From contig JAUWWQ010000032.1 of the NCBI GenBank assembly GCA_030616775.1, forward strand, positions 1-47,530: a stretch of 47,530 nucleotides of DNA. The letters run 5' to 3'. Below are positions 1-47,530 of the stretch, one piece after another. Origin of the DNA: Planctomycetota bacterium. GTDB taxonomy: Bacteria; Planctomycetota; Phycisphaerae; UBA1845. The notes under the pieces were generated by a model, which was not told the DNA's origin, searched no databases, and saw only the letters and a program-made list of their open reading frames with translations. How positions within the stretch are numbered: the first letter of the stretch is position 1; every line of letters begins with the position of its first letter. The translations under genes and the position numbers were made by a program.

Positions 1-1
1 G

Positions 2-1190
2 CTGCTGGGTCTCGGTGACGGGACATTTGCCAACGCGGTGCATAACGATGCCGGCGACCACCCGTGGTCCGTAGCGATCGGCGACCTGGACGCCGACCAC
101 GTGCCCGACCTGGCCGTGGCGAACGACGTCAGCGACACCGTTTCGGTGCTGCTGGGGGTCGGCGACGGGACGTTTGGCGCCGCGGCGCACTACGGCGCCG
201 GCGACGGGCCTATGTCCGTAGCGATCGGCGACCTGGACGGCGACGCGTGGCCCGACCTGGCCGTGGCGAACTACAACAGCGACAACGTCTCGGTGCTTCT
301 GGGGATCGGCGACGGGACGTTTTCCGCCGCGGTGCACTACGCCGCCGGCGGCGGGCCTACCTCCGTAGCGATCGCCGACCTGGACGGCGACCAGGTGCCC
401 GACCTGGCCGTGGCGAACTTTGGGACATACCCGCAATATGATGATGAGGGCGTCTCGGTCCTGCTGGGCGTCGGCGACGGGACGTTTGCCGCCGCGGTGT
501 ACTACGCCGCCGGCGACGGGCCTACCTCCGTAGCGATCGCCGACCTGGACGGCGACCAGGTGCCCGACCTGGCCGTGGCGAACATCTGGAGCGACAACGT
601 CTCGGTGCTGCTGGGGGTCGGCGACGGGACGTTCGCCGCCGCGGTGAATTACGCCGTCGGCGAGAACCCTTCATCCGTAGCGATCGGCGACCTGGACGGC
701 GACCTGGTACCCGACCTGGCCGTGGCGAACGGGCGCAGCGACAACGTCTCGGTGCGACTGGGCGTCGGCGACGGGACGTTTGGTGTCGCGATGCACTACG
801 CCGCCGGCTACGGGGCTCACTCGGTAGCGATCGGCGACCTGGACGGCGACCAGGTGCCCGATCTGGCCGTGGCGAACCTCTGGAACCACGTCTCGGTGCT
901 GCTGGGCGTCGGCGACGGGACGTTTGCCTGGCGGGTGAACTACGCCGCCGGCGACTGGCCTTCATCCGTAGCGATCGGCGACCTGGACGGCGACCAGGTG
1001 CCCGACCTGGCCTTGGTGGCGGACACCTTCAACGTCTCGGTGCTGCTGGGGCTCGGCGGCGGGACGTTTGCCGCCGCGCTGAACTACGCCGCCGGCTACG
1101 GGCCTATCTCCGTGGCGATCGGCGACCTGGACGGCGACCTGGCGCCCGACTTGGCCGTGGCGAACGACGGCCGCGACGACATCTCGGTGC
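2..1190 (+). repeat. Tandem DNA repeats of about 141-147 bp encoding FG-GAP blades
   Basis: Blocks such as 'tccgtagcgatcggcgacct' and 'gtcggcgacgggacgtttg' recur about every 141-147 bp across the partial gene. One unit near 420-450 carries an extra six codons or so. Similarity at synonymous positions suggests recent duplication or gene conversion. Confidence 0.75.
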
Positions 1191-1324
1191 TGCTGAACCA
1201 AAGTCCCACGCCCGGCCCATCGCCAATACCGGCGCTCACCGAATGGGGTCTCGTTGTGATGTCGCTGCTTATGCTGACCGCTGGCAAGCTCCTATGCGGA
1301 CGACTCCGTTCGACTCACGGGTAG
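2..1324 (+). CDS. FG-GAP/VCBS repeat surface protein with IPTL-type C-terminal sorting tail (5' partial)
   Basis: The reading frame is open from the first bases of the window, so the true start lies upstream. The visible part is eight tandem repeats of about 46-52 residues, plus part of a ninth. Each carries a DLDGDxxPDLAVAN segment, a DxDxDxxxD calcium-binding loop typical of FG-GAP/VCBS beta-propeller blades, followed by VSVLLGVGDGTF. After a short Pro-rich linker the protein ends in IPALTEWGLVVMSLLMLTAG, then basic residues. That is the layout of an IPTL-CTERM sorting signal: motif, hydrophobic helix, basic end. The protein is probably exported, processed at this tail and surface-attached or released. 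The repeats are also near-identical at DNA level (period about 141-147 bp), so copy number may vary between strains. The ligand is unknown. Confidence 0.85.
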   Translation: MLGLGDGTFANAVHNDAGDHPWSVAIGDLDADHVPDLAVANDVSDTVSVLLGVGDGTFGAAAHYGAGDGPMSVAIGDLDGDAWPDLAVANYNSDNVSVLLGIGDGTFSAAVHYAAGGGPTSVAIADLDGDQVPDLAVANFGTYPQYDDEGVSVLLGVGDGTFAAAVYYAAGDGPTSVAIADLDGDQVPDLAVANIWSDNVSVLLGVGDGTFAAAVNYAVGENPSSVAIGDLDGDLVPDLAVANGRSDNVSVRLGVGDGTFGVAMHYAAGYGAHSVAIGDLDGDQVPDLAVANLWNHVSVLLGVGDGTFAWRVNYAAGDWPSSVAIGDLDGDQVPDLALVADTFNVSVLLGLGGGTFAAALNYAAGYGPISVAIGDLDGDLAPDLAVANDGRDDISVLLNQSPTPGPSPIPALTEWGLVVMSLLMLTAGKLLCGRLRSTHG

Positions 1325-1737
1325 TCGCGGTCGCGGACCTGGATGACTTCGCGCTCTTCGCGGGCTGCATGGGTGAGCCGGGCGTCACGATTCCGCCACC
1401 CGGGTGCGAGACGGGCAATCGGGGGACACCATACGAATGGCACTGCCGTCGCCAACTGCTGTTTTGCCAAGCACTTACGTTTTTCCGAGCGCCTCGCGCA
1501 GCTCGTCCCGCGGGGCGTGCTGTGGGAATTTCGGAGACGTCGCCTGCGGCCCAATGGAGCCAAGACGTCTGCGAGGATAACGGAGGCGTCTACCTCGGCG
1601 ACGGGACACTGTGCGACGGCGATGCCTGTCCCATCCCGGCCGTTTCCGAGTGGGGCTTGGTGGTAATAGTGCTGCTGGTCATGGCGGCGGGGACGGTGGT
1701 GCTCTTGCGGCGGCGGGTGGCCGTGACCGCTCGTTGA
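1318..1737 (+). pseudogene. Decayed 3' end of a second sorted exoprotein
   Basis: Frame 1 encodes DLDDFALFAGCMGEPGV, which resembles the dockerin-like 'DFALFxxC' segments of many planctomycete exoproteins. Further on it encodes CEDNGGVYLGDGTLCDGDACP, a Cys-rich block also common in those proteins. It then gives IPAVSEWGLVVIVLLVMAAG followed by LLRRR, a second IPTL-type sorting tail. The stretch between (about 1405-1545) resembles neither and reads like frame-shifted or unrelated sequence. No convincing start exists: the open frame only begins inside the preceding gene. I infer the remnant of a deleted or recombined exoprotein gene left behind the FG-GAP gene. A translated short protein cannot be excluded. 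Confidence 0.5.
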
Positions 1738-1892
1738 CCGCCTGCGGCGGACGCTACGGATCAGAAACGCGACAGTCATGGAGCGGTCAGGCGCAGGGTA
1801 CCAGGGAAGACGGGACCGCTCGTTAACACTCACGGTACTGATCGGCCCGCGGCTCGGTCTGTAGGTTTGGACTTCCACTCACCCTCTGCATA

Positions 1893-1965
1893 GAATCCCC
1901 TCTCGGCACGCGCGGGAGGACCGAGAAAGGATTCTCGGTCCAGCGAGATTCCCCGTCCAGCGAGC
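1893..1965 (-). repeat. Degenerate third copy of the dispersed hairpin (MITE-like) element
   Basis: It matches the core of the elements at 10217-10360 and 44947-45085. It holds a perfect hairpin at 1918-1941 (arms GGACCGAGAA and TTCTCGGTCC, loop AGGA), followed by CAGCGAGA as in the third copy. The CGGCAC part of the neighbouring second hairpin is still visible at 1903-1908. Terminal repeats are not recognisable, so this copy is truncated. It lies about 50 bp upstream of the topoisomerase gene. Confidence 0.65.
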
Positions 1966-2011
1966 CAGACCTTTCATCCCTTGTGGACTCGAGACGTAAG
2001 CGATAACGACG

Positions 2012-3250
2012 ATGGCCAAGACAACGAAACGGACGGTGAAAACGAGAACGACAGCGCGGAGTCGTGCCCGCAACGGCGGTCGCGAAACGAGGTCAGCCAA
2101 GAGAGGTAGGATTGGTGCCACCGTCCTGGGAGACAAAACGAAACCTGCGCGTCCCCGCAAAGATGGCAAGGCCGGGGTTAAGCTGGAGGGGCTGGCTTCG
2201 TCTGTGGCGGAGATGGCCCGGCGGCGGCAGGACCCGGCCATTGCCATACCTACGCGCGCGCTGAGCAACGTCACGTTCAACGAGAAGACCCGCCACGTCG
2301 AGATGGGTGACAGCAAGCAGTCACGCAATTTCTTCAACTACGGCCAGGCTAAACGGTTCATGCAGACTCTGCTGGTCGGGGCCAAGTGCAAAGAACTCAT
2401 CGACATGGGCAAGACGGCCAGCATCCGTCAGATCTACTACCTCAGCAAGCACACCATCAAAGGCACCAGTGAAAAGACGTTCAACGAGCAGAGCGAGTCC
2501 GACCCGATCATCGAGGACCTCGAGGTGGCCATCGACGCCCTGCGCGAGGAGCTGCACGTCTTCGCCAGTAACCGGGGCAACCTGGCCGGGCTGGTCACAC
2601 TTGTCGACGCCGGCAACACGCTGGACTGCACTGCCATGGGCAGCGCCGGGTACGCGGTGCCCAGCATATGCGAGCCGGACGTGATTCAGTTCAAGAAGTG
2701 CCGGGCCAAGTTCATCCTCCACGTCGAAAAAGACACCGTCTGGCGGCGCTTCCATGAGGATCGTTTCTGGGAAAAGCACAAATGCATCATATCGCACGGC
2801 GGCGGTCAGCCGGCCCGCGGCATGCGACGGCTGCTGCGGCGCATGCACCAGGAGCTGCATCTGCCCGTCTTCGTCCTGCTGGATAACGATCCGTGGGGGT
2901 ACTACATCTACTCCGTCATCAAGCACGGTTCGATCAACCTGGCCTACGAGTCGCGCCGCATGGCCATCCCCGATGCTAAGTTCATTGGCGTCTCCAGCTT
3001 CGACTACGAGCGCTGCAACATGAGCGACGACGTCAAGATCGAACTCGACGCCAACGACATCAAACGCGCCAAGCAGATCGCCAACTATCCGTGGTTTGCC
3101 AGCAAACGACCCTGGCAGCGCGAAATCAAAAGGATGCTCCGAAACGGCTTCAAGATGGAAGTCGAAGCCATGATCTCCAAAGACCTGTCCTACCTCAGCG
3201 AACAATACGTCCCCATGAAGCTCAAAGACAAAAAGCAGTGGTTGGATTGA
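2012..3250 (+). CDS. top6A: DNA topoisomerase VI subunit A (Spo11-like)
   Basis: This is the cleavage subunit of a type IIB topoisomerase. Such an enzyme makes double-strand breaks through a Tyr-DNA link and needs the ATPase subunit B for strand passage. The first 85-90 of 412 residues are a very basic, low-complexity extension. The winged-helix CAP-like domain follows, with SIRQIYYLSK around residues 137-146; Y142/Y143 holds the catalytic tyrosine. The Toprim domain has the expected acidic residues: E239 in LHVEK, and D291 and D293 in LLDNDPWGYYIY. Length fits the family once the extension is removed. The start at 2012 has no obvious Shine-Dalgarno sequence, so the start is uncertain. No subunit B gene is visible in the window. 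Family assignment is firm. Confidence 0.92.
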   Translation: MAKTTKRTVKTRTTARSRARNGGRETRSAKRGRIGATVLGDKTKPARPRKDGKAGVKLEGLASSVAEMARRRQDPAIAIPTRALSNVTFNEKTRHVEMGDSKQSRNFFNYGQAKRFMQTLLVGAKCKELIDMGKTASIRQIYYLSKHTIKGTSEKTFNEQSESDPIIEDLEVAIDALREELHVFASNRGNLAGLVTLVDAGNTLDCTAMGSAGYAVPSICEPDVIQFKKCRAKFILHVEKDTVWRRFHEDRFWEKHKCIISHGGGQPARGMRRLLRRMHQELHLPVFVLLDNDPWGYYIYSVIKHGSINLAYESRRMAIPDAKFIGVSSFDYERCNMSDDVKIELDANDIKRAKQIANYPWFASKRPWQREIKRMLRNGFKMEVEAMISKDLSYLSEQYVPMKLKDKKQWLD

Positions 3251-3300
3251 GACGGTCGGTGTGGCGTGGACGCCCGTGCCGTGAATGTTATTGTTTGTGG

Positions 3301-3320
3301 GACCGACTTTCCAGTCGGTC
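3301..3320. repeat. Perfect 8-bp-stem hairpin downstream of top6A
   Basis: GACCGACT and AGTCGGTC flank a TTCC loop, 51 bp after the topoisomerase stop codon. No T-run follows, so it is not a textbook terminator. It could still stabilise or end the transcript, or be a dispersed repeat similar in build to the other GGACCG hairpins here. Confidence 0.5.
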
Positions 3321-3395
3321 GACGAACGAAGCCGAGCGGCGACCGTAACAGGCTGCCGAAATACCTCACCGCCAGGACCTCCTTCCAATGCCTCG

Positions 3396-3722
3396 GCAAA
3401 ATCCCGACGTTGACGGCCACACACACCAGCGTCCATTCACTCCTAACCGCCCTGAGCACGTGATGTAGGAAACGCCGAGCATCGCGAACCTGCTTGATCT
3501 CGCTGATCTGAGGCTCGACCGTCTGCTTACGCAGACGATAACGCTGCCGAGTCACTTCCCTCTTCGTCCACAAGCGCATCCGGCGGTGTGGCCCTTCATC
3601 TTTCAGGATCGTGAACCGGTCGAGTTCACCGCCCTTGAAGAAGATTTGGAGCCCGGATTTGTCCGCGAGGTGTTTCTGCACGGCGTACGCGCTCGGTTCC
3701 GCATCACGTACGGCTAGGCCTG
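3396..3722 (-). pseudogene. Transposase C-terminal remnant, IS1182-like
   Basis: On the minus strand the translation includes YRLRKQTVEPQISEIKQVRD, then ARRFLHHVLRAVRSEW and LVCVAVNVGIL. This matches the conserved end of IS1182/IS5-like DDE transposases (Y-x-R-x-x-TVEPVFGxIK, GFRRFxLRG, EWxLVCxAxNL). The open frame begins with no sensible start near 3681, and an in-frame stop lies just upstream (near 3750). The N-terminal catalytic part is absent, and the last residues (NVGIL instead of NLLKL, then unrelated sequence) show decay. No clear terminal inverted repeats were found. The stretch 3251-3395 holds only the hairpin above. Confidence 0.6.
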
Positions 3723-3759
3723 TTCTGCTAACGTTACGCGGTGGTCAGTCGTTCGGCCG

Positions 3760-4329
3760 CTACCACTCTGGGGTTATCCGCGGCTTGCCAACCTCGAAGA
3801 TGGATTGTGTTTTGAGAAGGGTCAGCTCCTCTGGAAACGCGTGGAAGGCATGCACATGGAACTCGTGGTCCCTGGCATCGTAGTCAATGAAGGTGAACGG
3901 GGCGAGCCCGTCGTGGGTCCAATCGTCAAACGAGACGAACAGCTCCCGGTTTTGCGCGTAGTGTACGTAGTCACGGTGGGTGGCCGGGAAAAGCTGTGGC
4001 GTCATACGTTCAACCTGAGTTGACAAGATATACTTCATCCCGTCATTGAACGATTGGGCGTGGTCTCGTTCGCCCCGGAAACGGAACGAGGTTGCCAGCC
4101 CAGCCTTGGGCAAAAGCTCGGTGTCCTCAGCGATCAGCTCGGTCAGGATCTGATCCCCGCACTGCACTGTGACGACATGGGCGAGACCAACCACCCATAT
4201 CTCGGCGTGGTAGCGGGTCTGCTGGATCCGCTTGACTCGATCAATACGGAAAAGTTCCGGATGGATCGCCCGCTGGTAAAGGCAGAATTCAAGCTCTTCA
4301 ACGCGTTGTTTCGTCTGTCCTCGCTCCAC
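3760..4329 (-). CDS. DUF2617-like conserved hypothetical protein
   Basis: The protein has 189 residues, no signal peptide and no membrane segment, so it is probably cytoplasmic. It begins with a Glu/Gln-rich stretch. The HPELF segment in AIHPELFRIDRVKRIQQTRY and the following GLAHVVTVQCGDQILTELIA resemble DUF2617 proteins of actinobacteria and planctomycetes. Those have no known reaction. The C-terminal half (DGLAPFTFIDYDARDHEFHVHAFHAFP, residues about 138-165) is also typical of that family, but the match is from memory. The gene is transcribed away from secDF, with a 521-bp intergenic region between. A TATAAT box on the minus strand at 4379-4374 lies at a reasonable distance, without a good -35 box. 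Confidence 0.65.
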   Translation of the reverse strand: MERGQTKQRVEELEFCLYQRAIHPELFRIDRVKRIQQTRYHAEIWVVGLAHVVTVQCGDQILTELIAEDTELLPKAGLATSFRFRGERDHAQSFNDGMKYILSTQVERMTPQLFPATHRDYVHYAQNRELFVSFDDWTHDGLAPFTFIDYDARDHEFHVHAFHAFPEELTLLKTQSIFEVGKPRITPEW

Positions 4330-4850
4330 GGTATCCTCAAAGGCAGCTTCGACCGTTGACCGCTCGTGCCATCATTATACGTACAAATAATTGCGAATCT
4401 ACGAAAATATCGCGCCGGGGCATTATTTCTGACAGAATTGTTGGGCGCGCCGTAACTTTCGCTGCTGGCGGACGATGCATCGGTTGCCAGTGCGCGGACG
4501 CCCTCTCCGCACGTCAAGCTTCTCCGAAGAATTCACAGGATGCTGACCTGCGAATTGGTATCATTGATGATTGTTCGTTGGCCACCTTGCGCTATAATGC
4601 CCGACGATAAGGAGCGGGCGTTACTCTACGCGCGTAGGTTTGCGTCTAGCTGGCATGGTCGCGCATATGTCGTTGAGGATTTATTTTTCTCATTCTCAAC
4701 TGTATGCTTCGGGCTGAGCCTGAGGCGGCGCGGGCTCACGCGGCGCAGGGTATAAGCCGGGCCAACGACGGCCGAATGCAAGATTGGGATGGACGGCGGC
4801 TGAAACCACGGCAATGGCACGCCGCCCTATGGAGGAGATGATAGCTGGCT
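4330..4850. other. 521-bp intergenic region between divergent DUF2617-like gene and secDF
   Basis: No ORF here has recognisable protein features. It contains a candidate promoter towards secDF (4571-4598) and a TATAAT box in the other direction (4379-4374). The remaining sequence shows no RNA family that I recognise, although a leader of about 245 nt in front of secDF would follow from the promoter position. Confidence 0.5.
4571..4598 (+). promoter_or_regulatory. Candidate sigma70-type promoter for secDF
   Basis: TTGTTC at 4571-4576 and TATAAT at 4593-4598 are separated by 16 bp. Transcription would start near 4605 and give a long leader before the secDF start at 4851. Based on motif match only. 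Confidence 0.4.
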
Positions 4851-7800
4851 ATGAGTGATCCCAACCGGCTTTTGAAATGGTTGTTTGTCATCGGGCTGGT
4901 CGCCATCGCGTTGCTGATCCTCTACCCGCCGAGGGAGAAGCTCAAAGGGGGCATCGACCTTGTCGGCGGGACGAGGCTGCTGTTTGAGATCGACACGACA
5001 GGGTTGAGCCCGAGCCAACAGCGCGGTTTGTCTACACGGGTGATGCGCATTCTCAGGGAGCGGGTCGATCCGAAGGGGCAAATGAACCTGGAGTGGCGCC
5101 CGGTAGGCGATAGGCGGCTCGAGATTCGCATGCCTCGTCCGCCGAGAGAGGCGCGGGACCGACGCAACGCGTATGACGAGGCGATTGATCGATTCAGCGC
5201 AAAGAACCTGAAACGCTTTGACGTGGAATCGGCGCTCGATGCTACGGGCGAGCATCGCGACGAGCTGCTCGCCGACCTGGAACGTGGGATCACTGAGCGC
5301 AAGTCACTTATCGAGGTGCTGATCACGGCGTACGACGAACGCCGCGTCGCCCAAGAGAGCGAGGATTCCGCAGCGATAGAGGCCTCGCGGGAAACTTACG
5401 AGAAGGCGATGGCCGACCTGCTGGCGACCAGTCTCCCGACCAGCCGGTTCGAAGACGTTGTTGCGCTTTCCCCCGGTGATAAGCGGGACGCCGAATTGAA
5501 CAAGCTGCGGGTAGAGCATCCATCTTACGATGCGGGGAGTGAAAGGGACCCAGAGGGCAAGCTGTTGACAAAGGCCGTCGCCGCCTATGACGGGTGGGCC
5601 AAGCACAAGGCGGATTTGGAGGATCCATCCGACCTGAAGCGTCGGCTTAAAGGCGCCGGGGTACTGGAGTTCAGGATTCTGGCGGACCGGGACCCGAACT
5701 CACCGGAGAATACGCGGGATCCGAATCCGCAGCTTGCCCAGCCAATCAGCAGATACGCCGAGCAGCTTGCCAAGTATGGTCCCCGGCCAAAGGCAGGCGA
5801 TCGTTTTCGATGGTTTCCGGTCGAGAACATCGTGAACTTCATGCATCTGCGCGACTTCAGCGAGTTCGAGTCGCAGAAGTCCAACCCGGCACAGCCAATC
5901 GTCGAGGAGTACGCGGGTAGCTACTACGCGCTGATGCACAATGATCCCGAGTACGGGCTGTTGCGCGGAACCGGGGGGCAGCGCTGGTCGTTGCAGCAAG
6001 CCAGCTCGAGCGTGGATCCGATGACGGGCAGGAACATCGTGTTGTTCCGGCTGGACCCGCGCGGCGGCCAGTTATTCGGAGAGCTCACGGAGAGAAATCT
6101 GAATCGCAGTCTGTGCATCATGCTCGATGACCTGGCCATGTCGCACGCGAACATACAGAGTCGCATCACACAGTCAGGCCAGATCAGCGGTGACTTCACG
6201 CTGGAAAAGGTCAACAACCTGGTTCGGATTCTGGAGGCCGGGTCGCTACCGGCGCGGCTGAAGGAAACGCCGCTGAGCGAAAACACCATCGGGCCGAGCC
6301 TTGGGGAGACAAATCGCACCAAGGGTTTGTGGGCTGCTGTATATGGCGCGTGCGCGGTGGCGGTGTTCGTGCTGCTCTACTATGGAATCGCCGCAGGAGG
6401 TATGGCCAACCTGGCATTGGCTTTGAACCTGCTGTTCGTGCTGAGCATCATGGCCCTGCTGCAGGCGACATTTACGCTGCCGGGTATCGCCGCTCTGATT
6501 CTGACGGTCGGTATGGCCATTGACGCCAACGTTCTGATCTTCGAGCGCATTCGCGAGGAGCGCGACCGGGGGGTCATATTCAAGAAGGCCTTGAACGCCG
6601 GTTACGACAAGGCCTTCTCCACGATCATGGATGCCAACTTGACGACACTAATTACCTGTGTGATTCTTGGTTTTGTCGGCAGCGAGGAGGTGAAGGGCTT
6701 TGCCATCATCCTGGGGATCGGAATATCGACCAGCATGTTCACCGCGCTGTTCGTGACGCGGTTGGTCTTCAACACACTGATTGCCAAGGGCATGCTCAAG
6801 GATCTGTCCATGCGTCGGATCATCGGCAGGCCGTCGGTCGAATGGCTGGGGCTGCGCCGCATCTTCTGGCCCATCTCGACCGCAGCGGTGGTTGCGGGCC
6901 TGACCGGATTCGTGTGGCTGAGCACCGCCAACCCCGAGGCGGTTTTTGATATCGAATTCCTCGGCGGAACAAGTCTGCAGATCGATCTGAAGCCCGGCGT
7001 TGCCATGACGGACGAAGAGGTGATCGAAGCGGTTACGAGCGATCAGGAAGGGACGCAGTCTGCCGTGCAATGGCTGCGCAGGGCCGCTGATCAACTGGTT
7101 GTGGCGGACGCATCCGACAGCGAAATCCCGGGGCAGTTTTTCCTTAGGTCAGCCGAACTGACAGGCAATCAGCTCGAAGTACTGATGCGTCCAGTAATCG
7201 AGGATAAGGTCCAGCGTGGAGGGATTCGGGCCGAAGGGCATACGGTCATCTTGGACGGCAAGCCCGGGCAACTTACCCTGGCGAGTCTCCAAGTGGCTGT
7301 CCAAGAGGCTGCGGAGGCTACGCGGGAGGCGGCCCGGGGCTTGCGAAGTGCCCGTGTTCAGAGCGTGGGCGAACTCGAGCCTGGGGAGGGCACCGGGCTG
7401 TCCTATGAGATCGTGACTATCGAAGCCAACCGCGAGCTGGTCCAGGCTGCGGTGGTGGCCACCATGGGCGACACGCTCTCCATCCAGCGGGCAATCACGT
7501 TCACCACGGTAGTAGACCAGGAGTTGGCCAAGGAGCCGTTCTTCGTAGTGGAGGCTGACGATCATTATTTGTCGGACGTTATTGGGGGTGACGCGGGCTT
7601 CGACGTGCGTCGTTTCCGGGGTGGTGTGGCCGTCCATGTAGTGTTGGATCAGGATGAACAGCCCCTGACGGTCGCCGAGTTTGACAAACGGCTTCGCGAG
7701 GTCGGACTTCTGCCCGAATTCGAGGAGTACCGGACGCGCGAGTCGGTGATCTTTCCGTTAGGGCCGGCGAGACCAATGCGCGAGGGCGATATCGGTCACA

Positions 7801-8675
7801 AGCAGTTCGCCGTGGTGGCGGTCGACGAGTCCCTGTTGTACGACGAGGATCCGGCCCAGTGGGCCGAGGCGCTGGCCCGGACGCTCCATGCCCAGGTGGA
7901 GGCGGCACTGGGGCAGGAAAAGTCGCTGTCGAGAGTCGTACAGTTTGCGGCTCCAATTGCGCGGCAGACTCAAAACCGGACCGTCTTTGCGATCGTCCTG
8001 GCGCTGGCTGCAATCGTAGCCTATCTGTGGTTGCGGTTCGGCACGAAGGAATACGGCCTGGCGGCCATCGTCGCCCTGGTGCACGACGTGTCCATCACGC
8101 TTGGTCTTGTGGGGCTCAGCCAGCTCGTATTCAACACTCTGGCAGGTAAAGCCCTGCTGATCGACGCTTTTCGCATAGACCTACCGATGATCGCTGCACT
8201 GCTGACGGTCATCGGGTACAGCTTGAACGATACGATCGTGGTGTTCGATCGGATCCGCGAGAATAAGGGTCGGGTGGAGTCGCTCAATCCAAGAATCATC
8301 AACATGAGCATCAACCAGACCCTGGCGCGAACGTTGCTGACCTCGTTCACGACCTTCCTGGTGGTGGGAGTCCTTTATGTGTTCGGCGGGAAGGGCGTGC
8401 ACGGTTTCAGTTTTGCGCTGCTGATCGGCGTGATTGTGGGGACCTACAGCTCGATCGGCATCGCGACGCCACTTCTGTACCGGACCAAGCTCCTCCATGG
8501 CGTTGTGACGGTCATCGTGGCCCTTGCCGTGATCGGGATCGTTTTCGCGGCGTTTGAGCACCAAACCACGAGGTTGGTGCTCGTTGGGCTGTCGCTGGCG
8601 GCGTGTGTTGCGGCCCTTATGCGGCTGCAACGCGGGCCTGGGTACGTTCCAGCCGGTCGGCCGGTAGGCGCCTGA
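4851..8675 (+). CDS. secDF: SecD-SecF fusion protein translocase subunit
   Basis: This inner-membrane protein uses the proton gradient to help SecYEG release exported proteins; SecD and SecF are fused in one 1274-residue chain. TM1 is at residues 9-25, followed by the SecD motif GGIDLVGGTRLLFEID. The large periplasmic P1 domain contains a charged helical insertion (about 105-265). The SecD membrane block starts near 493 and includes AIDANVLIFERIREE (about 554-568). The SecF half begins near 670, with FDIEFLGGTSLQID at about 698 and DTIVVFDRIRENKGR at about 1125. The halves are about 640 and 590 residues, so both seem complete. GGAGGAG at 4831-4837 precedes the ATG by 13 nt, a slightly long spacing. 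Efficient export fits the T2SS and surface proteins nearby. Confidence 0.95.
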   Translation: MSDPNRLLKWLFVIGLVAIALLILYPPREKLKGGIDLVGGTRLLFEIDTTGLSPSQQRGLSTRVMRILRERVDPKGQMNLEWRPVGDRRLEIRMPRPPREARDRRNAYDEAIDRFSAKNLKRFDVESALDATGEHRDELLADLERGITERKSLIEVLITAYDERRVAQESEDSAAIEASRETYEKAMADLLATSLPTSRFEDVVALSPGDKRDAELNKLRVEHPSYDAGSERDPEGKLLTKAVAAYDGWAKHKADLEDPSDLKRRLKGAGVLEFRILADRDPNSPENTRDPNPQLAQPISRYAEQLAKYGPRPKAGDRFRWFPVENIVNFMHLRDFSEFESQKSNPAQPIVEEYAGSYYALMHNDPEYGLLRGTGGQRWSLQQASSSVDPMTGRNIVLFRLDPRGGQLFGELTERNLNRSLCIMLDDLAMSHANIQSRITQSGQISGDFTLEKVNNLVRILEAGSLPARLKETPLSENTIGPSLGETNRTKGLWAAVYGACAVAVFVLLYYGIAAGGMANLALALNLLFVLSIMALLQATFTLPGIAALILTVGMAIDANVLIFERIREERDRGVIFKKALNAGYDKAFSTIMDANLTTLITCVILGFVGSEEVKGFAIILGIGISTSMFTALFVTRLVFNTLIAKGMLKDLSMRRIIGRPSVEWLGLRRIFWPISTAAVVAGLTGFVWLSTANPEAVFDIEFLGGTSLQIDLKPGVAMTDEEVIEAVTSDQEGTQSAVQWLRRAADQLVVADASDSEIPGQFFLRSAELTGNQLEVLMRPVIEDKVQRGGIRAEGHTVILDGKPGQLTLASLQVAVQEAAEATREAARGLRSARVQSVGELEPGEGTGLSYEIVTIEANRELVQAAVVATMGDTLSIQRAITFTTVVDQELAKEPFFVVEADDHYLSDVIGGDAGFDVRRFRGGVAVHVVLDQDEQPLTVAEFDKRLREVGLLPEFEEYRTRESVIFPLGPARPMREGDIGHKQFAVVAVDESLLYDEDPAQWAEALARTLHAQVEAALGQEKSLSRVVQFAAPIARQTQNRTVFAIVLALAAIVAYLWLRFGTKEYGLAAIVALVHDVSITLGLVGLSQLVFNTLAGKALLIDAFRIDLPMIAALLTVIGYSLNDTIVVFDRIRENKGRVESLNPRIINMSINQTLARTLLTSFTTFLVVGVLYVFGGKGVHGFSFALLIGVIVGTYSSIGIATPLLYRTKLLHGVVTVIVALAVIGIVFAAFEHQTTRLVLVGLSLAACVAALMRLQRGPGYVPAGRPVGA

Positions 8676-9003
8676 CGGTACTCACAGTTAGCAGCCACAA
8701 GCACGCCGGGCGTCGGCTGACAAGCTTATTGTCGCCGTCAGGGCTCACGGGCCGTGGATCCGCCAACTTTATGTCGGTGGTGGGCGCGGCATACATTCTC
8801 TGGCCGGGCCGCTCTTTTGGCAATTAAGGCGGCCTTGACCCCGCCGTACTCCTGATTTACACTGGGTTGTTGAATTGGTGCGGCCTCTTTGTCATGAGCG
8901 GTTTTGCGCGGCGCTCAGAGGGAGTGGTCTCGTTCAGTTCCGGCGCGCGATCGCTCGCGTGGCCGTTCCTGTCTTTAGGCGGGTGTAGAGAAAGGAGTTC
9001 GCG
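8676..9003. other. 328-bp intergenic region with promoter
   Basis: Between secDF and the LysM gene. It contains a good promoter match (8835-8863) and the ribosome binding site AAAGGAG near 8992. I see no further gene and no clear terminator for secDF. An 8-bp inverted pair CCTGACGG/CCGTCAGG (about 8671 and 8738) is too widely spaced to call one. Confidence 0.5.
8835..8863 (+). promoter_or_regulatory. Candidate sigma70-type promoter for the LysM gene
   Basis: TTGACC (8835-8840), a 17-bp spacer and TACACT (8858-8863) sit 140 bp upstream of the LysM start codon. Both boxes match the consensus at four or five of six positions. Confidence 0.5.
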
Positions 9004-10026
9004 ATGCGCCCAGACGTCAAACTCGGGATCGTCATTTCCATGGTCGTTGTTCTGGTGGCGGGAACCTATTATCTCTATCGTGACAAGGGAGAGACACCGA
9101 TCCGGTTCGCAGCAGGTCCGGAGTCTCCGTCCGATCCGGCAGCGGGGGCAGAGGGCGCCCAAGGTATGCGGCCGGACCCTGATAGGGCAGAGCCCCTGGG
9201 ATCGGGGCAGGGCGTCACCGAGCCCGGTGGGCGAATGGCAGACCGGGGATCGACGCCACCGCGGACTCAGGCCGGGAGGCCGACCGGGGACTCGAAGGCC
9301 AAGCGAACCGCTACTTCCACCGATGTTCCCGGGACCACGGGTAAGGAGGAACCAGGTACGCGTCCCGCCCGCAGGCGGGAGACTTCCGCCCGCCAACCCC
9401 AACTGGCTGGTGGTACACCTGATCGGACTGGCAAAGGTAAGGGTGCGACGGGTGATCGTCCGGCGTCTTCCGTGGCGGTTGCCCGGCTGGATCGTGCCGT
9501 GCAGCGGAAGTCTGCCGGTCAAGCGCCACCTTCGGCAACGCGATCCAGGCGGCCGGTGCCCCTGGCCGCAGCAAGACACCAGGCCGGCGACGACATGGGG
9601 CATCGCCGGACGATCGAGCGCGAGGCTGCGGTTGAAACGCACCGCGTACAACCTGGTGACACGTTCTCGTCATTGGCCGAGCGATATTACGGCAGTGCGA
9701 AGCTCACTGGCTTTCTGATCGGCAGCAACCCACACATCAGTGATCCGAATCGGCTTCGTGTTGGCACTGTTGTGAAGATTCCACCGCGACCCTTTGGCAA
9801 AACGTTGCGGCAACCGGCGGCAACAGGACCGTCGGCAGTGACATCCGCAGGAGGCGAACGCCGAACTTATCGGGTGCAGTCCGGGGACAGTTTCTACGCC
9901 ATCGCGCGGGACGTGCTGGGTGATCCAGCGCGATGGAAAGAACTGTACGATCTGAACAAGGAGCTTGTCCACGGCGATCCGACTCGTCTGCAGGTCGGTC
10001 AAGTTGTTGTCCTACCTAATCCGTAA
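9004..10026 (+). CDS. Membrane-anchored protein with two LysM domains
   Basis: A 340-residue protein. Residues 7-25 form one hydrophobic segment, an uncleaved signal anchor, so the rest is periplasmic. Residues 30-205 are a Pro/Gly/Arg-rich, probably disordered linker. Two LysM modules follow: about 212-261 (HRVQPGDTFSSLAERYYGS ... VGTVVKIPP) and about 285-339 (YRVQSGDSFYAIARDVLGD ... VGQVVVLP). LysM binds N-acetylglucosamine polymers such as peptidoglycan. The protein may tether the inner membrane to the wall or mark a site of envelope assembly. No catalytic domain is present. AAAGGAG five bases before the ATG supports the start. The linker contains one of the TCCCG/CGGGA palindromes (9363-9380) translated in frame, which suggests the linker tolerates insertions. 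Confidence 0.85.
   Translation: MRPDVKLGIVISMVVVLVAGTYYLYRDKGETPIRFAAGPESPSDPAAGAEGAQGMRPDPDRAEPLGSGQGVTEPGGRMADRGSTPPRTQAGRPTGDSKAKRTATSTDVPGTTGKEEPGTRPARRRETSARQPQLAGGTPDRTGKGKGATGDRPASSVAVARLDRAVQRKSAGQAPPSATRSRRPVPLAAARHQAGDDMGHRRTIEREAAVETHRVQPGDTFSSLAERYYGSAKLTGFLIGSNPHISDPNRLRVGTVVKIPPRPFGKTLRQPAATGPSAVTSAGGERRTYRVQSGDSFYAIARDVLGDPARWKELYDLNKELVHGDPTRLQVGQVVVLPNP
9363..9380. repeat. TCCCG/CGGGA palindrome inside the LysM linker
   Basis: TCCCGCC-CGCA-GGCGGGA, 7-bp arms with a four-base loop. Same build as the palindromes at 10298, 36536, 37630 and 47133. Confidence 0.5.
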
Positions 10027-10638
10027 GGGCGTCGGCGGTTCCTCGAGTTGCGACTCACGACAGAGCACCGTTGGCTGATCCAAAAGAGCAGTGTGTTTCT
10101 GCATTGTTCTGGCGAAAGTGCTGCTTAACGAGAGGCGTAGGTATAGGAGACGCTGGACGAGCTGTCAAAGTGACACTTGCCAGGCATTTCCTGGTGGAGT
10201 GGAAGATTTCGACATCCTAGTACCGTGTTTCATAAAAAACGCGACCATCATCGCTGGACCGAGAATCCCTTCTCGGTCCTCCGGCAGGTGCCGAGAATCC
10301 CGATGCATATCGGGACTCGGCACAGTGTATAATTGTATTACTTGTGAAACACGGTACTAGAATCTACCGCTCGACGGAGCGTGTGACTGCCAGAAGGTTG
10401 CCGGGTCGCACCGACTACTTCGTACATCTCCCCCTACCTGAACTTGGGAACAACCAGCCAATTTCTCAGGTTGGCTTATGGGGCTCAAGGTGAACGCTTG
10501 CCATAGGTAAGCACAGTAGGATTGACCGAGTGCCGATGAATCGACCGCAGATGTAGGCATCACTGTCGGGGGCGGACGGCTAGCGCGAACGACACCGGTA
10601 CGTAAGTGCTATCGGACTGTCGGTTGATCTGAAGACCC
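10027..10638. other. 612-bp intergenic region holding a MITE-like element
   Basis: The middle is occupied by the dispersed element at 10217-10360. Flanks 10027-10216 and 10361-10638 have no recognisable gene. Short open frames there lack family features and ribosome binding sites. Confidence 0.5.
10217..10360 (+). mobile_element. MITE-like element, complete copy (144 bp)
   Basis: Bounded by near-perfect 19-bp inverted repeats: CTAGTACCGTGTTTCATAA at 10217-10235 and TTGTGAAACACGGTACTAG at 10342-10360, with one mismatch between arms. Inside are two hairpins: 10256-10279 (arms GGACCGAGAA/TTCTCGGTCC, loop TCCC) and about 10289-10324 (outer arms GTGCCGAG/CTCGGCAC, inner TCCCGAT/ATCGGGA). A homologous copy lies in reverse orientation at 44947-45085 and a remnant at 1893-1965. 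It has no ORF, so any movement would depend on a transposase elsewhere. CTAG at both ends may be part of the repeat or a target duplication. A TATAAT box at 10328-10333 points rightwards, without a good -35 box. Confidence 0.75.
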
Positions 10639-11241
10639 ATGCGATCGAACAAGACGAACAAGACCGTCCTGACGACGGGAGAGGTTGCGAAGATCTGCAA
10701 TGTCGCTCCGCGCACCGTGTCAAAGTGGTTCGACGCGGGTCACTTGCGTGGTTACCGAATCCCGGGCAGCAAAGATCGCCGCATTCCGCTAGAGCATCTG
10801 GTGCGTTTCATGCGGGTGCATGGGATTCCGCTCAACGGTTTGGACAGCGGGGCCACGCGGGTTCTGGTGTTTGATGTCGACCAGGCCCTGTGTGGGGCCA
10901 TTCATGCGGCTCTTACCGAGCACGGTGGGTACGAGGTGAGGACGGCAGGCTCGGCGCTGGAGGCCGGAGCAGCCGCCCAAGAGATCAAGCCGCACGTCGT
11001 CATCGTTGACGTCACGCTCTCCGAGATAATCCCCAAAGCGCTCAGTCGTTTCATACGTTCGCTGGCCGGTGCGGAGCCGACCTGCTTGCTGGGAGTGGCC
11101 CGCAAGCTGACGGATGCACAAGGCCAGGCGCTGCTGCAGGCGGGGTTTGACGGATATCTCAGCAAACCCTTCGAGGTACGCTCGCTCATTCAGTTGATCG
11201 TAGAAAAAACGCGGCTGGGCGCCGCCCAAGAACACGCATAG
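10639..11241 (+). CDS. HTH protein with C-terminal receiver-like domain
   Basis: A 200-residue cytoplasmic regulator. Residues about 10-58 form an excisionase/MerR-type helix-turn-helix (LTTGEVAKICNVAPRTVSKW, then GYRIPGSKDRRIPLEHLVRFM). Residues about 72-192 resemble a response-regulator receiver: VLVFDVDQ for the acidic pocket, VVIVDVTL with the likely phospho-acceptor Asp, and GYLSKPFE with the conserved Lys. The usual Thr/Ser strand reads LLGVARK, so phosphorelay switching may be altered. The order HTH-receiver is the reverse of classical response regulators. No histidine kinase is adjacent. The target is unknown; the downstream neighbour is cytidylate kinase. The start ATG has only a weak GAAG ahead of it. 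Confidence 0.75.
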   Translation: MRSNKTNKTVLTTGEVAKICNVAPRTVSKWFDAGHLRGYRIPGSKDRRIPLEHLVRFMRVHGIPLNGLDSGATRVLVFDVDQALCGAIHAALTEHGGYEVRTAGSALEAGAAAQEIKPHVVIVDVTLSEIIPKALSRFIRSLAGAEPTCLLGVARKLTDAQGQALLQAGFDGYLSKPFEVRSLIQLIVEKTRLGAAQEHA

Positions 11242-11497
11242 CGCCCCTCGCGCCGCTGCCCTGCATCCCCCCCTCTGCACACTCCGCGTGACACCCGGTG
11301 GCTTTTCAAATCCCTGCGTTAGGCTATCATCGGAATCAGCGCATGTGTGCCTGTGGAAAAGGGCAAGCTCACCGAAACACGGTTGCGGGCGAAATGGCAA
11401 GCGGCGGGTGTGAGGACTGGTACTGGCTGGTAAGACTGCGTTCGGGTATGTCGCGTCAAGCGCAATCAGCGGTGCAAGTCTTTTTGATGATGATCAA

Positions 11498-12178
11498 ATG
11501 ATAATCACTATCGATGGTCCAGCCGGTTCCGGAAAATCCACTGCGGCACGGAAGTTGGCCGCGCGTCTGGAGATTGCCTACCTGGACACCGGTGCCATGT
11601 ACCGGGCTGTTGCCTATGCCGGGCTGCAGCGCGGTGTCGACTTCCAAGACGACGAAGCTCTGCTGCGACTAGCGAAGTCGATAAAGCTGGAGCTGGACTG
11701 CGGTCCCACGCATACCCGCGTCAGGGTCGATGGGCGCGACGTAAGCGAGGCCATCCGGACCATGGCGGTCAACGAGGTTACGCCGTACATCGCCCGGCAC
11801 ACCGCGATTCGCGAGCTGTTGGTCAAGCGGCAACGAGATATCGGTCGTGCGCTGGGCTCATTCGTAAGCGAGGGCCGGGATCAGGGGACTGTGGTGTTCC
11901 CGGGCGCGGATGTGAGATTCGTGCTCGAAGCGTCATTGGACAAGCGGGCTTGGCGCCGCGCCCAAGAGATGCTTGCAGACGGTGAAGATGTAGATATTAC
12001 AGAAGTAGTGGACAATCTGCGGGCTCGCGACGAGGTCGATGCCAAGCAGTGGGAGCCACTCCTTGCCCTTGGAGAAGCCGTGATCATCGATACCACCGAT
12101 TTGGCCATCGCCGAAGTCGTCGATCGGATGGTCGAGGCGGTGAGGGCGGTCAGGTCGAAGAAGGCGGACCCTGGCTAG
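11498..12178 (+). CDS. cmk: Cytidylate (CMP/dCMP) kinase
   Basis: Transfers phosphate from ATP to CMP or dCMP in pyrimidine salvage and RNA/phospholipid precursor supply; cytoplasmic. The P-loop GPAGSGKS is at residues 7-14. LDTGAMYRA (about 28-36) and EGRDQGTVVFP (about 127-137) are the substrate-binding signatures; the common form is EGRDIGTVVFP, so Ile is replaced by Gln. The RAWRRAQEM segment of the lid and the C-terminal VDRMVEAV helix fit. At 226 residues it is full length for the short bacterial form. No good Shine-Dalgarno precedes the ATG. A 67-codon open frame (11298-11501) ends with a 4-base ATGA overlap here, but has no recognisable content. The 256 bp upstream of cmk otherwise look non-coding. 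Confidence 0.95.
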   Translation: MIITIDGPAGSGKSTAARKLAARLEIAYLDTGAMYRAVAYAGLQRGVDFQDDEALLRLAKSIKLELDCGPTHTRVRVDGRDVSEAIRTMAVNEVTPYIARHTAIRELLVKRQRDIGRALGSFVSEGRDQGTVVFPGADVRFVLEASLDKRAWRRAQEMLADGEDVDITEVVDNLRARDEVDAKQWEPLLALGEAVIIDTTDLAIAEVVDRMVEAVRAVRSKKADPG

Positions 12179-12651
12179 AAACAAGCGGGGCTGCTGTCCG
12201 GGGCCGCATCTGTTGCGGACTGGTGACGATCGTGCCTCCATAGGATCCCCTTGTACCCCGTTCACCCCGTTCTACGGGGCATATCTCGCCCATTGCGGCG
12301 TGGTATCGTAGGTCTGCGGCACACGTCCGGTCATATGCGCACGCTGCAATCACGAAGGGGTCTGGGGTGTAAAAAACGACGTGTATGGGGTGTGGGTTTG
12401 CGCGCCGAGAACGCTGCTCACCACCGTGTATGGAGCGACGTGATTTGACGATGCTATTCGACCGGGCTACGGTAAGCCGCGGAAGAGTCATTCTTCGTCA
12501 AAGACATGGGAAGGTGCCTTCGGCCATGGATGGTCTGATCGTTTCGTCGCTTCTTCATCACAACGCTCGGTTGTTCTCACTGGATAGGCGCGCATGGTTT
12601 GGGAAGGCCATTGAACTCGGGGCTGGACCCTGGTTTTTGTGGACGTAGCTC
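12179..12651. other. 473-bp intergenic region upstream of the T2SS operon
   Basis: No gene recognised and no gspE remnant found. It contains a possible promoter at 12445-12473. The open frame 12385-12648 has composition and residues unlike any family I know. Confidence 0.45.
12445..12473 (+). promoter_or_regulatory. Weak candidate promoter for the T2SS operon
   Basis: TTGACG (12445-12450), 17 bp, TACGGT (12468-12473), about 180 bp before gspF. The -35 box is strong and the -10 box poor. Proposed mainly because no other match precedes the operon. Confidence 0.3.
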
Positions 12652-13851
12652 ATGCCGAGCTTTACCTACAGAGCGGTCAGTGAAGCGGGCAAGCCGGTCG
12701 CCGGCGTGTTGACGGCCGAGAATTACCAGGTTGCCCTGCGCCTGCTCGATGAACAAGCGCTTTATCCGATCAAGGTGACGGAAGGGATTGAAGAGAGCAG
12801 ACTTCCGTTTTACGGCCGGCGCCGGGTCAGACCCCGGCACCTTACGACGTTCTACAGCCAGCTTGCCGATCTGCTTGAAGCCGGTGTCCCGATGCTGCGC
12901 TCGCTTGACGTGCTCTCGGGGAAGGGTTCGCAAGGCACACTTACTCAAGTGGTCAAGGACTTGCGCGAGAGCGTTGCCGGCGGTATGTCCTTGGGTGACG
13001 CGATGGGCAAGCACCCCCGTGTGTTCTCACCGCTACATGCGTCGATGGTTCGCGCGGGCGAGCAGGGTGGATTCTTGGAGGAGGTGCTGCAACGAATCGC
13101 GATCTTTTCAGAAAAGCAGGATGAGCTTCGCAACAAGGTTGTCGGAGCGATGATCTACCCGACGATTCTGGTTTTCGTCGGCAGCGCCGTGGTCGTCCTG
13201 CTCATGGTTGTTGTGGTTCCCAAGATCCGGCAGTATCTGCGTCCTGAGACGTTCAATGCTTTGACCGTTGCGGTCTTTGCGGTGTGTGATCTGCTCAAGG
13301 ACCACTATATCGCCGTCATTCTGGCGCTTTTGGCTGTCATTCTCGCCGTCTCCTCGATCCTCAAGACCAAGTGGGGTCAGCGGGCCTTCGAGCTGTTCAA
13401 GCTGAAAGCGCCGGTGCTCGGCGGCGTGCTGACCATGGTGGCCATCTGCCGGTTCTGCCGGATTCTCGGCACCATGTTGCGCAACGGGGTGCCAATCCTC
13501 CAGGCGCTGAGGATATCCAAGGACTCAGCCGGGAATGCGATCCTGGCGGAGGTCATTGAAGACGCGGGTGACAGTGTCAGGAAGGGGGCTGCGCTGTCCA
13601 CACCGTTGGGTGAATGCGGGCTGTTTCCGCCGGCAATCGTGGACATGATCGCGGTAGCGGAGGAGGCCAACAACTTAGAGACGGTGCTTGTGCAGATAGC
13701 GGATACCAACGAAGCCCGGACGGCGCGTTCCATTGATCTGGCGGTTCGGATTCTGGAGCCGATTCTGCTGGCAATGATGGCGGGAGTGGTCTTCTGTATA
13801 GCCGTTGCCCTGCTCCTGCCGATTCTGACGATGGGAACGGCGATCCAGTAA
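12652..13851 (+). CDS. gspF: Type II secretion inner-membrane platform protein GspF
   Basis: A 399-residue polytopic protein that links the cytoplasmic ATPase to pseudopilus assembly. The N-terminus MPSFTYRAVSEAGKPVAGVL is typical of GspF/PilC. Two T2SSF domains are visible. The first runs from about residue 60 (LTTFYSQLADLLEAGVPMLR ... EEVLQRIAIFSEKQDELRNK) to the first membrane helix at about 168-190. The second runs from about 265 (CRFCRILGTMLRNGVPILQA ...) to a final helix near 372-395. A middle hydrophobic helix lies near 217-232. Length is the normal family length. It is the first gene of the T2SS cluster here and is followed 89 bp later by gspG. The ATPase gene gspE, often adjacent, is missing. 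Confidence 0.93.
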   Translation: MPSFTYRAVSEAGKPVAGVLTAENYQVALRLLDEQALYPIKVTEGIEESRLPFYGRRRVRPRHLTTFYSQLADLLEAGVPMLRSLDVLSGKGSQGTLTQVVKDLRESVAGGMSLGDAMGKHPRVFSPLHASMVRAGEQGGFLEEVLQRIAIFSEKQDELRNKVVGAMIYPTILVFVGSAVVVLLMVVVVPKIRQYLRPETFNALTVAVFAVCDLLKDHYIAVILALLAVILAVSSILKTKWGQRAFELFKLKAPVLGGVLTMVAICRFCRILGTMLRNGVPILQALRISKDSAGNAILAEVIEDAGDSVRKGAALSTPLGECGLFPPAIVDMIAVAEEANNLETVLVQIADTNEARTARSIDLAVRILEPILLAMMAGVVFCIAVALLLPILTMGTAIQ

Positions 13852-13940
13852 GAGCCGTGGGTAAGACCGGCGTTGCAGAAAGAGTTGTGTTGTCTAGACG
13901 TTCTCGAGAGGTCGAGACCTCCTTGCTTTGGAGAAGTGTG

Positions 13941-14402
13941 ATGAGGCGGATGAATCAACGAAAAAGGTCAGCGTTCACGCTGATGGAAGTGCTGCTGGTC
14001 GCGGGGATTCTCGCCCTGCTGGCGGCGTTTGCGATCCCCAGATTGTTTCAGATGGCTGAGGATGCAAAGATCAATATCTGCAAAGCCGAGATCGGACGGA
14101 ACGGGCCGATCGCCAAGGCGCTGAAGAGCTACAAGTGGGACATGGGCAAGTTCCCCGACACCGACGAGGGTTTGGCCGCCCTGTACCAATCCAAGAAAGA
14201 GGTGGATGATGAGCGCTACAAGGGCCCTTACCTGGAAGGTGCCTTCGAGGAGTTGAAGGATCCCTGGGCCAACGCCTATGAGTACCGGTCGCCGGGTGAG
14301 TTCAACGAGGAGGAGTACGACCTGTGGAGTTGGGGCCCGCTCATGGAGGACGACGGCGGGAAGGAAGGCAGCGACGACATCAAGAACTGGATCGAGAAGT
14401 AG
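13941..14402 (+). CDS. gspG: Major pseudopilin GspG
   Basis: Main subunit of the periplasmic pseudopilus. The start at 13941 is chosen because GGAGAAG (13930-13936) sits at proper spacing and the preceding residues of the open frame do not fit a prepilin leader. The short leader ends ...RKRSA before FTLMEVLLVAGILALLAAFAIP, with Ala in place of the usual Gly before the cleavage site and Glu at +5. Downstream are hallmark GspG elements: FPDTDEGLAALYQ, DPWANAYEYRSPGEFN and a C-terminal DDIKNW, involved in calcium binding in the family. The product has 153 residues, normal length. The C-terminal half is notably acidic, like the other pseudopilins here. Confidence 0.93.
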   Translation: MRRMNQRKRSAFTLMEVLLVAGILALLAAFAIPRLFQMAEDAKINICKAEIGRNGPIAKALKSYKWDMGKFPDTDEGLAALYQSKKEVDDERYKGPYLEGAFEELKDPWANAYEYRSPGEFNEEEYDLWSWGPLMEDDGGKEGSDDIKNWIEK

Positions 14403-14419
14403 ACCGGCAGCACCAGCAT

Positions 14420-14515
14420 CTGAGCCGGCTTTAGCCTGCGCGGCGCACCGCGCGGGTTAAAACCGTGGTTCGTAGAGTGGGTCGGCCGTGCGAGTTAAAA
14501 CCCGCGGGTCACCGG
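14420..14515. repeat. Hairpin and short direct repeats between gspG and gspH
   Basis: CCTGCGCGG (14435-14443) pairs with CCGCGCGGG (14448-14456), leaving a CGCA loop and one G-T pair. GGGTTAAAACC and GAGTTAAAACCC repeat after it, about 38 bp apart. This may be a REP-like intergenic repeat that tunes gspG versus downstream levels by protecting the 3' end. There is no T-run, so a terminator is unlikely. Confidence 0.45.
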
Positions 14516-14557
14516 TCTGTGGGGGCAAAGACGAGAACGTGCGATTCGTGATGAACC

Positions 14558-15370
14558 ATGGCACCTGCTCCGTTACATAACCGGCGTGCGTTTACGCTGC
14601 TCGAGGTGTCTCTGGTGGTCGGCCTCCTGCTGCTCATTACCGCGATGGTGGTCCCGAACTTTATCCGCCAGATCAAAGCCGATGAGATCGCCCGATCGGC
14701 GAAACAGCTTCGATCGTTTATCACGCTGGTTCGGGCCAATGCGGCTTTTGACGGCAGGCGATACCGGATTCGGTTTCCTGATGAGGATGAGTTGGACCCG
14801 CTGGGCGGTGACCGTCAGCCTTTGATCGAGCGCGAAGACGATCCCATTGAAGAGCCCAACGAGTTCAACCTGATCACGCTCCCCTGGGCTGTGGGCAAGA
14901 CACTACTGGGGGATGTGTGGTGTGCCGAGGTCCGTCTGGGGCGACCTACGATTGAAGAGATCAAGAAGCGACGTAAGCGTGTCGCCGAGCAAATCGATCG
15001 GGAGCTGGAGAAGGCCTTCAAGGACATCGATCCGCAGCGTCCGCCGCTGTATGTCGAGCCGGACGGGAGCAGCGAGTGGGCAGTGTTTATCCTCACCGAT
15101 GCCCCGCGCGATATCGAGCTGGATGAGCTGGAGGATTATCCCCGGGTGGAGCTGATCGTTGACGGGGCCACGGGGCTGGCATGGTTGCAGCGGCCTTTCT
15201 ACGAGGAGGAGTTGGATCTTTTCGAGGAGAAAGGCTGGCCGGCGGTGTTGCGGCAGGACCTCGTCGATCCGCGGGTGCTGACCGAGGACGATGTGCTGGA
15301 GATCCGCGAGATGCACGTGCAGGGACGTGAGGTCGAACTGAAGGGTCGCGAGCTCGAGGTGGAGCCATGA
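14558..15370 (+). CDS. gspH: Minor pseudopilin, GspH-like
   Basis: The 270-residue product starts with a short basic leader, then A-FTLLEVSLVVGLLLLITAMVVP, a prepilin N-terminus with Glu at +5. The first 75 residues (KQLRSFITLVRANAAFDGRRY RIRF) resemble GspH proteins, in which this region forms the start of the globular domain. The rest is longer than usual for GspH (about 170) and dominated by Glu/Asp/Arg, including a charged helix near residues 130-155. WAVFILTDAPRDIELDELED (about 172-191) suggests a beta-sheet core. The gene stop overlaps the next start (ATGA), so translation is probably coupled. Identity as H rather than another minor pseudopilin rests on order and the N-terminal domain. 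Confidence 0.8.
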   Translation: MAPAPLHNRRAFTLLEVSLVVGLLLLITAMVVPNFIRQIKADEIARSAKQLRSFITLVRANAAFDGRRYRIRFPDEDELDPLGGDRQPLIEREDDPIEEPNEFNLITLPWAVGKTLLGDVWCAEVRLGRPTIEEIKKRRKRVAEQIDRELEKAFKDIDPQRPPLYVEPDGSSEWAVFILTDAPRDIELDELEDYPRVELIVDGATGLAWLQRPFYEEELDLFEEKGWPAVLRQDLVDPRVLTEDDVLEIREMHVQGREVELKGRELEVEP

Positions 15371-16119
15371 AGTCTTCGGGTCCCATTTCGGCATTTAGGC
15401 GCGGACGGCGTCGGCACGGTTATGTACTGCTGGAGACCGTGGTGGCCACCGGACTGCTGGTCATCGGGCTTGCAGTGATCGGAGCGCAGGTGCAGGACTC
15501 GCAGACCTGCGTGCGAAAGATGCAGCGGCGCGTCCGGGCGATGATGCTTGCGGAGCGGCATCTCGCCATGTTGGACCTGGGGCTGGTGGAACTCGACTCC
15601 GTCGACGAGCTCGAGGAGGGGGATTTCGGGCCCAGGCACCCTGACTACGGCTGGTGGCTCACCACCGAGGACACCGCCATCGAGAACATTTATCTCTTGA
15701 GATTGGACATCCTGCACCATCTGCGCGAGGACGAGTACCGCGAGGATGACTTCGACTTCGACAACGCGGATACCCTCTACACGGTCTACGGCATGCGGGC
15801 GGCGCCGCAGCCGGTGGATTTCGGTGAGGATTTCGGGCTCACCGAAGATGAAGTGGTTGAGCTCGGTGAAAAGCTGAGCGAGCTGGGGATCGAGGGGATG
15901 GATCCGGAGGAGTTCGATCTGCGGATACTCGGCAAGCTCGATTTCGAGGAGCTGCTGGAGGCGCTTCCCTTGATCATGGATGCGTTCGGGTTGGAGCTAT
16001 CGGATATGGCCTCCACACTACCGCCGAATCTGCTCAGGCAGATCCAAGAGAGCGGTTTGCTCGATGAGGAGGCGGCGTCGGGGATGCTTGAAGGGCTTGG
16101 CGAGGATGAGGGGTCGTGA
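15367..16119 (+). CDS. gspI: Minor pseudopilin, GspI-like, with long acidic tail
   Basis: The prepilin sequence G-YVLLETVVATGLLVIGLAVI is at residues 18-38, with Glu at +5 and cleavage after Gly. The 20 residues after the helix (QDSQTCVRKMQRRVRAMMLA) resemble GspI, which seeds the pseudopilus tip with J and K. Ordinary GspI has about 125 residues; this one has 250. The extra C-terminal half, from about residue 140, is strongly acidic and predicted helical (LTEDEVVELGEKLSELGIEG, FEELLEALPLIMDAFGLELS) and I recognise no family in it. The 4-base overlap with gspH and overlap with gspJ place it firmly in the operon. Confidence 0.78.
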   Translation: MKSSGPISAFRRGRRRHGYVLLETVVATGLLVIGLAVIGAQVQDSQTCVRKMQRRVRAMMLAERHLAMLDLGLVELDSVDELEEGDFGPRHPDYGWWLTTEDTAIENIYLLRLDILHHLREDEYREDDFDFDNADTLYTVYGMRAAPQPVDFGEDFGLTEDEVVELGEKLSELGIEGMDPEEFDLRILGKLDFEELLEALPLIMDAFGLELSDMASTLPPNLLRQIQESGLLDEEAASGMLEGLGEDEGS

Positions 16120-17147
16120 TGCATTACCGCTCGTACAGTCACCGCCGATTGCGTTACGCACGTCCGGCAGTCACGTTGCTGGAGATTGTCTTGGCAATGG
16201 GCATTCTCGTCTTTGTCTCCTCTATGACCTACTGGTTTTACTCCTCCTCGTTGGAGACGAGTGAGGAGGGAACGGCAGCCGCGCAGAAGCTTCGGCTGAT
16301 GCGAGTGGTGCTGGACCGGATGGCCACGGAGATTCGCCAGGCGGCGGTCATTACAGTGGACAACCGCGTGGGCGTCCGCGGGGAAGCGGAGCGCATCTGG
16401 CTGTCCACCTACCGGGTGCCAAGGCAAGAGCACAGTAGAACAAGGATGCTGCTGGAGATGTCATCGGTCACGGACGAGCCGCCACCTGCGGAGTATGACT
16501 TGATGAAGGTGGAATACAGGATCGTTCGACACCCGGAGGTTCTCCACCAGGACGGCTACGAGTTCCCGTTGGGGCTCGCACGAGTGGAAACTCTGATTCC
16601 ACGACCCGACAGGGTGCAAACCGGCAAAGCCTTCGAGAAGGATGAACGAGATCTCGAAGAGGAGAATGAGGCCGAGGACGAGGGCGAAGACGAGCTTGAA
16701 AACGAGGTGGAAGAGCCGCTTCTTAACGGGGAACTCTCAGGAGACCAGGAAGAACGCGGCGACGTCAGCCTCGAGCCGGTGATTGAATGGGACGAGCTTT
16801 ACGCGCCGGAAATCCGGTATCTGCGGCTGTGCTATTACGACGGCCACAGATGGTGGGACACTTGGGAGGTGGCCGGCGAAAGTCCGTTGCCGCAGCTTGT
16901 GATGGTGACGATCGGTTTCGAGCCGCGTCCACCGTTTGGCGAGGAGTTCGGACTCGGTGAGGTCGCCGAGATCAATGAAGAGTTCTGTGAGTGTCTCAAC
17001 GAAGAGCCGGTGGATTGCGAGCCGCTGGCCCAGGACCAGTTTTCCACTGTGGTGCGCGTGCCGCAGTCCGACCCGCTGTTTCGTTCGCGCATCAGCCGCG
17101 AGACGCAGGCCCTGGTCCAGGAATTGAGCGGGGGGTTAGAAGAGTGA
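16119..17147 (+). CDS. gspJ: Minor pseudopilin, GspJ-like
   Basis: A-VTLLEIVLAMGILVFVSSMTYWF gives a prepilin N-terminus with Glu at +5. The following LRLMRVVLDRMATEIRQA is the GspJ-type helix continuation. The gene has 343 codons versus about 200 in typical GspJ. An acidic low-complexity insertion (EENEAEDEGEDELENEVEEP, about residues 180-200) explains part of the excess. The C-terminal strands (IRYLRLCYYDGHRWWDTWEV ... LPQLVMVTIGFEP) resemble the end of GspJ. I chose ATG 16119, which overlaps the gspI stop as TGATG, over the GTG three bases earlier. It overlaps gspK at its 3' end. Confidence 0.82.
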   Translation: MHYRSYSHRRLRYARPAVTLLEIVLAMGILVFVSSMTYWFYSSSLETSEEGTAAAQKLRLMRVVLDRMATEIRQAAVITVDNRVGVRGEAERIWLSTYRVPRQEHSRTRMLLEMSSVTDEPPPAEYDLMKVEYRIVRHPEVLHQDGYEFPLGLARVETLIPRPDRVQTGKAFEKDERDLEEENEAEDEGEDELENEVEEPLLNGELSGDQEERGDVSLEPVIEWDELYAPEIRYLRLCYYDGHRWWDTWEVAGESPLPQLVMVTIGFEPRPPFGEEFGLGEVAEINEEFCECLNEEPVDCEPLAQDQFSTVVRVPQSDPLFRSRISRETQALVQELSGGLEE

Positions 17148-18805
17148 CAACGTCTCGTCGTGCCGTCATCTTGCCCGTGGTGTTGATGATCCTGCTGTTG
17201 TTGGGGCTCTTGGTGGCCATGTTCTCGTTTCGGGTCAACGCTGATCTGGCGTCGACTCAAGCTGTGGCCTACCGGTTGCAGACTCGGCTGGCGGCGGAAG
17301 CCGGTATCGAGCGGGTGAAGCTGCTTCTTAGAGACGCGCGCTACGACATGGACCGGTGGTACCACAATCCCGATGAGCTGCACCGTATCATCGTGTGGAC
17401 CGAGGGGGGCGATGAGAGCGTATGGGGGACGAACGAGGAGTTCGAGGACGAGGGAATGGCCTATCGCTTCAGTATCGTGGCCGACGACCCCACCGATGAC
17501 GAGGATTACATTCGGTTGGGGATTACCGATGAGTCATCGAAGATCAATTTGAACACGGCCACGGAAGCGCAACTGCTCAGACTGGTTCGAGTGGCCGTTG
17601 CCGACAACGACGAGATCATTCCGCAAGACATTGTTAATGCGATCCTGGATTGGCGCGACGCGGATCAGATTCCTCGCGGTGAGGCCGGTGATACGGAGGG
17701 TGAGTACTACCGGAGGCTGCCCAAGCCATATCGGGTCAAGAACGGCCCGTTTGAGACGGTCGAGGAGTTGCTGCTGGTCAAGGGTGTGACCGACGAGATT
17801 CTTTACGGGGAGGACTTCGACCGGAACGGCCTGTTAACGCCCAACGAGGACGACGGTGATGAAACCTTCCCGCTCGATAATCAGGACGGCACGCTCAACC
17901 GCGGGCTATACCCATATCTGACAGTTCATTCCGTGGAGAATAACGTCAGCAACGACAATCGACCTCGTGTATATCTCCTTGGGCAGGAGGATGTCCTGCG
18001 CCAGGAATTGAGCGAGGCGTTTCCGGATGATCCAGGTATTGTCAACTATATAGTGGCGGCCACGCGTTCGCAGGCCGGCAGCGGTGGTGGCGGTACCAGT
18101 ACTGGGAACAGGGACCGCGGCTCGGGCCCGTCTGGTTCAGGGCTGCGTGGCAATACTGGTAACCCGCCCCGTGGAGGAGGTGGACAAGATCCCGGTTTCG
18201 ACGAGCTGAACGAAGACAACGAATCGGCAGGGACAAATACCGGTGGTGGCGCCGAAACGGTAGGTGGAGGAAATGGAGCCGGGACGATACGAAGTCCGGC
18301 GTCGCTCCTAACTGTACAAGTCGCCGGCGGGAGGTCGCCCCCCAAGACCCCGGTTACTCTGGAGGACCTGCCCGTATTGATGGATCGCACGACCACGGTT
18401 CCACCGGAGCAGAGGACGATCACCGGCCTTATCAATATTAATACCGCCCCTCGATTGGTGTTGCAGTGTCTTGAGGGTCTCACGGGCGAGCAAATTGAGG
18501 CGATTCTGGAAAGCCGGGATAGGGTGCCTCCGGAAACGAAAGCGACGACGGCGTGGCTGCTGACCGAAGAGGTGGTCGATTTGGAGACATTCGAGCAGAT
18601 AGCGCCGTTGATTACGGCGCGCGGCCAGCAGTTTAGGATTGAGGCGCTGGGCTACGGAGACCATATCGGGATGGTGACCCGGCTCGAGGTAGTCGTTGAC
18701 ATGGTGGGTCCGATCTGGCAAACCATCTACTACCGTGATCTGACGTACCTGGGTGGTCACTACCCGATTCGTGAAGAAGACTTAGAGAAAATCCGTGTAC
18801 AATAG
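17144..18805 (+). CDS. gspK: GspK-like pseudopilus tip protein
   Basis: The start is GTG 17144, overlapping the gspJ stop (GTGA). The longer upstream extension lacks a signal sequence and is rejected. VTTSRRAVILPVVLMILLLL is a prepilin-like N-terminus lacking Glu at +5, as is usual for GspK. The body has two SAM-like/helix-hairpin-helix stretches with INLNTATEAQLLRL (about 134) and ININTAPRLVLQCLEGLTGE (about 430), both diagnostic of GspK. Between them a Gly/Ser/Asn-rich disordered insertion spans about residues 305-385. The product has 553 residues versus roughly 320 in model GspK. It should cap the I-J-K tip complex in the periplasm. Confidence 0.88.
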   Translation: MTTSRRAVILPVVLMILLLLGLLVAMFSFRVNADLASTQAVAYRLQTRLAAEAGIERVKLLLRDARYDMDRWYHNPDELHRIIVWTEGGDESVWGTNEEFEDEGMAYRFSIVADDPTDDEDYIRLGITDESSKINLNTATEAQLLRLVRVAVADNDEIIPQDIVNAILDWRDADQIPRGEAGDTEGEYYRRLPKPYRVKNGPFETVEELLLVKGVTDEILYGEDFDRNGLLTPNEDDGDETFPLDNQDGTLNRGLYPYLTVHSVENNVSNDNRPRVYLLGQEDVLRQELSEAFPDDPGIVNYIVAATRSQAGSGGGGTSTGNRDRGSGPSGSGLRGNTGNPPRGGGGQDPGFDELNEDNESAGTNTGGGAETVGGGNGAGTIRSPASLLTVQVAGGRSPPKTPVTLEDLPVLMDRTTTVPPEQRTITGLININTAPRLVLQCLEGLTGEQIEAILESRDRVPPETKATTAWLLTEEVVDLETFEQIAPLITARGQQFRIEALGYGDHIGMVTRLEVVVDMVGPIWQTIYYRDLTYLGGHYPIREEDLEKIRVQ

Positions 18806-20405
18806 AGTCCGTCAACAAAAGAAGATTCTTTCGATCGATTGGGATGCTCGCTCGCTGCGGGTGGTGCATGCGTACTTGGGCAAGCGGGGAGTGAAAATCG
18901 ACAGGCTGTTGTCGATTGCGATTCCCTCCAATCTGGATCCCGCCAGTCCGGAGCAAATGGGACAGTACATCCGGCGCACGCTGGACCAGGAAGGTATTGC
19001 GACTAAGCATGTGATCGTCGACATCCCACGCGATCAGGCGATTCTCAACACGCTGACACTTCCCATCGCGCAGGCCGACGAGCTGCCGGGCATGGTGGAG
19101 ATTCAGATCGCCAAGGAGCTCCCTTTCCCGGCAATGGACGCGGTGATCGATTTTGCGGTGGGGCCGGCTGCGGATGATGCCCCCACGGGGGAAGTGCTGG
19201 TCGGGGCGATCCGCCGCGAGCTTCTGGAGCAATACGAGGCGACCTTTGCGGTGGCTGGTCTGAAACTGGATCGGATCGGCCTGCGGCCATATGCCAATAA
19301 GGTGGCGGTTTGCCAACTACTGAGGCATGCAATCCCTGAGCGCGTGCTGTTCATCGATGTCAGACCGACGTTCATGGAAATCGACGTCCTGCGGCAGTCG
19401 GCGCTGTCGTTTTCGCGGTCCGCATCGGTGATGATTCCGAGTGGGATCGGTGAGTCCAGGGTGTTATCGATCGGGCCTCGAGAGGAGCCGGCGGGTGCGG
19501 AGAGAGGGGAGACCGGTGCGGATGACACGCAGGCGTCATCGGGTCTTGAAGGAATCGTTCACTCGCTGGTACTGGAGGTGACCCGCTCGATCGAGGCCTA
19601 TCGCGTCGGCGATCACGGGGCAACGATCGACCATGTGGTTATCGGCGGCGACGTCGGGGTTGAGGAGGCCCTGGCGGAGGCGATCCAAAAACGATTGAAC
19701 ATAACGACGGAGATCTACAACCCGGCTTCGACGTTCGGTTGGACGCCGGACGAGGGGGCGGGCGCTTCAGCCTTTGCTGCATCGCTGGGGTTGGTGCTCG
19801 GTCACGCCCAGGACGGAAGCCTGCACTTCGATTTCCTGCATCCGAAAAGGACGGTATCAGCCACGCAAGAGCGGCTCAAGAAAGCGCCGATTGCGGCTGC
19901 AGTGGTGATCCTTTTTGCAGGGGCGGCGGCGGTCGGCTTTGCCGGCTACACGAAGGACGACCGCCAGAAGCTGGCTCAACTCGAGCAGGACATTCGTAAA
20001 CTGGAAGACCGACGCAGTGACTACAAGTGGTTGAAGTTCCTTGATGTGGCCGAGCAGATCAGGGAGTTCGACGCGAACCAGCATGTCTGGATCGACGTGA
20101 TGTACGACGTGTTCTCGCTGCTCCCCGATAATGAGGAGATGCTGGTCAATCGTGCGGAGATGAATCAGAAAGACGGCCGGATCACTTTGAAGACAAGGGT
20201 GAAGCATCGTGAGACCCCTACGGAGGTGATTCAAGCGCTCGAGAATTTCCGCCGCGAAGGGAGAGACAAGCCTCGATTCAAGGTCACCATGGGGCCGCAA
20301 ACGGAAAAGAAACGCGAGAAGTACCGCTTCTCGCAGGATCTGCGCATTGAGATTCGCGACGACGAACCGGGCAAGAGATCCTCCGGGAAGTCCTCACGCG
20401 GATGA
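18795..20405 (+). CDS. gspL: GspL-like (PilM-PilN fusion) platform protein
   Basis: It starts with GTG 18795 inside the end of gspK (11-bp overlap); no ATG fits better. The first ~345 residues are an actin-like PilM/GspL cytoplasmic domain: ILSIDWDARSLRVVHAYLGK at the nucleotide-fold start, and IDHVVIGGDVGVEEALAEAI plus ASAFAASLGLVLG at its end. One hydrophobic helix follows (about 360-377, IAAAVVILFAGAAAVGFAGY). After it comes a PilN-like periplasmic part with coiled coil (about 380-415) and a ferredoxin-like fold of about 120 residues. GspL recruits the ATPase GspE in model systems. Length (536) exceeds typical GspL (about 400), partly through a low-complexity insertion near 225-250. Confidence 0.85.
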   Translation: MYNRVRQQKKILSIDWDARSLRVVHAYLGKRGVKIDRLLSIAIPSNLDPASPEQMGQYIRRTLDQEGIATKHVIVDIPRDQAILNTLTLPIAQADELPGMVEIQIAKELPFPAMDAVIDFAVGPAADDAPTGEVLVGAIRRELLEQYEATFAVAGLKLDRIGLRPYANKVAVCQLLRHAIPERVLFIDVRPTFMEIDVLRQSALSFSRSASVMIPSGIGESRVLSIGPREEPAGAERGETGADDTQASSGLEGIVHSLVLEVTRSIEAYRVGDHGATIDHVVIGGDVGVEEALAEAIQKRLNITTEIYNPASTFGWTPDEGAGASAFAASLGLVLGHAQDGSLHFDFLHPKRTVSATQERLKKAPIAAAVVILFAGAAAVGFAGYTKDDRQKLAQLEQDIRKLEDRRSDYKWLKFLDVAEQIREFDANQHVWIDVMYDVFSLLPDNEEMLVNRAEMNQKDGRITLKTRVKHRETPTEVIQALENFRREGRDKPRFKVTMGPQTEKKREKYRFSQDLRIEIRDDEPGKRSSGKSSRG

Positions 20406-20436
20406 CGGAGCAAAGCCGGGAGCCTGTGAAAGAGTT

Positions 20437-22026
20437 ATGGATCGACGAACGAAAATCCTGGCCGGTCTATTTGGTGCCGTGCTTGCCTACGGGCTGATTT
20501 CGAGCGTGGTCTATCCACGGTGGATTGAGCCCATGCTTCAGATCGATCAGCGCATCGCCGGCCGCCAAAAAGAGTATGACAAGCTCAAGGCACTGCAGGA
20601 CGAGGTCCGCGAGGCAAAGAAGGAATACAGGGAGTACGTCTCGCGGGTGGATTCGTTCGACATCGGCAAGGTCGCGACCGCCATCCGAGCCCAGCTAAAC
20701 GAGCTGATCGAAGAGCATAAGTTGCAGGGCGCCAACGTGTCACCCAGCCGGCCGACGGAGGATCGTAAGACCGGCCTGAAGAAAATGTCCATCACGGTGA
20801 CGGCGGTCGGCACGCTCAAGTCTGCCGTCGAGTTTTTGAAGGATGTCTCCGAGCTGCCGCAACTTCTGCGCGTGGGTAATGCAGCGATCTACCCGGCGAG
20901 CCGGTCTCGTAAGGAGCGCAGCCGCGATCGAATGAACATGCGTGTACCGATTGAGGTGCGGGTGCTGCCCAAGCAGAGAATCGTGGGACCCATAGATGAG
21001 GATGAGCTGGTTCAGCCGGAATCGTTCGTGCGCCACGCGGATCAGGATTACTCACTGATCTGGTCGATGAAGCCGTTTACGGAACCCATACCGCTTCGGG
21101 CCAACGCCGGTCGCGACGTGAACAGGAAGCAGGGTCAGTCGGCCCGGCTTAGCGCCACCGCCACCGGAGGTGACGGCGAGTATGACTACAAGTGGGACCC
21201 GGAGGAGGGACTGAGCGACGCGACGATCGCCAACCCGACGGTCGACACCTCAACGGCATTTACCCAAATCTATACAATCACCGTAGAAGATAGCAGCGGG
21301 GAGACCTCGACAGATACCGTGGCAGTCATCATCCGTGAGACGACCAGAAGGAAGCCTGCCGAGCCGGAGCCCGGGCCGGTCCAGACCACGAGCGTCGAAC
21401 GCTGGAAGGATCGCAAGTACATGCAGCTTTGCATGACACTGCTGCACACCATGGAGGCTGGGCAGGTCAGCGAGCTGATGATCTCCAACAACCGCAAGAA
21501 GCAGACGGATTATTACACGGCCGGCGACCAGTTCGACGGCGGCGAGCTGGTTTTCGTGCACCCCAGAGGGGGGGTTGTCCGTAGAAATGATGAGTACTTT
21601 CTCTATCCGATCGGCACCTGGCTCGATCAGGACATTAACCTTAACGCCGCCGCTGCCGTGGATTACCCTGATTTGAAGAAAGCGGCCGAGTGGCACCGTG
21701 AGAGTGTCAAGGCTATGTCAGAGGCGCAACAGGATGTGGCCGCGCCGCCGGCTGATGAGACCGGGAAGACCGCAGATGCGGTGCCGGCAACGGAGGAAGA
21801 TGAGAAGACAGGCGATGCAAAGCCTTCCCGGGTGGAGAAGCCCGAGGCCCGCGAGAGTGGACGGGTCGCTACCCCGGGTGCCAAGGAAGAGGAGTCTGAC
21901 AAGACCGAGGCCCGGCAGAGCGTAAAGGAAACCCGGCCTAAGCCCAGACTTAAAGACAGGAGACGGAATCTGCCTCCGGAGCCCGACAGCAAGAAGAGAC
22001 CACGGCAGGTTAGAAGGAAACGGTAG
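20437..22026 (+). CDS. gspM: GspM/PilO-like platform protein with PKD domain
   Basis: The start is ATG 20437, since the upstream extension overlaps gspL and lacks sense. A short cytoplasmic N-terminus precedes one membrane helix (about 6-25), then a coiled coil (about 35-75) and a PilO/GspM ferredoxin-like domain to about 205. Residues about 218-300 read as a PKD domain (ANAGRDVNRKQGQSARLSAT, YDYKWDPEEGLSDATIANPT, YTITVEDSSGETSTDTVAVI), unusual for GspM. Residues about 325-400 (YMQLCMTLLHTMEAGQ ... YYTAGDQFDGGELVFVHPRG) faintly resemble the homology region of GspC/PilP; this is inference. The last ~110 residues are charged and disordered. It is followed by the giant N-domain gene after 104 bp. 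Confidence 0.75.
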   Translation: MDRRTKILAGLFGAVLAYGLISSVVYPRWIEPMLQIDQRIAGRQKEYDKLKALQDEVREAKKEYREYVSRVDSFDIGKVATAIRAQLNELIEEHKLQGANVSPSRPTEDRKTGLKKMSITVTAVGTLKSAVEFLKDVSELPQLLRVGNAAIYPASRSRKERSRDRMNMRVPIEVRVLPKQRIVGPIDEDELVQPESFVRHADQDYSLIWSMKPFTEPIPLRANAGRDVNRKQGQSARLSATATGGDGEYDYKWDPEEGLSDATIANPTVDTSTAFTQIYTITVEDSSGETSTDTVAVIIRETTRRKPAEPEPGPVQTTSVERWKDRKYMQLCMTLLHTMEAGQVSELMISNNRKKQTDYYTAGDQFDGGELVFVHPRGGVVRRNDEYFLYPIGTWLDQDINLNAAAAVDYPDLKKAAEWHRESVKAMSEAQQDVAAPPADETGKTADAVPATEEDEKTGDAKPSRVEKPEARESGRVATPGAKEEESDKTEARQSVKETRPKPRLKDRRRNLPPEPDSKKRPRQVRRKR

Positions 22027-22130
22027 GACTCGTGAAGGGTCCGCGAGGGAAGCGGAGCGTAATCTCCCACTCGGCGCGACTTGTTAACAACGAGGCACGC
22101 CCATTGGTGTGAGGCGTACCAGGAGAACAT

Positions 22131-25100
22131 ATGATGAAACGACAACCCACCTCGAGAGGTAAGCTCGCCTGGGCAATCCTGGCCGGCTTGTTTGTGGTCG
22201 TGATCCTTGGCCCGGTGCCCACCGCGTTCGCCCAAGCCGATAAACCCAAGGAGGACGAGAAGAAACAGTCCGACGAGGAGAGCGACAAGGGGCAGGATAA
22301 GGACAAGGGCACGAGTGGAAAGATCAAGATAGATCCCGAGCTGCAGAAGAGGATCGATGAACTGCTCGAGGCACAGGAGAGTAAGAAGGCGTCAGCCAAT
22401 AGGGTGAGGTCGAGTCGAAGACAGACATCACCGAAAGGGCAAAAGCCTCCCACTTCCGTCAGACAGTCAGCGCCGCGTACGAGAGAGCTGGAACGGGGCC
22501 CGAAGTCCGCTGGTAAACATGGTCAGACGCGCGGGCCAAGCAGTACCACCACCACGCTCGACATTCCCCCGACTGAGAGTGACATACCACCTGAAGAGAG
22601 GAAATACGTCTTCAGCATCAAGGAGGGCACACATGCGCAGTTGGTGGAGGGCTTTGCCCGGCAGACCGGACTCGGTGTCATCGGTGAGGCACCGAAGGAC
22701 GGGAAGGTGACGTTTGTCAGTACCGAAGAACTGACATTCGCAGACGCCCTCCTTCGGGTACGAATGCTGCTTTTCAAGTACAAGCCCCATGACCCCTACT
22801 GGCTCGTTCGCCACGAAACGCACCTGGAGGTCATCCGGGTCACCGATTTCTACCGCATTCTCCCGCCCGAACGCATGTTCAAGACAGTCGAGGACCTGCG
22901 TGCGGCTGATCTACCTGGCGAGGAGCTGGCGTTGGTGGTGTATACGCCAAAATCGGGGTCCGTCGCCGACTTGAGAGAGGTGCGTGACTTCCTGCCGGAC
23001 TACGTGAGGGTGACCCCGCGGCCGGGTAAGAACTCGGTGTTTATTTTCGCGCTGGTCAGGCACATTGAGAAGTATCTTGGCTTGATTGATTTCTTCCTCG
23101 AGGGAGGCAGTGTCGAACCGCGCACGCTGGAACCTATCAAGCTCGAGCATATCCTTCCCAGTGTGGCCGTTACCAAGCTCGAACAGCTTATGGACATGGG
23201 CGGCGGCGGTCGGCCCCGGTCCACGGGTAGGACCCGCGGCAAGGAGACCAGCCCCCTGGAGACCATGCCGGAACCCGCGGTGACCTTGATCCCCGAAGAT
23301 GAGCAGGGGGTCCTTCTGGTGTTGGCCATGCAGGACAAGATCGAGCGAATCAAGTCTCTTCTCCCCTATATTGACGTGGACGCGCCACTGTCGGACGTCG
23401 AGCCGGTGATAATCCCTGTTAAACACGCCGACCCTGATGAACTGTTGGGCACCGTCCAGCAGATAATTGCGGCGTCTACGGGGCCGCAGCCGACCAGTAC
23501 TCCGACGAAGACAACCACGAGAAGGAGGACGACCGTCCGGACACCGACCAGGCCCGTTTCAGCCGATGGCCTTACCCTGCTGGTGCACCCGTCGCAAAGC
23601 GCGATCATCGCGATTGGCCAGGAGGAGCAGATCAAGCGGGTCCGGGAGTTGGTTGCCCAGTTTGACGTGGGGCCTGTGGGGCCGATTCGCATCCCCCTGG
23701 AGCACATTGAGGCTACGGAACTCACCACTACATTGACCCTCATAGCAGGTGGCAGGGGCCGGAAAGGCAAGCCGACGGCTGAACGCTTCAAGATAGTGCC
23801 TGATCCCGGCAACGACGCCATCTGGTTTATGGGCAGCAAGAGGGACCTGGAGAGGGTCCGTGAGTTGGTGGTGTTGCTGGACGTACCCGGCCAGGATGTC
23901 TCGCTTCGCATAGTGCGTCTGCGCAACCGGCAACCGTCTTTTGTGGCGAAGATGCTGCAGGAGTTCGAGCGCACCCCGTCGACGCAGCAGACCCCCAAAA
24001 CATCGAAGTCCAGACGGACCAGGACCTTGTCGGCTTCCAAGTTCACTCCCGACGACGAGAACAACCGCCTGTTTATCCTGTGTACCGATTCCGAGTGGGA
24101 ACAGTACGACGTGTTCATCAAGCAATTGGAGGGCTCGATTGACGAGTCGTCGCTTTTTGTCCGTGTTGCGCTTGAACACCTCGACCCGGAGACGGCCATT
24201 GATCGGTTGACCTCCATTCTGGGAGGCGCCGGCGGGCGGGCAGCGGATGTGCGCTATGCTGCGGTTGAGAAGGATCTTATTGTAATGGGCGCAACCGAAG
24301 AGCAGCTCGAGGACATCAAGCTCGTTCTTGCCGAGATTGACCGGCCCGTCGAGATGGAGCGGCGTAGTTTCGAGATTGTCCATGCCGATCCTGGTGAGAT
24401 CAGATCCGCGATTGAAGCGTTTGTGGATGGCGATGGGGGGGGGCAGCAACCGCGCCGGCGATCCCGGCCGGCTGCTAAAGGTGCGGCACCTACCCCGGCA
24501 TCGGTCTCGGCGGCACTTACGGTCATGCAGATGGGTAGCCGCCTGATCGTCGACGCGACGCCGGAGAAGATGGAAGAGGTGGCCGCGTTGATCGCCGAAC
24601 TCGACGTCGAAATGGTGACGACCGAGCTTAAGGTATATGAGGATTTTCCACCAAACACGGACATTGCGGCTGTCTCGGAAGCTCTTTCGTCGGTGTTTTC
24701 AAGCCGTGCTCCCGGAGCGAGGGCGAGAAAGCCCGGTCCGAGCGGTGCTCCAGGGGGGCCGCGGTTTATCCCTCAACCGCATCTGGGCAAACTGCTGGTC
24801 ATCGCGGAGCTGACGATGTTCCCCGAGATCGAGCGGCTTCTCGACGTGTTGCGCAGCGATGGCGAGGCGGCTCCGCGAGAATTGGCGTTCATTGATGTCG
24901 AGTTCGCCGATCCGGCTGAGCTTGTGGAGCAAATAACAGCACCTTTGGATATGAGAATCACCGAGCTTGTCTCGGAAGGCGAGCTTCCCAGAAGAGGCGA
25001 GGCGGTCGGCGGGACTGCCAGGGGGCCAAAGAGAAGACCGGGCCAACCCGTCGACGCCAGCCGACAGTATCACATTGCGCCGGATGCGGGGCATAGCCGG

Positions 25101-28100
25101 ATCGTCATGGTTGCACCCAAGATCGTCATCGAATATGCCCGGGAGATTGTAACTCAGTTCGATGTGCCCGCCGATGACGAGGAACTGATATTCAAGACCG
25201 TCAAACTGGATAACGCCAGTGCCGCGCAGATGGTTAAGGCCGTTCGGGAAGTGCTTGGCGCCCAGGGACGACCGGGAGGTCGCCCGGCGGGGAAGGGACG
25301 GCCTCAGAAGGTGGGCGCCGAGGGCAAACCTGCGCTGACTGTTGTGGAAGCTCCCGGCGGCGGAGCCGTGGTGTTGCACGGCCGTATTGAGGACATTGAG
25401 CAGGCCACCGAATGGATCGAACAGCTTGACGCAATTTCCATACCCGGTCGGATCATCCAGGTTTACGAGATTCAGCACGCGGACATCAAGACGCTGGCCG
25501 ACTTGATCATGAACGTCGTTGACCGCCCGGTGGCCCAGTCGGCGCCCGGTAAGACACCGCGACGGCGCAGGCCTGTTGAGCCCATCGAAGAGGAAATAGA
25601 GTTCGATGTCACCAAGACCTGGATCGGGCGGGAGATCTATATCCGAGCCGATTTCATCGCCAGCACGATGATCGTCGTGGCCGGCCAGGCGAAAATCGCC
25701 CAGGTCGACGACATAGTGAAGCAGTTCGACACGGCAGAAGCGGCAACCCAAAAGTCGCCGGTGCCGACGTTCATGTATGAGCTTCAGTACGCCGACGATG
25801 CTTTCGACGCGGCACTTAATCTAGAGATGGTCCTGGAGTACATGTGGGATCCGCCCGACGAACTGCCCCAGGTCGAGTCGGCATTCTTCGGCAACTACCT
25901 GATTATCAAGTACCCGCATGAAGACCGCTTCCCCGAGATCGAAGAGCTGATCCGTAAGTACGTCGACAAACCCGACGAAGGCGAATGGGTATTGAAGCGA
26001 AAGGTCCTCACCGCGCTAAAGGACCTTACCCCCACCGAACAAGCCTTGTGGATGAAGATGAATCATCCCGAGCTGGACATCGAGATCGTCGATATTTCGC
26101 CGGCCAAAGACATAAACTACGGCGTGAAGGAGTTGAAGCCGCGCGGAGAGGCCAGACCCAATCCGTGCGTACTGCCGTTAGCCTTTCAGCGGATGGCCAG
26201 CCGTCTGGCTCTGACGGCTGTAGGACAACAGAAGTCCGAGGAGACGCAAGGCTCTACACCGGCCACTAGTCCTGAAGATGATCCACAGGCAAAGTCGTCT
26301 GACGATCTTATTAACGAGGCGGTGACATCTCTGCTTGAAAAGAGCGAAGAGGAGACAGCATCGACGGCCGAAAAACCAGAGCCGGGCGACACGGATGCGG
26401 TGGGTCGCGCCACGAAAGTGATAATCAAGGTCGATGATACCACAGGCACGCTGGTCATAGAGGGGCCGGCCGGGATTATCGAGGATGTGCCCGATTGGGT
26501 GAGTGAGTTGGAAGATGAGATCAAGGGTGCTCAACTTCCGCCGGACATGCGCATCTACCAGGTTCGCTACATTGATGTGTATACGGCTGCGGAAATCCTC
26601 GAGGAGATGTTCAACGCGACCAGACAGCAGCGCCAGATGTTCCAACAACAACAGAGAACGCAGCAGCAGCGCCTGCGGCAGCAGCAATTGCAACAGCAAC
26701 GCCAGCAGCAAAGGGGTCAGCAGCCGGGACAGCAACCCGGACAACAGCCCGGGCAACCTCAAAGACCCGGGCAGCGAGGACAACAGCAACCCCAAGCAAG
26801 CATTCCACAACTTCCGCAGACGGCTGTGCGCGTCTTCCCTAATCCCCGCGACCGCAGCCTAATCCTGCGGGCGGATACCAATCAGTACCCGGCCATCCTG
26901 AAGCTCCTGGCTACAATAGACCAACCCAAGCCGATCGACAGCGAACTCAGGACCTTCAGGCTGGAAAAGCTGAACGCGGCACAGGTGGAGGAGTTCCTCA
27001 AGGAGTTTCTCAATCTCGACCAGAAGCCGCGGGCCAGCAGCGCGGGGACACCATCCAGTGGGCGGCGCACCTCCCGGACGCCGAGTCGTAGCGCCCCGAG
27101 CGGTTCCCTGCCAAAGGATATCATGGAGCAGATGGTCACTGGGCCCGACAAGCTCGGCGTGGACGCGAAGGATATCAAGCTGACCAGCAACGAGGAGGCC
27201 AACACGATCGTTGTGATGGCCCCCAAGGCGGCGCTGGACTTTATCGGTGATCTTATCAAACAGCTCGAAAGTGCGGAGATTCCCGAGCGAATCACAGAGT
27301 ACTACGAATTGAAGCACGCTGATGCTGAAGAGGTCGCGGATTATCTAGAGACCCACTACGAGGAGGAAAGTGGTTTACGTACGGGGAAGGCCGGCAAAGG
27401 AGCCGGTGGGCGACCGGCGCGAACCTTAAACACACCCAGTTTCGTACCCTACCCGCGGCTCAACCTGCTGACTGTTCTGGCCACGGCTGAGCAAATAGAA
27501 GAGATCGGTGACCTAATCCAACGTCTCGACTTGGCTGGCGAAGAGGATCAATGGGAGCACGTGACGCTCAAGCACGCAGATGCCGGGAGCGTGGCAGCCA
27601 CACTCTCGGAGATGTTCGGTGGGGCCGCCCCGCAGGGTCGCAGGCGGCAAAAGGGTGCACCGTCGGCTGCTGGTGCCGGCGCCAGGTTCATCGGCGAGGA
27701 GGGCGGGCGGATGGTGCTTTACAGCGCGCCGCAGGGTCTGCGCGAGACGATCCTCGATACGATTCAAAAGTTGGAGGTGGAAGCGGAAGACAGTTCCAAT
27801 CTGCGTATCATCGAGCTGGAGCACGCCACACCGAGCAAAGTGGCTGACGCCGTCGAGGCCGCCTACGGCAGTGGGCGCGCCGGGAAAGGGCGTGGGCGAG
27901 GCGGTGCAACAGTAAGTGGTGCTCGATTCACGATCACTCCGGACGACGCCACGAAGCGTCTGTTTGTGGTGGCCGATGATGACATGTTCGCGGAGATCGA
28001 GTCGCTGGCCAAGTCGCTCGACATGCCCGGCACCATCGACGTCGAGTTCAAGATCTTTCCCCTCCAATACGCCGATGCGCGGCAGGTTTACACGACGATG

Positions 28101-30341
28101 ACCGAGATGATGAACGCCTATATCAAGCGTCTCGGTCCGGCGGCCCGTGATATGGAGGCATTCAGCGTAGAGGTCAATGATAAGACAAACTCGCTGATCG
28201 TGCTGGGCACGCCGACCATCTTCGGATTCGTCGAGGACAGCCTGGCAAAGGTCGACACGCCCGCCAACGCGGCCAGTCCTCCGGGCTTCTTGATGGTCGT
28301 GTTGAAAAACGCCAACGCCCAGGAGGTGGCTCAGAGCGTCAACCGGCTCTGGGGCCAAAGAAAAGATGTTCAAACCGGTGTGACACCGCCGCTGGCGGAG
28401 GCAAATCGTTCGCTGAATATGTTGATCGTTCGCGGTACGCAGGACCAGCTCGATGAGATCAAGAGCGAATTCGTCGATCCGCTGGAAGAGCAGGCCCCGC
28501 GGACTCTGCTCACCGAGATTATCACACTGAAATACGCCGACGCCGAGACGGTAGCGGAATCCATCGACCGGATATTTCAAGCCAAAGCCGAGGCATCCCG
28601 GAAGCTGGGTCAGCAGGGCGTCGTCTCGCCGCTGGACTTCACTGTGGCCGTCACCGCGGATCCGAACACCGGGCAAATCATAGTCCAGGCCGGCAAGGAC
28701 AACATGGCTCTGGTCAAAACCCGTGTGGCCGAGCTTGATACGGAAGATGTCGCTGCGAGAAGCGCAATCTCGATGAAGATTTACCCGCTCAACTTTGCCG
28801 ATGCAGGTGCGGTTGCGAATATCATCAACAGTTGGGCCCGGTCGCGTACGGAGGGCGCCGGTCGCGGTCGCACGCCGGGCGCCAGCGATGCGGTCAATGC
28901 CACCGCCGAGAACGCCACGCAGACGGTGGTGGTGACGGCCAGCGAGGCCAATCATCTGATCATCCGGGAATTGATCGACGGGCTTGACGACGAGACGGTT
29001 GCGGCGCGGCAGGGTCAGCTCAAGACGTTCAATCTGAAGTTTGCCGATCCGGGTAGCGTCCAGGAGGCCATCACTCGCTTGTTCCAGAAAGGCCGCAGCC
29101 CGCGCGACCAGGTCATCGCCGTGGCGGACTATGGATCCAGCTCGGTTATCGTGTCGGCCTCGGATGGGAACCTCAAACGTGTCGAGGAACTCCTCGCCGC
29201 GCTGGATACTCAAGAGAGCGCCCAGCGCGAGGTCCACGTTGTCAGTCTCGCAAACGCCGATGCCGACGCGGTGACACGGGCGTTGACCGAGATCTTCATC
29301 CGCTCTGCACCCCGGCAGAAGGGGCCTCAGGCTCCGCCGATTTCCATCGCTGCCCTACAGGCCTCCAAGGCCGTTCTGGTGAAATGCAATGCGGAAGACT
29401 TCGCCGAAATCGAGACGGTCGTCGCTGAGCTCGACCGCGAGGAAGCCGTCCTCGGAGAAGAGGTCCGTGTAGTGCCGCTGCTGCACGCCGACGCAACCGA
29501 AGTGGAAGCGGCCATGCGGGCCTATCTGCAAAAGCCAGGTGGGCGCGGGGGCCGCGGTACGGAACTGGCGGGCGACATGCGGCTAAGCGTGTTGGCCCAG
29601 AGCAACATGTTGGTGATCAGTGGCGGCAAAGACGATGTGGACCGCATCGAGGCCAGAATACAAGAACTCGACGCGGTGAGTGAGGTAGGCAGCGTTCCGC
29701 AGATCATCAGGCTCAAACATGCCGATGTCGGACAGATCCTTCCAACCCTTCAAGAGATGTTCAGCGACAGCCCGCGCGGCGGGCGGCGCGGGCAGCCGCC
29801 GCCGGTAATCGTAGCCAGCGACGCGGGGAACTCCTTGATCGTGCGGGCCAGTCGCACCGATTTTGCCGCCATCGAATCGATCATCGAGCAGTTGGATACG
29901 GAAGAGACGGCTGGTGGCAGCAACTTCCGGCTCATTTCGGTGGCAACAGGAATCAACGTGACCGACCTGGCGGAGAAGGTCGAGGAGAGCATCAACGAGG
30001 GTGCTCGGGCGCGGGCCGGGAAGGGTCGCGGTCGGGAAGTCCCCAGTATCACCATCATGCCGGACACACGTACAAGCTCGCTCATCTTCTCGGGCGATTG
30101 GAGCCTGTTCGACCAGGCTGAAGAGTTGACGCAGGCCCTGGTGGCGATGGGACCGACCACTAAGGGTGTCAAGATCATCCCTCTCGGCAAGGTCCCTGCG
30201 GACGATATCGAGCGGCTCATCGCCCATTTGAAGGGCGAGGAGTCATCGAGCACAGGCCGCTCCAGGCGGGGCACCAGTAGCAGCCGCGACCGCGGGAGTT
30301 CGAGCCGGAGTAGTCGAAGACCGAGCCGCGGTCCTCGGTGA
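22131..30341 (+). CDS. Giant exported protein of tandem secretin-N1-like domains, no barrel
   Basis: 2736 residues, roughly 300 kDa. The N-terminus has a cleavable signal peptide (hydrophobic 12-33, AFA-Q cleavage). After a charged linker (35-150), residues about 158-245 look like an N0/STN domain. About 25 tandem units of 70-110 residues then follow. Each reads strand-'LKHADAxxVAxxLxEMF'-basic loop-'DxxxNxLIVxA'-helix-'LD', the secretin N1 fold (KH-like). Several units are broken by Gln-rich (about 1498-1558) or Arg/Gly-rich loops. The C-terminus is a basic Ser/Arg tail; there is no secretin barrel. AGGAG precedes the start. The gene lies between gspM and gspD, 47 bp before gspD, so it is very likely co-expressed. 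I infer a periplasmic scaffold or ring stack that works with the secretin. No described protein of this layout is known to me. Confidence 0.85.
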   Translation: MMKRQPTSRGKLAWAILAGLFVVVILGPVPTAFAQADKPKEDEKKQSDEESDKGQDKDKGTSGKIKIDPELQKRIDELLEAQESKKASANRVRSSRRQTSPKGQKPPTSVRQSAPRTRELERGPKSAGKHGQTRGPSSTTTTLDIPPTESDIPPEERKYVFSIKEGTHAQLVEGFARQTGLGVIGEAPKDGKVTFVSTEELTFADALLRVRMLLFKYKPHDPYWLVRHETHLEVIRVTDFYRILPPERMFKTVEDLRAADLPGEELALVVYTPKSGSVADLREVRDFLPDYVRVTPRPGKNSVFIFALVRHIEKYLGLIDFFLEGGSVEPRTLEPIKLEHILPSVAVTKLEQLMDMGGGGRPRSTGRTRGKETSPLETMPEPAVTLIPEDEQGVLLVLAMQDKIERIKSLLPYIDVDAPLSDVEPVIIPVKHADPDELLGTVQQIIAASTGPQPTSTPTKTTTRRRTTVRTPTRPVSADGLTLLVHPSQSAIIAIGQEEQIKRVRELVAQFDVGPVGPIRIPLEHIEATELTTTLTLIAGGRGRKGKPTAERFKIVPDPGNDAIWFMGSKRDLERVRELVVLLDVPGQDVSLRIVRLRNRQPSFVAKMLQEFERTPSTQQTPKTSKSRRTRTLSASKFTPDDENNRLFILCTDSEWEQYDVFIKQLEGSIDESSLFVRVALEHLDPETAIDRLTSILGGAGGRAADVRYAAVEKDLIVMGATEEQLEDIKLVLAEIDRPVEMERRSFEIVHADPGEIRSAIEAFVDGDGGGQQPRRRSRPAAKGAAPTPASVSAALTVMQMGSRLIVDATPEKMEEVAALIAELDVEMVTTELKVYEDFPPNTDIAAVSEALSSVFSSRAPGARARKPGPSGAPGGPRFIPQPHLGKLLVIAELTMFPEIERLLDVLRSDGEAAPRELAFIDVEFADPAELVEQITAPLDMRITELVSEGELPRRGEAVGGTARGPKRRPGQPVDASRQYHIAPDAGHSRIVMVAPKIVIEYAREIVTQFDVPADDEELIFKTVKLDNASAAQMVKAVREVLGAQGRPGGRPAGKGRPQKVGAEGKPALTVVEAPGGGAVVLHGRIEDIEQATEWIEQLDAISIPGRIIQVYEIQHADIKTLADLIMNVVDRPVAQSAPGKTPRRRRPVEPIEEEIEFDVTKTWIGREIYIRADFIASTMIVVAGQAKIAQVDDIVKQFDTAEAATQKSPVPTFMYELQYADDAFDAALNLEMVLEYMWDPPDELPQVESAFFGNYLIIKYPHEDRFPEIEELIRKYVDKPDEGEWVLKRKVLTALKDLTPTEQALWMKMNHPELDIEIVDISPAKDINYGVKELKPRGEARPNPCVLPLAFQRMASRLALTAVGQQKSEETQGSTPATSPEDDPQAKSSDDLINEAVTSLLEKSEEETASTAEKPEPGDTDAVGRATKVIIKVDDTTGTLVIEGPAGIIEDVPDWVSELEDEIKGAQLPPDMRIYQVRYIDVYTAAEILEEMFNATRQQRQMFQQQQRTQQQRLRQQQLQQQRQQQRGQQPGQQPGQQPGQPQRPGQRGQQQPQASIPQLPQTAVRVFPNPRDRSLILRADTNQYPAILKLLATIDQPKPIDSELRTFRLEKLNAAQVEEFLKEFLNLDQKPRASSAGTPSSGRRTSRTPSRSAPSGSLPKDIMEQMVTGPDKLGVDAKDIKLTSNEEANTIVVMAPKAALDFIGDLIKQLESAEIPERITEYYELKHADAEEVADYLETHYEEESGLRTGKAGKGAGGRPARTLNTPSFVPYPRLNLLTVLATAEQIEEIGDLIQRLDLAGEEDQWEHVTLKHADAGSVAATLSEMFGGAAPQGRRRQKGAPSAAGAGARFIGEEGGRMVLYSAPQGLRETILDTIQKLEVEAEDSSNLRIIELEHATPSKVADAVEAAYGSGRAGKGRGRGGATVSGARFTITPDDATKRLFVVADDDMFAEIESLAKSLDMPGTIDVEFKIFPLQYADARQVYTTMTEMMNAYIKRLGPAARDMEAFSVEVNDKTNSLIVLGTPTIFGFVEDSLAKVDTPANAASPPGFLMVVLKNANAQEVAQSVNRLWGQRKDVQTGVTPPLAEANRSLNMLIVRGTQDQLDEIKSEFVDPLEEQAPRTLLTEIITLKYADAETVAESIDRIFQAKAEASRKLGQQGVVSPLDFTVAVTADPNTGQIIVQAGKDNMALVKTRVAELDTEDVAARSAISMKIYPLNFADAGAVANIINSWARSRTEGAGRGRTPGASDAVNATAENATQTVVVTASEANHLIIRELIDGLDDETVAARQGQLKTFNLKFADPGSVQEAITRLFQKGRSPRDQVIAVADYGSSSVIVSASDGNLKRVEELLAALDTQESAQREVHVVSLANADADAVTRALTEIFIRSAPRQKGPQAPPISIAALQASKAVLVKCNAEDFAEIETVVAELDREEAVLGEEVRVVPLLHADATEVEAAMRAYLQKPGGRGGRGTELAGDMRLSVLAQSNMLVISGGKDDVDRIEARIQELDAVSEVGSVPQIIRLKHADVGQILPTLQEMFSDSPRGGRRGQPPPVIVASDAGNSLIVRASRTDFAAIESIIEQLDTEETAGGSNFRLISVATGINVTDLAEKVEESINEGARARAGKGRGREVPSITIMPDTRTSSLIFSGDWSLFDQAEELTQALVAMGPTTKGVKIIPLGKVPADDIERLIAHLKGEESSSTGRSRRGTSSSRDRGSSSRSSRRPSRGPR
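26620..26805 (+). repeat. Gln-rich low-complexity insertion in the giant N-domain protein
   Basis: Repeated CAG/CAA codons encode a QQQ/QQPGQ-rich stretch at residues about 1498-1558, inserted into the variable loop of one N1-like unit. Simple-sequence DNA of this kind is prone to length change. Confidence 0.8.
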
Positions 30342-30388
30342 GGAGCGCTCGGGGCAAGTGGAAGCACGGGCATGAAGAGGCGTAAGAC

Positions 30389-33300
30389 ATGTGCATGAAG
30401 CGATGGATTGACGGGACATGGTTTGGCAGGATGCGCGCTACCCTTTGCTGCGGTTTGCTTGTTGTTAGTCTACTGGTAACAGACGTCTCCGTCTTTGCGC
30501 AAAGGGCCGATGACACAGCCACGGCGGCACAAGACGAGCAAGGTGAACCGGGCAACACCGCGGTGGAGCCATCGTTGCTCTCGGACCAGGATGAAGGCAT
30601 TGTCGCACGTGAACCGGACCGCATACAGAAATTGCTCTCAAGCCTTGACCCGAGCCTGTTGAATCTGTCCGGCGCCGAGCTGGACGTGGAGATCGTAGGC
30701 GATCAGCTCATTCTTCGCGGTAACGAAGACGATCTCAAGGTCATCGAGCTTCTGGTTACGATTCTCGAACAGACCACCGAACAGAAAGAATTTCGCGTCG
30801 TAACCGTCACCGACAAAGATGCCAACGACATTGCCCGCACCATCGAACCGGCTCTTCAAAACGTGTTTTACGAACCCAACCAACGGCCCGAATATGAGCT
30901 CTCCGTTACTGCTCTGTCGTCGCGCATCCTGCTCGTATCGGCCCTCCCGAAACAGATCGACTTTATCGTCGACGTTATCAAGCAGGTGGACGAGACCGAG
31001 GATGTTGAGCTGCCGGAGCCCGAGCAGCTCGTGTTTCGGATCAAGCATCGCCGGGCCAATGATGTGGCCGAGCAGCTCAAGGAGATCATCGGCAAGATCC
31101 GCGAAAAGCAAGGGGCTACCGGGGCCAAGGGCGAACTGCAGATCATCGCCAATGACGCCAACAACAGCATCATGGTTCTGGCTCCGGAGTCGGAGCGCCA
31201 GAAGATCCAACGATTACTGGACGAAATCGACGTCGAGCCGGTCAAGGGTTGGGGCGAGGTCAAGCTCACATTGTTTCCGCTTCTGCATTCAAAGGCGAAT
31301 GAACTGGCCAGTGTGATCAAGGACTTACTGACCACGAAGAAGGATCGCGAAGCGGCGGAGGAGATGATCTACCGTCTCCTGGTCAGCAAAGCACTTCCAT
31401 CCGGCGAGATTGTCGATCTCGCGCCGATCGACCTGCAAAAGCCGACGCGTATCCTCCCCGACGAAGGCACCAACAGCCTGATTGTGGCTACGGTCGAGGA
31501 GAATATCGGTCCGCTGGGCGAGCTGATTCGCCTGCTCGATGGCGTGCCCATGGCCGAGGACGTCGGCGTCAGGCTCTTTCCGCTCCAATACGCGGACGTC
31601 GAGAAGGTCGCCAGTCTGCTAAAGGAGGTGTTTGACGCCGGCGAGAAGCTGACCCAGGACCCCGACGGGAGCGGACAGGGCGCCGTCCCGGATAGTGTCA
31701 TCGGGCAGGCCCTGGTGTACCCCGTGCATATCTCCGCGGACGCCCGCAGCAACACGCTGGTCGTTTCAGGCCGACAGGAGCATCTGGTCCTTGTAGCACA
31801 GATGATCGGTGAGCTGGATCGACCGGCCGCGGCGCAGAAAGAGCTTCGCGTGGTCACCGTCACCCAGCGGGACGCCGGCGAGATTGCCAGCACCGTCGAG
31901 GAGGTGCTGAACAATGTCTACTTCGAACCCGAGCGGCGATCTGAGTACGAGGTCTCGGTAACCGCACTGTCGTCGAACATCGTGCTTGTCTCGGCCCTTC
32001 CCCGGCACATTGAAGTCGCGGCCGACTTGGTCAGACAGGTGGATTCGATTGAGGAAGCGCTGCCCCGGCCGGAACAGATCGTGTTTACGATCAAGTATCG
32101 CAAGGCCAGCAAGGTCGCCGAGCAGCTCGAGGAAATCGTCACCAAGTTGCGCGAGAAGCAGGGTGCCAAAGGCGATATTCAGATCATCCCCAACGACGCC
32201 AGCAACACCATCATGGTTCTCGCTCCCCCGTCCGACCGGGAGAAGGTTCAGGCCTTGTTGAACGGGCTCGATGTCGAGCCGGTCAAGGGTTGGGGCGAAG
32301 TGACGTTGACGCTGTTCCCGCTCATCCATTCCAAGGCCGGCGAGTTGGCGGACACCATCGAGGAGTTGCTGACCTCCGAGGAGGATGCTGACGCCGCTGA
32401 AGAGGTGATTTACCGGCTGCAGATCAGCCAGGCGCTGCCTACCGGCGAGCGAATCAAACTTCCGCCGATCGACCTTCAAAAACCGACCCGTATTCTCCCC
32501 GATGAGGGGACCAACAGCCTGATCGTGGCCACGGTGGAGGAGAACGTCGGCCCGATTGGTGAGCTGATCCGGCTGCTGGACGGAGTGCCGATGGCTGAAG
32601 AGGTTGGTGTCAAGTTCTTCCCGCTACGGTTCGCCGATGCGGAGTCGGTTTCGGATACGCTGCGAGAGATGTTCGATGAAGGGAAGAAACTGCCCGAGGA
32701 CCCGGACGGAAGCGGGGCTGACGCCGTCCCGGAAGGAGTCATGGGCCGGGCCATAGTGTACAACATCGGCCTAACCACCGACGTGCGGACCAACACGTTG
32801 ATCGTCACCGGCCGGGAGGAGCAGTTGGCGCTCATCGAGATGATCGTCAGTGAGCTGGACCGGCCGGCCACGGCGCTGAAATTCCCGCTTCGGCTTATCC
32901 AACTGGATCACACCGATGCTTCGCAGATCGGGAAGCTCATAACGGAACTGTTGGATCAGCGGTTCGAGGCCCTCGAGGCAACCGGTGCCGGAGGGGCGGC
33001 CATCGAGCGCGAACGGGTCTTTATGAGCGTGGACCTTCGCACCAATTCGTTGATCATCTCGGCCTCGGAAGAAAACTACGAAGAAGTCCTGAGTATTGCC
33101 CGGCAGCTCGACACTAAACCAGCCCGACTCTTCGACCAGATTCGGATCATCAACTGCCAACGTCTGTCAGCGGCGGACTTGAAGGAAAAGATTGACGAGC
33201 TGTGGCAGCGGAAGGCTGAGCTTCGCCGTGAGGAGGAGTTGCTCGAGGACCTTCCGGTCGTCGTTGTGGATGAGCGAAGCAACGCGCTGATCATTGCATC

Positions 33301-35917
33301 CAGCGTCGAGGACTACGAGGAGATCCAGCGTCTCATCGAGACGCTGGAGACCCAGCCGCTTATCGACGATACCAGGCTTTTCAAGCTCGAGTATGCGGAT
33401 GCCGCCGTTTTGGCCAGTATGCTTGATGAGCTATTCCAGGGAATGGCCAGTCAGTCGGAGGCCTTCGAAGCCCCAACCATTATGCCCGACCCGCGCAGCA
33501 ACGCGCTTATCATAGCCGCGACCCAGGACGGGATGGAACGGGCGGAAGAACTGATAAAACGGTTGGACGTAGAGGCGGGTCCGCTAACAGCCGTCTTCGA
33601 GGTTTACCTGCTTGCCCACGCCTCAGCCTCCCAGCTCGCCCCGCGCATACAGGAACTGTTCGACGCCCGGGGTGAAGGCCAGGAAATCTCGCGTACGCCG
33701 ATCGTGATTCTCGCGGAAGAGACCTCCAACAGCCTGGTCTGCAGCGCATCGCGGGACGACCACGAGATCATCGTGGATCTGCTGGGTCTTTTGGACCGGC
33801 CTTCGAACATAGCCCGGCAGTTTGAGATATTCCCTCTGAAAAGCGCCAAGGCCCCGACCGTGGCGGATAAGCTTGAAAGCCTCTTTAAGTCCCAGGCGGA
33901 CGGGGCGAGCGGGCGGGCCGACGCGATCGCAGCAGAGGCCGATGAGCGGACCAACTCGATCATCGTGTGGGCTTCGCCGTCTCAGATGATGAACATCGCG
34001 GAGGTCATCAGGCGCCTGGACACCTCGGCGCCCGCAGTGGAAATGATGGTCAAGGTGATCCAGTTAAGGCAGGCCCTGGCCCAGGACTTCGCCGATCTGC
34101 TCCAGCGTACCGTCGTCGGCGAGAACACCGGTGGCGACGATGAACGGGCGGTGATTGTGTCCTTCCTTGAAAAGCAGCCGGACGGTTCGGAAACACTGCG
34201 CAAGCTGCTGCGTCAGGACATCAAGATAGAGGCCGACCCGCGCACCAACTCTTTGATGGTCATGGCCCCTTCCGACAGCATCGACATGCTGGAGGCCATG
34301 ATCCGCGATTTCGACACCATCCGCCCGATCCGGTCGGAGATTCGTATGTTCCCGCTGGTCAACAGCGACTCCGAAGCGATGGTCGATCAGCTCACGGAAC
34401 TGTTCGAGGCTGAGGGTGGCGACGGCGAAACCCAAAGTCAGCTCGTCTTCGGCGATACTCTAGGCGAGTTCGATATTGCCAGTGTGGGGCAAGACCTCCG
34501 CTTCGCAGCCGATACCCGGACGAACACCCTGATTGCGGCCGGGGCGGAGGTGGACCTTCGCATGGTCGAGGAAATGGTTCGCTATCTAGACTCGCAGGAG
34601 GCCGAGAATCGTGTCACGGCGGTTTACCCGGCGAGTTACCGCTCCGCACAGGATCTGGCCAGCGCGATTCAGGGCTTCAACCAGCAAGAGCAGAATGTGC
34701 TGGGTGAGGTGGATGACGAGGAGGCCAGGACGCGGATTATGGAGCGACAGGTCTCGGTCGAGGCCGTCGGCGATGAGGACGAGGGCAGCAGCAGTCTGAT
34801 CATCGGGACCAGCCGGCGCATGTATCAGGATACCATGGATATGGTCCGGGAGCTGGATCGCCCCGAGCCTCAGGTCATGATCTCGGTCCTGATCGCCGAG
34901 GTCACACTGACCGACAGCCTGGAGTTCGGTATCGAGTTCGCCGGCCAGAACCTGCATTTCTCGGAAGAGGCGATTGTGGGGCCCAACGGCATCATTCAGG
35001 GCAGCGACTTTGACTGGGTGGCGGGCACCCAGCTTGGTGCCGCCGGCAGCGGTCTCGGGTTTGGCTTCACGTTTAATGGGGAGGATTTCAGCTTCCTGCT
35101 CCACGCCCTCCAGCAGGACAGCCGGCTCGAGGTCCTATCGCGGCCGATCCTGATGGTTCGAAACGGTGAGGAGGGCAGTATCACGATTGCCGATAGGGTG
35201 CCTTTCGTCGCTATTGCCGGTTTGAGTGACACCGGTCAGACACAGTCACAGGTGAACTATGAGGATGTCGGCATCGTGCTCACTACCACACCGCACATCA
35301 GTCCCGACGGCTATGTGACCATCGAACTGACCCAGGAGATATCGAGCTTCAGCGGCGAGAATATTCAGCTTACCGAAGGCGTATCCTCGCCAATGTTCTC
35401 GACGCGGGAGGTTGACACGAACGTCACGGTGCGCGACGGTGAGACTGTGGTCATCGGCGGGTTGATCACTTCCCGGCGGTCGGAAGGTGAAAGTAAGGTT
35501 CCGATCTTGGGTGATCTTCCGCTGATCGGGGCATTGTTCCGGTCGATGAGCACATCGGAGCAGAAGACGGAGCTGCTCATTGCCATGACGGTCGACGTAG
35601 TGCGCACCCACGAGGACGTACGTCAAGTGTCGATCGAGCAGCGTGACAAGTACATCGAATCACGCAAGCTTTATCATCATCCATTGCTTGAGGGTCTGCG
35701 CATATTGCCGGATGAGTCCTTGCTGGGCCCGGCGGAAGGGCCTCCTGCGGAGCCCGGGCAAAAGCCCGAGTCGCCACCTGACGAACGTCGCTTGTACGGC
35801 CCGAAGCCCAAGACATATGGTCCTGCCATCCGCCGTCCGAGACCGACAAGTACGACCGAGCGAGCCGTGTACGGGCCAATAGTCGCGCGTAGCGAGGCCA
35901 TGTCGGGCAGCGAATGA
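30389..35917 (+). CDS. gspD: Giant T2SS secretin GspD with about 16 N1-like domains
   Basis: The outer-membrane channel of the T2SS, 1842 residues versus about 650-750 in model GspD. It has a signal peptide (cleavage VFA-Q near 38), an acidic linker and a half N-domain (about 95-130). About 16 tandem N1-like units follow to about residue 1494; model GspD has N0 plus three. The secretin barrel domain spans about 1496-1740. It includes VLSRPILMVRNGEEGSI, VPFVAIAGL, VNYEDVGIVLTTTPHIS, VRDGETVVIGGLI and VPILGDLPLIGALF, all canonical. The last 100 residues are Pro-rich with three YGP motifs. Units 1-4 and 5-8 are copies of each other. The stop overlaps the next start (ATGA). The start could also be ATG 30395. 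Confidence 0.93.
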   Translation: MCMKRWIDGTWFGRMRATLCCGLLVVSLLVTDVSVFAQRADDTATAAQDEQGEPGNTAVEPSLLSDQDEGIVAREPDRIQKLLSSLDPSLLNLSGAELDVEIVGDQLILRGNEDDLKVIELLVTILEQTTEQKEFRVVTVTDKDANDIARTIEPALQNVFYEPNQRPEYELSVTALSSRILLVSALPKQIDFIVDVIKQVDETEDVELPEPEQLVFRIKHRRANDVAEQLKEIIGKIREKQGATGAKGELQIIANDANNSIMVLAPESERQKIQRLLDEIDVEPVKGWGEVKLTLFPLLHSKANELASVIKDLLTTKKDREAAEEMIYRLLVSKALPSGEIVDLAPIDLQKPTRILPDEGTNSLIVATVEENIGPLGELIRLLDGVPMAEDVGVRLFPLQYADVEKVASLLKEVFDAGEKLTQDPDGSGQGAVPDSVIGQALVYPVHISADARSNTLVVSGRQEHLVLVAQMIGELDRPAAAQKELRVVTVTQRDAGEIASTVEEVLNNVYFEPERRSEYEVSVTALSSNIVLVSALPRHIEVAADLVRQVDSIEEALPRPEQIVFTIKYRKASKVAEQLEEIVTKLREKQGAKGDIQIIPNDASNTIMVLAPPSDREKVQALLNGLDVEPVKGWGEVTLTLFPLIHSKAGELADTIEELLTSEEDADAAEEVIYRLQISQALPTGERIKLPPIDLQKPTRILPDEGTNSLIVATVEENVGPIGELIRLLDGVPMAEEVGVKFFPLRFADAESVSDTLREMFDEGKKLPEDPDGSGADAVPEGVMGRAIVYNIGLTTDVRTNTLIVTGREEQLALIEMIVSELDRPATALKFPLRLIQLDHTDASQIGKLITELLDQRFEALEATGAGGAAIERERVFMSVDLRTNSLIISASEENYEEVLSIARQLDTKPARLFDQIRIINCQRLSAADLKEKIDELWQRKAELRREEELLEDLPVVVVDERSNALIIASSVEDYEEIQRLIETLETQPLIDDTRLFKLEYADAAVLASMLDELFQGMASQSEAFEAPTIMPDPRSNALIIAATQDGMERAEELIKRLDVEAGPLTAVFEVYLLAHASASQLAPRIQELFDARGEGQEISRTPIVILAEETSNSLVCSASRDDHEIIVDLLGLLDRPSNIARQFEIFPLKSAKAPTVADKLESLFKSQADGASGRADAIAAEADERTNSIIVWASPSQMMNIAEVIRRLDTSAPAVEMMVKVIQLRQALAQDFADLLQRTVVGENTGGDDERAVIVSFLEKQPDGSETLRKLLRQDIKIEADPRTNSLMVMAPSDSIDMLEAMIRDFDTIRPIRSEIRMFPLVNSDSEAMVDQLTELFEAEGGDGETQSQLVFGDTLGEFDIASVGQDLRFAADTRTNTLIAAGAEVDLRMVEEMVRYLDSQEAENRVTAVYPASYRSAQDLASAIQGFNQQEQNVLGEVDDEEARTRIMERQVSVEAVGDEDEGSSSLIIGTSRRMYQDTMDMVRELDRPEPQVMISVLIAEVTLTDSLEFGIEFAGQNLHFSEEAIVGPNGIIQGSDFDWVAGTQLGAAGSGLGFGFTFNGEDFSFLLHALQQDSRLEVLSRPILMVRNGEEGSITIADRVPFVAIAGLSDTGQTQSQVNYEDVGIVLTTTPHISPDGYVTIELTQEISSFSGENIQLTEGVSSPMFSTREVDTNVTVRDGETVVIGGLITSRRSEGESKVPILGDLPLIGALFRSMSTSEQKTELLIAMTVDVVRTHEDVRQVSIEQRDKYIESRKLYHHPLLEGLRILPDESLLGPAEGPPAEPGQKPESPPDERRLYGPKPKTYGPAIRRPRPTSTTERAVYGPIVARSEAMSGSE
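30785..31837 (+). repeat. First copy of a 1.05-kb tandem duplication in gspD
   Basis: Encodes four N1-like units (351 residues) that are repeated in the next 1041 bp. Shared landmarks include EYELSVTALSS/EYEVSVTALSS, LDxxDVEPVKGWGEV and IDLQKPTRILPDEGTNSLIV. Both copies begin at the same codon phase (KEFRVVTVT / KELRVVTVT). Confidence 0.85.
31838..32878 (+). repeat. Second copy of the 1.05-kb tandem duplication in gspD
   Basis: 347 residues corresponding unit by unit to 30785-31837, head-to-tail. Divergence is spread evenly except for the almost identical segment around PTRILPDEGTNSLIVATVEE, which may be under selection or gene conversion. Confidence 0.85.
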
Positions 35918-36477
35918 ATATGAGGGCGAACCAGAGTATGCCACGCGCCTGGCGACACGTTGTGCTCGTGTGTGGACTGACTGTCGTGATGGTGATCGCC
36001 GGCTGTCAGGCCGGGCGCAGCGGGTCTGGTGTTCGAACGCAGAGCAGCACGGCCCGCCGCAGTCGGCAGAGTCCCATCGTAAAGGTCGTCTGCCTGTATG
36101 ACCAAAAGCCGTGGCTTAATCTTGACGCAGCCGGCGACCGCGACCCGGAGGGAGTTCACTTTCGCGTCTTCCTCGACGCGGGGAGTGGCAAGGGAGTCTT
36201 CCGCGACGGCGTCTTCCACGTGGAGATGTACAGGATCGATCGAAAGTCGCCCGACGAGATTCAGCGGACACTGGTGAGCGATTGGGAGTATCCCACGAGC
36301 GCTTTCCAGCGTGTCCAATCCAAGTTGCTCGGTATGGGCTACCACCTGCGGTTGCGATGGGCCACAAAGGACATCGCCGGCTGCGAGATCGAAGTGATCA
36401 CCCAGTTTCGCGATCTTGACGGGAGCGTCGTACGATCGGAGACCAAACGCGCGCGTGTCCCCAAGTATACTTCCTGA
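35914..36477 (+). CDS. Lipoprotein translationally coupled to gspD
   Basis: 187 residues with a type II signal peptide: basic start, hydrophobic core VVLVCGLTVVMVIAGC, lipobox IAGC with Cys near residue 31. The mature part is a single globular domain of strands (VKVVCLYDQKPWLNLDAAGD, VHFRVFLDAGSGKGVFRDGV, YHLRLRWATKDIAGCEIEVI) with no family that I recognise. The start overlaps the gspD stop by four bases, so both are made from one message and probably in step. A lipoprotein made together with a secretin is a natural candidate for a pilotin, which guides the secretin to the outer membrane. That role is inferred from position only. The sequence does not resemble GspS or AspS. Confidence 0.75.
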   Translation: MNMRANQSMPRAWRHVVLVCGLTVVMVIAGCQAGRSGSGVRTQSSTARRSRQSPIVKVVCLYDQKPWLNLDAAGDRDPEGVHFRVFLDAGSGKGVFRDGVFHVEMYRIDRKSPDEIQRTLVSDWEYPTSAFQRVQSKLLGMGYHLRLRWATKDIAGCEIEVITQFRDLDGSVVRSETKRARVPKYTS

Positions 36478-36522
36478 ACCTGCACTAATGGGGATTCGAG
36501 GGAGCCGCAAGGTATAGGCCGA

Positions 36523-37356
36523 GTGGGTATCCGCGTCCCGGCGCGCCGGGAAAGCCTGCGGCTCGGTAAGATTGGAACCAAGGGATTGCACCGTTCGAGT
36601 CATGTCGCGTATCTGCGTGGTACGCCCGGGCTCCGGGGCTTCCGGCGTATCGGCGGTTCAGTTGCTCATAAGGCTGCGCTGTTCTGCGGCCTCGCAGTCT
36701 TGGTCCAACTCGGAACATCGTGTGATCGCGCGGAGAGTGGAACCGGCGATTTCGACAAATCGTTGCGCGGCCAAGCTGCCCCAGAGGCATCTTCTGACGA
36801 GCTCTTGTCACCGATCGAAACTGTCCGGCGCGTGCATCAATATCGTCTGGCCGGTCAGCTCGGGCGCATCAGGCCCTATCTTACGCCCGATCAGCGATTT
36901 GCGGTCGTTGAGCTGATCCAGGCGGTTGACCGGCTGGCGTGGGCAAACGAGGCTCTACAGGCGGCTGTCACCAAGCACATTGGCCGCGCCTCGGCCAGCG
37001 CCTTTGACCGGTCGCAGGTTGCCAACATCATCGGTGTGTTCTCCAAGGATGTGGAAGCCATCGCCGAACGGGTCGAGGGCGACAGAGCCGTAGTTACCAT
37101 CCAGGTGGGCAGACGGGTACCGCTCGACGAAGTTGATCTGATTCGCCACGAAGGCCGTTGGTTGATTCAAACGGACACGCCGATTCCCGGCGTGGCAGCG
37201 GAGCTTCGAAAACTGGCGGATGTCTTCATTGACGCAACTCGTCGGCTCGAGAAAGAGCGGCTGACGGCAATCCAGCTTGCCCGAGAGATCGAGGCTCGGG
37301 AAGCCGCCATCGGGCGGCGCTTGGCAGCGCTCACGCAACAGGACAAAGGCCCGTGA
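36523..37356 (+). CDS. Probable lipoprotein of unknown function
   Basis: The C-terminal 210 residues are clearly coding: a hydrophobic stretch ending in LGTSC (AALFCGLAVLVQLGTSC, near residues 51-67), a likely lipobox, followed by a helical globular domain. The domain contains SPIETVRRVHQYRLAGQLGR and later AVVTIQVGRRVPLDEVDLIR HEGRWLI, a pattern seen in small periplasmic DUF4878/NTF2-like folds. A long C-terminal coiled helix (about 230-275) follows. The annotated GTG start gives an unusually long 50-residue leader that contains one of the palindromes (36536-36551). The true start may be downstream at a TTG, or the 5' end may have been altered by that insertion. It follows the gspD-linked lipoprotein by 45 bp and may belong to the same operon. 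Confidence 0.65.
   Translation: MGIRVPARRESLRLGKIGTKGLHRSSHVAYLRGTPGLRGFRRIGGSVAHKAALFCGLAVLVQLGTSCDRAESGTGDFDKSLRGQAAPEASSDELLSPIETVRRVHQYRLAGQLGRIRPYLTPDQRFAVVELIQAVDRLAWANEALQAAVTKHIGRASASAFDRSQVANIIGVFSKDVEAIAERVEGDRAVVTIQVGRRVPLDEVDLIRHEGRWLIQTDTPIPGVAAELRKLADVFIDATRRLEKERLTAIQLAREIEAREAAIGRRLAALTQQDKGP
36536..36551. repeat. 16-bp perfect palindrome TCCCGGCGCGCCGGGA
   Basis: It is identical to the palindrome at 47133-47148 and belongs to the TCCCG/CGGGA family. It lies at the doubtful 5' end of the second lipoprotein frame. Confidence 0.6.
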
Positions 37357-37382
37357 TCGTCTGATCCGAAATCTGTGGTCGG

Positions 37383-37616
37383 TTACTGGCCGTGTTCGCT
37401 CTGCCGCTCTTCCAACCAAGCCATTTGGATGCGTTCGAGCTTGCCCTCGGTGGAGGCTTTGGGATCGTCGTCGAAGTCTTCCAGTTCGCACACCCATTTC
37501 TGCAGGTCGGTGAAGCGGACAGTCAGCGGGTCCAGATCGGGAAACCGCTCGAAAAGCTGGATGCCGATGTCCTCATAGTCGTCCCAGTTCAGTCCGTTGC
37601 CCATGTCGTACTCCAT
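37383..37616 (-). CDS. iscX: Fe-S assembly protein IscX
   Basis: A 77-residue acidic protein that binds IscS and iron and tunes cluster assembly. The sequence fits IscX throughout: LNWDDYEDIGIQLFERFPDL, DPLTVRFTDLQKWVCELEDF, DDDPKASTEGKLERIQMAWL. In E. coli IscX the same W-x-D, DLDP-x-TVRFTD and LEDFDDDP segments form the IscS/iron-binding face. The start at 37616 is chosen over a longer open frame because GAGGAAG lies 7-8 bases upstream and homology starts there. It is the last gene of the isc operon, as in E. coli, 74 bp after fdx; an 18-bp palindrome lies in that gap. Confidence 0.92.
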   Translation of the reverse strand: MEYDMGNGLNWDDYEDIGIQLFERFPDLDPLTVRFTDLQKWVCELEDFDDDPKASTEGKLERIQMAWLEERQSEHGQ

Positions 37617-37629
37617 GGCCGCTTCCTCA

Positions 37630-37647
37630 TCCCGACGTACGTCGGGA
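37630..37647. repeat. 18-bp perfect palindrome between fdx and iscX
   Basis: TCCCGACGTACGTCGGGA lies just upstream of the iscX ribosome binding site. In RNA it would form a nine-base-arm structure with no real loop, so it acts more likely as DNA dyad or REP-like element. It could lower or separate iscX expression. Confidence 0.6.
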
Positions 37648-37690
37648 CGGCTCTGATTGTGGCTCGTTCGCCAATCGGCATGACATTGAA

Positions 37691-38098
37691 CTACTGGCCC
37701 TCTTGCACGAGGTTGCGATTCCATTCGGGGATCTCGATGACAATGTCCGTTGTGCCGTCGGGGACACACTGGCACGCCAGTCGGCTCGTCGGCTTCAACC
37801 CCGGGGCTTCCTCGAGCTGGTCCTCTTCTTCCTCAGTAGGCTCGTTCAGCGTGTCGAAACCCTCCTTGACAACCACGTGGCAAGTGGAGCATGCGCAGAC
37901 GCCGCCGCAGGCGTGATCCATTTCGATGCCGTTGCCCAACGCAATGTCGAGGATGCTGCCCGGCAGGCCGTTGTGCTCGTAGGGGAACTTCTCGGGGTCC
38001 ACGTCGACGGTCACGTTCATGGGCATGAACGTGATCTTGTACTTGCCGGTCGGCATGGTCACGTCGGGTTGTTGGATATATGGGTTGACTCCGCCCAT
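37691..38098 (-). CDS. fdx: ISC-type [2Fe-2S] ferredoxin
   Basis: Electron donor to the ISC machinery (IscS/IscU); cytoplasmic. It has 135 residues. Cluster ligands are visible in DHACGGVCACSTCHVV (spacing C-x5-C-x2-C, consistent with adrenodoxin/Fdx type) and in the distal LACQC. The N-terminal strands (YKITFMPMNVTVDVD) and the acidic EEEEDQLEEAPGLKPTSRLA helix also match ISC ferredoxins, where this helix docks on IscS. About 20 residues precede the normal Fdx start, but AAGGAG nine bases before ATG 38098 supports this one. It follows hscA by 19 bp. Confidence 0.93.
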   Translation of the reverse strand: MGGVNPYIQQPDVTMPTGKYKITFMPMNVTVDVDPEKFPYEHNGLPGSILDIALGNGIEMDHACGGVCACSTCHVVVKEGFDTLNEPTEEEEDQLEEAPGLKPTSRLACQCVPDGTTDIVIEIPEWNRNLVQEGQ

Positions 38099-38117
38099 AG
38101 CGGTGCGTCTCCTTCAA

Positions 38118-40016
38118 CTACGTTGTCGAGGGCGACGAGGCATCTTGGGGTGATGATTGCTTCGCCGCCGATTCCGGTTCATCGGTGTCGTCGACCTGCA
38201 ACGTAGCGGTCATGGCCCGTTCGGCGAGCGAAGTGGTCGAGCGGTTGAAGACCTCGCGCCGTTCGTTAAGAGCCACCGGATCGTCGGTCTGCCTGGCGAA
38301 GGCTCGCAGATCGGCGATCGCGGCTGTCAGCGACCGGCGCTTGGCGTCGTCGATCAGATGGCCGTACCGCTCGATCATCTGCTCGGCCTTGTTTAGATCG
38401 AATTCCACAGCAGCGCGGACATCGATCAGATGATGCGCGGTCATATCCTCGCGGGCGTACTTGATCGCTTCCTCCTGCATGTGCCGGACCTCCTCACGGG
38501 TCAGCCCATGCGATGGAATGATCTGAACGCTGGCCGTTTTGCCGCTGCGCTGCTCGCGGGCGGACACATTGAGAATGCCGTTCTGATCGATTAAGAAAGT
38601 AACGTCGATCTTGGGGATGCCCGCGGGCATCGGGGGAATGTTCTGCAGCTCGAAAACCCCCAGAGAACGGCAGTCCCTGGCCAGCTCGCGCTCACCCTGC
38701 AGGACGTTGATCTTCACCGCAGTCTGACCATCCTGGAAGGTGGTGAACGTCTCGGTGGCCTGGCAGGGAATGCGGACGTTGGCGGACATCAGCTTGCCCA
38801 TGGCACCGCCGAGTGTCTCGATGCCTAGTGACAGTGGTGTGACATCCAGGAGCAGCACATCGCGGTTGGCCCCGCCCAATATCGATGCCTGCACGGCCGC
38901 ACCTATCGCCACAACCTGCTCGGGATCAAGAGCGGTATACGGCCGGCATCGAAAGACTTCGGCCACGCGCTGACGGACGTATGGCACACGGGTGGAGCCG
39001 CCGACCAGGACGACTTCGTTGATCTGTTCGGGTATCAGCTCGGCGGCCTTCATCGCCCGTGAGCAGGCCAGGATCGTCCGCCCCACCAGTGGCTCGATCA
39101 TCTTCTCGAATTCCTCACGCGTGATCGTCCGCCGGTAGACCTTGTCCGGTCCGATGGCGATTTCCACCCGAGCGGTATCCTGGTCGCTCAAGCGCTTCTT
39201 TATGTTCTCAGAGAGCGTCCGTAACTGCTGCTTGATGGTGGGGGTCGCTATCTCGATGCCGAACTGTTCGCGGATTTCCCTGCTGTACAGATCGATCAGC
39301 GTATGATCGAAGTCGTCACCGCCCAGATGGGTGTCGCCGTTGGTGGCCAGCACTTCAAATACGCCCTCTTCCAGGCGCAGAATGGAGATGTCGAACGTTC
39401 CGCCTCCCAGGTCATATACGGCGATGGTGGCGTGCTCCGTGCGGTCCAGCCCGTAGGCCAGGGCGGCTACCGTCGGTTCGTTCACTATACGGGCAACGTC
39501 AAGACCGGCGATCTGACCCGCGTCTCGTGTCGCCTGCCGCTGGGCGTCATCGAAGTGGGCCGGGACGGTGATGACCGCCCGGGAAACCGATCGCCCGAAA
39601 TGCCTCTCCGCACGGACCTTGAGTTCGCGCAGAATCATCGCACTGATTTCGGGCGGAGTATAGCACCTATCGTTCACCACCACCGCCGCGACGTCCCGTT
39701 GCTCGGTGTCATCGTCGGGTTGTGCCAGCCGGTAGGGCAGGCGGGCCGCGTCATCCTTCAGGTCAGCGATCCCTTTGCCCATCAAGCGCTTGATAGAGTA
39801 GATCGTTGTCAGAGGCCGCTCGACGGCATGCGCTCTAGCCTCGTGTCCGACCGTCACGCCGCCGTCTTCATGGAACGCGACGACGGACGGCAGGATAACG
39901 TCGTCATCGGCGGCCGGACCCGGGATCAAGCGTGGTCCGCTGTCATCACTATACCCTACGAGCGAATTGGTGGTTCCCAGGTCGATGCCGATGATGATGT
40001 CGCCGGCCTCAGCCAT
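38118..40016 (-). CDS. hscA: Hsp70-type Fe-S chaperone HscA
   Basis: ATP-dependent chaperone that releases clusters from IscU; cytoplasmic. The start at 40016 is chosen because AGGAG is six bases upstream and [14 protein letters not shown] follows directly. The longer frame reads into hscB. The ATPase domain has [13 protein letters not shown] and [16 protein letters not shown]. The substrate domain follows [17 protein letters not shown] and ends in a helical lid. The product has 632 residues versus 616 in E. coli HscA. Placement next to hscB, iscU and fdx distinguishes it from DnaK. It overlaps hscB by eight bases, suggesting coupled translation. Confidence 0.92.
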
Positions 40017-40662
40017 TATCAGCTCCTGATGCTCGGGCCAACGGATCGGCTGCCACTTGCTCCAGGAGGTTGTCGAAGTACTTGAGCGAGTTGAGCAGAC
40101 GGCGGAACTCCTTTTTATCCTCGTCGCTGTGGGCTGCAAGCTGATCGGCCCGGCTTGCTATCTGCTCCAGTGCCTGAGCCCGGCGGGCCTGGATCGACGA
40201 ACGCATTTGCTCCACGACCTGTGCGTCTTGCGACGATTGGGCCTCATCGATCTGCTCGCGAAGCACCATCACCTCGGCAAGCAGGTCGCCGGGAACGTCG
40301 CGCACTTCGGCTGCGCTGGGTCCCCCGGCCAGCTCCAGCATGTAGGCGGCCCGCTGAACGGGGTCCTTCAGAACCGTCATCGCTTGGTTGACCTCGGCGC
40401 TGAGCCGCGTAGCCAACTTCCGCATCTCCGGGGGCTGATCTGCAAAGCGATCCGGATGGATCTTGCGGCTGATTGCCCGAACGGCGGCGGTCAGTTGGCT
40501 CTCGTCGATTACATAGTTGCGTTGAAGTCCCAAAAGATCGAAATAGTCCGCGGATTGCGGGGGTGGATACAGCGTCCTGCACCCGGTGCAAACGATCGGT
40601 GAGGCCAGTTCAGCCTGGCATTTCAAGCACTTGACCGGGACTGTCGATTCTGTACAAGACAT
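40009..40662 (-). CDS. hscB: J-domain co-chaperone HscB with N-terminal zinc-ribbon
   Basis: It delivers IscU to HscA and stimulates its ATPase. The J domain (about residues 38-104) has the HPD motif in [14 protein letters not shown], preceded by DYFDLLGL. The C-terminal three-helix bundle (about 125-205), with [15 protein letters not shown], is the IscU-binding part. Before the J domain there are two CxxC pairs (CLKC, CTGC at about residues 12-28). This tetracysteine element is absent from E. coli HscB but resembles the N-terminal metal site of mitochondrial HSCB proteins. The product has 217 residues versus 171 in E. coli. A 168-bp gap to iscA holds nothing recognisable. Confidence 0.92.
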
Positions 40663-40830
40663 AAACCAAGGGCGGCTCGCGCTGAGGCCGATGGGACGTT
40701 TGGCCTGCCTTCTAGCGTGAAAAGGACGCTGCGCCGGCGGGATCGCTTGGCGGCAACAGTCGGTCGGGGCAACAATAATACTGCCACCACCGCGCGACGT
40801 AACCGCCGACGCAGCTGTCGCACTTACTGC

Positions 40831-41181
40831 TCAGGCCGAGAAGCTCGCGCCACAACCACAGGTACTCGTCGCGTTGGGATTGTTGAACACGAACCCGCGC
40901 CCCATCAATTCATCCTTGAAATCCACGGTGGTGCCCTCGAGATACAGCAGGCTCTTCGGATCACAGACGATCTGGATGCCGTGTTGCTCCCACTGCTCGT
41001 CGTGCTCACCGACCGTTTCAGTCAGATCCAGTGAGTAGCTGAAACCGCTACACCCGCCTCCCTTTACGCCGACCCGCAGAAAGCGAGGCTTGGGCTCCTG
41101 GTTATCCTTTCTGGCCGCCTCGGCCTGTTGCTCGATGATGTTCTTGACTTCCCTGGCGGCCGTTTCCGTGAGTGTCACCAT
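40831..41181 (-). CDS. iscA: A-type Fe-S carrier IscA
   Basis: Carries assembled clusters or iron to target proteins. It has 116 residues. The three expected cysteines are in GGGCSGFSYSL (about residue 44) and the C-terminal TCGCGASF. MVTLTETAAREVKNII is the classic N-terminus. The position, third after iscS and iscU, supports the name over ErpA or SufA. It lies 137 bp after iscU; that gap shows no gene. Confidence 0.93.
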   Translation of the reverse strand: MVTLTETAAREVKNIIEQQAEAARKDNQEPKPRFLRVGVKGGGCSGFSYSLDLTETVGEHDEQWEQHGIQIVCDPKSLLYLEGTTVDFKDELMGRGFVFNNPNATSTCGCGASFSA

Positions 41182-41318
41182 GTCAGCTCCTCCATATCAT
41201 CTCCAGTCGGTATACGGGACGGTCTGTCGTTCTATCGGAGCTTCTCTTGAGTGCCCCGTCAAGCGACCACTGTTGTCTACGACGGTCCCAGGCTGTTCGT
41301 TCGCCGCGTAACAGCCGG

Positions 41319-41735
41319 TCACTTCGTGCTCACCGTTTCCTTATCAGCCTCTGCCCGCTCCCGCTTTTTCTTGACATCGGCGATGGCGGCCCGGACGGCA
41401 TCTTCCGCCAGCACACTGCAATGAATCTTCACCGGTGGCAGTGCCAGTTCTTTGACAATTTCGGTGTTTCTGATCTGCAGGGCTTGGTCAAGCGTCCGGC
41501 CTTTTACCCACTCGGTGGCCAGCGAACTGCTGGCGATCGCGCTGCCGCATCCAAAGGTCTTGAACTTGGCGTCGATTATGCGGTTGTCGTCGTCAACCTG
41601 GATCTGCAGCTTCATCACATCGCCGCACTCCGGAGCCCCGACGATGCCGGTCCCCACATCAGGGGCCGATTGATTCATGGAGCCCACGTTTCGTGGGTGC
41701 TGATAGTGGTCAACAACCTTGTCACTATACGCCAT
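41319..41735 (-). CDS. iscU: Fe-S scaffold protein IscU
   Basis: The protein on which clusters are built from IscS sulfur. It has 138 residues. Ligands are visible: C in APECGDVM (about 37), C in TFGCGSAIASSS (about 63) and C in LPPVKIHCSVLAEDA (about 106). LPPVK is the HscA recognition motif, in accord with the hscA/hscB genes downstream. The Asp in the first ligand motif and the final helix (AVRAAIADVKKKRERAEAD) fit. AAGGAG is nine bases before the ATG. The C-terminal ten residues are an extra charged tail. Confidence 0.95.
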   Translation of the reverse strand: MAYSDKVVDHYQHPRNVGSMNQSAPDVGTGIVGAPECGDVMKLQIQVDDDNRIIDAKFKTFGCGSAIASSSLATEWVKGRTLDQALQIRNTEIVKELALPPVKIHCSVLAEDAVRAAIADVKKKRERAEADKETVSTK

Positions 41736-41813
41736 GTGGGCTTACTCCTTGTTTCACGACCCATGTTGTCGCCGTGAGTCCGGGCTGTCGTCTGTATCTA
41801 TGCATTCGATGTC

Positions 41814-43025
41814 CTAATGACGTTGCCATTCCGCAGTCGACGGATCGACTCCCGCCTGGGCCATTTCATATAGCGGGCTCATCTCCCTCAAGTGATTGAC
41901 CGCCTCGACAACCTGATCAATCGTGTAGTCGATGTCCTCTTGGGTAGTGAACCGGCCCAGGGAGAAGCGAATCGAGCTGTGGGCCAAATCCTCGCCGAGT
42001 CCAAGACCTTTAAGGACATAGCTGGGTTCCAGTGACGCGCTGGTGCAGGCACTGCCGCTGCTTACGGCGATGTCACTGATGCCCATCATCAGGCTTTCAC
42101 CCTCGATGTACAGGAAGCTGACGTTGAGCGTATTGGGCAGCCGGTGCTCGGGGTGCCCGTTCATCGTTATGTCGCTTAGCTGCTCATTCAAACCCGCCCA
42201 CAGGCGGTCGCGGAGTCTGGCGATGCGGACACTCTCGGTGGGCATCTCCTGCAAGGCGATTTCGGCTGCGGCCCCACATCCCACGACACCAGGGACGTTC
42301 AGCGTGCCGCTACGTATGCCACGTTCGTGACCGCCACCGTAAATGATCGGTTGCAGGCGGACACGCGGTTTCCTGCGGCGGACATACACCGCCCCGGCGC
42401 CCTTGGGTCCGTAGATCTTGTGGGCCGACATGGTCAGCAGGTCTATCCCCATTGCCTCGACATCAATGGGGATTTTCCCGAACGCCTGCGTCGCGTCGGT
42501 GTGGAACAGGACACCTTTCTCCTTGCACAAGCTGCCGATCTCGGGGATTGGATGGATCGTGCCGATCTCATTGTTGGCGAACATCAACGAGACCAGGATC
42601 GTGTCCTCACGGATCGCGTCTCTGACCTGGTCCACGCTGACGCAGCCGGTCTGATCGGGATCGAGCCATGTCACCTCGTATCCTTGCGTCTCCAGAAACT
42701 TGCAGGGATCGATGACCGCCTTGTGCTCGATCTTGCAAGTGACCATGTGCTTGCCTTTCTCGGCGTACATTCGGGCGACACCGAGGATGGCCGTGTTGTT
42801 GCCCTCGGTGGCACCGCTGGTCCAGATGATCTCCTTACTGCTGGCGCCGATCACCTTGGCCACCTGCTCACGAGCCTTATCGACGGCCTCTTCCGCGATC
42901 CAGCCATAGCGATGATTACGACTCGCGGCGTTGCCGAAGTGCTCCCGGTAATAGGGGAGCATTGCCTCCAGGACGCGCGGTTCAACCGGCGTCGTGGCGT
43001 TGTTGTCAAGATATACGGCCCTCAT
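41814..43025 (-). CDS. iscS: Cysteine desulfurase IscS
   Basis: A PLP enzyme that takes sulfur from cysteine for clusters and tRNA thiolation. The start at 43025 is supported by GGAG eight bases upstream; the GTG ten codons earlier has none. The product has 403 residues, as in E. coli (404). The PLP Lys lies in [12 protein letters not shown] (about 207). The catalytic Cys is in [17 protein letters not shown] (about 327), the long-loop group I form. The C-terminus [20 protein letters not shown], ending in EWQRH, strongly resembles proteobacterial IscS, whose end binds IscU. It follows iscR by 47 bp. Confidence 0.96.
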
Positions 43026-43072
43026 TCTGCGAACTCCATGACAACAGTCTGTCACAATGATACTCGTTCCGT

Positions 43073-43519
43073 TTATACGGGTTGCTCGGCGACTCCTTCG
43101 TCAGTTCCGTTGATGATCTCCGCCACCGAAACGCTCTCCAAAAAGTCTTTCAGTCGGGTGTAGATTCTGTGCGCCGGCTGTCGAATCGGACACGACGGCT
43201 CGAGGTCACAGGGTGTCTTGTCGGATACCGCCGAGGCCATCGTGCACTGCACGAGGTGAAATGGACCCTCGATGCTGGTGATTAGCTCGTGCAGACTGAT
43301 CGCCTCCACTGACTTGGCCAGGCCGTAGCCGCCGGCGGCGCCGCGGGCGCTGAACACAATCCCGGCCCCGGTCAGCGTCTTGAGAATGTTGGTCAGGATC
43401 GGGAGCGGCACCCCGGAATCCTCGGCAATCTCTCGGGCGCTGACGACGCCGCCTGACCCGTGTGCCAGACGCGAGAGTGCAATCAGCGCGTAGTCCGTCT
43501 TTTTCGTTAGTGCCAGCAT
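43073..43519 (-). CDS. iscR: Rrf2-family iron-sulfur regulator IscR
   Basis: A 148-residue transcription factor. The start at 43519 has GGAG nine bases upstream and gives the standard Rrf2 N-terminus ([14 protein letters not shown]). The winged helix spans about 1-70, with [20 protein letters not shown]. The three candidate cluster cysteines lie in LVQC..., TPC and PSCPI, spaced C-x11-C-x5-C, wider than C-x5-C-x5-C in E. coli IscR. It heads the isc operon and its promoter has two operator-like repeats, so autoregulation is likely. The divergent ygfZ-like gene may share the control region. Confidence 0.88.
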
Positions 43520-43569
43520 CCCATCTGCTCCTTTGGCCGGGACACGGACTGCGGCCCGGATCAATCTAT

Positions 43570-43598
43570 CATATAGCACTAAATCGGTGCCATATCAA
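43570..43598 (-). promoter_or_regulatory. Candidate iscR promoter
   Basis: On the minus strand TTGATA (43598-43593) is followed after 17 bp by TATATG (43575-43570); TATGAT (43573-43568) is an alternative -10 with a 19-bp spacer. The spacer is almost entirely filled by the operator-like repeat at 43576-43590. Confidence 0.55.
43576..43590 (-). promoter_or_regulatory. Operator-like site B (probable IscR site)
   Basis: Minus strand GCACCGATTTAGTGC, an imperfect dyad with GCAC/GTGC ends. It matches 12 of 15 positions with site A 33 bp away and lies between the -35 and -10 boxes, where a bound protein would block polymerase. Confidence 0.55.
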
Positions 43599-43608
43599 TA
43601 GCTTTTCT

Positions 43609-43623
43609 GGACTAATTTGGTGC
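43609..43623 (-). promoter_or_regulatory. Operator-like site A (probable IscR site)
   Basis: Minus strand GCACCAAATTAGTCC, same orientation as site B, 33 bp centre to centre (about three helical turns). It lies just upstream of the -35 box. Confidence 0.5.
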
Positions 43624-43834
43624 TATTTTTTCACGATGGCGTGGTCCAACCCACGCAATCAACGTAACTTCTTTTGTACCAATGGGTTACAGATGGCGGC
43701 TCCGTAGTGACCCGCAAGCTTTGGATAGCTCGGAGGGCGGACGAGCAGTTGATTGGAGCAAGGCCTGGACCTATCGTGCGAAAGGCTCGGGCGTGGCACG
43801 TATTATGATATTGTCTTGATTACGAGGCGCTCTT

Positions 43835-44935
43835 GTGGCTGAGTGGTCGTACTTTGTGCAGCAGCAGCTAAGCGGTGGGGCATGTGCCGCAGAAACCTCA
43901 CACCAGCCGCTCGTGGGCTCCTACGGCAATTTGGACGCGGAGTACCGGGCTCTGGCTGACGGACCGGCGTTGGTGGACCGGTCGTATCGCGGCTTGCTCG
44001 AGATCACGGGAGCGGATCGAGCATCATGGCTGCACAACCTGACGACCAACGAGGTGAAGAACCTCTTACCCGGGCAAGGCAACTACGCGTTCGCGTGCAA
44101 CGCCCAGGGACGAATCCTGTTCGATGTCAACATCGTCGTGCGGGCGGATTCGATCTGGGTCGACTTGGATCGGGCCTATTTGGATTTCGCCAGGGCCCAT
44201 TTCGACAAGTACATCATCATCGAGGACGTCGTAGTGGGCGATCGAAGCGACGACTTTGTGCGCTTGGGCCTGGTTGGCGAGAGGGCGAAGGCGATACTGG
44301 CGGAGCTTGGTGTCGAGCAGGCCGAGTCCATGCCACGTCTTGGCACCGCTGAAATCACGTGGGAGGACTGTTCGATTCCCGTGATGCGTCACGATTTCTG
44401 TGGGCTCTTCGGCGTGGAGCTGTTCGTGCCGTCAGCAAGGGCGGTCGAGCTGTGGCGGGCGTTGGGTGATTCTTCTGGACATAAGTGCGCTGTTCCTGCC
44501 GGTTACGACGTGGTGCAGATTCACCGGATCGAAGCCGGTCTGCCCTGGCCCCTCCGCGAGATTACCGACGAGTACCTTCCGGCGGAGACTAAACAGTTCG
44601 ATCGGGCGGTGAGCTTCACGAAGGGCTGTTATCTCGGACAGGAGGTGATCGAGCGGATGCGCACCCGGGGCGTAGAGGCCCGTCAGCTTGTGAGTCTACA
44701 AGTTGAGGGCGACATGATCCCGCCGGGTGGGGCAGTGCTGATTGCCGATGATGACAGGCCCGTCGGACAGGTGACAAGCGCTTGTCGCTCATTGGCCACT
44801 GGTGGCGTTATCGCGATGGGATATGTGAAGACGGCCTCCGCTGCAATCGAAACGTCTTTGCGGGTGGGTTGGGAAGATCGCTCCGCCGGCGCAGTCGTTA
44901 TGCGACTGCCTCTCACTTCGGGATCAACGAACTGA
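43835..44935 (+). CDS. ygfZ: YgfZ/GcvT-like folate-binding protein
   Basis: A tetrahydrofolate-dependent protein that helps build or repair Fe-S enzymes; cytoplasmic. It has 366 residues. The signature KGCYLGQEVIERMRTRG at about 267-283 contains the conserved Cys of the K-G-C-Y-x-G-Q-E motif. LVDRSYRGLLEITGADRASW LHNLTTNEV (about 46-74) is the GcvT-fold start. The C-terminal beta-barrel (about 285-360) includes GGAVLIADDDRPVGQVTSA. It starts at GTG 43835 with GAGG eight bases upstream. Its divergence from iscR and its role suggest joint control with the isc operon. Confidence 0.88.
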   Translation: MAEWSYFVQQQLSGGACAAETSHQPLVGSYGNLDAEYRALADGPALVDRSYRGLLEITGADRASWLHNLTTNEVKNLLPGQGNYAFACNAQGRILFDVNIVVRADSIWVDLDRAYLDFARAHFDKYIIIEDVVVGDRSDDFVRLGLVGERAKAILAELGVEQAESMPRLGTAEITWEDCSIPVMRHDFCGLFGVELFVPSARAVELWRALGDSSGHKCAVPAGYDVVQIHRIEAGLPWPLREITDEYLPAETKQFDRAVSFTKGCYLGQEVIERMRTRGVEARQLVSLQVEGDMIPPGGAVLIADDDRPVGQVTSACRSLATGGVIAMGYVKTASAAIETSLRVGWEDRSAGAVVMRLPLTSGSTN

Positions 44936-44946
44936 CCCGAATGCAT

Positions 44947-45085
44947 AAGTAATACGACTATACGCTGTGCCGAGAGTCCTTTTTCGGCACCTGCCGGAGG
45001 ACCGAGAAGGGATTCTCGGTCCAGCGAGAATCCTCGGTCCAGGGATGTCCATCGATGATAGCCGCGTTTTTTATGAAACACGGTA
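44947..45085 (-). mobile_element. MITE-like element, copy with one terminal repeat missing
   Basis: Reverse-orientation homologue of 10217-10360. One end has TTATGAAACACGGTA (45071-45085). The other stops at AAGTAATAC (44947), without the matching terminal repeat. It has the hairpin 44999-45022 (arms GGACCGAGAA/TTCTCGGTCC, loop GGGA), a second hairpin with GTGCCGA/TCGGCAC arms (near 44966-44990) and an extra partial repeat of CGAGAATCC...CGGTCCAGG (45025-45043). The 61 bp from its end to the HD gene show nothing else. Confidence 0.75.
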
Positions 45086-45146
45086 TCGGCCCCCTTGAAT
45101 CCAGGCGGGCCGTACCCGTACAAGCGTCGAAGCGCGCCGCCAGTGT

Positions 45147-45734
45147 TCAACCCACGGGCTCCGTTTGGGACTCGGGCGGAAGCAAGTCGAGCTCGGCAGC
45201 GATTCCCTGCAGGGCCTCGATGCAATTGGTGACATGATCGGCCAACGGCATCTCAAGCAACTCAGTCCCTTCATGGATATCTTCACGTGACACCGCCGCG
45301 GCGAACGCCTTTTGCTTCATCTTCTTGATAATACTCTTGGATTTGAGGCCGCCGAGACGCTCGGGTCGGACAAGAGCGGCTGCGTAGATCAGACCACACA
45401 GCTCATCGACGGCAAACAGGGTCTTGCGAATGGGGCGGTCGCGCGGGTATTCGTCTTGATTCCATGGAACGTGTGACAGCATGGCCCCGACGATTTCCTC
45501 ATCGAAGCCCGCCTGGCGCAGGATCTTTGCCCCTTCGCGTGTATGCTCGGGCGGCCCGGGCCAGCGCTCATAGTCGAAGTCATGCAGCAGGCCGGCAATG
45601 CCCCACTGCTCCTGGTCTGTGCCATTGAGCTTGGCATAGTGGCGCATGACCGCTTCCACGCAGAGCCCATGGCGGATAAGGGCGGGATTTTTCGTGTATT
45701 CATTCAGGATTTCCCAGGCCTTCTCACGATTCAT
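45147..45734 (-). CDS. HD-domain phosphohydrolase-like protein
   Basis: 195 residues, cytoplasmic. HD-domain metal residues are visible: H in LIRHGLCVEAVMRHY (about 22), HD in IAGLLHDFDYERWP (about 51-52), and later H in MLSHVPWN plus D in AVDELCGLIYA. The PEHTREGAKILRQAGFDEEI segment (about 62-81) is common in predicted metal-dependent HD proteins near the nucleotidase/HDIG type. The substrate is unknown. It diverges from the APH-family gene, with only a short spacer. Confidence 0.82.
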   Translation of the reverse strand: MNREKAWEILNEYTKNPALIRHGLCVEAVMRHYAKLNGTDQEQWGIAGLLHDFDYERWPGPPEHTREGAKILRQAGFDEEIVGAMLSHVPWNQDEYPRDRPIRKTLFAVDELCGLIYAAALVRPERLGGLKSKSIIKKMKQKAFAAAVSREDIHEGTELLEMPLADHVTNCIEALQGIAAELDLLPPESQTEPVG

Positions 45735-45769
45735 TGTCTAAGCTTCCCGATTAGCATCAACACCCTGTT

Positions 45770-45797
45770 TTGACCTCCGCACAGTGGACGCTATCAT
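45770..45797 (+). promoter_or_regulatory. Candidate promoter for the APH-family gene
   Basis: TTGACC (45770-45775), 16 bp, TATCAT (45792-45797). It lies downstream of the GTG at 45784, which argues for translation from ATG 45868 rather than from that GTG. Confidence 0.45.
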
Positions 45798-45867
45798 CGT
45801 AGCCAACCGGACCGTGTTGTCCACCCGGCTTGCAGAGGAATCCGATTTGCAGTCTCCACAGCGAGCA

Positions 45868-46896
45868 ATGTTCGACGCCGCGGAACTGGCGGTGGTGTTA
45901 AGCCACTATGACCTCGGCGTCATCGAGTCAATAACCGACTATCCTCGCGGATCGCGTCGAAGTCCAAAGGTGGGCATCGTCTGCCAGCACGGAAAGTTCC
46001 TGCTCAAACGACGAGCGGTCGAACAGGCCCACCCGGATCGCCTCCGGTTTACACATCATGTCCAGAAGCATCTTGTAAGCGCGGGTTTTCCAGTGCCCAG
46101 GCTGATTCCAACGCGCGACCGCAGCCTGGAGTTGCTGCAAATCAGAGATTACATCTACGAGTTGTTCGAGTTTATTGCGGGACAGCCATACCGGCAGACG
46201 CCACCGGAGGCGCATGATGCCGGCGTAGTGCTGGCCCGCTTTCATCAGGCAACGGAGCATCTTGCGGCCACAACGACGATGCCGACCCCGCGCGGTGATT
46301 ACCATGACGCGCCGGGGGTGCGGACCGGGTTGTGCACAATTGGTTCGACCCTGAGTTTGCATGACAGTTTCACGGGCGACGAGACCGAATTGGATGCACG
46401 CCTTCAGTTCCTTCTGGGGGCATATGACCGTGCGGTGGAATCGGTCAACCGCATCGGTTTGGAATCGTGGCCTGAGCGGATCACGCACTCGGATTGGCAT
46501 CCCGGGAATCTTCTGTTCAGAAGCCAAAAGGTCGTCGCAGTAATCGATTATGACTCATGCAGGGTTTCGCGGCGGATCATCGACGTGGCCAATGGGGCAA
46601 TGCAGTTCTCGATGATGGCCGGCGGCGATCCCGCGACATGGCCGGACCATCTGGATGAAACACGGTTCCAGGCATTCCTGTCGGGCTACGAATCGCTTAG
46701 CGCGTTATCGGAGCAGGAGCGGTCCTGTCTGCCGGCGCTGATGATCGAAACGCTGATCGCTGAATGCGTGCCCCCGATAACCAGGACCGGCTCGGTTGGA
46801 CGGTGGTCGGGGTATCGCGTGCTTCAGATGGTCCGACGGAAGGTCGGCTGGCTCGAGTCCGAGGGCCGGCGGCTGCAACAGCCTACCGGACACTGA
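45868..46896 (+). CDS. APH/choline-kinase-family phosphotransferase
   Basis: A protein-kinase-like small-molecule or protein kinase; cytoplasmic. From ATG 45868 it has 342 residues; an in-frame GTG at 45784 would add 28. The N-lobe has GKFLLKRRAVEQAHPDRLRF with the ATP-binding Lys. The catalytic loop is ITHSDWHPGNLLF (about 208-220; Asp as base, Asn for metal) and VVAVIDYDSC holds the metal-binding Asp that replaces DFG. Resistance is unlikely to be its main role: such genes are common in bacteria (CotS/HipA-like, homoserine or thiamine kinases). The substrate is unknown. No strong ribosome binding site decides the start. Confidence 0.82.
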   Translation: MFDAAELAVVLSHYDLGVIESITDYPRGSRRSPKVGIVCQHGKFLLKRRAVEQAHPDRLRFTHHVQKHLVSAGFPVPRLIPTRDRSLELLQIRDYIYELFEFIAGQPYRQTPPEAHDAGVVLARFHQATEHLAATTTMPTPRGDYHDAPGVRTGLCTIGSTLSLHDSFTGDETELDARLQFLLGAYDRAVESVNRIGLESWPERITHSDWHPGNLLFRSQKVVAVIDYDSCRVSRRIIDVANGAMQFSMMAGGDPATWPDHLDETRFQAFLSGYESLSALSEQERSCLPALMIETLIAECVPPITRTGSVGRWSGYRVLQMVRRKVGWLESEGRRLQQPTGH

Positions 46897-47054
46897 GAGA
46901 GATCCAGCCGCCCTGGTGGGCTGTCCACCTGAGTGCATGACCGTAATTGCAGCTTCCCCCGGGGGCCGATAGGAAGGATAGGACGAGTCGTTCGCAGGAG
47001 GTGGGCGGGCGGGATGACGGATGAACCAGGACGGCAGATCAGGGAGGATCGGTC

Positions 47055-47530
47055 ATGGCGCGGCAACGGTCAGCGGAAGAGTTACGGGTTTTGCGGGAGG
47101 AGTTTTTGGTCAGGGCGAACGCTACGTTTGACTCCCGGCGCGCCGGGATTCGGCCAGGATAGTAAGATCGAGTATGAGCGGGCGGCCTTGCGTCTGTACG
47201 AACGGCTGGTGTGCCGTGCGTGGGCGGGCGAGGTGAAGGAACTCATCGCGGCGTTGGAAGAGGAGTCGGCGCGTCTGGGTCAACCGCCGCGCCCAAAGCC
47301 TCCAACGACGATCCGCGGCGCATCGTCTCGTTGACTCTGGAGTACATCAAGGCCAACGCCCATCGAATGGACTACGCTCGCTACCGACGTGAGGGGCTGC
47401 CCATCACCAGCGCGGTGGTGGAGTCGTTGATCAAGCAGTTCAATCAGCGGGTGAAGGGTACCGAGAAATTCTGGACCCGAGACGGCGCCGAGGCGGTCCT
47501 ACAGATTCGCGCCGCCTACCTCAGCGAGGA
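47055..47530 (+). pseudogene. Broken transposase gene, runs off the window end
   Basis: ATG 47055 begins MARQRSAEELRVLREEFLVRANATFD, an N-terminus seen in planctomycete transposases, after a GGAGGATCGGTC stretch. At 47133 the frame enters a palindrome and stops at 47160-47162. Another frame (from about 47164) gives KIEYERAALRLYERLVCRAW and AGEVKELIAALEEESARLGQ. A third, from about 47295, gives DDPRRIV, HRMDYARYRREGLPITSAVV, ESLIKQFNQRVKGTEKFWTR and AEAVLQIRAAYLSED. The last is a clear transposase C-terminus, similar to the ISKra4 type. The centre of the gene is missing and there are two frame breaks, so it is inactive. The region 46897-47054 holds only its leader and no other gene. Confidence 0.65.
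47133..47148. repeat. 16-bp perfect palindrome TCCCGGCGCGCCGGGA in the transposase remnant
   Basis: Same 16 bases as at 36536-36551. It lies exactly where transposase similarity of the N-terminal fragment ends. Confidence 0.6.

Follow-up and report, generated by a model that had tools for sequence, protein, structure and literature searches.

Results and Discussion

The T2SS operon and its two giant genes

The stretch of DNA analysed here, referred to as the window, comprises 47,530 nucleotides of contig JAUWWQ010000032.1 (assembly GCA_030616775.1) from a Planctomycetota bacterium of the Phycisphaerae (UBA1845). It carries an operon for a type II secretion system (T2SS), which includes the following genes:

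12652..13851, + strand: gspF (PF00482)
13857..14402, + strand: gspG, major pseudopilin (PF08334)
14558..15370, + strand: gspH-like pseudopilin with the prepilin motif RRAFTLLEV (sequence; weak N_methyl match)
15367..16119, + strand: gspI-like pseudopilin (position, N-terminal motif, conserved order)
16116..17147, + strand: gspJ-like pseudopilin (position, N-terminal motif, conserved order)
17144..18805, + strand: gspK (PF21687, PF03934; sequence)
18795..20405, + strand: gspL-like gene, PilM domain followed by a transmembrane segment and a PilN-like region (PF11104, PilM_2; sequence)
20437..22026, + strand: gspM/PilO-like gene with a C-terminal GspC-HR-like domain, here M/C (weak PilO match, E 0.012)

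GspF, GspG and GspK were thus identified by Pfam and GspL by PilM_2 together with its transmembrane and PilN-like part; GspM was identified weakly, and H, I and J only by their prepilin-like N-termini and position. The likely start of gspK is a GTG at 17144 within a mechanical open reading frame (ORF) that begins at 16991. For the C-terminus of the M/C protein a profile search gave GspC as the single match in the PDB up to E 10, at E 0.11, a specific but weak match. The HR-like region has no Pfam match, and there is no separate gspC gene. Between its PilO-like and HR-like parts the M/C protein contains a variable insert, which in the window is PKD-like; relatives have another insert or none.

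These genes are followed by two exceptionally long ones and by two small ones:

22131..30341, + strand: gene A (proposed gspD1), putative inner-membrane-side half of a giant secretin, 2736 aa
30389..35917, + strand: gene B (proposed gspD2), putative outer-membrane-side half of a giant secretin, 1842 aa
35914..36477, + strand: lipoprotein gene with the lipobox IAGC, which overlaps the end of B and encodes a candidate pilotin or assembly factor
36523..37356, + strand: second small, probably exported protein, present in part of the relatives with two separate giant genes

A and B lie on the same strand with a gap of 47 bp, and each protein begins with its own N-terminal signal-peptide-like stretch. 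The original prediction, made from the DNA letters and their ORFs, had described two adjacent, co-directional exported proteins of 2736 and 1842 residues in a T2SS operon. Both ORFs lie exactly where it had placed them, and the operon assignment is borne out by the T2SSF, T2SSG, GspK, PilM-type L and pseudopilin genes directly upstream. In relatives the gene order F-G-H-I-J-K-L-MC-D-lipoprotein is conserved; in nearly every relative of the order the secretin gene is followed by a homologue of the lipoprotein gene whose product has a lipobox, or a Cys behind a hydrophobic stretch. GspE is encoded outside the window. Several ATPases of the GspE/PilB type are encoded elsewhere in the same genome, and in the relatives G035 and G040 GspE lies directly upstream of gspF.

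Upstream of the operon the window encodes a protein with LysM domains (9004-10023). LysM proteins such as TsaP associate with secretins. A further gene (10639-11241), located just upstream of a cytidylate kinase gene and the T2SS operon, encodes a small protein with an excisionase-type helix-turn-helix and a response-regulator receiver domain.

Domain content and predicted fold

Both giant proteins consist mainly of ring-building N1-type domains (Pfam Secretin_N, PF03958; E 6.8e-169 for A, 5e-156 for B). The secretin pore domain (PF00263) was found by Pfam in B and is absent from A:

23136..30134, + strand: array of 25 Secretin_N-type units in A, residues 336-2668
30794..34861, + strand: array of 16 Secretin_N-type units in B, residues 136-1491
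35105..35605, + strand: secretin pore domain PF00263 of B, residues 1573-1739 (Pfam E 4.3e-47)

Units were counted with a profile built from the repeats themselves at a threshold of >10 bits, giving 41 in total. Two weak, probable N units of 6.6-8.9 bits lie in divergent stretches of A (residues 244-335 and 1205-1300) for which Pfam reports no match, and one further unit is divided between A and B (see below), in good agreement with the number of about 40 predicted originally. Known secretins possess one to five N1-type rings, three to six ring domains in all being usual. Together A and B comprise 4578 aa, i.e. 299 + 203 kDa per protomer. The genome contains 34 Secretin_N matches, nearly all of them within A and B, and three other secretin C-domains are located elsewhere in it.

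The units were also expected to adopt the N1/KH-like fold, and this is what structure prediction returned. AlphaFold2 (AF2) models of A 2126-2736 (pLDDT 67.7) and B 835-1842 (pLDDT 57.9) consist of repeated E-H-E-E-H units, and the best Foldseek matches of both models are T2SS secretins (E 7.1e-9 for A, 1.2e-23 for B). The models are monomers from shallow alignments with a pTM of 0.29-0.30, at which the placement of the units relative to each other is not reliable. The models were used for the fold of the units, which is good, and not for ring geometry. That the N units would stack as rings we infer from homology to known secretins.

N0 and pore are found in different proteins

Neither of the two proteins resembles a complete secretin. 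In the sequence of the window itself Pfam detects no N0 domain; the N0 of A was found only with a profile:

22584..22871, + strand: N0 domain of A, residues about 152-247, the sole N0 of the pair (profile match)

A profile of 16 homologous N-termini matches the N0 of GspD/XcpQ in the PDB (E 9e-6), and three of the 16 members are matched by Pfam type_II_gspD_N0 as well. On A the profile scores 121.7 bits (E 2.4e-38). Among the giant proteins examined it matches once in every A and in every complete fused N-terminus (see below), and in no B. The pore is located in B or in the fused C-terminus and never in A in the complete systems examined, each of which has one N0 and one pore. G037, whose N-terminus lies off its contig, stands outside this comparison. 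The pair as a whole therefore has an N-terminal N0 and a C-terminal pore, B alone lacking the N0. Since the N0 is found only in A and the pore only in B, neither is a complete secretin and the pair together is one; the sequences thus suggest that A and B are the two halves of one GspD-type secretin divided into two genes.

Fused relatives and a single fission

Single ORFs that combine both parts take the place of A and B in the operon of families f4 and f8 of the order, and the class contains further families with this arrangement; f3 has the fused form, too, on a truncated contig. Their lengths are 4144-4881 aa in the order and 3575-4897 aa in families f9, f12, f15 and f16. Three further fused ORFs, read without their gene neighbours, comprise 4060, 4080 and 6169 aa. 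Overall, the fused giants of 3575-6169 aa contain an N0, 34-61 N units and a pore. The longest (L098, G329:C18:5500-25499), a single ORF of 6169 aa with an N0, 61 N units and a pore, is the largest secretin we found. Of 120 genomes sampled across the class, about 31 carry a pore-bearing open frame longer than 2300 aa, the split ones not included. The relatives were surveyed within the Planctomycetota; in about 20 related genomes either the pair or the fused form adjoins gsp genes. A lack of the pair beside gsp genes in relatives had been named as a refuting outcome of the original prediction, and this outcome did not occur.

In a tree built from F, K, L and the secretin C-terminus all split genomes (families f1, f2, f5 and f6) form one clade with a support of 0.96, and the fused forms lie outside of it. 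This indicates one fission from a fused ancestor. The split state was found in ten genomes of four families; G048 was left out of this count because its halves lie on separate contig ends. In one genome (G036, L043) the secretin is split a second time, resulting in three co-directional genes with a signal peptide each. Every split product keeps its own signal-peptide-like start.

Another class of the phylum provided an isolated case. Here (G193, L097; 4158-12227 of the reversed sequence, reverse strand) a 2690-aa A-like protein contains an N0 and about 30 compact N-type matches and ends in a half unit. It has neither a pore domain nor adjoining T2SS genes; a pore partner, if any, is encoded elsewhere.

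An N domain is cut at the junction

At the junction of A and B one N unit appears to be divided between the two proteins:

30171..30275, + strand: first half of the split N unit (beta1-alpha1), located at the C-terminus of A; a Ser/Arg-rich tail follows
30689..30766, + strand: second half of the split N unit (beta2-beta3-alpha2), located close to the N-terminus of mature B

The half in A is located past the last full unit and matches positions 1-34 of the unit profile; the half in B precedes the first full unit and matches positions 44-69. For either match 1 of 300 shuffled sequences was as good. Complementary half-domains were detected at ten of the eleven junctions, and at one junction of G036 there is only the head half. 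Most halves score better than nearly all of 300 shuffles, the weakest (the head in G040 and the first junction in G036) do not. When tail and head are joined, they match a full-length unit in only some genomes, clearly in G035, G036, G040 and G052 and nearly so in G055. The joined halves of the window do not score as a single continuous unit (4.6 bits, with 4 of 300 shuffles as good), although each half does match. We regard the separate half-matches as the sounder evidence.

In the fused relatives of the order both halves are present with 133-336 residues between them, mostly Pro/Ala-rich and of low complexity. It is at the position of this loop that the stop and the new signal peptide of the split clade are found. 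The retention of both halves suggests that they still complete one domain and thereby clasp A to B. Among ring-forming machines a split within a domain that leaves both halves in place is rare, and A and B would be such a case.

Growth of the arrays and loop charge

The N-terminal half of the array in B contains two similar blocks:

30794..31822, + strand: first copy of a 4-unit tandem block in B (units 1-4)
31847..32863, + strand: second copy of the 4-unit block in B (units 5-8)

The copies share 64% identity at the amino acid and 70% at the nucleotide level. In G018 and G033, both near relatives, B has 12 units compared to 16 in the window. From the block copies and the differing numbers the arrays appear to grow by block duplication, and the lineage offers a natural experiment in which secretin length is set by the duplication of domain blocks.

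The variable part of the N units is the loop between alpha1 and beta2. The net charge of these loops is +70 in A (strongly basic) and -26 in B, and A has long low-complexity loops of up to 69 residues. Loops are positive in the units on the inner-membrane side and neutral to negative in the last about 12, whereas the cores are acidic throughout. In split and fused forms alike, nearly all genomes of the order show a fall in loop charge towards the outer membrane, G037 being an exception; the fall is small in G038 and weak in the outgroups.

A proposed two-piece secretin channel

Taken together, the operon probably encodes a T2SS whose periplasmic channel is hugely lengthened and made of two pieces, with A and B as one divided secretin joined via the shared split domain. 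Both halves would be exported by Sec. B would oligomerise in the outer membrane, perhaps aided by the lipoprotein encoded next, and A would join it end-on, its last beta-alpha and the first beta-beta-alpha of B forming one N domain. About 12-15 copies of each chain might stack to a tube of about 43-45 rings. At the inner-membrane platform the GspC-HR-like domain of the M/C protein would receive the inner end of the tube (N0). The GspE encoded elsewhere would drive the pseudopilus (G-K), which would work inside or below the tube and push folded cargo out.

The original prediction had left the choice between a lengthened channel and a channel with a separate sleeve or scaffold. It had not covered the N0 in A, its lack in B, the orthologues in fused form or the domain divided at the junction, and the recognition of A and B as putative halves of one secretin is new. 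In the second version B alone would form a channel, still a very long one, and A would be a separate periplasmic sleeve, tether or scaffold of the same domains, placed e.g. around the pseudopilus or linked to peptidoglycan. A and B are indeed separate exported chains in the window, their different loop charges might mark different surroundings, and the lone A-like protein of G193 has no T2SS neighbours. However, the single-chain orthologues run from N0 through about 40 N units to the pore; with a single N0 and the domains of A placed N-terminal to those of B in one chain, they argue for A as the inner-membrane-side part of that same chain and not a sleeve. B on its own would lack the N0 carried by all secretins studied so far (PMC10550240). 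Furthermore, the fission cuts one domain in two, and the charge polarity is found along fused chains as well. The lengthened channel is thus the part of the original prediction which stands, and we consider a separate A rather unlikely.

A different objection concerns the stacking itself. The extra N units might not all form rings; the usual channel could be built by the last few units alone, and much of the array could be a flexible or folded-back chain that binds cargo, the pseudopilus or peptidoglycan. Known secretins, once isolated, often show poor order in the N units close to the inner membrane (PMC6882859, PMC10550240), the loops in A are long and of low complexity, and the AF2 domain arrangement is not confident. 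On the other hand, most units are connected by short regular linkers as in known stacked secretins, docking at the inner membrane is implied by the position of the N0 at the far end, and many families of the class keep dozens of units, which fits a needed length. A largely flexible array therefore appears improbable. That the two genes are a sequencing or assembly artefact, i.e. a frameshift in a gene fused as in other families of the order, is extremely improbable and was rejected, since ten genomes from four families within a single clade share the split and both halves have a start and a signal peptide of their own.

With 2.5-4 nm per ring, a value taken from known secretins, the two-piece channel would perhaps be about 100-180 nm long if the rings stack as in known channels, which is an extrapolation. 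By the same kind of extrapolation 15 copies of each chain would amount to about 7.5 MDa. In its most far-reaching form the proposal is a trans-periplasmic tube of about 45 rings (60 and more in relatives), over 100 nm long and of several MDa, consisting of two polypeptides clasped by the split domain and lined by lumen loops that form a cargo-guiding electrostatic gradient. This full picture is tentative, and we hold it to be somewhat less probable than not. If the loops face the lumen, the gradient would run from basic loops over the inner two thirds to neutral or acidic ones near the outer membrane. Such a tube would be the longest secretin-type channel known. We know of no pseudopilus of matching length, which raises the question how a pseudopilus could work through so long a channel.

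Comparison with known secretins

In GspD, PulD and XcpQ, as in A and B together, an N0 at the inner end is followed by beta-alpha-beta-beta-alpha units and the PF00263 pore, and the gene is accompanied by gspF-K and L. These proteins also gave the best Foldseek and N0-profile matches. They differ in having three N units in one polypeptide compared to about 43 in two. With four rings, bound HR domains included, PulD extends about 20 nm into the periplasm (PMC6882859). The fused giants of the same order and class (G042, G050, G329) show the same domain order as the pair and, where examined, the same neighbourhood, but are single ORFs with up to 61 N units and 6169 aa.

PilQ of Thermus thermophilus (757 aa) is 350 A long and has six N rings (N0-N5), which was called an unusual number; its extra rings are said to span most of a wide periplasm (PMC5745081). 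Its N1-N5 show the same E-H-E-E-H order as the units of the giant secretins (PMC5745081). However, PilQ belongs to a type IV pilus system and is encoded by one gene, whereas A and B belong to a T2SS and are encoded by two. A domain of the HR type was proposed to bridge platform and secretin N0 (HR of GspC, PilW of Thermus), and the Thermus pilW gene between pilO and pilQ occupies the place of the M/C gene here (PMC13039148). In the present operon the HR-like domain is instead fused to a GspM/PilO-like protein, the sequence match being weak (E 0.11). Our searches of the open-licence literature, planctomycetes included, yielded neither a secretin with dozens of N domains nor a split one.

The planctomycete envelope is little understood, and the giant secretins make a concrete prediction about it: dozens of N rings in many families of a planctomycete class would give very long periplasmic tubes, visible by cryo-electron tomography (cryo-ET). 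In Planctopirus limnophila, a different planctomycete, surface pits were described at sites where inner membrane and wall come close to each other (PMC5394234). These pits do not by themselves support a channel spanning an unusually wide periplasm, the role suggested in the original prediction; as they are located where the inner membrane is near the wall, a long tube might hold the membranes either apart or together.
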